DNA of 39,909 nt from the NCBI GenBank assembly GCA_021816885.1, contig JAKAWS010000009.1:1-39909 (forward strand). Direction: 5' to 3'. The notes beneath the pieces are model-generated. The model did not search any database and was not told the origin of the DNA. It saw only the letters and a program-made list of their open reading frames with translations. This document shows positions 1 to 39,909 of this stretch, one piece after another. Made by a program: the position numbers and the translations under genes. This stretch comes from Microcaldota archaeon. Its GTDB lineage: Archaea > Micrarchaeota > Micrarchaeia > Micrarchaeales > Micrarchaeaceae. Positions within the stretch are counted from its first letter, which is position 1; each line of letters starts with the position of its first letter.

Positions 1-2
1 GG

Positions 3-839
3 GCGATACTCATCATCGCGATAGTACTGGTAGCGTTCTTCTCCCTCAACCTCTTCAACCCATATACGTTCTCCCCGAAGGCAAGTCCGGGAAGCTGCCA
101 GATACTAAGGCCGAACGGGCCGGGCAGCAACCTGTTCGTTTCTGCGGTTGGACCGACATGCACCACCAACGAGATACCACAGTTCGTCGCGCATTTGTCA
201 ACTAGCAACTCTCCACTCATAACGATATCGAGACCAGCTTCTATGCCTCTTGGAAACATAGGCGCTATAACCTATACTGCGTGGATAAATTCAGGCAAAC
301 CGACAGAAGGGATAGTTACATTAGGTCTCTCTGCTGGATTTGAGGTGGCTGGAAATAATACGCTGTTCCTGCACGAATGTTCATCGGGTGACACGTTTAT
401 TTACAATATCCACCCTCTTAATGTAAACCAACTGCAAGATGGCAAGTGGTACTTCGTAGCATTAAGCTATTCGCAAAACGCAAACATAATAATTGGAGAG
501 ATCGACAACTACAGCGAAACTGCGGTGCCGAATGGAGGCCCGCCTACAATATCTAACTCAGGCGCCATCGGGTGGGTGATGTGCAACGGCGGCATCCCAT
601 CTGAGAGTTTCGCAGGTCAAATAGCAAACATCCAAATCTACAATACCTCCCTCTCAGCAAGTGAAATGCAATCTCTCTATGCCGAAGGTATCGGTGGAGC
701 ACCGATTGACCTGCAGAACTTAGCTGGCTGGTGGCCGCTGAACGGTAACGCCAATGATTATTCCGGAAACGGCAACAACGGCGTTCCTACGGGTGTGACC
801 TTCACCTCCAACTGGGAGAACGGGTATACAACGCCATAA
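3..839 (+). CDS. LamG-domain pilin-like surface protein (5' truncated)
   Basis: The reading frame is open from the left edge, so the true start lies outside the window; an internal TTG at 195 is not a credible start. The first visible residues form a hydrophobic helix (AILIIAIVLVAFFSLNLFN) of the kind that follows a class III (type IV pilin-like) signal in many DPANN proteins, so perhaps 15 to 25 residues are missing. The segment after it has Cys residues and is extracellular-like. From about residue 75 to the end the sequence looks like a concanavalin A-like LamG module (ITYTAWIN, WYFVALSY, GQIANIQIYNTSLSASE, GWWPLNGNANDYSGNGNNG). Such modules bind carbohydrate or protein ligands. I infer a pilus- or membrane-anchored adhesin, possibly a substrate of the pilus-type machinery at 7466-12936. 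The ligand is unknown. Confidence 0.75.
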   Translation, partial: AILIIAIVLVAFFSLNLFNPYTFSPKASPGSCQILRPNGPGSNLFVSAVGPTCTTNEIPQFVAHLSTSNSPLITISRPASMPLGNIGAITYTAWINSGKPTEGIVTLGLSAGFEVAGNNTLFLHECSSGDTFIYNIHPLNVNQLQDGKWYFVALSYSQNANIIIGEIDNYSETAVPNGGPPTISNSGAIGWVMCNGGIPSESFAGQIANIQIYNTSLSASEMQSLYAEGIGGAPIDLQNLAGWWPLNGNANDYSGNGNNGVPTGVTFTSNWENGYTTP

Positions 840-890
840 TCGCTTCTTCTCCAACAAAAGTTATTTATTCCTTTATTGAGATATGCACTC

Positions 891-1661
891 ATGCGAAGGA
901 TAGGCGCGCTGGCGATGTTGGCGCTTTTGGCACTGCTGCTTCTGCATACTGCCGCAGCGTCTTACAGGGTTACGGACATCAATACGACCGTTGTCCTTAA
1001 TAGCAACAATACGACAGCGCAGGTCAACGAGGTAATAAACGTCTACGTAAGCAACAATTCATACTCACAGTATAACAAAAACAGAGTCGCGCTCAACCTG
1101 ACACTAAGCGACTGGCAATCAATTATAGGACCGGATCTCGTACAGTATATAGACAATCCCGAGTACGGGCTCTACGGATTCAAATTCTTTCCCGGGCCCC
1201 TAATAAAACAGCCCGAGAATTACACTGCCGGCTTACTCATGTCATATTATGTGAAGAATGTCACATCTGTGAAGAACATCGCCCCGAGAGTATTCCTTTA
1301 CACATTCAATCCTTCTGTCCTCAACTTTGAACATGCTGCAAGCGGAGAGGTGCTGCCCAACGACACTACTTTCACTGTAGTGCTGCCAAAAAATGCTAGG
1401 ATAGATTCCGTATACCCTACGCCAGATTATCCGCCCTCGCTTGTTCTAAATGGCTATGCGAATGTCACAAAGGTCTCGTGGAATGATGGAGAGCCTCTTG
1501 CAAACTTCAAACTCACATATCAGACGGAACAGAGCCTTCAGAACGAAGTCGGAAGCTTCTTTTCTGACATATACCATGAGCTCGGGGTATTCACATATGT
1601 ATTGGCGATACTGATGATAGTCGCATTCCTCGTCTATGTATATATGAGGGCTTCGCACTGA
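891..1661 (+). CDS. Secreted, C-terminally membrane-anchored protein of unknown function
   Basis: I chose ATG 891 because a TATA-like element (TTATTTAT, 861-868) lies about 26 bp upstream, which predicts a leaderless transcript starting at this codon; an in-frame TTG at 876 would fall upstream of that. The N-terminus is a signal peptide: RR, a long Ala/Leu stretch, then AAAS. The ectodomain carries many N-x-S/T sequons and no recognised domain. One C-terminal membrane segment (YVLAILMIVAFLVYVYM) ends in a short basic tail, so the bulk faces outside. The gene stops 9 bp before pheS and may be co-transcribed with it, although the functions look unrelated. I do not recognise the family. Confidence 0.8.
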   Translation: MRRIGALAMLALLALLLLHTAAASYRVTDINTTVVLNSNNTTAQVNEVINVYVSNNSYSQYNKNRVALNLTLSDWQSIIGPDLVQYIDNPEYGLYGFKFFPGPLIKQPENYTAGLLMSYYVKNVTSVKNIAPRVFLYTFNPSVLNFEHAASGEVLPNDTTFTVVLPKNARIDSVYPTPDYPPSLVLNGYANVTKVSWNDGEPLANFKLTYQTEQSLQNEVGSFFSDIYHELGVFTYVLAILMIVAFLVYVYMRASH

Positions 1662-1670
1662 GGAGAGAAT

Positions 1671-3131
1671 ATGCACAGGCACTCCGTGGTGGTACTTTCT
1701 TACCTCAAAAAGAAAGGGAGCTCTAGCCTTGATGAGCTCGAAAAGGCGACCGGCTTGAACGTAGACCAGCTCATGTGGAACGTAGAGGAACTTAAGGCAC
1801 TTGGAGCGGTAACTTACATGAAGAGGCAGGATAGCGCTTTCCACTTGACGGCTGAAGGTCTCTCTTACACTGATACTTTTCCTGAAGAGAGATTTGTACA
1901 GATGCTTCTTATTGCAGAACGCGAAGGAAAGGCGGTGCGCCCTGCCGATGTGAAAGAGAACGAAAAGATAGGTTTTCTGTGGGCGAAAAAGAACGGGTGG
2001 ATAGTCATCGAAGACAGTCTATTGAGGCTGACGGAACAGGGAAAAAGAATCTTGGGCTCCGGCTATCCGTTAAGAAATGCACTGAATGCTGTGGCGGTGG
2101 GCAGCATCGATGCAGACAGAAAAATGCTCGATATCCTGAAAGGGCGAGGTCTCTGTGAGCTCAAGGAGAAAAGCGTGATAGACAGGATATCGGTCACAGA
2201 GCACGGCCGGTCGTTGGTTATTGATGTCAAGGAGCGCATAATGGAGCTTGACAGAGAGACAATCCTTACTGGGAACTGGAAGGGAAAACATTTCGAGGAA
2301 TACGATATCAAGGCATCGGCGCGTTTGTACCCTGGGCGCATGCATCCCATGCATGATTTCATCGATCGTGTCAAAGAGGCATGGCTCTCTATGGGGTTCT
2401 CTGAAGCAGACGGACCTGTTGTGAATCCCGCTTTCTGGAACTTCGATGTCCTGTTTACACCGCAAGATCATCCAGCCAGGGACGCTCACGATACTTTCTT
2501 CCTCACTAATCCGATGGAACGCGAGATAAGGGAGAAAAAAGTCGCCGGACAGGTAAAGCGCATGCATGAGTCCAATTGGAAGGGCAAATGGGACTATCAG
2601 ACATCCAAAAGGCATGTCTTGCGTACGCATAACACTGTTGTAAGCGCTAGGGAGATAATGGAGCTGGGCAACCTTGATTCCGGCTCTTATCCCGTAAAGA
2701 GGTTTTTTACCGGAAGGGTATTCAGAAACGAGAGCCCAGATTACAAACATCTGGCGGAGTTTTACCAGTCAGAAGGAATAATAATAGGAGACGAGCTTAG
2801 CCTCTCCAATCTTATCTATGAACTCAGAGAGTTCTTCGGAAGGGTGCTCGAGAGAGATGCCGGGCAAATACGCATCAGGCCATCTTACTTCCCGTTTACA
2901 GAGCCTAGCCTTGAAGTTTTCTACTTTGACAAGAGGCATAATGATTTTGTTGAGCTTGGCGGCGCAGGGATAATAAGGAGGGAGATATGCGAGGCGCTTG
3001 GCACGAAGAAGCGGGTGCTGGCATGGGGACTCGGGCTTGACAGGCTTCTGCTTAACCTTCTGGAACTTGATGACATAAATGAAATATACTCAAACAAGAT
3101 CTCTTGGCTCAGGGAGAGGAATGAGGTGTAG
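1671..3131 (+). CDS. pheS: Phenylalanine--tRNA ligase alpha subunit
   Basis: This is the catalytic subunit of heterotetrameric PheRS, which attaches Phe to tRNA-Phe. The 486-aa length fits archaeal PheS. The N-terminal ~190 residues are winged-helix-like modules (VVVLSYLKKKGSSSLDELEK and repeats) that contact tRNA. Class II motif 1 lies around residues 225-251 (HPMHDFIDRV, then DGPVV). Motif 2 is at 351-370 (FRNESPDYKH, EFYQSEG) with the class II Arg. Motif 3 is at 452-461 (WGLGLDRLLL). The Phe pocket region VELGGAGIIRREI is present. ATG 1671 is preceded by a purine-rich GAGGAGAG Shine-Dalgarno. pheT follows after 2 bp, so the two subunits are translated from one message. Confidence 0.97.
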   Translation: MHRHSVVVLSYLKKKGSSSLDELEKATGLNVDQLMWNVEELKALGAVTYMKRQDSAFHLTAEGLSYTDTFPEERFVQMLLIAEREGKAVRPADVKENEKIGFLWAKKNGWIVIEDSLLRLTEQGKRILGSGYPLRNALNAVAVGSIDADRKMLDILKGRGLCELKEKSVIDRISVTEHGRSLVIDVKERIMELDRETILTGNWKGKHFEEYDIKASARLYPGRMHPMHDFIDRVKEAWLSMGFSEADGPVVNPAFWNFDVLFTPQDHPARDAHDTFFLTNPMEREIREKKVAGQVKRMHESNWKGKWDYQTSKRHVLRTHNTVVSAREIMELGNLDSGSYPVKRFFTGRVFRNESPDYKHLAEFYQSEGIIIGDELSLSNLIYELREFFGRVLERDAGQIRIRPSYFPFTEPSLEVFYFDKRHNDFVELGGAGIIRREICEALGTKKRVLAWGLGLDRLLLNLLELDDINEIYSNKISWLRERNEV

Positions 3132-3133
3132 GG

Positions 3134-4762
3134 ATGGCAATAATAGAATTTGAGATAGATGATGTCCGCAACATTACCGAAAAAGAACTGGGCAAACTCA
3201 TCACCGAGATAGGCTTGGAGCCCACGCCTGATGGAAAGAAAATGAAGGTGGATGTGACCCCGGACAGGCCTGAACTGCTAAGTTTTAGGCTTCTGAACAT
3301 GGCGCTGGAGATGTATGCCGGGAGAAGGAAGGCGTCCAAGTCGGATTATTTTTACAAGAGAGACGCTTACCTTTCGATAGATGCATCTGCTGCCCCTCTT
3401 GGCAGGGAGTTCATATCAGGAGTGGTCGGACTTGGCCTGGACCTTGAGGACAACGAGCTCGAATATCTCATAGATTTCGCTGAGAAGCTCTCTGAAACGT
3501 TCGGCAGAAAAAGATCGAAGATAGCTGTGGGAATACATGATGCTAAGAAGATAAATGGCAGCTTAAGATATTATTCCGGATCTGAGGAAAGCTTTGTTCC
3601 TCTCGGCCAGAATCGCAGCATGGGCTTCGAAGAGATAATAAAGAAGCACCAGAAGGGAATAGAATACGCACACACTATAAGCAGGAACGGATATCCTGTG
3701 CTTCGCGACTCGGAGAAGGTAATCTCATTCATACCAATAATAAACTCTAGGGCAACCATGGTTACTTCAGCAACATCAGACGTATTTGTGGATATTACTG
3801 GCAGGGAGCCGCACAGCGTCGCTTATGCAGCTGAACTTTTCGGCTGCCTGCTCAGGGAGATGGGAGGAGAGATAAGAAGCGTCAGAATAAAAGATAGGAA
3901 TGGAACAAGGCTTACGCCGCACGGACTTTGGAGGAATGAAAAGATAAACGCAGAGAGCGCATCGGAAATCATAGGCACAAGGCTAAAGAATACAGATATA
4001 CGTAGGCTCCTGGCTAGAATGGGCTATGTCTCGTTGTCCGATGGAAAGAACATCAAAGTCGGCATACCTCCATACCGGAACGATGTGTTTGACATGAACG
4101 ACCTAATCGAGGATGTCGCTATAGCTTACGGATACGGAAACATAAAACCGGCGCGTGTCCAGAACAGCCCTTACGGGGCGCTTCGGGACGACAGTACATA
4201 TCTGAAGGTATCTATGAGGCTTGTTGGCGCAGGATTCAATGAGGCGATCAATCAGTACCTGAGCAGCATAGACAGCCAGTTCAGCAAGATGGGGAGAAAA
4301 ATGGAAAAGAATGGCGATGAAGGATTGGTCATGCTCGATTACTCCAAGAACAGCAATTTCCAGATGCTCAGGGATTCGCTCTTGCCGTCTCTTTTGAGTA
4401 ACCTCGCCTCCTCCGCAAACGACCAAATGCCGCATCGGCTCTTCGAATATGGGAAAGCGTTCGGTGTAAAAAATGGGGAAGCGGTCGAATGGGAATCTGT
4501 GTGCATCGCCATATCACACTCGAAGGCCAACCTCTCTGAGATAAGGGGGACCATAGATCAGATAATAGGGCTCCTTTACAAAGAGGTCACTATAGACAGA
4601 TTCGACGACCCTGCATTCATAAAAGGAAGATGCGGTGCGCTGTTCTATAAGTCGAACAGAATCGGCGTGTTTGGAGAGCTCCATCCAGAAACCCTTAGAA
4701 AGTTTAAGATAGACGAACCCGTAAGCTGCTGTGAGATACTTGTACCGTCCGAGAAAAAATGA
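3134..4762 (+). CDS. pheT: Phenylalanine--tRNA ligase beta subunit (archaeal type)
   Basis: This is the partner of PheS, contributing tRNA binding and editing of mis-charged Tyr-tRNA-Phe. At 542 aa it has the shorter archaeal/eukaryotic layout, without the bacterial N-terminal EMAP domain. A B3/B4-like editing region spans roughly residues 90-255 (NGYPVLRDSEKVISFIP, then TSATSDVFVDITG). A B5 domain follows near 275-350 (EIIGTRLKNTDIRRLLARMG, PPYRNDVFDMNDLIEDVAIA), which includes the acidic residues that bind metal in this domain. The C-terminal third is the catalytic-like B6/B7 fold. The start codon is 2 bp after the pheS stop. The 3' end meets the convergent gene at 4766 with only 3 bp between them. 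Confidence 0.96.
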   Translation: MAIIEFEIDDVRNITEKELGKLITEIGLEPTPDGKKMKVDVTPDRPELLSFRLLNMALEMYAGRRKASKSDYFYKRDAYLSIDASAAPLGREFISGVVGLGLDLEDNELEYLIDFAEKLSETFGRKRSKIAVGIHDAKKINGSLRYYSGSEESFVPLGQNRSMGFEEIIKKHQKGIEYAHTISRNGYPVLRDSEKVISFIPIINSRATMVTSATSDVFVDITGREPHSVAYAAELFGCLLREMGGEIRSVRIKDRNGTRLTPHGLWRNEKINAESASEIIGTRLKNTDIRRLLARMGYVSLSDGKNIKVGIPPYRNDVFDMNDLIEDVAIAYGYGNIKPARVQNSPYGALRDDSTYLKVSMRLVGAGFNEAINQYLSSIDSQFSKMGRKMEKNGDEGLVMLDYSKNSNFQMLRDSLLPSLLSNLASSANDQMPHRLFEYGKAFGVKNGEAVEWESVCIAISHSKANLSEIRGTIDQIIGLLYKEVTIDRFDDPAFIKGRCGALFYKSNRIGVFGELHPETLRKFKIDEPVSCCEILVPSEKK

Positions 4763-4765
4763 TCA

Positions 4766-5455
4766 TCAGACACCGTGGAACCAGAAACCCTTCTCTGTGC
4801 CTTTCTTTTTCTTCGCCTCTTCGGGCCTTATCTCTATGCCCATCGCCTTTGCAAGATCTGGATGCTGGATCAGGTAGTTCCTGCGGAATTCCTCCTGCCT
4901 TATTGCTTTGTTCCTTGAGTATTCTTCTTTCTTCTTGTCCCACTCTGGCTTCATCTTCTTCCACTCCTTGATTGTGTATCCATATGGCGGATGTTCCCGT
5001 ATTGCCGGCGGCTCAAAAGCGTATTTGTAGAAGTTTGTGTAATAATCGTAGGGCTCATCCTTTATCGAATTCTCGTCTATCTCGATTCTACTCTCAATTG
5101 TCAGGAACGCCTTTATCTCCTCGAGGCTTACCTTTTCCTTTAGATTGTCGGCATCAGCTGGATTGTATATCACAAGTATCTTGTTGCGTATATAATGCAC
5201 ACGCGCCTTCAGCACCGCGTCTTTCAGCATCAGTCTGTACTGCAGGCGGGCAGCATGCTCAGGATCAACAAACTCTCCTGTGTGCTTCACATTCGTAAAT
5301 ACCACCTGGCGTATAGTTTTGTAAGGCACTCTAATCGGGTTCCCGTCCTCCATCACAAACTGGTTCTTTATCTGCTCCTCTGTGAAGTTGGCTGTCGCTT
5401 GAAGATCCACTTGATACGCGCTCTTCTGAGGAGCGCCCTTACTTGTCTTGTCCAT
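4766..5455 (-). CDS. Unrecognised protein partner of the radical SAM enzyme (229 aa)
   Basis: I do not recognise the family. The protein is soluble: there are no membrane segments and no Cys pairs. The middle (residues about 60-120) is a predicted alpha/beta part containing HYIRNKILVIYNPADADNL and then EEIKAFL, which could be a small ferredoxin-like fold. After it comes a Tyr/Pro-rich stretch (DYYTNFYKYAFEPP, HPPYGY) and a strongly charged helical C-terminus with a KKKK run. GGAG lies about 9 bp before the ATG. The gene follows the radical SAM gene at 5468 with a 12-bp gap in the same direction, so they are almost certainly one operon. A role as substrate carrier, membrane adaptor or accessory subunit is inference. 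Confidence 0.85.
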   Translation of the reverse strand: MDKTSKGAPQKSAYQVDLQATANFTEEQIKNQFVMEDGNPIRVPYKTIRQVVFTNVKHTGEFVDPEHAARLQYRLMLKDAVLKARVHYIRNKILVIYNPADADNLKEKVSLEEIKAFLTIESRIEIDENSIKDEPYDYYTNFYKYAFEPPAIREHPPYGYTIKEWKKMKPEWDKKKEEYSRNKAIRQEEFRRNYLIQHPDLAKAMGIEIRPEEAKKKKGTEKGFWFHGV

Positions 5456-5467
5456 TTTTATCTCCGT

Positions 5468-7327
5468 TTAGCTATTTGTTATCTTCTGGAAGTCCGGCAT
5501 TGGCTTGCCACCATTTACTGGAAGCGATAGATAATCTGTCATGTTCCTGTATGTCTTTATGTATTCAGGCTTCGCCTCCAGCTCCTTCACATTCCTTATG
5601 TATTTGTCTGAAGGATAACTCCAATCGTTGTGTGTGGACTGCCACTCCTTTGCTGGTATGCTGTACTGCCTCTGCACCTTGTCTCTGTACACCTCTGGGA
5701 ACACATTGAACGTACAGAAAGGCAGTACTTCTCCGTCCGGCATAGCGTAGTGTATGTCGCATTTCTCGACTCTGTGTATATCGTATATGTACTCATCCTG
5801 GAAGTGCATCATCCCCAAGAAGAGAGTCTTAAGCTGGAATGAGCCCATGGATGAAAAGTTGTGCTTTACTATGAGGCTTGTCAGCATCTTTGTGAAGTTC
5901 ACTGACTTTGGCTGGTTCTTCTTGTCGACATACCTCCTGAAGCCTAAGAGTGTCTTCAGCGCTATCGCCTTTCTTGCCAGCCTGTTCTTTCCCTCCATCT
6001 CATATATAGCTGTCTGAAGATGCTCTATCAGACCTTCGGCATCTACGAACCTTGTTATAGGGACAATCTTCTTGTCGCTATCCACAAATAGGTATGTGCC
6101 TGCGCCGCATGCGAAGTGTATGGACATGTCGTACTTGTATTCTCCTGTAAGCGCCTCTATGAACCGGTTTATTCCGCCTATATAAGGAACGGAGAACCAA
6201 TCGTCCTTTGATATTACGCTGTTTGTCTGCTCCTCTATGAGCTTAATCGCTCCGGGAATAGTTATTCTCTGTTTCTCCCTAAGCCTTGAGGGCATTCTGC
6301 CTACAAGCGAGACCGGCTGGAAATTGATAGCTCTTACAACATCCGTGTTGTTAAGCGCAAGGTTGATGAGTGCTCCCATTTCGTGTTCATTCACTCCCCT
6401 TATTACTGTAGGTACAAGCACTATCCCAAGGTTTGCCTTTCTGGAGGCCTCGAAAGCGAGAGGCACTTCCCAGTGGTTCTTTGGATTTGCGCGCTTGCTT
6501 ACCCCATCACAGCTCATGTATAAGACTCCTGCCCCTGCATACTTGACTTGCATGGCGAGTTCTGGGTTATTACCTATTATTATGCCGGTCGTGTTCAATT
6601 GTATCTGGTCAAAGCCTGCTTTCTTGGCATGTTCTATTATCTCGATTATGCGCGGATGCATCATCGGCTCTCCGCCAGTTATCTGTAGCGCATTTGCAGG
6701 GATCGGCTTCTGACTTCTTAGATTGTAGAATATCTTGTCAAGCTCAGCCAGGCTAGGCTCATATATCGATTCGCCTTCCTTCGCATAGAAGAAACAGTAC
6801 CAACAGCTCAGATGGCACCTGTTTGTGACGACTACATTAGCAAGCCCCGTGTGCGATTTGTGGCGCTCGCACATTCCGCAGTCGAACGGGCAGTTGGCTC
6901 CCTTTGTCTCTGTTATATAGTTTGGGTTGTCGAATCCTCTCCCAAAATAATTGTACCTCCTCATCTTCATGTACATGTCGTAATCTTCCCAGTACTTTTC
7001 AATCGTCCAGCCGTGCTCCGGGCAGTACTTCCGTATCATCACGTTGTCTGCGTCCTTGTATATAGATCCGTCAACTATGAGCTTGCATTCCGGGCATACG
7101 GTCTTCGTCTTCTCGATGACCGGCATCGCCTCTATCTCCTCCACTGTTCGGTGATACGGAGCAATGACAGGATCTATTGTCAGAGACTCTGTGTCGGCTT
7201 GTGTGGGCATGATGTTATTGAGCGCCTTTCTGGTGCCCTCGCTGTGTATGTCAAGTTCCTCAGCTTCAAGGTTCTTCTCCAGCTGTATACCTATGCTGGC
7301 TGCAGATATCTTCTCGTTATCGCTCAT
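5468..7327 (-). CDS. tes: Radical SAM enzyme of the tetraether synthase (Tes/MJ0619-like, COG1964) type
   Basis: Visible metal sites, in order: a rubredoxin-like set (C78-x2-C81, then C102 with PEHG); an auxiliary cluster motif C146-x3-C150-x2-C153 (NCPFDCGMCERHKSHT); and the radical SAM motif C171-x3-C175-x2-C178 (NRCHLSCWYC), with the SAM-binding GGEP at 218-221. Late Cys residues lie at 407, 523 and 538 (CDIHYAMPDGEVLPFCTFN). This layout matches COG1964 proteins such as MJ0619/Tes, which join two archaeol chains into membrane-spanning tetraether lipids. The 619-aa length is in the range I would expect for that family, with an extra ~75-residue N-terminus. A minus-strand TATA box (7362-7369) and AGGTG before ATG 7327 support the start. 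It could be another COG1964 enzyme with a different lipid substrate; the symbol is tentative. Confidence 0.82.
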   Translation of the reverse strand: MSDNEKISAASIGIQLEKNLEAEELDIHSEGTRKALNNIMPTQADTESLTIDPVIAPYHRTVEEIEAMPVIEKTKTVCPECKLIVDGSIYKDADNVMIRKYCPEHGWTIEKYWEDYDMYMKMRRYNYFGRGFDNPNYITETKGANCPFDCGMCERHKSHTGLANVVVTNRCHLSCWYCFFYAKEGESIYEPSLAELDKIFYNLRSQKPIPANALQITGGEPMMHPRIIEIIEHAKKAGFDQIQLNTTGIIIGNNPELAMQVKYAGAGVLYMSCDGVSKRANPKNHWEVPLAFEASRKANLGIVLVPTVIRGVNEHEMGALINLALNNTDVVRAINFQPVSLVGRMPSRLREKQRITIPGAIKLIEEQTNSVISKDDWFSVPYIGGINRFIEALTGEYKYDMSIHFACGAGTYLFVDSDKKIVPITRFVDAEGLIEHLQTAIYEMEGKNRLARKAIALKTLLGFRRYVDKKNQPKSVNFTKMLTSLIVKHNFSSMGSFQLKTLFLGMMHFQDEYIYDIHRVEKCDIHYAMPDGEVLPFCTFNVFPEVYRDKVQRQYSIPAKEWQSTHNDWSYPSDKYIRNVKELEAKPEYIKTYRNMTDYLSLPVNGGKPMPDFQKITNS

Positions 7328-7465
7328 CAGTACACCTAATAATCGAATACCGATTGTAAGGTATTTAAAGGATTATGGCGCAGAATTTTACACAGTTTCA
7401 TAAATTGCAGGGCAATAAATTTGTTTACAAACTTTTGCAAACCCCGCAACTCTGGAATGTTAGAG

Positions 7466-8458
7466 CTAAGCCGCACCTATGCTTCCGAACAGGCCTGCCA
7501 CTACGGCTCCGACAACAAGGAATACCCCAATCCCTATGAGTATGAATACCGGTATGAGCCTTATCCCACGCACCGGCTTGCCCGAGTTTATCGCTGCCAT
7601 GATGAGCGCTGCGAACCCTGTTATTATGATTATCGCGAGATATGAGAAGAGATGGTACTGTGCTATGGTTATAACAGGCGGCTGCGGCTTTAGGAATGAT
7701 GAACCGGTAGATGGGAGCCCTCCCGGATTGCTCGCAAGTATGCCTGACCACACAGTATCTGTTATCTTTATCATCTCACCCGTCAGCCCATATAGCACCG
7801 GCGCTGCGACCAGCCCTGCGAAGGCGATAAATATGCTGTACATGAAAAGCTGGCCGGCTATCTCCTTCTGCACTATCTGCTGGCTTCTTATATCCTTTGA
7901 TATCTGCTCCATCAAGTCGGCCATCTTTCCCCCAAACCGGTACGCTTCTGAGATCAGTCGTACCGACCTTGTGAGTGTATTAGACCTGTAGCTCGCAGCA
8001 AGTTTGTGTAGTGTCACATCGAAGCTCTCTCCGCTGAACAGCCTGTTGTTCATCCTTTGCACGTCTTCTGCGAATGGTGTGAATTCAGGTCTGGCCGCTA
8101 TCAGCATCGATCTGTCTATTGACATCCCGCTTCTTAGGTTCGCAGCTACCAGCTGGAAATATTCCGGCAGGATGCTCTCCATTTTGTCAGCGCGCTTGTC
8201 CAACTTGTAGTTAAGCACTCCGTATAGGACCATTATGTATACCAGCCCTGACACTAAGCTCAATGGGAAAGATTCGAAAAGTGGCAATTTTAAGGCTAGG
8301 AACATGACTCCAAGCCCTGCTATCGCTATCACAAAGAACCCGATTATCATGTATGAAAGAAGAGTGTTCAGGCTCATCTGCGACCCCGAGAGGTCTAGAG
8401 TGTCCTGTAGCATCTTTCCGACCCTTCTTGATACAAGCCTTTCGAAATTTATTGCCAT
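7466..8458 (-). CDS. tadC: Tad/GspF-family pilus assembly platform protein (second copy)
   Basis: This is an inner-membrane platform protein of type IV pilus-like machines, which couples the secretion ATPase to pilin extraction. A T2SF domain lies around residues 90-200 (PEYFQLVAANLRSGMSIDRS, LFSGESFDVTLHKLA, ISEAYRFGGKMADLMEQIS). Two membrane helices precede it (about 35-55 and 65-85) and at least three follow (about 203-225, 270-290 and 302-325). The final helix is Gly/Val-rich. It starts 4 bp after the stop of the other platform gene, making it the last gene of the operon. The symbol follows the Tad nomenclature by analogy only. Having two diverged platform genes in tandem is typical of Tad-type loci. 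Confidence 0.88.
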   Translation of the reverse strand: MAINFERLVSRRVGKMLQDTLDLSGSQMSLNTLLSYMIIGFFVIAIAGLGVMFLALKLPLFESFPLSLVSGLVYIMVLYGVLNYKLDKRADKMESILPEYFQLVAANLRSGMSIDRSMLIAARPEFTPFAEDVQRMNNRLFSGESFDVTLHKLAASYRSNTLTRSVRLISEAYRFGGKMADLMEQISKDIRSQQIVQKEIAGQLFMYSIFIAFAGLVAAPVLYGLTGEMIKITDTVWSGILASNPGGLPSTGSSFLKPQPPVITIAQYHLFSYLAIIIITGFAALIMAAINSGKPVRGIRLIPVFILIGIGVFLVVGAVVAGLFGSIGAA

Positions 8459-8462
8459 AATA

Positions 8463-9626
8463 TCACATACTGAATACTGGTCTCGAGCTCGTTATGAGCT
8501 TGAGGAAGACAATCTGCAGGAACCCTATCCCTATGAGCGCACTGAACAGTATCTGGGGAGTTATCTGGAATAAAGATATGAAAGTGGTCAGAATTGTGCC
8601 TACGGCCAGACCCATACTGGGCAGTATGACCCCGAAAAGCATATAGAACATAGCTATCGCATTGAGCTTCTGTCCATATCTTCTAAGCTCTATCATCCTT
8701 TCCTGCTGTAGATCATCTAGCACTGTCTGCAAAGACGCTACCACGTCCGCTCCTGCCCTTACGCTGACAGATGCCTGTATCATCAATCTCCTGAACGATG
8801 GGCTCTTCGTATCGCTTATCTGCTTGTCTATCGCATCCTCTAGCGGTGCGCCGAGTTGCACCAGCTCTATTATTTTCCTAAACTGTATGCTTGCATCCCC
8901 ATATCCTGTGCTTACGGATGCCATGGCGTTGTATAATGGCATGCCAGACCTCAGCGATATGATAAGGTCCCGTGCAGCGAAGAGTATGTCCCTCTCTACC
9001 CCTTTCTCGCTCTTCTTCCTTTTGTTGCTGGGGTAGTTCAGGAATGTGCTGAATGCCATCCTGAAGAAGACGAAACCCAAGACGAGTCCGATCAGTGCCG
9101 AGATTATGGCCGGCTGTCCCAGCCTGATGAAAAGTATGATCGCGGCGGCCGCTATCATCAGTGCCACAACGGCTGCAGAGAAGAGCATCCGCTTTATGAA
9201 CGAAGCCGGAGTGCCCGGCACGTTCTGCGATGTCAATATCCCTGGAAGCTCCTTATGCTTGGAAAGCGTCTTAGCTACATACTTCGAGACGAATCCGCTT
9301 TTGTACGCCGGCCTGTTTATTGTTGTTGATAAAGTCTTAGGGTGCGGGGCAGCTGTCACGACAGGAGCCGAAGCTGCTTGAGGAACTTGCTGGGAAGGCT
9401 GTTGGACAGAAGGTGATTGCGGTTGAGCTTGCTGCGGCAGCTGCTTTGGCATTGAGATATTTGGCGTTGGAATAGTGCCTTCGGGCTGCCCTTTGGCAGA
9501 GAATGGGGAGAGAACTGCTGCAGGCGCCTTCTTCGGTCCTCTCTTGAACAGCGAGAACCCTGGCTTAGGCTGGAGCACTACGTCCTTTCCACCGACCTTG
9601 ATCACCTTTGGCTTCTTCTCAAACAT
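8463..9626 (-). CDS. tadB: Tad/GspF-family pilus assembly platform protein with Gln/Pro-rich N-terminal extension
   Basis: The C-terminal two thirds is a T2SF-type membrane protein. Helices lie at about 148-166 and 172-195, a cytoplasmic T2SF domain at about 215-320 (ARDLIISLRSGMPLYNAMAS, QLGAPLEDAIDKQI, SVSVRAGADVVASL), and helices near 335-383. The first ~145 residues are soluble: a short basic start (FEKKPKVIKVGGKDVVLQ), then a Pro/Gln/Ala-rich flexible linker at about 45-95. That extension is absent from ordinary TadB/TadC and could tether the ATPase or another cytoplasmic partner. The start overlaps the end of the 176-aa gene by 8 bp, implying translational coupling. The gene symbol is by analogy. 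Confidence 0.87.
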   Translation of the reverse strand: MFEKKPKVIKVGGKDVVLQPKPGFSLFKRGPKKAPAAVLSPFSAKGQPEGTIPTPNISMPKQLPQQAQPQSPSVQQPSQQVPQAASAPVVTAAPHPKTLSTTINRPAYKSGFVSKYVAKTLSKHKELPGILTSQNVPGTPASFIKRMLFSAAVVALMIAAAAIILFIRLGQPAIISALIGLVLGFVFFRMAFSTFLNYPSNKRKKSEKGVERDILFAARDLIISLRSGMPLYNAMASVSTGYGDASIQFRKIIELVQLGAPLEDAIDKQISDTKSPSFRRLMIQASVSVRAGADVVASLQTVLDDLQQERMIELRRYGQKLNAIAMFYMLFGVILPSMGLAVGTILTTFISLFQITPQILFSALIGIGFLQIVFLKLITSSRPVFSM

Positions 9627-10149
9627 CCACCAAACCTATCGTCCTTATTATATCATCAAGCAGCTTGTCCCTGAAACTTATGAGCGCCTGGTCTGCAACA
9701 TCTTTTTCCTGAAGAGCTGCTACAGACTTCAATCCATAAGCCTCTTGCGCCACTATCGAAATGTGCCTTTGGTCCAGCACCTTCTGCGCTATTGCCGAGC
9801 TGATTCTCTCGAGTTCTGCTATCTGCTCTGTCAAAGATAAGCCCGGAAGTATTAGATTTTTTGTGTCTATCTCGCCCGGATTTATATGTATCTCACTCTG
9901 CTTGTTCCGATATTCTTGCCGTTTCGAGGATTGGGTAACTCCTTCCTTGGCAAGGAGACTAAGCACATCCTTGTAGCTCCTCTGTTCGGGCTTTTCTAGT
10001 TCCTTGTCTATCAACTGCGAGATGTCTATCTCTACCTCGTACTCGTTTTGAGGGATTTCTTTCTCTATCTCCAGTATCGACTTTGAGAGCTCTGCATAGC
10101 CATGAGCCTCCATGCCGACACCGTCGCCCTCGTTTTCCATATCTATCAT
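9619..10149 (-). CDS. Small acidic helical protein of the pilus operon, unknown function
   Basis: I do not recognise this 176-aa protein. It is acidic and predicted mostly helical, with no signal peptide or membrane segment. A segment EYEVEIDISQLIDKELE is followed by charged helices and a C-terminal helical region (SLTEQIAELERISSAIAQKV; then FRDKLLDDIIRTIGLVDV). The start codon shares a base with the stop of the ATPase gene (TGATG), and the 3' end overlaps the next platform gene, so all are tightly coupled. Its place between the ATPase and the platform proteins suggests a cytoplasmic connector or ATPase regulator, which is inference from position only. Confidence 0.8.
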   Translation of the reverse strand: MIDMENEGDGVGMEAHGYAELSKSILEIEKEIPQNEYEVEIDISQLIDKELEKPEQRSYKDVLSLLAKEGVTQSSKRQEYRNKQSEIHINPGEIDTKNLILPGLSLTEQIAELERISSAIAQKVLDQRHISIVAQEAYGLKSVAALQEKDVADQALISFRDKLLDDIIRTIGLVDV

Positions 10150-11648
10150 CAGAAGTTCTTGTAATCGAAATCAATATTGCTTTTCGCCATGCCGATGACC
10201 TTCTCTTTGTCCTTATAGTACTGCGACACTACGAAGCCCGCGTCGTTTACGTCTACTATGTTCTTGTTAACCATCCACTCCAGTATTATCTTGTGGTCCT
10301 CTATTATCTTGTTTATCTCTTCCTTAGTCGCGCCCGCGTACAGCATGAGCGTGTCGGAAAGCTTCGTCATCTCCTTGTTCTGGATGATAACATCGTGCAG
10401 GTAGTCCCATTTGTACAGTACGTTCGCGTCGCCCGAATCGAGAATCTCGCCAAATTCCAATACCCTTCGTATGTTCTTCGTCCTGTGCCGTATCAACGAG
10501 ACTATGCATCCCAATGCATTCATCATGACTTTCGGAGAGTTTATCGGCGGGTTTGTCATCCTGACTATAGTGTCGTTGACATTGTCGGCGTGGAGCGTTG
10601 CATACACGGAGTGGCCCGTATGTATGGCTTCGAAGAGCGTCTCTGCGTCTTCTTTGGTCCTTACCTCGCCAACTATCACTATGTCTGGCCTCTGCCTGAG
10701 GGCGTTTATCATGAGCTGGTACAAGTCTATCGCTCCCTTTCCCTCCGGGTTAGGCTGTCTGGTCAACATCGGCACCCACTGGTAGAACTTTGGCAGCGTG
10801 AGTTCCCGGGTCTCCTCTATAGATATTATCCTCCTGCTTGCAGGGAAGAATATGCTGATTGCGTTTAGGAAGCTCGTCTTTCCGCTGGCTGTTCCTCCAG
10901 AAATCAATAGGCTTATCTCGTTCTCTATGCACATCCATATCAGTGCCGCCACGTCGGTGGTAAGCGATTTTGCTTTTATGAGCGCAGGCATAGTCCATGG
11001 ATTCTTCTCGAATTTTCTTATTGTTATGGTGTTGCCCACCTGTGATATCGGAAACAGAGTTGCGTTAACCCGTGAGCCGTCTGTCAGCTCGGCATCCATA
11101 AGAGGAGAAAGGTTGTTCAGTTCTCTTCCGACCTTCCTGCCTATCTGCTGAGCTTGATCGTATATCATGTTTTCGCTGAGGGGTCGGATATTGGTCTTCG
11201 CCCAGCCGACCTTTTTGTGGAATACCCATATCTCCGACTTGGAGCCGTTTACCGCAATCTCTTCAAGGTCGCTATCGGCTATGGGAACTTCGAGTTCCCC
11301 GAGCCCGAGCATCATGTTGATTATGTAAGATATCAGAAACCTCTTCAGCTCAGGATCTGTGCCGGGAAGATTTTTGTCTATCAGCAGCTCACTGGCCTGC
11401 ACGTACCGGATGTTCAGCTCCTTGAGATATTCGCGGTCGTCAATCCTTGATGGGTCGATGGGGACTATGGAGACAAGATTTACCCTGAATGACATGAGAA
11501 GGAGTCTTGTGGCGTTTGGCACTCCTTCAAAGTCAATCTCATACACAGGCACGAATTCGTCCTTCTTGAAATAGATCTTTATCTGTGCGGCCATTCCATT
11601 AACGTCTAACGAATATTCCTTGAAAACTTTGCCGATATCTGCTGCCAT
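10149..11648 (-). CDS. tadA: Type II/IV secretion system ATPase (TadA/VirB11/ArlI family)
   Basis: This hexameric ATPase powers assembly of type IV pilus-like filaments at the inner face of the membrane. The N-terminal ~220 residues are the N-domain, with a typical LEEIAVNGSKSEIWVFHKK segment and ADGSRVNATLFP-like variant DAELTDGSRVNATLFP. The C-terminal motor has Walker A GGTASGKT (251-258), the Asp-box-type acidic run SIEETRELTLP (277-286), Walker B with the catalytic Glu in PDIVIVGEVR (321-330), and the His box HTGHSVYATLHAD (343-355). The 499-aa length and domain order are typical. The gene starts 1 bp after the upstream stop, with a GAGGG Shine-Dalgarno inside that gene's end. Confidence 0.95.
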   Translation of the reverse strand: MAADIGKVFKEYSLDVNGMAAQIKIYFKKDEFVPVYEIDFEGVPNATRLLLMSFRVNLVSIVPIDPSRIDDREYLKELNIRYVQASELLIDKNLPGTDPELKRFLISYIINMMLGLGELEVPIADSDLEEIAVNGSKSEIWVFHKKVGWAKTNIRPLSENMIYDQAQQIGRKVGRELNNLSPLMDAELTDGSRVNATLFPISQVGNTITIRKFEKNPWTMPALIKAKSLTTDVAALIWMCIENEISLLISGGTASGKTSFLNAISIFFPASRRIISIEETRELTLPKFYQWVPMLTRQPNPEGKGAIDLYQLMINALRQRPDIVIVGEVRTKEDAETLFEAIHTGHSVYATLHADNVNDTIVRMTNPPINSPKVMMNALGCIVSLIRHRTKNIRRVLEFGEILDSGDANVLYKWDYLHDVIIQNKEMTKLSDTLMLYAGATKEEINKIIEDHKIILEWMVNKNIVDVNDAGFVVSQYYKDKEKVIGMAKSNIDFDYKNF

Positions 11649-11649
11649 C

Positions 11650-12936
11650 TTATCCCTCTTTTTTGACCTCGTCTCTCAGCTTTGCTGATGAAAGTATGCT
11701 TGATGCATTATCTACGATGCCGTTTATCTTGTCCAGTCTGCTTTTTAGTTCGTTGCTTTTTATCTCTAGCTTTCCCAATAGGGTCATCCCGTTCTGCTTT
11801 CCGATGCTCGTTGACGGAGAGGCGTTTACGTTCTTTATGCCGCGCTCAAGGGAGCTGATATCTTTCTGGACCGCGCTTAGCTCTTTCTTTGCTTCTGCGA
11901 TAGACTGGTTTGCAGCTATAATCGCGCGGCCTGCGCCGCCGCTAACTGAGAGTTTTTGGCTCATCTGCTCTATTGAATCAAAAAGGGGTTGGGCTTTGTG
12001 CACGTAGTCGCTGGCTAGTTGGTTCAACGACTTTTCTATAGAATTGTAGTCTGATTCCACTCTGACCTTTAACTCATCCATCCTCTTCAGTGCCGCTTTC
12101 TCTTCGCTTATCGTCTTGGGGAGATTCTGGCTTGCGCTTTTGGCTATCGTATTCCACTCGTTCAGGTTCTGCAGCTCTATCTTTACGCTGTCGGATGCCC
12201 TCTTTATCTCTGCGTCTATCTCCCGCTCCGCCTCGTCCAGCGTTTTTTTAAGTAATCTGACCTGGTCATCTATGTCTTTCCTTATCGCCTCCAGCTCCTT
12301 CCTCTTGTTTGTCTTAAGATCTTCTATGACATTCCCGAACCTTTTAGCGTCTTCCGCCAATTCAGTTATCTTCTGTATGTCAACTGACTTAGCGGAGATG
12401 TCCCCTAGCCTCTTATATTCGTAGTCGAACTTGGTTATTACGCTTTTCTTCTCTGATTCGGCCTTCTTTTGTATCTCGTTTATTCTTTTTTCCATCCGGG
12501 TCGCTTTTCCAAACATGCGGTCTAAGTCGGCCAGTGATTTGTGAAGTGCAGGAAACTTGCGCATGAACTCCTTGTCGAGCACCTGTACCTCCTTGTAGAG
12601 CTCTTCTAACTTCGTTTTTAGCTGCTCCTCTCTGAGGCGCTGGTACTCTGAGCTCTGAGATATCTTCGCCTTTTGTATACTTATGAGCTCTGTAGCTGCA
12701 ACGTGCTGGGCAGGAGATGCGCTGACGGGCGCCACGAACATTTGTCCAAGCTCATTTGTTATCTTTACCAGGCCGCCAGATTCAAGTATCTTAGCCCAAT
12801 CCTCTATTATTCCAGAATATGTGCCGAGGACTGTGGCAATCGTATTTACATTGCTCTTGCCGTTGGCGTTTATGTACTCCAGCATAGAGTCGATGGTTGT
12901 CTTACCCAATACAACATTCTCAGCCAACAGCACCAC
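11650..12936 (-). CDS. Winged-helix plus long coiled-coil protein, first gene of the pilus operon
   Basis: The N-terminal ~70 residues look like a winged helix (TIDSMLEYINANGKSNVNTI, IIEDWAKILESGGLVKITN). About residues 90-345 are almost continuous coiled coil rich in Lys/Glu heptads (RLREEQLKTKLEELYKEVQV and onward), with a final helical stretch to residue 428. There is no membrane segment. An in-frame TAA just upstream restricts the start to a GTG at 12936 (or the next GTG at 12933). It leads the ATPase/platform operon with a 1-bp gap to the ATPase. The family is not recognised. A cytoplasmic scaffold or regulator of the pilus machine is a reasonable inference; the wHTH may serve protein contacts rather than DNA binding. 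Confidence 0.85.
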   Translation of the reverse strand: MVLLAENVVLGKTTIDSMLEYINANGKSNVNTIATVLGTYSGIIEDWAKILESGGLVKITNELGQMFVAPVSASPAQHVAATELISIQKAKISQSSEYQRLREEQLKTKLEELYKEVQVLDKEFMRKFPALHKSLADLDRMFGKATRMEKRINEIQKKAESEKKSVITKFDYEYKRLGDISAKSVDIQKITELAEDAKRFGNVIEDLKTNKRKELEAIRKDIDDQVRLLKKTLDEAEREIDAEIKRASDSVKIELQNLNEWNTIAKSASQNLPKTISEEKAALKRMDELKVRVESDYNSIEKSLNQLASDYVHKAQPLFDSIEQMSQKLSVSGGAGRAIIAANQSIAEAKKELSAVQKDISSLERGIKNVNASPSTSIGKQNGMTLLGKLEIKSNELKSRLDKINGIVDNASSILSSAKLRDEVKKEG

Positions 12937-13027
12937 ACAATTTTACCAGAAGGGCTATGAAATGCACAGTGTTTGCGCATTTGTCATTCGCAATAGAACC
13001 GCTTTCGATCGCCCAGCTATGCTCCAT
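12920..13027 (-). CDS. Possible 35-aa leaderless ORF overlapping the pilus operon start
   Basis: An ATG at 13027 sits 26 bp from the centre of the TATA box at 13046-13057, exactly where a leaderless transcript would begin. It opens a 35-residue frame (MEHSWAIESGSIANDK...) that ends 17 bp inside the coiled-coil gene in another frame. The same frame continues open upstream for 57 codons without any ATG, GTG or TTG and contains a CGRC motif. Translation is not shown; it could be a small leader peptide, a gene remnant or chance. Confidence 0.3.
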   Translation of the reverse strand: MEHSWAIESGSIANDKCANTVHFIALLVKLCGAVG

Positions 13028-13045
13028 AAGGACTATATCTTTATC

Positions 13046-13057
13046 TATTTTTATATA
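13046..13057 (-). promoter_or_regulatory. TATA-box promoter of the pilus-type operon
   Basis: On the minus strand the sequence reads GGTATATAAAAA, a strong archaeal TATA box with upstream purines. It predicts a start of transcription near 13027, which leaves a leader of about 90 nt before the GTG of the coiled-coil gene. Confidence 0.6.
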
Positions 13058-13228
13058 CCTTTCTATAGTGGTTTCTAATAGGAAATTGGCATTACATCTC
13101 CCGCAGACAAAGGCATGCCGCTTGTTTTCACCCTTATTAGTCCAGCAGAAAAGATTCGAAAGAGATGCAAGAATGCAGGAATAGGCGACGCATGTGATCT
13201 AGCTACTTATAAATTCAGTTTTCGCTGT

Positions 13229-13918
13229 TTACAGTATGTTCCTGTAGAACATCGAGAAGAAAAGGGCAATGATGAAGATTATCAGTATGTCGATTAGCGA
13301 GATGCCTGTGAACAATACAGTAAGCACGAATATCACGCCCATAGTCAGTATATATATCGGAGGATTCCAGGCAAGCACCTTGCTGCCGTCCAGCGGGTAT
13401 ATCGGCAACATGTTGAAAAAAGCAAGTATTATGCTTATGAATAACACAACGCTTACCATGCTGAGCAGATATCCGGTTGGGTTGACCGTGTATAAGATTG
13501 CAAGGAACACGGCAAAAACCACGAAGTTTGTAAGCGGTCCGGCGAGAGACACTACCCCATTCTCCTTTTTGGTAAATTTGTTTGTGTATATTACAGTCGC
13601 TCCAGGAATTCCGATCAGGAATCCAAAAAGTCCTGTAAGCAGTGTTATCATAAGACCATTAGTGCTGCTTTGGAAACCGGCGATTGCACCGTATTTCTGC
13701 GCTACAAACTTGTGCATCAGCTCGTGAAGAACGAAGCTAAGGCTGACTCCAACAAAGGATATCGGTATAAGAAGAATGAACTTGCTGAGAGCGCCGTTTC
13801 CCCCAAGCTGTTCGATTCCACCGCTGAGCGTGAATGCGATAGCTATAGTGAGTATTATGTCGGCAACGATTATGTCGCGGAGCTCTCGCTTCGTTGATAT
13901 GTTTGGGCGCACGTACAT
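13229..13918 (-). CDS. Site-2-protease-like M50 membrane metallopeptidase
   Basis: This is an intramembrane zinc protease of the M50 family, which cleaves membrane-bound regulators or secretion leftovers within the lipid bilayer. The zinc-binding HExxH is at residues 65-69 (VLHELMHKF). The third-ligand motif NMLPIYPLDGSKV places the Asp at 177. Hydrophobic segments lie at about 18-35, 47-75, 90-112, 128-145, 153-180 and 187-225. At 229 aa it is a minimal version without PDZ domains. ATG 13918 is 27 bp from the TATA element at 13940-13949, so a leaderless message is expected. The same element faces tRNA-Gln on the other strand. The physiological substrate cannot be guessed. Confidence 0.9.
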   Translation of the reverse strand: MYVRPNISTKRELRDIIVADIILTIAIAFTLSGGIEQLGGNGALSKFILLIPISFVGVSLSFVLHELMHKFVAQKYGAIAGFQSSTNGLMITLLTGLFGFLIGIPGATVIYTNKFTKKENGVVSLAGPLTNFVVFAVFLAILYTVNPTGYLLSMVSVVLFISIILAFFNMLPIYPLDGSKVLAWNPPIYILTMGVIFVLTVLFTGISLIDILIIFIIALFFSMFYRNIL

Positions 13919-13939
13919 AACACAGTATGCGGAGAAATG

Positions 13940-13949
13940 CTTATAAAAG
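13940..13949. promoter_or_regulatory. Shared TATA element between M50 peptidase and tRNA-Gln
   Basis: CTTATAAAAG is nearly self-complementary. Its centre lies 26-27 bp from ATG 13918 on the minus strand and 26 bp from the first base of tRNA-Gln (13971) on the plus strand. Both distances equal the usual archaeal TATA-to-start spacing, so one element could serve both genes. Confidence 0.55.
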
Positions 13950-13970
13950 GTGTCTACTAAAGTGATTTAT

Positions 13971-14064
13971 AGCTCCATCGTCTAGTGGTCATTGCTGAGA
14001 GGCAACCAAAAAAGGACGGCGGCCTCTGGAGCCGTAAACGCCAGTTCGAATCTGGCTGGAGCTA
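13971..14064 (+). tRNA. tRNA-Gln (CTG) with an inserted hairpin in the D-loop, probable noncanonical intron
   Basis: The acceptor stem is AGCTCCA/TGGAGCT. The D-stem is GTCT (13980-13983) with GGAC (14014-14017). The anticodon stem is GCGGC/GCCGT (14019-14023 with 14031-14035), with loop CTCTGGA giving anticodon CTG (14026-14028). The T-arm is GCCAG TTCGAAT CTGGC, and A73 is the discriminator. CCA is not encoded. The D-loop is about 20 nt too long. The extra bases can form a bulge-helix-bulge-like structure: TGGT (13986-13989) pairs with ACCA (14005-14008), bulge CAT (13990-13992), inner helix TGC/GCA, then an A-run before GGAC. Removal of roughly 13992-14010 would leave a normal D-loop; the exact 3' cut in the A-run is ambiguous. 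Confidence 0.88.
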
Positions 14065-14168
14065 TAAACAGTTAACTTCTTCTCGGCAATTCTGCATAGC
14101 GACTTGAATTTAGACTGGGTTATCCCCAAACAACGCTCCAAGCAAAGATATAAATATATTACGTTCTA

Positions 14169-14185
14169 TAATACATAATGTATTA
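14169..14185. promoter_or_regulatory. Palindromic operator of the vapBC promoter
   Basis: TAATACAT-A-ATGTATTA is a perfect 17-bp inverted repeat. A TATA-like run (GATATAAATATAT, about 14147-14159) lies just upstream, which puts the predicted transcription start at or inside the palindrome. Binding there by the antitoxin or VapBC complex would autorepress the operon, the usual control of such pairs. Confidence 0.6.
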
Positions 14186-14194
14186 CGTGATAGC

Positions 14195-14425
14195 ATGAAA
14201 GAGGCCACAATAATATCAATACGGATTCCAAAAGAGATTAAGAGCAGAATGCGCGAACTTGGCATTAAGCCATCTGACGCAGCCAGAGAGGGCATTGATA
14301 TGGAAATACGAAGACACGAGCTATTAAAACTCCAGAAAAGAGCCACTGCATATAAAGGGAAATGGGTTGAAGTGCCAGACAAACAGATTGCCAAGGATGT
14401 TAGAGAAGACAGGGATTCGAGATGA
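14195..14425 (+). CDS. vapB: VapB-type antitoxin
   Basis: This 76-aa protein binds and neutralises the PIN toxin encoded next to it and probably represses the operon. The N-terminal half (ATIISIRIPKEIKSRMRELG, then SDAAREGIDMEIRRHEL) resembles a ribbon-helix-helix DNA-binding fold: one strand, then two helices. The C-terminal part (AYKGKWVEVPDKQIAKDVRE) is charged and suited to wrap the toxin. It overlaps vapC by ATGA, so the two are translated together. The upstream 17-bp palindrome at 14169-14185 is the likely operator. The exact VapB subfamily is uncertain. Confidence 0.82.
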   Translation: MKEATIISIRIPKEIKSRMRELGIKPSDAAREGIDMEIRRHELLKLQKRATAYKGKWVEVPDKQIAKDVREDRDSR

Positions 14426-14820
14426 CTTATATCTTTGATTCTTCTGCTATATACTCCTTGATATCCAGAAAAGAGTATGGCTATTTCGCTGACGGCTTTA
14501 CAATTTACTTGGCAAAGTACGAATATGGCAACATATTATGGAAAGAGTTCTATCTCCATAAGAGACTTGGCGCGGTCCAGAAGAAAGAAATGGCGGAGAT
14601 TGCAGAGAAGGTTTTTGCTAATATAGAGGTTGTTGGCACCTCTGGCTATATGGAGGAGGTAATTAATTTAGGTGCAAAGTTAAGGATATCGTTCTATGAC
14701 GCTTCTTATGTGTTCTTTGCAATGAAAAAAAACGCCGTGCTTGTGACCGCTGATGAGAAGCTAACCCAAAAATTAAACGGTGCTATAGCTACGGTTAACC
14801 CAGACAAATTACGGGATTAG
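14422..14820 (+). CDS. vapC: VapC-type PIN-domain ribonuclease toxin
   Basis: This 132-aa PIN-domain nuclease is expected to cut specific RNAs when free of antitoxin. The four acidic residues of the active site are present: D6 (YIFDSSAIY), E34 (AKYEYGNILW), D93 (FYDASYVFFA) and D111 (VTADEKL). Length and motif spacing are those of an intact VapC. The start overlaps vapB by 4 bp. In archaea such pairs act in stress response or stabilise the local chromosome; the RNA target is not predictable here. The gene sits directly after tRNA-Gln, a common location for acquired modules. Confidence 0.9.
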   Translation: MTYIFDSSAIYSLISRKEYGYFADGFTIYLAKYEYGNILWKEFYLHKRLGAVQKKEMAEIAEKVFANIEVVGTSGYMEEVINLGAKLRISFYDASYVFFAMKKNAVLVTADEKLTQKLNGAIATVNPDKLRD

Positions 14821-14920
14821 TAGCAGAAAGCCCCTATCCTTCAGATAGAAAAGGATGTCGATTCGGTCCGCACTGCGTTGCTTTAAACTTTGGCATATAA
14901 TGGTTAGTGGTGTTCGCAGG

Positions 14921-15328
14921 ATGGAAGGCCACATCATAATATGCGGTTTGGGTCGGGTCGGAAGAAAGGTCGCTGCCATCCTTAAAGAGCACAATATCCA
15001 ATTTGTCATAATAGACAGCAATCCAGAGATAAAAGAGCTTGTGGATGAGCTCGGATATAAGCTGATGACCGGAGATGCAACATCCGAGAAGATGCTGCTT
15101 TCTGCCGATATAGACAAGGCAAAGGGCTTGGTCGCGGCTATGGATAACGATGCGAAGAACCTCTTTGTCGTGATAACTGCTAGAAAGCTCAATAGAGAGT
15201 TGTTTATATGCACTAGGACCAGGGATGATATGGTCATAGATAAGTTCAGGGAGGCCGGCGCTAACTTCATAGTGAATGCACTAAGGAGCGCAGTTGACGA
15301 GATACTCGGCGAACTGGCAAAAGGTTGA
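14921..15328 (+). CDS. Soluble TrkA-N/RCK nucleotide-binding protein
   Basis: A single Rossmann-type RCK domain, used by potassium channels and Trk transporters to sense NAD(H) or other nucleotides. The dinucleotide motif is intact at the very N-terminus (IIICGLGRVG, GLGRVG at residues 9-14), followed by the acidic ribose-binding residue in VIIDSN and by TGDATSEKMLL. No TrkA-C domain follows. I prefer ATG 14921, because it places the motif near the start as in the family and lies about 10 nt after the start predicted from TTTAAACT (14882-14889); upstream in-frame starts exist at 14855 and 14900. The stop overlaps the next gene region, and two further RCK genes follow in the same operon. Confidence 0.88.
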   Translation: MEGHIIICGLGRVGRKVAAILKEHNIQFVIIDSNPEIKELVDELGYKLMTGDATSEKMLLSADIDKAKGLVAAMDNDAKNLFVVITARKLNRELFICTRTRDDMVIDKFREAGANFIVNALRSAVDEILGELAKG

Positions 15329-15332
15329 GTCC

Positions 15333-16109
15333 TTGAAAGCCGCAGAGCACGATATTATCGGAGACATAAACTTCAGATACTTAGTAATCCTACTGGTCTT
15401 CGTGCTTTTGGCATTCGTGTTATCCACCGTCCTGGTCAAGGAGATAATACCACAGATAGACTACAACGACGCAGCGTATTTTGTCATAACAGTATTGTTT
15501 GACGTAGTCGGCATAGATATATCCAGAGTTGTCTACTCGTATGCCATTACATCAGGCATAAGGTTCGATATACTTCTACCGGTGCTCATAGCCGATGGGT
15601 TGATAAAAATTGTCGTCATAGGTTTTGCGCTTGCCGGAGTAGTCGAATTCATATCGAGCATAAACATAAGGGACAAAATAATAAAATTTAGGATTAGGCA
15701 CTATAGGAGGATGGTAATTGTCTGCGGATATGGAGGGCTCGGCGAGAAGATCTGCGACGCCCTCGCTTCGCGCCGCATTGAGTTTGTGGTTTTGGACAAG
15801 GATACGAACAAGCGGGAGATATTTATTTCAAAAGGCTATGACTATGTGTTCGGAGACTTCACAGATAAGAAGGCACTTGAAGAGGCTGGATGCGCGAAGG
15901 CAAACACCATAATATTCACAATCAGTGACGATTTTGAAAATACCATAGGGATAATGGCGGTGCGCGGTCTCAACAGCCAGATAAGAGTGATATCAAGCGG
16001 AGAGAACGAACAGGCAAAAGACAATATGGGTTATGTAGGAGCGGACTTCTGCGTTATACCTGAAGTGACTACTGGGGATAGGATAGGAAACGCCTTGCTT
16101 GGACAGTGA
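15333..16109 (+). CDS. Two-TM pore-like membrane protein with RCK (TrkA-N) domain, potassium filter missing
   Basis: Layout from the likely TTG start at 15333 (258 aa; an in-frame TTG at 15294 would overlap the previous gene): TM1 about 16-38, a re-entrant pore-like segment 47-64, TM2 about 80-108, then an RCK domain with an intact GYGGLG (132-137), VVLDKDTN and FGDFTDKKAL. This is the order of MthK-like potassium channels, but where TVGYG should stand the sequence reads TVLFDVVGID. Selective potassium conduction therefore looks unlikely for this subunit alone. It may gate a partner or act as a sensor. The gene is flanked on both sides by RCK genes with gaps of 4 bp each. Confidence 0.85.
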   Translation: MKAAEHDIIGDINFRYLVILLVFVLLAFVLSTVLVKEIIPQIDYNDAAYFVITVLFDVVGIDISRVVYSYAITSGIRFDILLPVLIADGLIKIVVIGFALAGVVEFISSINIRDKIIKFRIRHYRRMVIVCGYGGLGEKICDALASRRIEFVVLDKDTNKREIFISKGYDYVFGDFTDKKALEEAGCAKANTIIFTISDDFENTIGIMAVRGLNSQIRVISSGENEQAKDNMGYVGADFCVIPEVTTGDRIGNALLGQ

Positions 16110-16113
16110 TCTT

Positions 16114-16830
16114 ATGGTAAACAGATTTTCCCCCATAATAACGATTTCGGTGATGTTCTTCGCAATTGCGCTGATATTTACGATATATGCAGGAGTGCCA
16201 TTGGAGAACGCCATCGTGTGGAATGTGCTCTCGTCACTGGACGTGACATATTACACGTTGCCGGTATCTTATGCTTCCAGTCCCTTGGTGTTCGGGGCAA
16301 GCGTTATGGACGTGTTGGTCTTTGTGCTTCTTGCAGTCTGGCTGGCAGGAGTGACCTTTGGCTTCTTGAAGGAGATAGATATCAGTGGCAGGATAATAGC
16401 CGGTAAGATAAAGAGACTAAGGGGCCATGTGATTGTCACTCCGTATAACCAATTCGCAATGGAGTTGATAGGGGGGCTTAAAGGCGCCGGCCATAGGTTT
16501 GTCGTCATAACAGATAAGGAGAAGGTGGCGGAGGGGCTCATCAGAGACGGAATTCTGGCTATCATAAAAGAACCGGATTCGATAGAGACGTTTTATGATG
16601 CAGGAGTAAAGAGCGCAAAGAGTGTGGTAATATGCTCTGAGAGCGACCTGCAGAACATCATGATAGGAATAGCTGCAAAATCGGCGAACAAGGACGTACA
16701 CATAATCTCCAGACTGGGAGACAGCTCAAATGCAGGGCACATGGAAACTGTCGGAATCTACAAGACAGTATCTCCGGAAGAGTCGGCGGGAGATGAAATA
16801 GCTGGCGAGGTAGTCAAGAGGATTCTCTGA
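16114..16830 (+). CDS. Two-TM pore-like membrane protein with degenerate RCK domain
   Basis: From ATG 16114 (238 aa) there is TM1 about 7-26, a pore-like helix about 32-50 (AIVWNVLSSLDVTYYTLP), TM2 about 61-84, then an RCK-like domain. Both functional signatures are lost: no TVGYG filter, and the glycine-rich loop reads HVIVTPYNQFAMEL instead of GxGxxG. The later RCK strands (RFVVITDKEK, SVVICSESDL, HIISRLGDSS) are kept. It resembles a pseudo-subunit that could pair with the preceding protein in a hetero-oligomer. An in-frame TTG at 16099 would overlap the upstream stop. The gene ends 2 bp before a convergent gene. Confidence 0.84.
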   Translation: MVNRFSPIITISVMFFAIALIFTIYAGVPLENAIVWNVLSSLDVTYYTLPVSYASSPLVFGASVMDVLVFVLLAVWLAGVTFGFLKEIDISGRIIAGKIKRLRGHVIVTPYNQFAMELIGGLKGAGHRFVVITDKEKVAEGLIRDGILAIIKEPDSIETFYDAGVKSAKSVVICSESDLQNIMIGIAAKSANKDVHIISRLGDSSNAGHMETVGIYKTVSPEESAGDEIAGEVVKRIL

Positions 16831-16832
16831 TA

Positions 16833-18377
16833 TTACTTAGCGTTGATTTTGACTCCCCTCTTTAGGGCGATGTTCTTGGCTGCGAGCCTGGCAATTGGAT
16901 GCTTTATCTGGTTTATATTCCCGAGCATGTGCCGCTTTAGGTCAAGTGTGTCGGCTTTATCTAGTATCTTCAAATTTAAACCAATTTCGGAAACCTTGTC
17001 TATACTGTTTGATATTTCAGTGGCAGCTTTGACTGCGTCCGAATGCTTCGAAGCACGGGTGGATTCGGAGAGTTTCCTGTATCCGGCTGATAGCTGCTTA
17101 GAACTTCGGCTGAAGCGCTCTAACTGTTCATGAACGCCATTAAGAGTTTTTGGCACGTTTGAGTTCGATTTTCCCTTTGCGCCTTGGAGTATCGCTATAT
17201 CTGTTTCATGTTGCTCATCTATCTGTTTCGCCCGGTCTGTCAGCCCTTTTGCCAGTGCATCTCTTTTTGCGTTGGCTGCCGTTACGGAAAGGGCACTTAT
17301 TGCATTGTCTATTGTTATGTTTCCGGCTTTTTGCGCCCGGGCCCTTTCTATGACGTCCGTGACTCTTTTTATCTGGTTGTGCCTTGCAAATAATGGGCTC
17401 TGGAACTTTATTTTTGGCGGCGCAGTCTGGGTCTGACTCTCTTGATTATTACGCAGTTCTGCCAGCGTCTTAGCTGCTGCCCCTGCAATTATTAAATTTG
17501 TATCATTTCTCATTGCCCCCAGCGTCCATACATCCGTGTGCGGGTTTCTAGCGACATTCTCTCTGACCAAATCATCTTTATCCCTACTCAGTGCCACAAG
17601 CGTCCTAAAGTGAGTGTTTGGATTACGAGCGAGCCCACGCTTGACAGGATTATGGATGTCATTTCTCATTGCTTCCAGTGTCCATACATCTGTGTGCGGG
17701 TTTTCAGCGACTATCGCTCTGACCCGATTATCTTTATCCTTACTCAGCGCCGCCAGCATCGTTGGGGTTGTGAATGGACTTGCAGCGACTGTCACTTTAC
17801 GTTCCGAACTCCAGCCTGCGATTTTTAAAGCTGTTTTAGCTGCCTTCCTTCCGGCCGGACTCGCCTGGCTTATGGGTGCCGGCGGAAACAGAGGCTGACG
17901 GGCGCCTTTGTTTTTCTTTGCTTTAGATGCTACAGCGTACCCTGCGCCAATCGTCGCTGCCGTGCCTGCAGTTTTGGCTGCAGTGCCAATGAATAATGGA
18001 CTTCTTTGACCTAGTTTTATTGGCTCTTTTAACTGATTGGAATTGCGTATTTCTTGTTTTAACGTGAGTGCTGCGCCGACTACTCCGCCGTACTTCCGTT
18101 TGCCGTCCGGTCCTTTCTTAGGAAACCCCCCCAAGATTCCCAACGTCTCTCGACCTCTTCGTGGTTTTATTTCGCTTGGCTTGCGCTTTTTTAATCCTTT
18201 GCCTACGCTTCCCCCGCCAATCCCCTTGGTGGCGCCGAAAATCACTCCGAGCGAAAATATTGTGAATAGATTTTTGCCCCTACTCAGGCCGGCCGCCGCA
18301 AGTATCAATGCGCCTATCAACATTACCGGTATGAGCGCAGAAACAGCGTTGAAGCTCAGTAATATGGTCTGCAGCAT
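16833..18377 (-). CDS. Membrane protein with four LRV (leucine-rich variant) repeats and helical C-terminus
   Basis: Two hydrophobic helices (about 5-30 and 36-55) are followed by a basic Gly/Lys-rich stretch (about 55-100) and a weak third helix (about 128-150). Residues 193-296 hold four units of exactly 26 residues with the pattern V-R-x-x-V-A-x-N-P-x-T...L..L..D (VRAIVAENPHTDVWTLEAMR at 219; VKRGLARNPNTHF at 245; VRENVARNPHTDVWTLGAMR at 271). This matches LRV/HEAT-like solenoids, usually protein-binding. The remaining 200 residues are helical and probably coiled coil. It starts 1 bp after the stop of the 1559-aa surface protein, so it may be the membrane or cytoplasmic partner of that protein. 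Function unknown. Confidence 0.8.
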   Translation of the reverse strand: MLQTILLSFNAVSALIPVMLIGALILAAAGLSRGKNLFTIFSLGVIFGATKGIGGGSVGKGLKKRKPSEIKPRRGRETLGILGGFPKKGPDGKRKYGGVVGAALTLKQEIRNSNQLKEPIKLGQRSPLFIGTAAKTAGTAATIGAGYAVASKAKKNKGARQPLFPPAPISQASPAGRKAAKTALKIAGWSSERKVTVAASPFTTPTMLAALSKDKDNRVRAIVAENPHTDVWTLEAMRNDIHNPVKRGLARNPNTHFRTLVALSRDKDDLVRENVARNPHTDVWTLGAMRNDTNLIIAGAAAKTLAELRNNQESQTQTAPPKIKFQSPLFARHNQIKRVTDVIERARAQKAGNITIDNAISALSVTAANAKRDALAKGLTDRAKQIDEQHETDIAILQGAKGKSNSNVPKTLNGVHEQLERFSRSSKQLSAGYRKLSESTRASKHSDAVKAATEISNSIDKVSEIGLNLKILDKADTLDLKRHMLGNINQIKHPIARLAAKNIALKRGVKINAK

Positions 18378-18378
18378 A

Positions 18379-21300
18379 TTATCCCGGTTTTCTCAGATAA
18401 GCTTTATTTCCCAGGATAAATAATACCGCTATGATGGCACCAATCGCACCGATTAGGATTATGCTTATGTTCCCGTAGCTAAGCAGGTAGCTACCTATGT
18501 ATACTGATGAAACTGTCGAATTCGGCGCATAGTAATAGTTGTATTGATTGGTTGTCACACTGTTCTGCGTTGTTCCTGCAAAGTTTACAGAACTTGACAA
18601 TGGCGGTTCGGTCACCCTTATCGGCTCTGGCGGAGGATAACCATACCATACAGCCATGATCTTCTGCGGGCCTACTCCGCATGCTTGGAAACTGTAGCTG
18701 AATTGACCTTGCGCGTTTGCCTTAGCTATGCCTATGAGACCTATCTGCGATGTGAGTAGACCGTTCCCGGATGATGATGTTGCTTCGCATATTTGAGGCT
18801 TCCCGTTCAGCGAGTAGCCAGTAGCGGGAAGGCCGAAATTGCCGTATATGTTGCAGTTCGGGGTTGGGGGCATCGTAAGCAGCGAGGTAGAAAGTTTACG
18901 GCAGTTGCCTGTCGAGTCGAAGCTTGGGCTATACTCTTGATAAGCGGCCTCTTCCAGGTATGCGGTGGAACCCCCAGCACCTTGGGTCGCACTGGCTAAC
19001 GGATTGGCATACTGGCATACGGAGGACGATTGGGACGCAGAGAATGTGCATTGTTCTGCATGCTTGAAATAGCCCGCTGGATTGGATGTCGGAGTGTTCG
19101 ATGTATTGAAGTAATTGATATTTTCTCCGTAATACAGGTATATCTGACTGGAAGCAGGGACGGGATAATAGCTATTAAGAAGGCCGGAGTGATAGCCTGC
19201 TGAACCTGATATCTGTACTGTAGTTTCATTGGGATTGGCTGCACTGACCACTGGAGTCACATTCATTGCTATCGTGGTTATATTTGCTAGGTCCGCATCC
19301 ATCGGGACTGCAACGATATTGTTGAACGCGTCGGCGTATGTGAACACCAATCGATCATAGCCTAAGATATGGCTATTGTTCAGAAGGTTAAGGTCCTCGC
19401 TATTGAAATATGAAAGCTTCTTGAAGAGCTGGAATACAGTCATGTTCTGCGTGTTCAGCCCGGAGGTGGATGTGAGTATCGCATTACCGGTAAAAAGTCC
19501 ACTTTTGGGGGCACTGTAATAGTAATTTGGAAGGAAGCAGAACGAACAGGCTACACCTAACGTATTCGAGCCTGTGCTTGAGAGACTCTCTTCTACAAAT
19601 GCTGGCTGTATTCCGAATGTATCTATCTGGTCAAAGCCCTGTGTGTTGTACGAGTAGAAATGTATAGCGTTTACTGTGAGAGGGGCAGGAAGATTAAATG
19701 CCTTTTCGACGCTGATGTTCGCATAGAACTCGCCGATATGTCTGTTAGTGAGCAGTATCGTGGCGATGTTGGGGTTTATTATCAGCCCAGCATCAGACAT
19801 GTTCGCTTGGAACGTGTCCTTGGTAGTATTAAAGACTAGGTATGATTGACCGCCCTCTATCGGTATGTTTGAGGTTGAGCTTGAAGCATGCTGCTTTGAT
19901 ATGAGATAATAGTTCTGCTGGCCGTTGGAGTTCTGTGCCCATATCGGAACCAGTGGCAGGCAGATGCCAATTGAACCGTAGAATTGGGCGGACTTCTGCT
20001 GGAAAGTGGTCTTTTTCTGTATGTTTACCGTGTAAGGGAAATCGAAGACCCCGTTTATCTGGCTTCTTATATATGTCGTAATCGCGTTTGAGATGACTGG
20101 AACGGAACTCCCTTGGTTTTCTCCGTTGGTTATCGTATTATAATTAAAAGTCTGGCTTATCCCGTTATTCTTTATGGAATTTGCGGAATTTTGGAACGCG
20201 CCTGAGTTTATCCCGAATGGGAACGAGGCAGCGAACGAGTTCGGAATGCTCAGGAACCTTTGAGGGGAGCCTTGGTTCTCCGCGAAGTCAAATGCGCTTG
20301 GGACAAGAATCAGTGGCGGATGTAGGGCGGTTAGGGATTGTACATTCTGGAGGCATGTGCTTTGCGGCGCAGTAGTGTTTATCATGCAGATATATGACGC
20401 ATTTTGCGCGAAGGATACCCTTGTATAATTCTGTATGTTAGGCCTGAGCTCTACAAGCAACGTATACGCATTGCTGCCAGTATGCGCTATAAGATAGCTT
20501 GTATCGTTATAGTCGGTCGTGAATCCAAAGTTTTCTATGGCACTCGTGGGATTGGTGTTTCCGATGGCCTTTATAAATGGGCCAATTGGAAGATAGCCGA
20601 ATGTGTTAGAGGAGGTCATCTGGGATGGGCTGTAAGTGCATTCGTATGCACAGTATGATATACTGGAATAAAAGGAACCCTGGTATGTACTTGCATTGGA
20701 TCTTGGGATTTGGTAGATTATTGGAGTAATGGGAGGCGGAGGAGGTGCGGAATTTGGTTTTGCAAGGCTCACGTTCGCCGATAGAGGCCATCCGTACGGC
20801 GGATAATTATAAGAAACGGCTCCAGTCGTAAACTGATTTACTGTTAGAGTGTTTCCGTATATATCTGGAATGGTTCTTGAGTCTATCGGCACTTCTGCTC
20901 CGTTGTACGAAAACGCCCTCAGCATAAGTATGCTGGATTGGCCGCCATTGACCGAAAATGTCCAATTGTCAACAACATACAGAAGACCGTCGTATTCCGA
21001 TATGGCCATTGGATGATGATTGGCCGCAGTATCCAGTACAGATGAACTTCCTGCATAATAGCTCTTTATTCGGCTGCTATTGAACGGGCCACCGTCCTTC
21101 GCCAGGTATTGTGAAATGTCTAGGGATGGATAAGCTAGGTTTATGTTGCCAGCTGGTTGCAGGGTATTCCCATCGATGACCACTATGTTCCCGCTGTTTG
21201 GTGCAGAGATGTATATGTATTTTCCGTTTGGAGAGGCGGCGATGTCGCGCGGGTTTATTGGAATATTGATAGTCGCAAACTTTGATTGCTTGTTCGAATA

Positions 21301-23058
21301 CAAGGCTGCTATCTGGAATGTCTGCGGGCATCCGTTGCTGAATATGCTTCCGAACCAACAGCTTATATCAGTCCAACCGGAGGCCGAAACTGTCCCGGTA
21401 ATGAACACATCGCCCTGATAATCTGTTGCTATCCCTGTCGGATCTGTTCCTTGCATTATTTGAGCATTGCCGAGTACTGGTATGTGGCTGCCGTAGCATG
21501 GAGATACAGCTGATGACAAGTCGCATATTCCGGTTATGTAGAAGTTCGCGGTAAATAATTGGAGATAGTTTGACCAATAGGCGTGCCAGTAATTGTCGAA
21601 GGCACTCTGACTATTGATGCCGATGGGATGGGCAGTGGCAGGGGAAAGATTATAGTCCCCGCTGGGTATCGCGCTGATGTTGAATAGGATGGTAGAGTAT
21701 TGACGATGCGAAAAGAAGCAGGCGTGCGCGAACCCGCAGTGGCTTGTGAAATTAAGCACGTAAATTTTGTTGTTGGGGCTTACTGATATGAATGATGGGT
21801 CGATTATCTGTATATTGTATCCCGGATTGGATGTATTGCTTTCAAACGAGGCAAGGAGGCCCATCTTGAAAGTTTTATTGTAGGTTACAGGCGTGTTCGG
21901 AGATATAAATGACAGGGTATTTGCGGACAGTCTTGCTAGGCTATAAGTTGTAGAGCTGCAGAAGCCCAAACAGAACCAAGAGCCGCTATGATATGTACTT
22001 ACGTTTGCGAGCAACGTGGTGCCTGTGCTGAGATTGAACGGCTCGAGCGTGTTCGGGGTCGCCCAGTTCGACGGATTGTATATGCTGTGGTTTAGGGTCA
22101 GATACTCGGAGCTTGAACTGAGGCTTGACGAGAGCACAGGTATGTTTGCATCATAGAATATTTGCGGCAATAGAGAGACATCCTGATATTGGCTCGGCGC
22201 ACCTGTAGATGTCAAGCTTACCGGAACAGGTATTGCAGCGTTCCTGAATGTGGCCGAGCTTGCAACCGTGTATGAATAGGAGTATATACAAAAGCCCAGT
22301 CCGGCAGCCGGCCTCAGCAGATTTGCTGTCCCGGTATACGAGAGAGAAACCGGACTCGATGAGGCTAGATTCGCATATTTGGCGTACCAGTCCCATACTG
22401 CGCTCTGGTTTGTTGCTGGCGGCTCCTGAAATGCATATGAATTGGTGTTCTGGTTGGCAGATATGAAGAGGTTGCCGGAGTTGTTCAGCTCGTTGGAGAA
22501 GCCTAAATTCCCTAGATAGGAGCTTACAGGGTTCTTGACTGACGGAGAGAAGGACGTGCTCACAACAGTCAGCATGGTCCATTTAGATATTGAACTATAC
22601 CCTATAATTGTTATAAGGGGCAGCAGATTGGCTATGCATCTGTTTCCGGCTATGTCGTTAGAGGAGGTCAGATATTCGTATGGGTCGCTTGGGTTTGGTG
22701 CATTTGGGCAGGTCAATAGGTATGGTGTGTTCACAAGATTGTATTGGCCTATATTGCTTGTGAGAGGCACCTCTGAGAAGGGTATAAAATTCATGTTTGG
22801 GAGCAGCGGTGCCGAGCTAATACCCTGCACCTTTCCGTTTCCAGCATCAGAAAATGTTGTCGTGACAATTTCAGTTACATAGCCAAAGCACCCACCGACA
22901 GCATAGAAGTTCAGACATTGACTAAGGGATGGCTGATAAACTGTTTGCGCAAGTGTATTTGATGATAGAGGAGAAGCCGACGTGACTAGAAGCATGGAGC
23001 CAAACCCTATCGCCATAACAAATGCAACAAGCGCAGCAATAAGAAATCTTTCAGCCAA
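18379..23058 (-). CDS. Giant cell-surface protein (1559 aa) anchored by a C-terminal helix
   Basis: A hydrophobic N-terminal segment (FLIAALVAFVMAIGFGSMLL) is a signal peptide or anchor. The ectodomain is rich in Ser, Asn, Tyr and N-x-S/T sites. A single C-terminal membrane helix (about 1533-1553) is followed by KAYLRKPG. Around residue 606 there is a YVTN/NHL-type propeller signature (SPNGKYIYISAPNSGNIVVI), and scattered Cys pairs suggest disulfides. The start is TTG: the minus-strand TATA element TATATAAC (about 23078-23085) lies 26-27 bp upstream, implying a leaderless TTG start, and no in-frame ATG is nearby. I infer an S-layer-like or adhesion protein. It is co-transcribed with the LRV-repeat protein (1-bp gap). 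Confidence 0.85.
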   Translation of the reverse strand: MAERFLIAALVAFVMAIGFGSMLLVTSASPLSSNTLAQTVYQPSLSQCLNFYAVGGCFGYVTEIVTTTFSDAGNGKVQGISSAPLLPNMNFIPFSEVPLTSNIGQYNLVNTPYLLTCPNAPNPSDPYEYLTSSNDIAGNRCIANLLPLITIIGYSSISKWTMLTVVSTSFSPSVKNPVSSYLGNLGFSNELNNSGNLFISANQNTNSYAFQEPPATNQSAVWDWYAKYANLASSSPVSLSYTGTANLLRPAAGLGFCIYSYSYTVASSATFRNAAIPVPVSLTSTGAPSQYQDVSLLPQIFYDANIPVLSSSLSSSSEYLTLNHSIYNPSNWATPNTLEPFNLSTGTTLLANVSTYHSGSWFCLGFCSSTTYSLARLSANTLSFISPNTPVTYNKTFKMGLLASFESNTSNPGYNIQIIDPSFISVSPNNKIYVLNFTSHCGFAHACFFSHRQYSTILFNISAIPSGDYNLSPATAHPIGINSQSAFDNYWHAYWSNYLQLFTANFYITGICDLSSAVSPCYGSHIPVLGNAQIMQGTDPTGIATDYQGDVFITGTVSASGWTDISCWFGSIFSNGCPQTFQIAALYSNKQSKFATINIPINPRDIAASPNGKYIYISAPNSGNIVVIDGNTLQPAGNINLAYPSLDISQYLAKDGGPFNSSRIKSYYAGSSSVLDTAANHHPMAISEYDGLLYVVDNWTFSVNGGQSSILMLRAFSYNGAEVPIDSRTIPDIYGNTLTVNQFTTGAVSYNYPPYGWPLSANVSLAKPNSAPPPPPITPIIYQIPRSNASTYQGSFYSSISYCAYECTYSPSQMTSSNTFGYLPIGPFIKAIGNTNPTSAIENFGFTTDYNDTSYLIAHTGSNAYTLLVELRPNIQNYTRVSFAQNASYICMINTTAPQSTCLQNVQSLTALHPPLILVPSAFDFAENQGSPQRFLSIPNSFAASFPFGINSGAFQNSANSIKNNGISQTFNYNTITNGENQGSSVPVISNAITTYIRSQINGVFDFPYTVNIQKKTTFQQKSAQFYGSIGICLPLVPIWAQNSNGQQNYYLISKQHASSSTSNIPIEGGQSYLVFNTTKDTFQANMSDAGLIINPNIATILLTNRHIGEFYANISVEKAFNLPAPLTVNAIHFYSYNTQGFDQIDTFGIQPAFVEESLSSTGSNTLGVACSFCFLPNYYYSAPKSGLFTGNAILTSTSGLNTQNMTVFQLFKKLSYFNSEDLNLLNNSHILGYDRLVFTYADAFNNIVAVPMDADLANITTIAMNVTPVVSAANPNETTVQISGSAGYHSGLLNSYYPVPASSQIYLYYGENINYFNTSNTPTSNPAGYFKHAEQCTFSASQSSSVCQYANPLASATQGAGGSTAYLEEAAYQEYSPSFDSTGNCRKLSTSLLTMPPTPNCNIYGNFGLPATGYSLNGKPQICEATSSSGNGLLTSQIGLIGIAKANAQGQFSYSFQACGVGPQKIMAVWYGYPPPEPIRVTEPPLSSSVNFAGTTQNSVTTNQYNYYYAPNSTVSSVYIGSYLLSYGNISIILIGAIGAIIAVLFILGNKAYLRKPG

Positions 23059-23091
23059 TTCTATCCCATATATTAGGAGTTATATACATAT

Positions 23092-23901
23092 TTATTCCTT
23101 GTGAGAGCTCTGCAAGAAAAGTACATGGAGCTTTGTTGCAGTGGCTGATATCTGTTCTAGAGTAAGGTCAAAAACCCTAGCATCCGCAATATTCATCTTT
23201 GATTGTATGGCTTTTGCAGAATGCGGATTCCGAGTATGCTGTTTTGCCACATAATAGACGGCTTTCTTGAGCAGATTTTTCCTGTGCGCCATTAAGAGCG
23301 CGACAATCGCGAGTATCTCTTGAGATGGGGCGTCTTCTCGCGGCTCGAGATATATAAGGATAGAATCTACCTTTGGCACAGGTCTGAACATCTGTCTTGG
23401 TACTGCCATTACCTTTCTGACAGAAAAGGAGAGATTCGATATGGCGCTTATTGAAGTATATTTTGGGGTTCCCGGCTCCGCCGTGAGCTTTTCTGCGAAT
23501 TCCTTCTGCACGCATAGTAATGCCGGCATCCTGCTCTTAGACAGCCAAAGTATTATCTCCTTTGACAGAGAATATGGGATGTTAGACACAAAGATATCGA
23601 AGTCGTATCTGGATATTTCAGTATCGAAGAAATCTGCATTTATTATCTTTAGATTTGGGCGATTCTTGGCTAATGATGCGCGGGCCGAGAGCTCTCTGTC
23701 TATCTCGATAGAGAGCACAGAACTTGCCACCTTTGAGAGTTCTTCGGTCAAGATACCTTTGCCTGTGCCGAGCTCTATGACCCTCTTCCCTTTTGCGAAC
23801 ATCGCCTCTTTCCTTGCGATGTTCTTGTTTATCAGGAAGACTTGGCTTAGCATTGCTTGGCGCGTGGACCTGCCGTGCCTAACATGCGTCGCTTTGCCCA
23901 T
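23092..23901 (-). CDS. ksgA: 16S rRNA (adenine dimethyl) transferase KsgA/Dim1
   Basis: This enzyme dimethylates two adjacent adenosines in the 3'-terminal hairpin of 16S rRNA late in small-subunit assembly. The SAM-binding motif is ELGTGKG (43-49). The acidic residue after strand 2 is in SIEID (E66), NADFFD contains D90, and the catalytic NIPY motif (NLPY in most members) is at 107-110 followed by S. RPVPKVDSILI is the family's C-terminal substrate motif. The length of 269 aa is normal. ATG 23901 is preceded by GGGTGA. It is divergent from the pilin-like gene across a very short promoter region (23902-23946). Confidence 0.95.
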   Translation of the reverse strand: MGKATHVRHGRSTRQAMLSQVFLINKNIARKEAMFAKGKRVIELGTGKGILTEELSKVASSVLSIEIDRELSARASLAKNRPNLKIINADFFDTEISRYDFDIFVSNIPYSLSKEIILWLSKSRMPALLCVQKEFAEKLTAEPGTPKYTSISAISNLSFSVRKVMAVPRQMFRPVPKVDSILIYLEPREDAPSQEILAIVALLMAHRKNLLKKAVYYVAKQHTRNPHSAKAIQSKMNIADARVFDLTLEQISATATKLHVLFLQSSHKE

Positions 23902-23946
23902 TCACCCACTCACTAACTTTTTATAGGTATGCAAAGAAAGCTAATT

Positions 23947-24447
23947 ATGTCTTTCATGGCGCAGAGTGCAGTCGAGTTTGTCTCGGTATACGGCTTTGTA
24001 CTGCTTATCATAGGGTCGGTGCTTGCAGTACTCTTAATCTTCTCGAATCTTCCTTTAACGATATACCCGCCAGGCTGCCATTCTTACGGAGGTTTCAAGT
24101 GCAGCGATATACTCTACGCGCCGAACAGCACCACATCCAACTCATCAGTTTTCATATTCCTCTCAAATGCCCAGCCAGGAATAGTGAATATAAGCAGCTT
24201 CGTGGCAACAATCGACAACAAGAGAAGCGTAAGTGGAAGCTGTGCCCCCAGCAGATCGACACAGGGCAATACAATCAGATGCATAGCAGATGTTCCGCTG
24301 AGCGCAAAGGTTGGAAGCATATATGCAGGTTATTATACGATATATGCGAACTACTGTGCACCCTTGCCTTACCTTCAGGATAGCACAGTATGCCAAAGCA
24401 ACAATAATGTTTCTTTTACGGGTCAGTTCATAGTGCAGGGAAGCTAA
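23947..24447 (+). CDS. Pilin-like protein with class III signal sequence
   Basis: The N-terminus MAQSAVEFVSVYGFVLLIIG carries the short QSAVEF motif followed by a long hydrophobic helix, typical of archaeal proteins cleaved by the prepilin peptidase and built into type IV pilus-like filaments. The remainder (about 130 residues) is extracellular, with several Cys residues in pairs and glycosylation sequons. I prefer ATG 23947 because a TATA element (about 23917-23926) lies 26 bp upstream, predicting a leaderless message. An ATG at 23929 adds six residues. Together with the gene at 3-839 it is a candidate substrate for the pilus operon in this window; the prepilin peptidase is not seen here. 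Confidence 0.78.
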   Translation: MSFMAQSAVEFVSVYGFVLLIIGSVLAVLLIFSNLPLTIYPPGCHSYGGFKCSDILYAPNSTTSNSSVFIFLSNAQPGIVNISSFVATIDNKRSVSGSCAPSRSTQGNTIRCIADVPLSAKVGSIYAGYYTIYANYCAPLPYLQDSTVCQSNNNVSFTGQFIVQGS

Positions 24448-24455
24448 ACTGACAT

Positions 24456-24695
24456 AGGTGTGTGGTAGAACGTAGCCTCCCTTCTGTTATGGCAGCATTC
24501 GTCTGAGCGGCATTATGCCTTGCATGCTCACAGCACAAACATCGGCCGTTTCATCCCTTCCTGTGCGCTCGTATAAGTCATCGCTTTATGCACAGTCCAG
24601 GTATCGTTTCTGTTCCGAATTAGGCCTTAAGCCATCATGCGCTCTGCACGGGGAGAGCTTCCTCCTTTCGGTAAGCTGCCCATCTACCACACACA
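24456..24695 (-). ncRNA. rnpB: RNase P RNA (archaeal)
   Basis: Catalytic RNA that removes the 5' leader from pre-tRNAs. On the minus strand the ends form P1: 11 perfect base pairs between 24683-24693 and 24459-24469 (TGTGTGGTAGA with TCTACCACACA). Near the 5' end is GGAGGAAGCTCTCCCC and near the 3' end ACAGAAGGGAGGCTAC. These pair as P4 over eight base pairs with one bulged U, the hallmark of RNase P RNA, and match conserved regions I and V. GATGAAACGGCC in the middle resembles the archaeal specificity-domain core. About 240 nt is short but acceptable for archaea. A TATA element at 24711-24724 fits the 5' end. Ends are approximate to a few bases. Confidence 0.88.
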
Positions 24696-24710
24696 GTTAT
24701 ATGGAACACG

Positions 24711-24724
24711 CTTAAATAAATATT
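24711..24724. promoter_or_regulatory. Shared TATA element between RNase P RNA and tRNA-Thr
   Basis: CTTAAATAAATATT lies between two divergent RNA genes. From its centre (about 24717) it is 26 bp to the first base of tRNA-Thr (24743) and about 24-26 bp to the 5' end of the RNase P RNA (about 24691-24695). One AT-rich element therefore has correct spacing for both transcripts. Confidence 0.6.
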
Positions 24725-24742
24725 GATGGCATAGATGATTGC

Positions 24743-24837
24743 GCCCTGGTAGCTCAGTGGTAGAGCGTCTGCATGGTATAGGCAAACATAAAGCAGAAGG
24801 TCGAGGTTTCGATTACCTCTCAGGGCTCTTACAGCAA
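24743..24837 (+). tRNA. tRNA-Thr (GGT) with a 13-nt intron at position 37/38
   Basis: Acceptor GCCCTGG/TCAGGGC with one G-U pair, D-arm GCTC AGTGGTA GAGC, anticodon stem TCTGC/GCAGA, T-arm GAGGT TTCGATT ACCTC, discriminator T73 as usual for archaeal tRNA-Thr. CCA is not encoded. The anticodon loop has 20 instead of 7 bases. Placing an intron at 24779-24791 restores loop ATGGTAA with anticodon GGT (24775-24777). ATG (24773-24775) can pair with CAT in the intron, leaving an AAA bulge beside the stem, consistent with a relaxed bulge-helix-bulge site for the splicing endonuclease. Confidence 0.9.
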
Positions 24838-24909
24838 TATTCCCATCACACGGACAGTAGTCTGATATGCTTTATTCCTCTCCGTCTTTTCTAAAAAAGA
24901 CAAAAACAA

Positions 24910-25692
24910 CTACTCTACATCGTCGAGGATATAATTTGCTAACTGCGATCCTATATCGCTGCCGATGTCCCAAAAAATCACTATTGTGTTGCCCTTATAT
25001 CCTATGAAACCAGTATAGTCTATCGCCGCTATTCCGGACGCGTTGGCCGGCGCAGTATAGCTAACATACGAATAACGCATCCCTCCTTCAGTAATGTTCG
25101 TTATGTTGTACACCCCTTGCCTCCCTCCAGCGAACTGGCCAGCGCTCTCGTTCATAAGTATGGAATAGTCGCTCGCTGCCGAGGAATTCAGCCTTCCAAC
25201 GATCTCCGCCCCGAAAGATTTAAGACCGAAAGAGAAATTAGCATCGGTCATGTAGGAGACGGTATACATCTTTCCTGTCAGCCTCCTTATCCCTATCATG
25301 TTGCCAAGAGCCAAGATCTTGGCATTGTACTCGTATGTCGTGGGATAGTAGAAGAAAATATTGCTCACGTTCGTCCCTAAGTAATCTGTTGTGCGATTAG
25401 AGTATATAGCATTGTACGTCCCGTTCTCGCTTATAAGCGAGGAAAGCTGTGCCCTGTTCAAGCAGTACTTCCCTGGACCACAATCCACCATAGAGACATT
25501 CGGCCCATTTCGGAGTACCGTTGTGGTGTTTGCTGGCACGGTTGTGACAGTATTGCTTGCAGACACGGAATTCGAACTCAAACTCTTGGCTGACTGCGCA
25601 CCCTTCCCGCCATTATAGATTATTAATGATCCGATTACAATTGCCACTATTACGATCAAGAGGACAATCACAGTAGGTTCAGGTCTTTCCAT
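24910..25692 (-). CDS. N-terminally anchored ectodomain protein, unknown function
   Basis: A single N-terminal membrane helix (TVIVLLIVIVAIVIGSLIIY) follows a short charged start. Then comes a Ser/Thr/Val-rich linker (about 30-65) and a compact extracellular domain with one Cys pair (DCGPGKYCL near residue 71) and several N-x-S/T sites. The C-terminal region (FIGYKGNTIVIFWDIGSDIG) looks like an alpha/beta domain. The ATG at 25692 is about 26 bp from a TATA-like TTTTTATAG on the minus strand, predicting a leaderless message. No family is recognised. It stands alone between tRNA-Thr and a regulator. An extracytoplasmic binding or envelope role is inference. Confidence 0.8.
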   Translation of the reverse strand: MERPEPTVIVLLIVIVAIVIGSLIIYNGGKGAQSAKSLSSNSVSASNTVTTVPANTTTVLRNGPNVSMVDCGPGKYCLNRAQLSSLISENGTYNAIYSNRTTDYLGTNVSNIFFYYPTTYEYNAKILALGNMIGIRRLTGKMYTVSYMTDANFSFGLKSFGAEIVGRLNSSAASDYSILMNESAGQFAGGRQGVYNITNITEGGMRYSYVSYTAPANASGIAAIDYTGFIGYKGNTIVIFWDIGSDIGSQLANYILDDVE

Positions 25693-25886
25693 AAAAGCAT
25701 ATCAAAACCAGACTATAAAAAGCATCGCAGTATACCTAGTACTGCAAAGACCGAAAAAGTTGTTAAGCTTTCCCTTGCAAAAATCCAAAGAAAAGGGTGT
25801 AAGAGACGAACAGGAAGACGAGAAAGCCGGAAGAATGCCCGGTTCAGATCATTACCGAGAAGTACGGGCTAGATGAAGACAGTCTT

Positions 25887-26183
25887 ATGGGGATAGTGAG
25901 GCTGAACTGGCGTATGGCGATAATCAGCATACTGGGAAAGATTGACGGCAAGACAGCCAACTACAATACGATAAGCCGCATCACTGGCTTGAATCCCAGA
26001 ATGCTTTCCATAGTGCTGAAGGAGCTGACAAAGGAAAAACTTGTAAGCAGGGTGGCAATAGAAGGAAAGCCGACTTTCAGGGCATATCGCCTAACCACAG
26101 CAGGAATGAAGATAGAGGGAGCGCAGTGCCCTATACTAAGCATAGCCAAAGGAAGGCCGCCCAGGAGGCACGGCCAGCACTAA
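25887..26183 (+). CDS. HxlR-like winged-helix transcription regulator, start unclear
   Basis: The body (MAIISILGKIDGKTANYNTI, LNPRMLSIVLKELTKEKLVS, FRAYRLTTAGMKI) matches the HxlR/MarR-type winged helix: recognition helix, wing with basic residues, and the closing LT.AG helix. The only in-frame standard start is ATG 25887. The frame stays open 28 codons further upstream, to a TAA at 25800, and encodes a typical HxlR beginning (KPEECPVQIITEKYGL) with the Cys that senses redox or aldehydes in many members. So the annotated start may be too late, with a non-standard start (an ACG at 25806 follows GGGTG) or a frameshift. The DNA target may include the palindrome at 26259-26272, which is speculative. 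Confidence 0.72.
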   Translation: MGIVRLNWRMAIISILGKIDGKTANYNTISRITGLNPRMLSIVLKELTKEKLVSRVAIEGKPTFRAYRLTTAGMKIEGAQCPILSIAKGRPPRRHGQH

Positions 26184-26258
26184 CTAGCTAGCCTATCGCG
26201 GCGATTCTCAATCCCGGAGAAAGGTATTATAAACCCTTCTAAACGAATACTATCTAAC

Positions 26259-26272
26259 TATACTAAAGTATA
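26259..26272. promoter_or_regulatory. Palindrome overlapping the promoter of the 1455-aa surface protein
   Basis: TATACT-AA-AGTATA is a perfect 14-bp inverted repeat. Its right half merges with the probable TATA box (AGTATACTTAA), about 26-30 bp before ATG 26301. It could be an operator for a winged-helix regulator such as the neighbouring HxlR-like protein, or simply part of a symmetric AT-rich promoter. Confidence 0.4.
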
Positions 26273-26300
26273 CTTAATCTGCTCTGTCGCTACTAAAAAA

Positions 26301-29300
26301 ATGGCTGGTAAGTTGCACAATCAAACCAACGAATTCTCAGGTAAGAATATGGATCCAAAGCGTTTTGCGGCTGTAGCTGCGTTCGGCATAATATTTCTGT
26401 TTTTGGCAGGAGCAAACATCTCCTATTCCACGATAGTGTTGTCTGTAACCCCTTCTGCATCAAACATAACTGTGGATCAAGGGGCCATATCCAGCATACC
26501 ATTCAATGTCCTGGCAACAGGCGGCTCCGGGGACTACATATACTCATCTACGGTTATAGCTTCCGCAGGTGCTTCTAATACCAATTACTGTGATTTCAAT
26601 AGTATAACATCTGCATCCACATCCCCTATCAACTTATTCAGTCTGGGTTCTAGCGGCTTCTTACCTTGCGGTATAAACAACCTAGGAGGTCCCGGGCTTA
26701 CTTTCGATAATGCCAACACCCCTTATACTATAAGCATATCGGCGCAGAACACAAGCGGCGGCGGCACAGTAACAGTAGATAAGACATTTAATATATATCC
26801 TACACTTACATTCAACAGCCTTTCGGTGACTCCATCAGAGATATACACATCAAACACGCTCGTTTTTGCAGTTTCATGGTATAATTCCAGTAGTGTCCCG
26901 TCCGGCGTACCTCCATTTACAGTGTCAATCACGTATGGCACCTCAACATCCTGCGCGGCCGATACGATTCCCGCAACAGGATTATCTGGAATAACCAACT
27001 CTCACGTGACTTTTTCTGTAACAGCTCCTAATACTCCAGACAAATACTATTACTGTGCTTCGGTTCTTGACAGTTCTTACGATTCACCGCAAACGGTGTC
27101 AAGTTTACAACCTGTCGCGGTAACCGTGGTCGCTCCAGCTACGATATCGCAGAACTTCCCGGACGCTGTCGATGTAGGTCAACAGGTAAATGTCGGGTTT
27201 GTTGTTCACGACGGCATCGGTCCGTTTACAGTCGCCGCGTACTCGACATCAAACAACACACAAGTCAGCAATACCATTAACCTACCATCACCTGATAGCT
27301 CTAGCAGTCTATCGTTCAACGCACCGAAGGTTGCAGGTATATACACTTACAAACTAGAAGGAACCGACGAAAGGACAAACAGCGGAGGAACGGGGCCCAG
27401 TTTCAGTTTCAATTCAGTAAACCTAGCGCTGAGTGTAAGTAACACTCTCAAGTCACCAGTTATAACCTTAAGCTCCAACTCCATAGAGCAGGGCCAGCCG
27501 TTCAGCGCAAATGCACTCTGTGCAGGCGGTACCCCTACGGATATCTGCACAATCAACATATACAACGCATCCTCCCACACAAAACTTTCCGGATTTACAT
27601 ACACCCAAACGGGTTCCCCTTATGTTATTATAGCAGATTCGATAGCTAGCAACAAACTTGCGCCTGGTCAATACTACCTAAACGCAACAGACTCAGATTC
27701 CAGCGCTGCAGGACACGAGACAAATGCCTCTTCTGATTCAAACTTCATAATAACTCCGGGCCCGGATGCGATAGAGTCCCTGTCCTCAGCATCTGTGACA
27801 TATCCAAATGCGCCGATAATCACGGTAAGCGCAGTAAACGGGATCGCCCCATATTCATTCACTCTGGATGTATATTCAAGCAACGGCGTACTTGAGTTCA
27901 GCGCGTCAAACGATCTTGCCAATACGATAGAATCGCGTTCATACAGCCTTCCGACCCTTGCCTCTGGATTATACCAAGCCAATGTAGTGCTTACGGACAG
28001 CGCATCTCCTGCAGTGACTGTTGATTCCTCAAACTCTTTCAGCATAGGGAAGGGAGCACCGCCTATATACATATCGACGCAGCCATCCTCTTCATTCACA
28101 TACAACAACACAGGTATAGCATACTACTACGGATTTAACGGAATAAACACGCAACAAACCCTTTCGCTAATATTGCATTCCCGTTTAGGCTTTAATGTGC
28201 CTCCGACCGGCAACATAATAGCCAGAGCCCAGAATGAAGGCGCAAGCCTATCGCAGATTGCCATTTCGCCTAACGGCACACAGCTGTATATCCCAGATGG
28301 AAATACAAAGCTTTGGATATACAATATCTCAAATATATCATCTAGCGTAAGCTTTTTTGGGATATTCAATGGCATAGGGTTCTTCAATGGAATAGATGGC
28401 ATAGCGTTCAGTCCAAACGGGACGCTAGCCTACGCGCTTAACGGTCACAACAATACGATAAGCCAGTTCGCTGTGGCAAATGATACGAACAATTTCGACG
28501 ACGGGAGGCCGAATCTGAGAACCATAAAAGGCTTCAACGACCCGATTTCAATCGCCATAACGCCAAACGGCAAGTATGCCTTTGTAACTAATAGTAACAA
28601 CAACACAATATCAAAGGTCAACCTTTCTACCGGCAACATAATACTCACAATCACCCCATCTATGATCAGTACCAATCATTCAGCATCCCCACACGGTCTT
28701 GCAATATCGCCTAATGGCAACACTCTGTATGTGGCGAACGGCGCAGGCGGCTCCAATTCTATTGGATCAATAGACCTGCTTAACACTACGACTGGTCAAA
28801 ACTATGGCAGGATATCGGCTAGAGGTATGATTCAACCGCTCTACCTATCACTCGGACAAGGGGGAAGATTCCTATATGTTACTGATTTCGGTGGCGGGAG
28901 CGAAAACATTACAATAATAGATACAAGCACGATGAAAAGCATAGGTAACATAGCGTATTCTGGCGATCCTCAAGGCATAACGATGCAGCCCAATTCATAC
29001 TATGGGTTCATCACCTTTGCAAATGACAGTCTCGCGCAGGTATCAGCCGGGGAAGGCTCTGGGGTAACCGGCGCTTCCGCCGGAACATATAATTTCTCGC
29101 TTGCCGGCTTCCCAACCCAGAACTACACCGGTACCAGCGTGGCAGCAAACATTACCATATTCAAGGCAACACCAACAATAGACCTTACGAGCATACCGTC
29201 CTTCATTTACACAGGAAATGAGTTGACCGTTAACTACGGAATATTCAACACGCTGCAAAAACTTGCAGGATTACTCACCTTAAATGGAAACATAATAGCA

Positions 29301-30668
29301 ACTTACAACGGAATAAACACTAATCAGACCACAACCGTAAATGCAGTATCTGTAGGAACATATAACCTCAAATTCTCTACAATAGGTAATGAAAACTATT
29401 CCGCAGCCAACACAGTCGAAAGCTTCGTAATATCAGCGCAGGCCGCCAAGACCTCCATTTCGGGGAAGTTCCCTACAGTATACAACAACACCAACGCCAC
29501 AGTAACAGCGTCGATATCATCCGATAACGCCATAGGCAACATTTACATGTCGTTGAACGGCGGAAACTACCTGCTCGTGAGCTCAACGTCCTCAACAGAC
29601 AATTTAACTACTTACAACGCGCCGGGCGCAGCAGGCACATACTTATTCAAGTTCTATAACAATCCAACACCATCTTATGCCGAAAATACCTCTTTCCTGT
29701 ATTACACGATAACAAAAGGGATACCGCAAATGAGCTTCAACAAGAGCTGCGCGAGTTATACTGCTAATGGTTCATCGTGCGTAACGACCGCCTCGATATC
29801 ATCCATAGGCGGACAGATAATTGGAAACCTATATGTGAACGGGAACCTAGTGGGCAGCACAAACAGCGTAATCAACTATACCGGTTCCAACGCTATCGGC
29901 ACTTACAGCATAGAGTTTACAACTCTTGGCAACGGGAACTACATACCACGCACATCAATATACAGCTACTCGATAACAAAGGCAAGCAACAACACCAACA
30001 ACAAAGGGCTTAGTGGAGGTGGCGGAGCAGGGATACCGCAGACAACAATTCCGCCGACAACGATCACAACAAGAGCGACAACCGTAGCCACGACTACTGT
30101 GCCTCAGCAGCCAGTAATAACCGGCCGATCAAACAGGACGTACACCGGCACTACGTTCGTGTCCGGCAATCATCCATTCAACCTGAATTTCAGCAACCTC
30201 GGCGCTGTGCTGAAGTTTTCTACTACCTCGCAGAACCAGACAAGCCTGAAGTTCAACATTTCTAATTATACCATAAGCCCGCCAAAAATGCCGAACCACA
30301 AGTTCGTTGAGGGAATATCGATAAACTTCAGCTCCAATTCTACCGTCACTTTGAATGTTACCATACCATACAACTGCTCTGCAGCAGGCATAGTCCCATA
30401 TCTGCTGGTGAATGGGCAGCCGGTAGCGCTCAATAATTACACTGTAGACAAGAGTGCCTGTACAGTGAGTTTCGGACTCGGTTCAGACCCTGTCATTCTA
30501 TTATATGCGAACCAGAGCAGCATACCGCAGCAGCCTTCCCAGCCAACTTCCACACAGGCAACAAAATACAACATAGGCGCAATAGCTGCTGCGATAGTCA
30601 TAGTTGCGGCAATTGCGGCCGTGTCGCTTGCGTTAAGGAAAAACAAACAAGGCAGAAGGCACAGATAA
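26301..30668 (+). CDS. Giant surface protein (1455 aa) with Ig-like modules and a YVTN propeller
   Basis: After an N-terminal hydrophobic signal (FAAVAAFGIIFLFLAGANIS) the first ~590 residues are beta-rich Ig-like modules. Residues about 600-930 form a YVTN beta-propeller (ISPNGTQLYIPDG, FSPNGTLAYALN, ITPNGKYAFVTN, ISPNGNTLYVANG). Further repeated modules follow to about 1230 (GTYNLKFSTIGNENYSAAN; GTYSIEFTTLGNGNYIP), then a Gly and Thr/Pro-rich stalk (TTIPPTTITTRATTVATTTV) and a domain like the one preceding PGF-type anchors. A C-terminal helix ends in KNKQGRRHR. ATG 26301 fits the TATA spacing; ATG 26349 preceded by AGGT would give a neater signal peptide. Likely an S-layer or adhesion protein; ligand unknown. 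Confidence 0.86.
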   Translation: MAGKLHNQTNEFSGKNMDPKRFAAVAAFGIIFLFLAGANISYSTIVLSVTPSASNITVDQGAISSIPFNVLATGGSGDYIYSSTVIASAGASNTNYCDFNSITSASTSPINLFSLGSSGFLPCGINNLGGPGLTFDNANTPYTISISAQNTSGGGTVTVDKTFNIYPTLTFNSLSVTPSEIYTSNTLVFAVSWYNSSSVPSGVPPFTVSITYGTSTSCAADTIPATGLSGITNSHVTFSVTAPNTPDKYYYCASVLDSSYDSPQTVSSLQPVAVTVVAPATISQNFPDAVDVGQQVNVGFVVHDGIGPFTVAAYSTSNNTQVSNTINLPSPDSSSSLSFNAPKVAGIYTYKLEGTDERTNSGGTGPSFSFNSVNLALSVSNTLKSPVITLSSNSIEQGQPFSANALCAGGTPTDICTINIYNASSHTKLSGFTYTQTGSPYVIIADSIASNKLAPGQYYLNATDSDSSAAGHETNASSDSNFIITPGPDAIESLSSASVTYPNAPIITVSAVNGIAPYSFTLDVYSSNGVLEFSASNDLANTIESRSYSLPTLASGLYQANVVLTDSASPAVTVDSSNSFSIGKGAPPIYISTQPSSSFTYNNTGIAYYYGFNGINTQQTLSLILHSRLGFNVPPTGNIIARAQNEGASLSQIAISPNGTQLYIPDGNTKLWIYNISNISSSVSFFGIFNGIGFFNGIDGIAFSPNGTLAYALNGHNNTISQFAVANDTNNFDDGRPNLRTIKGFNDPISIAITPNGKYAFVTNSNNNTISKVNLSTGNIILTITPSMISTNHSASPHGLAISPNGNTLYVANGAGGSNSIGSIDLLNTTTGQNYGRISARGMIQPLYLSLGQGGRFLYVTDFGGGSENITIIDTSTMKSIGNIAYSGDPQGITMQPNSYYGFITFANDSLAQVSAGEGSGVTGASAGTYNFSLAGFPTQNYTGTSVAANITIFKATPTIDLTSIPSFIYTGNELTVNYGIFNTLQKLAGLLTLNGNIIATYNGINTNQTTTVNAVSVGTYNLKFSTIGNENYSAANTVESFVISAQAAKTSISGKFPTVYNNTNATVTASISSDNAIGNIYMSLNGGNYLLVSSTSSTDNLTTYNAPGAAGTYLFKFYNNPTPSYAENTSFLYYTITKGIPQMSFNKSCASYTANGSSCVTTASISSIGGQIIGNLYVNGNLVGSTNSVINYTGSNAIGTYSIEFTTLGNGNYIPRTSIYSYSITKASNNTNNKGLSGGGGAGIPQTTIPPTTITTRATTVATTTVPQQPVITGRSNRTYTGTTFVSGNHPFNLNFSNLGAVLKFSTTSQNQTSLKFNISNYTISPPKMPNHKFVEGISINFSSNSTVTLNVTIPYNCSAAGIVPYLLVNGQPVALNNYTVDKSACTVSFGLGSDPVILLYANQSSIPQQPSQPTSTQATKYNIGAIAAAIVIVAAIAAVSLALRKNKQGRRHR

Positions 30669-30836
30669 TAATACCAAGGCATAGAAGGCATTACGCTTTT
30701 CAAAGAAACCAAAATCTATCATACTACCTGTGTTTAACAAAGTACCCAAAGATCATGTAATCTATAGGGCGGCAGACCTTACAAGTTCACAGTATCAGTT
30801 CTCCTGGCCCCCCATGCCCGCATGATCTGTTCGCAC

Positions 30837-31184
30837 TCAGTCCAACAAAAGCCTAACGTTTCCAGATGCTATCTCCACCTTCTCCACAAGCTTCTTTGCA
30901 AGCGCGTATCTAAGGCTCGCCTCGTCCAATTCGTCTTTGGACACAGTCACCCCACCATTTCCGGAAAGGTCAATCATAAAGTTAAGTCTCCTGTTCTGCA
31001 GCTTAGAGAGCTCTCTCTGTGCCTTGTTCATCTCATTTACGAGCTTTCGTACTATCTTCTTATCTGTGCCCTTAGCCCCTAATGCGTCTATCTCCTTGGA
31101 TTTTTCCCCAAAACTGCAGAATATATCGGCGAATCTGTCGCTCCCGGCCTTTTCCGCAACCGTTTTTTTCATATCCATAACCAT
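30837..31184 (-). CDS. Small helical (coiled-coil) protein, unknown function
   Basis: A charged, fully helical 115-aa protein with likely coiled coil in the middle (KKIVRKLVNEMNKAQRELSK, LQNRRLNF) and a C-terminal helix (LRYALAKKLVEKVEIASGN). No signal or membrane segment. A TATA box on the minus strand (GGTATAAATATC, about 31211-31222) lies 26-35 bp from ATG 31184 and ATG 31178, so either Met could start translation. It stands alone, divergent from gmhA. I do not recognise the family. Size and composition resemble nucleoid-associated or chaperone-like proteins, but that is only an impression. Confidence 0.7.
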   Translation of the reverse strand: MVMDMKKTVAEKAGSDRFADIFCSFGEKSKEIDALGAKGTDKKIVRKLVNEMNKAQRELSKLQNRRLNFMIDLSGNGGVTVSKDELDEASLRYALAKKLVEKVEIASGNVRLLLD

Positions 31185-31356
31185 TACCCATTATTTATCT
31201 AGCACTTTTAGATATTTATACCCGTCTCAGAGACTTCCACTAATCGGACAGGCTAGGCACTATGCACAACAGTAAAGGACTTTAGTGAAGTGGTAGGGAT
31301 GTATCCTGCTGAAAGGTATAAATACAGATAATGGTGAATGAAATAGGGTTGAGTGA

Positions 31357-31929
31357 ATGGACAAGGCATTCAATATAAATTCATACATAGAGGACGGGAA
31401 CAACGCACGCAAGTCCCTTTCCTCGGATAAGATACTCAGGGTAGCAGAGGTAATGACTGAAGCCCTAAGGTCCGGAAAAAAGATTCTCTGCATGGGGAAC
31501 GGAGGAAGCGCAGCAGACTCCCAACACTTTGTTGCCGAGCTTGTTGGCCGCTTCGAGGCAGAGCGAAAGGCTCTGCCTGCAATCGCGCTTACCACAAACT
31601 CCTCGATAACTACCGCAATAGCGAACGATTACTCTTACGAGATGGTGTTTGCCAGGCAGGTAGAGGCGCTCGCGAACAGCGGAGATGTAGTCGTGGGCAT
31701 CTCCACAAGCGGGAACTCAAAGAACGTCATCGCGGCCATGGAATCAGCCAGACAGATTGGGTGCATACTCGTTACCCTCACTGGTCAGAAAGGCAAGCTC
31801 ATGGAGATGGCAGACCCTATGTGCGACATAACAGTATCAAGCCCTAGGACATCCACAATACAAGAGGCGCATATCTGTGCTATACATATAATCTCAAAAC
31901 TGATAGAAGATAAGTTTACAGGAGTTTAA
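31357..31929 (+). CDS. gmhA: Sedoheptulose-7-phosphate isomerase (GmhA)
   Basis: SIS-domain enzyme converting sedoheptulose 7-phosphate to D-glycero-manno-heptose 7-phosphate, the first step of nucleotide-activated heptose synthesis. Substrate motifs are clear: MGNGGSAADSQHFVAELVGR (46-65), TTNSSITTAIANDYSYE (79-95), VGISTSGNSKNV (113-124). The zinc/active-site residues have the family spacing: H57, E61, Q169 and H177 (IQEAHICAIH). The 190-aa length is typical. A TATA box (GGTATAAATAC, about 31315-31325) and GGTTGAGTGA before the ATG support the start. No other heptose gene is visible in the window. The product probably feeds surface glycans or protein glycosylation. Confidence 0.93.
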   Translation: MDKAFNINSYIEDGNNARKSLSSDKILRVAEVMTEALRSGKKILCMGNGGSAADSQHFVAELVGRFEAERKALPAIALTTNSSITTAIANDYSYEMVFARQVEALANSGDVVVGISTSGNSKNVIAAMESARQIGCILVTLTGQKGKLMEMADPMCDITVSSPRTSTIQEAHICAIHIISKLIEDKFTGV

Positions 31930-31989
31930 CCAAAGGCGCTTCACTCAGCGGTTTCAACCTGGGTCTCGGGCAAAGCCGACCAACCACAG

Positions 31990-31995
31990 TTTTTT
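31990..31995 (+). terminator. Oligo-T terminator after gmhA
   Basis: Six T residues followed by CTTCT, about 60 bp downstream of the gmhA stop, fit the oligo-T terminators of archaea. A small inverted repeat (GCAAGC-GGA-GCTTGC, 32026-32040) lies just beyond. Confidence 0.4.
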
Positions 31996-32086
31996 CTTCT
32001 GGTCAATCTGAATTTGGGAAATTGCGCAAGCGGAGCTTGCAAGTGTATCCAATCTCATCCTACCTCACATAGTGTCCGAAAATTAT

Positions 32087-32103
32087 ACATTGCGTCGCAA
32101 TGT
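32087..32103. promoter_or_regulatory. Palindromic operator-like site upstream of the drug exporter
   Basis: ACATTGCG-T-CGCAATGT is a perfect 17-bp inverted repeat. It ends about 14 bp before a TATA box (TTTAAATT, 32117-32124), whose spacing predicts transcription from about 32147, just before the strong GGGGAGGT Shine-Dalgarno and ATG 32158. The position upstream of TATA suits an activator, or a repressor that blocks TFB. Confidence 0.55.
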
Positions 32104-32157
32104 GCCACACAAGACCTTTAAATTCTGTGATGCAGGATAAGAGGGGAGGTTTAGTCT

Positions 32158-33618
32158 ATGCTCTCTTCAGAAACCAGGAAAAACGAGATACTTGCCGTGC
32201 TGGTAATCGGCGTGCTGATGTCTGCTATAGACATTACCATAGTCATACTGGCGCTTCCGACTATAGACTCTAGCTTGCATGCAGGCGTAGCCACTTCCAT
32301 CTGGATAATAATGGCATATATATTGGTCATAACTCTGCTATCCACCCAAGTCGGAAAACTCGGCGACAAGTACGGCCGGGCCAAAATGTATAATTACGGG
32401 ATAGCAATCTTCATCATAGGTTCTGCGCTGTGTGGGCTCGCCCCTGACATAATCTCTCTCATAGGGTTCAGGGCTCTGCAAGCGGTTGGGGGAGCACTGG
32501 TAGGAACATCCAGCACAGCAGTAGTATCAGACAATTTCGAGCCGCACGAGCGCGGCCGGGCATTCGGATTCACGTCGCTTGGATGGAACCTTGGCTCCAT
32601 CATGGGAATATTCCTCGGAGGCATCCTCACGACAATCAACTGGAGGCTCATCTTCCTCATAAACGTCCCGATAGGTATAGTGCTTCTGCCTATCAGCATA
32701 AAGAGGCTGAACGATGTAAAAGAGAGGATAAAGGAGAGGTTCGACATACTCGGATCCATACTTCTTGGAATAGGCCTTTTCATACTGACAATAATGGCAG
32801 TCTATGCGATATACACTGGCTTCGACATAGAGAGCGCATTGCTATTGGCCGTATCAATTCTCTTCTTCACTGCGTTTGCTGTGCGCGAGCGCAGGATAAC
32901 ATTCGGTATCATCGACCTGAAGATCTTCAAGAATAGGATATTCAGTTTCTCTGTAATTGCCAGTATGCTACAATTCACTGCAAGCTTTGCAGTGCTGTTT
33001 ATCCTGATTTTGTACCTACAGGGAGTAAGAGGACTCAACCCTTTCACGGCGAGCATTTACCTGCTTCCTGGATACATATTAGGAGCGATAGTCGGACCGA
33101 GGATGGGACGGATTTCGGATAGGATTGGGTCAAGGCTACCTGCCACGGCAGGACTGTTCATCGCCTTAATAGGTTATATCTTGTACATAACGTTGTTGGG
33201 ACCGTATTCTCCGTTATATTACGTAGCACTGATAACCGTATTTACTGGAATAGGGACCGGAATGTTCTTTCCGCCCAACATAAGCGCGATAATGGCAAAT
33301 GCACCACATGATAAGTATGGAATGGCATCAGGCATAAACAGGATGTTTGGTAATGTTGGGATGGTGCTAAGCTTTGTCATTGCGCTTACAGCGATATCAA
33401 CATCGATTCCAAGGGTGGATGCGCTGTCAATATTCATGGGAACGACCATAGGCGGGCTCTCGAAGAGCGTAGATCTTACTTTCATGAATGGGCTGCATGC
33501 GGCGTTCATAACAGCGACAGCGATGTTAGTGCTTGCCATGGCCATGTCAGCATTCCGGGGCAAGGAAGACCGATCAAAGATATCCAAAGAGAAGAGATTG
33601 GAGAAACAGGTTGCCTGA
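32158..33618 (+). CDS. MFS multidrug exporter, DHA2 (EmrB/QacA) family
   Basis: Proton-driven efflux pump in the cell membrane. It has about 14 hydrophobic segments over 486 aa, typical for DHA2. Motif D1 is near the first helix (LMSAIDITIVILALPTI). Motif A is between TM2 and TM3 (GKLGDKYGRAKMYNYGI). Motif B and C regions follow (RALQAVGGALVGTSSTAVVS; LGWNLGSIMGIFLGGIL), and a second motif A-like loop is in the C-half (GRISDRIGSRL). It is a single gene with its own promoter and the palindrome at 32087-32103, which suggests inducible expression. Substrates could be drugs, dyes or organic acids and cannot be read from the sequence. Confidence 0.93.
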   Translation: MLSSETRKNEILAVLVIGVLMSAIDITIVILALPTIDSSLHAGVATSIWIIMAYILVITLLSTQVGKLGDKYGRAKMYNYGIAIFIIGSALCGLAPDIISLIGFRALQAVGGALVGTSSTAVVSDNFEPHERGRAFGFTSLGWNLGSIMGIFLGGILTTINWRLIFLINVPIGIVLLPISIKRLNDVKERIKERFDILGSILLGIGLFILTIMAVYAIYTGFDIESALLLAVSILFFTAFAVRERRITFGIIDLKIFKNRIFSFSVIASMLQFTASFAVLFILILYLQGVRGLNPFTASIYLLPGYILGAIVGPRMGRISDRIGSRLPATAGLFIALIGYILYITLLGPYSPLYYVALITVFTGIGTGMFFPPNISAIMANAPHDKYGMASGINRMFGNVGMVLSFVIALTAISTSIPRVDALSIFMGTTIGGLSKSVDLTFMNGLHAAFITATAMLVLAMAMSAFRGKEDRSKISKEKRLEKQVA

Positions 33619-33675
33619 TTCAAAAGCCAGTCGAAGCCCAAACAGAGGGCTGGCACAGCAAAGGATGGTACGTCC

Positions 33676-34050
33676 TCAAAAAAGTTTCAGTCGCCCTGTT
33701 ATATCATCCAGTTCCTCACTCATCCACGGTCCCACGCCGAGCGCCGTCTTTGTACCGGGAGGCAATTCAGTCAGCCCTGCATCTGTGACAAGCGCACATG
33801 GCACCTTTTTATACTTGAAGGCGTTGTACAATTTTATCAGGGATTCTTCGCTCTCTGTCTTCAACACTATCTTTTTCTCGCCCTGCTCAAGCCATTTCTT
33901 TGTAACATTTCTGTCAGCACGTTCTGCCTCGAAAAAGCCCATGAGCGAGGCATGCGCACCCTGCGCGACCGCCTTTCCCTTGCTCATCTCAAGGTCGGAG
34001 CGTATTATTATCGCCTGTTTTATCTCTCCTTTGTGAAGCATATGCAGCAT
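33676..34050 (-). CDS. pth2: Peptidyl-tRNA hydrolase, Pth2 type
   Basis: Releases peptides from prematurely dropped peptidyl-tRNA, the archaeal/eukaryotic enzyme type. The family motifs are complete: KQAIIIRSDLEMSKGKAVAQ (11-30) with GAHAS, and TDAGLTELPPGTKTALGVGP (89-108). The 124-aa length from ATG 34050 fits; a downstream ATG at 34041 is also possible. The frame is open further upstream, but the TATA element at 34069-34080 lies about 25 bp from ATG 34050, so a leaderless message is expected. It is convergent with the exporter and divergent from carS. Confidence 0.93.
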   Translation of the reverse strand: MLHMLHKGEIKQAIIIRSDLEMSKGKAVAQGAHASLMGFFEAERADRNVTKKWLEQGEKKIVLKTESEESLIKLYNAFKYKKVPCALVTDAGLTELPPGTKTALGVGPWMSEELDDITGRLKLF

Positions 34051-34068
34051 GATTTGTATTTGCTGCAC

Positions 34069-34080
34069 AGGTTTATATAC
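34069..34080. promoter_or_regulatory. Shared TATA element between pth2 and carS
   Basis: GGTTTATATACC is close to a perfect palindrome. Measured from its centre (about 34075) it is 25 bp to ATG 34050 of pth2 on the minus strand, and it predicts a plus-strand start near 34101, 8 nt before the GTG of carS. Confidence 0.5.
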
Positions 34081-34108
34081 CCTTTTTACAAGAATTCTAT
34101 GTGCTTCG

Positions 34109-34606
34109 GTGTCATTCCTTTTCGATACGTTCGCATATCCTTTGCTGTACATACTTCCGGCATACATAGCCAACGGCGCGCCGGTCATATTCGGCGGCGG
34201 TGCGCCGCTGGACATGCACAGGAAGATTGGAAAGAAAAGAATATTCGGCAACAACAAGACCTTCAGGGGAACGGCGTTCATGATGCTCGGAGCTATTGTC
34301 ATTGGACTGGCTGAATACCCATTCTTCAAATACATGCTTGCGATAGCTGTGCTGTTGGGAATAGGGACGATACTGGGAGACCTGATCGGCAGCTTCATAA
34401 AGAGAAGGATAGAGCTCAAGCCAGGCAGGCCATTCCCTATAATGGACCAGTATGGTTTCTTTATCTTCGCACTGATTCTAGCATACCCGTTAGGTCATCT
34501 ACCGGATACATACGGGCTCATCTTCATAATAATATTGACTGGGGTGATGCACCTCCTTACCAACATAGGCGCGCATCTTCTGAAACTGAAAGACGTACCG
34601 TGGTAA
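34109..34606 (+). CDS. carS: CDP-archaeol synthase
   Basis: Integral membrane enzyme that activates unsaturated archaeol phosphate with CTP, an essential step in archaeal polar lipid synthesis. The family signature is clear: YILPAYIANGAPVIFGGGAP near the N-terminus, then LDMHRKIGKKRIFGNNKTFR with the conserved FG.NKT.RG, then LGIGTILGDLIGSFIKRR and LKPGRPFPIMDQ. Four to five helices are visible. The start is probably GTG 34109: it leaves the normal ~165-aa length and fits the TATA element at 34069-34080, whereas the ATG at 34049 lies upstream of that promoter. The next gene follows after 1 bp. Confidence 0.92.
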   Translation: MSFLFDTFAYPLLYILPAYIANGAPVIFGGGAPLDMHRKIGKKRIFGNNKTFRGTAFMMLGAIVIGLAEYPFFKYMLAIAVLLGIGTILGDLIGSFIKRRIELKPGRPFPIMDQYGFFIFALILAYPLGHLPDTYGLIFIIILTGVMHLLTNIGAHLLKLKDVPW

Positions 34607-34607
34607 G

Positions 34608-35375
34608 ATGGATATAGGTTCGAGGATATCAGGGATATTCGGAAATAGGACGATTGCGGAGACAAGAAGAGAAGGCTCTGTGATAAAGGTAATAGAAAAA
34701 GGAAGGCCACCTAACCAAATCCGGGTGCTAATGTATAATGGCATTACTTTCTCCACGATAAAGAACGGAAGTATATACACGAACAGCTACTGGGACTACT
34801 TCCTGCCTCTCCCGTCAATATTCAGAGAGCCTAAGATCCTGATTCTTGGACTGGGCGGCGGAACAATACCATACCAGATAGAAAGTATGTATCCAAATGC
34901 ATCGATAGACGCAGTAGAGGTGGACAGGGACATCATCGAGATATCCAAAAAGTTCTTGCAGAGAGAGTTGCGTGCCAAGATAATTGCTGCAGACGGATAC
35001 GAATACCTCAACAAGACCGACAATACCTATAGTATCATAATCTCCGATCCGTACATCGACGACTCCATGCCGGAAAAATTCCTGTCGCGAAAGTTTGTGT
35101 CATGCGCAAGGTCGAAGCTCGTGAACGGCGGAATATTTGCAGTCAACTTCGCGATATCGCATAAGCTGAGTCAGATGTTAGAACCGTTCATTTCCGAGAT
35201 AGAGGCGGAGTTTGGCTCATGCACAAGAGTGATACCGTTGACAGTGCCGGGCAACAACATAATAATAGCTTCGAAAGGGACAGAGACAAGAGCCGCACTT
35301 CGTTCGGCAAAGAGATTGGAAGGTTGCACAGAGGCGGAGAACATCTCAACGGCATACGCCCAGGCAGTACTATAA
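34608..35375 (+). CDS. Spermidine-synthase-fold protein (Rossmann methyltransferase-like)
   Basis: A 255-aa protein with the polyamine synthase/methyltransferase fold. A short N-terminal beta domain (residues 1-65, VLMYNGITFSTIKNGSIYTN) is followed by a Rossmann core: motif I ILILGLGGGTIPYQIE (77-92), the acidic residue in IDAVEVDRDI, then AADGYEYL and IIISDPYIDDSMPEKFLS (around 140-157). The gatekeeping region reads SDPYIDD rather than the DSTDP usual for true spermidine synthases, so another amine or methyl transfer is equally possible. It is co-transcribed with carS (1-bp gap). The last ~30 residues are a charged tail. Confidence 0.85.
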   Translation: MDIGSRISGIFGNRTIAETRREGSVIKVIEKGRPPNQIRVLMYNGITFSTIKNGSIYTNSYWDYFLPLPSIFREPKILILGLGGGTIPYQIESMYPNASIDAVEVDRDIIEISKKFLQRELRAKIIAADGYEYLNKTDNTYSIIISDPYIDDSMPEKFLSRKFVSCARSKLVNGGIFAVNFAISHKLSQMLEPFISEIEAEFGSCTRVIPLTVPGNNIIIASKGTETRAALRSAKRLEGCTEAENISTAYAQAVL

Positions 35376-35512
35376 CATCCCAAAATGATTTCTTCTCAAC
35401 ACACACCAGCATAAATTCGTCTCAAATTGCAAAAGGATACACATGTATGGCTGGACGGCAGCTCCAACCAAGCTCATATCACCAAGTAGGCGCCAAGTCA
35501 GTTTGGTCTACC

Positions 35513-35600
35513 TGACATACTCTCACCACTAAAAGTGATGGGGTTCTCCTGACGAAGAACATTGAAGTTTCGGCGTTCCTATCATTCATAGTATTTCGCC
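35513..35600 (-). ncRNA. Probable omega RNA scaffold at the right end of the IS
   Basis: By analogy with characterised TnpB systems, the RNA that guides TnpB covers the 3' end of tnpB and the right end of the element. On the minus strand this segment contains CCCATCACTTTTAGTGGTGA, whose CAC/GTG arms form a hairpin, followed by GAGAGTATGTCA. The guide would then be the flanking genomic sequence just below 35513 (starting near GGTAGACCAAACTGACTTGG). The boundaries are inferred. Confidence 0.55.
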
Positions 35601-36605
35601 TCTGGGCGTATCAGTGTTGCCCTTGAATAAATCCCTGTCTTTATTCAATTGACCTATGTTGCTGTTTATTGGTTGACGCAAAGCAATATTGAATGATGCA
35701 TTTGCGTCTGCATGGTCAACGTGTCCACATGACTGGCACACGAATTTCTTTTCCGTTCTAATCCCTCTGTCTCTACACCTTGAACAGTCCTGTGACGTGT
35801 ATTTAGGTTCGACATAGGTTAGTGGGATTCCGAATAATTTTGCCTTGTATTCTACGAAGTTCTGCAACTGGTGGAATGACCAACTGTGAAGGCTATAGTT
35901 GAATTTTCTTGTATGTTTCTTATTGTTTCTGATTCCATCAAGTTGTTCAAGTTTGATTCCTGCATTGTTGATGATTGCAATATTGACGATTTCCTTTGCA
36001 ATCTTGTGATTTAGGTCTCTTATGATTCTTGATTCTCTGTTCTTTATCTTCTTAATAAGTCGCAGTTTGATCTTCTTTTGCAAATCTTTTCTGATAGATT
36101 TATATTTGTGATGGATGTGCAATGCTTCCTTTCCAAGTTTCCATACCTTTCCTGTAGTTGGATTCCCTATAACTGCGACGTGTCCCGTCGTATTTCTATC
36201 AACACCAATCCATGCCTTTGGCGTTATCTTCTCCTGTTCTTTTATGCTGACTGAAACATAAGCGTATTCATTGTCAAGTTCAATCTGGTTTATCTTTTCG
36301 TAGTCGTTTCTGAAGTTATATTGCATCTTAAGGTGTAGACATGGAATCTCAATCGTTTTCTGGTCTTTCTTTGATTGAATACTCTGTGAAGGTACGGTCA
36401 ATTTGATTCGGTTGACATTCTGAATGGTTTTGTTATTGCCATACTTTCGTAGGATTTGATTAGCGATAGCAGACTTCAAACCGAATTGTTTGACGTCCTT
36501 CGAAGAACGGGTTTTATGAGTTAGAACGAACTCTGCAATCTGTTTTGCTTTGCGTAGCTCTACAGAGAAATTCCTGTTGTGTTTAACTTTGAAGGTTAGA
36601 ATCAT
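35586..36605 (-). CDS. tnpB: TnpB RNA-guided nuclease
   Basis: Type V-like ancestor of Cas12, a DNA nuclease guided by RNA from the element's right end. The RuvC triad is complete: D136 (WIGVDRNTTGHVAVI), E220 (AGIKLEQLDGIR) and D300 (HADANASFNIA). The zinc finger C274-x2-C277 and C290-x2-C293 (CSRC, CQSC) sits between the last two. A basic helical region (170-200) and the N-terminal wedge-like domain precede. At 339 aa it is somewhat shorter than the usual 370-410 aa. No frameshift is visible. The start overlaps the end of tnpA by 4 bp, so the two are coupled. Confidence 0.92.
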   Translation of the reverse strand: MILTFKVKHNRNFSVELRKAKQIAEFVLTHKTRSSKDVKQFGLKSAIANQILRKYGNNKTIQNVNRIKLTVPSQSIQSKKDQKTIEIPCLHLKMQYNFRNDYEKINQIELDNEYAYVSVSIKEQEKITPKAWIGVDRNTTGHVAVIGNPTTGKVWKLGKEALHIHHKYKSIRKDLQKKIKLRLIKKIKNRESRIIRDLNHKIAKEIVNIAIINNAGIKLEQLDGIRNNKKHTRKFNYSLHSWSFHQLQNFVEYKAKLFGIPLTYVEPKYTSQDCSRCRDRGIRTEKKFVCQSCGHVDHADANASFNIALRQPINSNIGQLNKDRDLFKGNTDTPRGEIL

Positions 36606-36994
36606 ACATTATCCCATTGTTGATTTATGTATTTTACAATAGTTGAATTTGAAATGTTACCTGAAGTTGAAAGGAAGTAGGAACGTGTCCAAAGTGTTGG
36701 CATCTTCAGAAGTTCAGGATATTCCTTTCGTAGATACCTCGAACTCCTGCCTTTGAATCGTTTTACAACTATTTCTGGTCGTGTCCTCACATCAGCAGAA
36801 ATAAAGAGATGAACATGGTCTGGCATGACTTCCTTTGCAATAATTTTCCATCCATTCTCTAAAGCAACATTCCGCATAATTTCTTCAAGACGCTTCTTTA
36901 TCACACCAACAAGCAATGAACGCCTGTATCGTGGGCAGAATACAATGTGGTAGTTTATCATTGTTACAGATGTGCGATTGTGTGAATATTCCAT
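36602..36994 (-). CDS. tnpA: TnpA, Y1 HUH transposase of IS200/IS605
   Basis: Single-strand DNA transposase. The HUH metal motif is at H60-V61-H62 (VMPDHVHLFISAD) and the catalytic Tyr is Y122 (NSTIVKYINQQW), at the usual spacing in a 130-aa protein (a dimer in the family). The N-terminal strand YHIVFCPRYRRSLL is the standard family opening. All key residues are present, so the enzyme should be able to move the element. It lies at the left-end side with the ATG about 75 bp from the left-end hairpin. Confidence 0.94.
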   Translation of the reverse strand: MEYSHNRTSVTMINYHIVFCPRYRRSLLVGVIKKRLEEIMRNVALENGWKIIAKEVMPDHVHLFISADVRTRPEIVVKRFKGRSSRYLRKEYPELLKMPTLWTRSYFLSTSGNISNSTIVKYINQQWDNV

Positions 36995-37067
36995 TTGATT
37001 TCCCTTGGTATTATATATTGCATCTAATTTATATACTTATTATTCTGTCTAATATATCCACATTCAT

Positions 37068-37088
37068 CCCACGAATGAATGTCGTGGG
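37068..37088. repeat. Left-end hairpin of the IS200/IS605 element
   Basis: CCCACGA and TCGTGGG (7 bp) flank a 7-nt loop, forming a subterminal hairpin that TnpA recognises as single-stranded DNA in this family. The adjoining GGGCTTTCTG is a common flank of such left ends. Confidence 0.75.
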
Positions 37089-37141
37089 CTTTCTGTGGCT
37101 AAATCTTGTAAATTTAGGTAGGCATGTCGTTAGGTGTCAGG

Positions 37142-37897
37142 TCACTTCGTGCACACGAACACCGGCCCTTCTGTGGAAGACGCGGTCCATCTTCTGCCCG
37201 ATAAACCAGCATAGACATGTACCTTGAAACCCACTTTCTCAGCAATGCTGGATATCCTGCTCGCCTTGAGCAACGGCTCTGCGACCTTGTAAGAAAAGCT
37301 CCGGAAATCATGCCTGATCCTATCCCCGTCTATCGAGACTATAATTTTGTCATAGCGGAAGCTTCCGTCAGTCCCTATATGTCTCCTGTACAGATACGCC
37401 CATCTCTTTCCTTTATGTGCAAAGGTAGTAGCGGAGGACTGCTCGTTCTCCCATAGCTCCAATGACATAGGCGCACTGAATATTAAAGTTCCGCCTTTGT
37501 TAAGGTGAAAGTAAAAATCCTTTAGGATTTTCCCGATATTCCGACGCAGTTCATCGCCATGGTCTATCGCATCGAAACATGTCAGGATGTCAAACGTTCT
37601 GTCCAAATGCATGTCAAGCATGTCCGCCACGTAAAACTCTACCCCCTTCGCTGTTTTTGAGGCGTTCCTTATCGCGGCGGCATCGATGTCTATGCCAACG
37701 CAGGCATATCCCCTCTCAAGGGATTTAACCAGCATACCGTTTCCGCAGCAAACATCCAAGAGGCTGACTCGTCTGGCAACATACTTGTTAGCAATACGTG
37801 TTATGAACTTTACCCGCTTAGAAATCTCAGCGAATTCGTCCTGCCTCTGCTTAGAAGCTTTGTATGCACGTGCAAATTCACGATTCAAGTCAGTCAT
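37142..37897 (-). CDS. SAM-dependent methyltransferase, substrate unknown
   Basis: Class I methyltransferase fold: motif I LLDVCCGNG (46-54 from ATG 37897), the acidic residue after strand 2 in VGIDID (68-73), then VADMLD and FDILTCFDAIDH (motif IV region), followed by LNKGGTLIFSAP. The second half has a Trp/Tyr-rich insertion and ends FVCTK, typical of small-molecule or N-methyltransferases of the UbiE/glycine N-methyltransferase neighbourhood. An upstream in-frame start would add 19 hydrophobic residues; I prefer ATG 37897, which begins a normal soluble N-terminus. The gene lies right beside the IS left end but is not interrupted. Confidence 0.85.
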   Translation of the reverse strand: MTDLNREFARAYKASKQRQDEFAEISKRVKFITRIANKYVARRVSLLDVCCGNGMLVKSLERGYACVGIDIDAAAIRNASKTAKGVEFYVADMLDMHLDRTFDILTCFDAIDHGDELRRNIGKILKDFYFHLNKGGTLIFSAPMSLELWENEQSSATTFAHKGKRWAYLYRRHIGTDGSFRYDKIIVSIDGDRIRHDFRSFSYKVAEPLLKASRISSIAEKVGFKVHVYAGLSGRRWTASSTEGPVFVCTK

Positions 37898-38359
37898 ATA
37901 ACCGGCAATGTTATTTAGAAGAAGAGAAATAAAAATGTTGCTTCTGATTACCAATACGCAAACGTAATCGGTTTAGTCAAATTTCGGCAGTTGGACATAA
38001 TCTCATAACGGTCTGCTACTATCTTATAACAAAATGCGATCATCGATGACATCAAAGTCGCATTTCAAACGACCATTCGTTAGGCAGAATGTTTGTTTTG
38101 CCCTCCGATTACCGGGCAGCATTGAAGTTCAACACGTACAACATACGGCAGATAGGTTATCTACAATATACTGCCCCACATCTTGTTTTCCGATCATTTT
38201 ATCATCTCGCTCTTGTCCGGTGCGGTTCATGCTTCTATCACTGGCGAGACTTTTATTGTTTGCTGGAATGCTATCTCATGGACTGTTGTCTTGCCATACC
38301 AGACAGCAATTATGGCTCATTAACGTAAAATGTTACGGCTAACGAAACCTATCAAAGTC
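37898..38359. other. Stretch without a convincing gene
   Basis: About 460 bp. Two overlapping plus-strand frames are open here (ATG 38034 to 38342, and ATG 38089 to 38328), but both products are rich in Cys, Ser and His without any family signature, and neither has a well-placed TATA box or Shine-Dalgarno. It may hold the methyltransferase promoter near 37905-37940 and otherwise be spacer or gene remnant. Confidence 0.5.
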
Positions 38360-39610
38360 CTAACTACCGAGGACGAAAATCGTGCCGAAATGGCCGGGGT
38401 TAAGATTCACAACATAGACGTAGCCGTTGCCGGGATCGTAGGTTGCGGACTCTGGAGAGGATTTGTCGGTAACAGTGCCTACCACGGACGTGCCGGATAT
38501 CACTGCGACTTGGCCAGAGTACTGATTCGGAACGTAGACGTAGCCGTTGCCGGGATCGTAGGTTGCGTACCTGAGCACACTGTATCCGACAGTAACAGTG
38601 ACATTACCTACCACGGATGTGCCGGATATCACAGAGACCGTACCGGAGCCGTAATTCGTAACATATATGTAACCATTGCCAGAATCGTAGGTTGCAAACT
38701 GTGGAAAGTATCCGACAGTGACATTACCTACCACGGATGTGCCGGATATCACGGAGACTGTGTTGGAGCCATAATTCGTAACGTATATGTAACCATTGCC
38801 AGAATCGTAGGTTGCAGAAAGCGGAGAGTATCCTACAGTGACATTGCCTACCACGGAGGTGCCGGATATCACGGAGACTGTGTTGGAGCCGTAATTCGTA
38901 ACATATATGTAACCATTGCCAGAATCGTAGGTTGCGGAGTATGGATTTGAACCGACAGCGATAGTGCCTACCACAGAGGTACCTGATATCACGGAGACTG
39001 TATTGGAGCCCTGATCCGGAACGTAGATGTAACCATTGCCGGGATCATAGGTTGCAAATAGTGGAGAGTATCCGACAGTGACATTGCCTACCACAGATGT
39101 GCCAGAGATCACAGAGACAGTCGTGTTGGAGCCCGGATCCGGAACGTAGACATAGCCATTGCCGGAATCGTAGGTTGCGGACCTGAGCACACTGTATCCG
39201 GCAGTGACAGTGACATTGCTTACCACGGAGGTGCCGGAGATCACGGAGATCGTGTCGGAGCCTGGATCTGGAACGTAGATGTAACCATTGCCAGAATCGT
39301 AGGTTGCGAAGTAGGGGCCCAAGCCAACAGTGATGTTTGCGATGACGCTTATCGGGGAAGCTGTTGTATGATTGGTTGTGGTGGATTGATTTTGCTGTAT
39401 TATGGATGAGGTCACTGAAATTGTTGTAGTGGCTTTAATTGTCGCCGATTGGTTGTGCATTGGTATGGACGAGTTCACAGCCGGATTTGCTGTTGTTGAA
39501 GCTGTAGCTGGAGAGGAAGTATGGTGCAGAATGGCAACTAAGACGACTATGACAATGACAACAGCAATGCCTGCAATTAGACCATTGGATAACTTTTTGG
39601 TTTGGGCCAT
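38360..39610 (-). CDS. YVTN-repeat beta-propeller surface protein
   Basis: An N-terminal membrane helix (GLIAGIAVVIVIVVLVAIL) is followed by a Ser/Thr-rich stalk (about 35-85) and eight copies of a 40-43-residue unit with core ATYDSGNGYIYV and VISGTSVVGNVTVG. This is the YVTN type of propeller blade, so a 7- or 8-bladed extracellular propeller is expected. There is no C-terminal anchor. ATG 39610 is preceded by GTGAGTGA and a TATA box (CTATAAAAGC, about 39647-39656). Related propellers occur in the two giant proteins of this window. Function probably adhesion or surface layer; ligand unknown. Confidence 0.88.
   Translation of the reverse strand: MAQTKKLSNGLIAGIAVVIVIVVLVAILHHTSSPATASTTANPAVNSSIPMHNQSATIKATTTISVTSSIIQQNQSTTTNHTTASPISVIANITVGLGPYFATYDSGNGYIYVPDPGSDTISVISGTSVVSNVTVTAGYSVLRSATYDSGNGYVYVPDPGSNTTVSVISGTSVVGNVTVGYSPLFATYDPGNGYIYVPDQGSNTVSVISGTSVVGTIAVGSNPYSATYDSGNGYIYVTNYGSNTVSVISGTSVVGNVTVGYSPLSATYDSGNGYIYVTNYGSNTVSVISGTSVVGNVTVGYFPQFATYDSGNGYIYVTNYGSGTVSVISGTSVVGNVTVTVGYSVLRYATYDPGNGYVYVPNQYSGQVAVISGTSVVGTVTDKSSPESATYDPGNGYVYVVNLNPGHFGTIFVLGS
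38400..39345 (-). repeat. Tandem repeat array coding the propeller blades
   Basis: The block ATCGTAGGTTGC (plus strand) recurs near 38436, 38556, 38685, 38805, 38925, 39045, 39168 and 39298. The period is 120 nt in most cases, with 123 and 129-130 variants. The units around 38685, 38805 and 38925 are nearly identical, pointing to recent duplication. Confidence 0.9.
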
Positions 39611-39878
39611 TCACTCACAACACGTTTGCTTGCATCCTTGCATATGAAAGCTTTTATAGCCTTCCGCTAATGTTTTCAACCGAAAGCGAAAAAATCCTTC
39701 TCATCCAATTATACTACAGCGAACAGTTTATTTTGGAAGAAGCCCAGCCTTTTTTCCGTGCAGGGATGCAAAGGAACAGAATAGGCGGCCAGCGCCTCAT
39801 GGGAAGACGGAGCGTACTGCGGAAACGCATATAAATTTTAAGGTGCATATAAGGGCAGAGCCCACGACAAAGGTGGAA
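39611..39878. other. Intergenic region with divergent promoters
   Basis: Holds the TATA box of the YVTN gene (about 39647-39656, minus strand) and a second TATA-like run (GCATATAAATTTTAAGG, about 39827-39843, plus strand). No gene is seen between them. Confidence 0.5.
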
Positions 39879-39909
39879 TGCTAGTTGCGTGTCATGAAAA
39901 CGCTAATAT
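39879..39909 (+). CDS. Possible start of a gene running off the right edge
   Basis: After the TATA-like run at 39827-39843, ATG 39879 preceded by AAAGGTGGA opens a frame to the window end (MLVACHENAN). A second ATG at 39894 opens another frame (MKTLI). Too little sequence to choose between them. Confidence 0.25.

Follow-up and report, generated by a model that had tools for sequence, protein, structure and literature searches.

A five-gene operon of Micrarchaeota that probably encodes a type IV pilus motor and platform with two conserved cytoplasmic accessory proteins

A compact operon of five genes in a metagenome-assembled genome (MAG) of the Micrarchaeota (DPANN archaea) probably encodes a motor and a membrane platform of two subunits for a vertically inherited Micrarchaeota type IV pilus (T4P); two further products, termed CC and P, would be cytoplasmic accessory subunits. 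This reading is based on sequence and synteny, namely a full set of ATPase catalytic motifs, two proteins with T2SSF domains, and linkage to pilins of the Q(A/S)AMEYLMTYGW kind in related families. T4P are leading candidates for the structures by which DPANN archaea grip their hosts, the source archaeon being itself tiny and probably host-dependent, and the parts list of the pilus is incomplete. Herein, the motor of 81 of the 83 sampled genera of the phylum, as counted by orthologs of the ATPase, is connected with one particular family of pilins, which names the pilins to be sought on cells. In addition, CC and P, both uncharacterised cytoplasmic proteins, were found to travel with the motor and thus offer concrete targets for structural and localisation studies.

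The window, that is, the whole 39,909-nt stretch of DNA that was analysed, carries the five tightly packed genes on the minus strand from 12936 to 7466, in the order CC, ATPase, P, TadC1 and TadC2 (open reading frame (ORF) list). CC and the ATPase gene are separated by a 1-nt gap, the ATPase and P genes overlap by 1 nt, P and TadC1 by 8 nt, and TadC1 and TadC2 are 4 nt apart; the overlaps or gaps of 1-4 bp given in the first-pass annotation thus apply to three junctions but not to P/TadC1. The operon itself, its core of an ATPase plus two platform proteins and the presence of extra cytoplasmic components were borne out. No membrane segment is predicted in CC or in P.

The secretion ATPase (499 aa; 10149-11648, minus strand) matches T2SSE (PF00437) with 117 bits and contains all catalytic motifs, i.e., Walker A (GGTASGKT), Asp box (EETREL), Walker B (IVIVGEVR) and His box (GHSVYATLHA), in agreement with its earlier description as complete. 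Every ortholog listed for the tree has GGTASGKT or GGTGSGKT as Walker A. The best solved relative was 2oap from Archaeoglobus (217 bits), compared to 161 bits for CpaF, and the protein scored below the NCBIfam cut-offs for TadA (170 vs 373 bits) and FlaI (246 vs 550 bits). In a small tree, in which CpaF was represented by one sequence only, the ATPase grouped with Micrarchaeota sequences in a clade with full support that excludes CpaF, FlaI and the ATPases of Archaeoglobus and haloarchaea. The label "Tad-like" is therefore accurate at the superfamily level only, and membership of the bacterial CpaF/TadA clade was rejected on this tree and score. An archaellum (FlaI/ArlI) identity was likewise rejected, given the FlaI score, the position in the tree and the lack of an ArlH neighbour at the operon; no archaellum genes were seen at the loci examined. 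Like the bacterial Tad pilus (CpaF/TadA, TadB, TadC), the operon combines a VirB11-like ATPase with two single-domain platform proteins. In contrast to it, the ATPase lies outside CpaF, CC and P are not Tad parts, and neither TadZ/CpaE, TadD and RcpC neighbours nor an Flp pilin occurred among the Pfam matches of the operon and its neighbours. Scanning of the named genomes yielded a single locus for the ATPase.

Both proteins earlier described as T2SF platform proteins carry one T2SSF domain (PF00482) each: TadC1 (387 aa; 8463-9626, minus strand) at residues 218-340 (2.8e-16) and TadC2 (330 aa; 7466-8458, minus strand) at residues 102-223 (1.8e-15). Exactly two T2SSF proteins over the cut-off were found in each of 18 genomes (18/18), the listed pairs sitting at this operon, and TadC1 and TadC2 are the only ones in the window's genome. 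Before its membrane segments, which start at residue 149, TadC1 has an N-terminal cytoplasmic extension (residues 1-145; 9192-9626, minus strand) with 24% Q+P and a net charge of +16. This 145-aa Gln/Pro-rich region is present as first described, but it is a variable-length linker with a short conserved basic tip (KKxxxVIxVGGKxVxLQPKP) rather than a domain. The length before the first membrane helix ranges from 51 to 421 residues in the taxonomic order and is mostly 46-94 elsewhere, and the Q/P extension was rejected as a conserved feature.

The five genes were found in unchanged arrangement in 37 of 37 relatives' loci that were long enough and readable, out of 40; of the others, L050 ends at a contig end, L060 was not scored, and L073 has TadC1/TadC2 unconfirmed. 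Because the same gene order recurs in 37 loci, the arrangement is not due to chance. P and the ATPase co-occur in 72 of 72 genomes of the order and are both missing from the same four MAGs, and CC is kept upstream of the ATPase in the order and precedes most ATPase orthologs across the class. The first-pass annotation had named absence of the extra genes from homologous loci as a finding that would speak against it; instead, CC and P are kept in relatives and are not local oddities. As they stay with the motor through much of the class, they are probably working parts of it. In genus g37, also a member of the order, the operon has come apart into two units, CC-ATPase and pilin-P-TadC1-TadC2, an arrangement that links CC with the ATPase, P with the platform and the pilin with the machine.

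CC (428 aa, GTG start; 11650-12936, minus strand), the first operon gene, encodes a winged helix-turn-helix (wHTH) followed by a long coiled coil, an architecture proposed from the sequence and backed both by an AlphaFold2 model and by structural matches to wHTH folds with a probability of 1.00 (none with E <= 0.001). The model shows helices at residues 14-25, 30-37 and 41-53, strands at 57-62 and 65-70, and long helices thereafter. The wHTH domain (approximately residues 12-72; 12721-12903, minus strand) is the best conserved part, with invariant T, D and L in the alignment and an E-x-W-A-x-V-L-E pattern in the helix at position 3. Profile searches assigned CC to no named family and returned coiled-coil noise only (e.g., Baculo_PEP_C, SMC, PspB). 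The main rival to a motor subunit is that CC acts as a DNA-binding transcription factor, either autoregulatory or specific to the operon, with P as a minor regulator and both physically separate from the motor. Its N-terminal fold resembles the wHTH of the ArsR, MarR and Sso10a DNA-binding proteins, a few members match Pfam HTH families, its gene leads the operon, and transcription regulators are common near archaeal T4P loci (PMC4858521). However, the position-3 helix, presumed to be the one for recognition, has a net charge of -4 to 0 and is never net positive in the 33 of 33 sequences compared, the coil of about 350 residues kept across the order would be unusual for a local regulator, and in the split operon CC stays with the ATPase rather than with the pilin/platform half. 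A purely regulatory identity is thus considered unlikely, while an autoregulatory role for CC is possible, the net charge of the helix being in itself compatible with DNA binding by a wHTH.

The motor's substrates are indicated by pilin linkage. In 11 of the 21 class loci that lie outside the order, TadC2 is followed after 10-79 nt, on the same strand, by a Q(A/S)AMEYLMTYGW pilin, compared to a chance expectation of 0.018 per 500-nt window. Within the window's order, the pilin usually lies outside the operon, and the substrate pilins of this motor can therefore only be inferred. Pilins of this kind are scattered genes in the source genome, including one in the window: a predicted stand-alone type IV pilin (MA|QSAVEFVSVYGFVLLIIG..., 172 aa; 23929-24447, plus strand), a candidate substrate of the motor. 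Scattered pilin paralogs were found in all 20 genomes searched; Pfam Pilin_N and Class_IIIsignal missed most of the relevant pilins, which were recovered with the window protein as query. A prepilin peptidase (PF01478, over cut-off) is encoded on contig C13 of the source genome and was detected in 16 of 18 genomes. The second, pilin-rich pilus ATPase is missing from 13 of these 18, yet 11 of the 13 still have the peptidase, and each of seven searched genomes without the second ATPase gave 4-13 matches to the stand-alone pilin, with the pilin signature confirmed for most of those read. These data also bear on whether the machine chiefly moves DNA or proteins into or out of the cell, as a competence or secretion pseudopilus, rather than serving adhesion or attachment. 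Pili have been put forward as a route of DNA import in Undinarchaeota (PMC7414124), and T4P as a route of exchange in Micrarchaeota (PMC5498576). On the other hand, neither the operon nor its syntenic neighbourhoods showed a gene for DNA uptake or secretion. Pilins are also abundant, and many of them lie in open frames of 400-1900 aa, which fits adhesins better. A mainly transporting machine is accordingly rather improbable.

Other DPANN have been reported to carry coiled-coil proteins beside CpaF/TadC genes (Hamm et al., 2024, PMC11291902), and a report on archaeal T4P describes such proteins beside ATPase/TadC genes (PMC4858521). The earlier view of CC as a non-standard part is qualified by both, in that it is not unprecedented. 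In those loci, from cluster 2 DPANN and Undinarchaeota and compared here by gene company, a secretion ATPase and TadC likewise adjoin long coiled-coil proteins, and pilins are not always within the locus; unlike in the window operon, a wHTH or P protein is not described. The two coiled-coil proteins of Nha. antarcticus locus 2 were read as possible attachment proteins (PMC11291902). By this similar gene company, CC might be a surface-exposed host-attachment protein, as suggested for coiled-coil proteins of DPANN T4P loci on account of their resemblance to sigma-1, a viral attachment protein. Nevertheless, a hydrophobic segment fit for a signal peptide or membrane helix was found in 0 of 40 CC homologs, CC starts with a wHTH domain, and coiled-coil similarity is weak evidence, making surface exposure very improbable.

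P (176 aa; 9619-10149, minus strand) comprises two short N-terminal helical motifs, a linker and a C-terminal three-helix bundle. The C-terminal domain (approximately residues 91-174; 9628-9879, minus strand; predicted structure with pLDDT mostly >90) holds a conserved LVLPxLSxxDQISELE motif. The description of P as an acidic 176-aa protein fits the window member (net charge -15), but acidity was rejected as a family trait, since the charge ranges from -15 to +11. No named Pfam family was obtained for any of the 37 members (0/37), no PDB match was found, and the fold search gave no significant match, only weak BAG-like and other three-helix bundles (E >0.7). Class-wide, the slot between the ATPase and platform genes is occupied by a P-like protein or by a gene that is unrelated or escaped detection, or it is empty. 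The P-like slot proteins have the N-terminal repeat in common with P (hhalign 82%, P-value 1.1e-5; controls <0.5%) and a swapped C-terminus. Since nothing fills the slot in several class loci, P is not a universal requirement. Least credible is that the operon is a conserved housekeeping cluster with P and CC as unrelated hitch-hikers, since, although few-base overlaps can preserve order passively, P moves with the platform genes in the split operon, co-occurs perfectly with the ATPase in the order, and keeps its N-terminal motif across families while the rest is replaced.

Under the preferred reading of a pilus motor with accessory subunits, an ATPase hexamer beneath TadC1/TadC2 would spend ATP to draw pilins from the membrane into the filament, the pilins presumably coming from genes scattered over the chromosome and being trimmed by the single prepilin peptidase. 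CC would most likely dock to the ATPase through a wHTH serving protein contacts rather than DNA, and form a coiled-coil strut or regulatory arm. P is most likely a platform-side adaptor in which a double motif, conserved at the N-terminus, is followed by a flexible linker and by a helical C-terminal domain specific to the lineage. It is plausible that both proteins scaffold the motor, as the first-pass annotation suggested. More speculatively, CC and P could constitute a class-defining cytoplasmic module, in which a wHTH turned protein binder would fasten the coiled-coil arm to the ATPase and P, its docking motif fixed and its C-terminal domains exchangeable, would be seated on the platform and connect one motor with many trans-encoded pilins or host-contact signals, as an independent counterpart of ArlCDE/ArlH or PilM/GspL; this extension is put forward tentatively.

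A 'euryarchaeal-type' T4P cluster has already been reported for Micrarchaeota, namely MIA14_0252-0260 of the ARMAN-2-related Mia14 (Golyshina et al., 2017, PMC5498576). It is very probably the same system as the window operon, a correspondence drawn for the cluster rather than gene by gene. According to passages of that report, Mia14 has a second T4P system, of methanogen/Thermococci type (compare contig C6 here), beside the euryarchaeal-type one, together with one prepilin peptidase and no archaellum genes, and its accessory genes are without description in these passages. New here are the linkage of CC and P across the class and the assignment of the pilins. Haloarchaeal plasmid loci that were inspected differ from the window operon in that their T2SSF protein is single and large and nothing is annotated as a coiled coil. 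In archaeal T4P subclade 4F, a cytoplasmic coiled-coil protein, arCOG07564, was proposed to be a regulatory subunit (Makarova et al., 2016, PMC4858521); it is likened to CC by description, and the present ATPase forms a separate clade in the small tree. Archaeal T4P loci commonly combine an ATPase with two tadC genes, e.g., in clade 2, and major pilins occur as stand-alone genes, as observed here (PMC4858521).

Five consecutive reverse-strand genes encode a coiled-coil protein with a winged-helix (wHTH) domain (CC, 12936-11650), a complete secretion ATPase (11648-10149, T2SSE match), an acidic 176-aa protein with no domain match (P, 10149-9619) and two T2SSF-matching platform proteins, TadC1 (9626-8463) and TadC2 (8458-7466). 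Successive junctions consist of a 1-nt gap, a 1-nt overlap, an 8-nt overlap and a 4-nt gap. The archaeal MAG holding them spans 795 kb, and the ATPase shares 84% identity with its nearest named record, 'Candidatus Micrarchaeota archaeon isolate YP3.bin43'. The first-pass annotation had regarded CC, P and the Gln/Pro-rich N-terminal extension of TadC1 (residues 1-145) as non-standard parts of a Tad-like operon, possibly a lineage-specific motor scaffold. With the ATPase as query, 59 genomes of the same order were searched and 40 neighbourhoods read; the order CC-ATPase-P-TadC1-TadC2 recurred in identical orientation in all 37 that were long enough and readable there, so that the extra genes are not missing from homologous loci, as the proposed refutation would require. 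The other three comprise a locus cut by a contig end (L050), one left unscored by the script (L060) and one with two unconfirmed platform genes (L073). A profile of P matched 72 genomes in the phylum sample, every one within the order, with no match in the sample outside it. Of 76 genomes in the order, these 72 also matched the ATPase query, and the four missed by both are incomplete MAGs, indicating joint inheritance of P and the ATPase; these searches were confined to the phylum and the MAGs are incomplete. An M50 (site-2 type) protease gene (13918-13229, reverse strand) lies 292 nt 5' of CC, a place kept in most same-family loci; in the sister family it was not recognised there. Directly 3' of the operon lies a gene for Tes, tetraether lipid synthase (7327-5468, reverse strand; NCBIfam NF045702, 635 bits), a neighbour found, among the loci read, in the same genus only.

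Beyond the order, an ATPase ortholog was found in 81 of 83 sampled genera. Across 21 other-family loci (20 stretches), CC, recognised by profile or by its wHTH N-terminus, lies 5' of the ATPase in most, and TadC1-TadC2 follow in nearly all. Proteins of 174 to 1138 aa occupy the slot between ATPase and TadC1 in some loci; in others the slot is an unresolved stretch, and in L108, L109, L111 and the two loci of L112 it is empty, TadC1 directly following the ATPase. P and the other-family slot proteins have a double N-terminal motif in common (hhalign probability 82%, P 1.1e-5, colinear across 58 columns; N-against-C and C-against-C controls <0.5%), whereas the slot-protein C-termini vary by lineage. 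P is thus, as judged from sequence, a modular protein with a fixed N-terminal motif, a variable linker and an exchangeable tail. Residues 91-174 form this tail in the window's order, a predicted three-helix bundle with pLDDT mostly >90 and no PDB match found. In its place, the P-like slot proteins of L094, L097, L098, L104, L105, L106 and L110, from other families, carry a short conserved C-terminal tail, YAKENLKWLYEIYKMGGMxxxDFxxKVRERM, with a resemblance to a SHOCT-like domain.

The pilins are decisive for the identity of the machine. In 11 of the 21 class loci TadC2 is followed, 10-79 nt on and in the same orientation, by the start of a gene that bears K-G|Q(A/S)AMEYLMTYGWA(L/I)LVI or a close variant of this signature, against a chance expectation of 0.018 per 500-nt window and none in shuffled sequence. 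Such pilins were called by regular expression and hydrophobicity and are therefore predicted. Two genomes from a single genus within the window's order carry the operon in two pieces, with CC-ATPase at one site and pilin (QAAMEYL)-P-TadC1-TadC2 at another. The pilin-like protein at 23929-24447, used as query, has six further scattered matches in its own genome, each with the signature; matches occurred in 20 of 20 genomes searched, seven of them without the second pilus ATPase described below, and in three genomes the prepilin peptidase has a match no more than a few kb away. Furthermore, exactly two T2SSF proteins per genome exceeded the cut-off (18 of 18 genomes); 13 of these 18 lack the second ATPase, having been picked because an earlier search had indicated that absence. 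The pilin linkage, the split operon, the scattered pilins and the T2SSF count together identify the operon, at the level of prediction, as encoding the motor and platform of a type IV pilus, most pilins of which have been relocated out of the operon in the window's order. A single motor serving trans-encoded pilins is established in haloarchaea (PMC4858521).

The genome encodes two further secretion ATPases. Contig C6 carries a second, pilin-rich system (locus L075, C6:9000-28390; about 6600-12300, reverse strand) with its own ATPase of 481 aa and proteins with class III signals. This locus, patchy across relatives, also has two small membrane proteins resembling divergent TadC, and its pilin-like genes with class III signals number at least five; it probably corresponds to the methanogen/Thermococci-type system described in Mia14. 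On contig C17, a third ATPase of about 440 aa (L074:7169-8494, forward strand) adjoins ftsY and has no platform gene. ATPases of this kind occur likewise in L083, L084 and L085, and in several genera ftsY adjoins, with a small wHTH gene and a PRC-barrel-like gene close by. In a tree of 33 ATPases the genome's three fall in separate groups, and the operon ATPase groups with other Micrarchaeota sequences in a clade that has full support and excludes CpaF, FlaI and the Archaeoglobus/haloarchaeal ATPases.

The predicted structure of CC and its fold matches identify the N-terminus as a wHTH. Because all 33 sequences have an acidic or neutral helix at the presumed recognition position, and no membrane segment is predicted in CC or P, cytoplasmic protein-protein roles are favoured for both. 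Where the operon is broken up, CC remains beside the ATPase and P beside the platform genes, suggesting that CC pairs with the former and P with the latter. The TadC1 extension consists of a short conserved basic tip and a variable linker. Across the order the tips take two family-specific basic forms: one family has KKKRxIxVGGKxIELQPKP and the other GFTKPKKFLFFKIKSKPIY, and both lead into a Q/P-rich linker. As the long extension occurs only in the window's order and in locus L100, it belongs to the elaborations of the machine and not to its core. The acidity of P holds in this species (charge -15, against +16 for the basic extension) but is not a conserved feature; nor is the acidic/basic pairing conserved, and charge complementarity is accordingly given no weight.

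The machine itself is not new, given an earlier account of a euryarchaeal-type type IV pilus cluster in Micrarchaeota (Golyshina et al. 2017, PMC5498576). Coiled-coil proteins adjoin CpaF/TadC genes in cluster 2 DPANN (PMC11291902), and for subclade 4F a regulatory subunit of coiled-coil type has been proposed (PMC4858521). Within the literature consulted on such loci, no description was found of P, the wHTH in CC or the class-wide linkage, and no account assigning Q(A/S)AMEYL pilins to this motor.

Elsewhere in the window, three large predicted surface proteins (18379-23058, reverse; 26301-30668, forward; 38360-39610, reverse) contain repeated beta-propeller-like (YVTN-type) stretches and are candidate surface-layer or host-contact proteins. 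A 514-aa protein (16833-18377, reverse) carries leucine-rich repeat variant (LRV) repeats, preceded by a membrane segment at the N-terminus and followed by a helical C-terminus.
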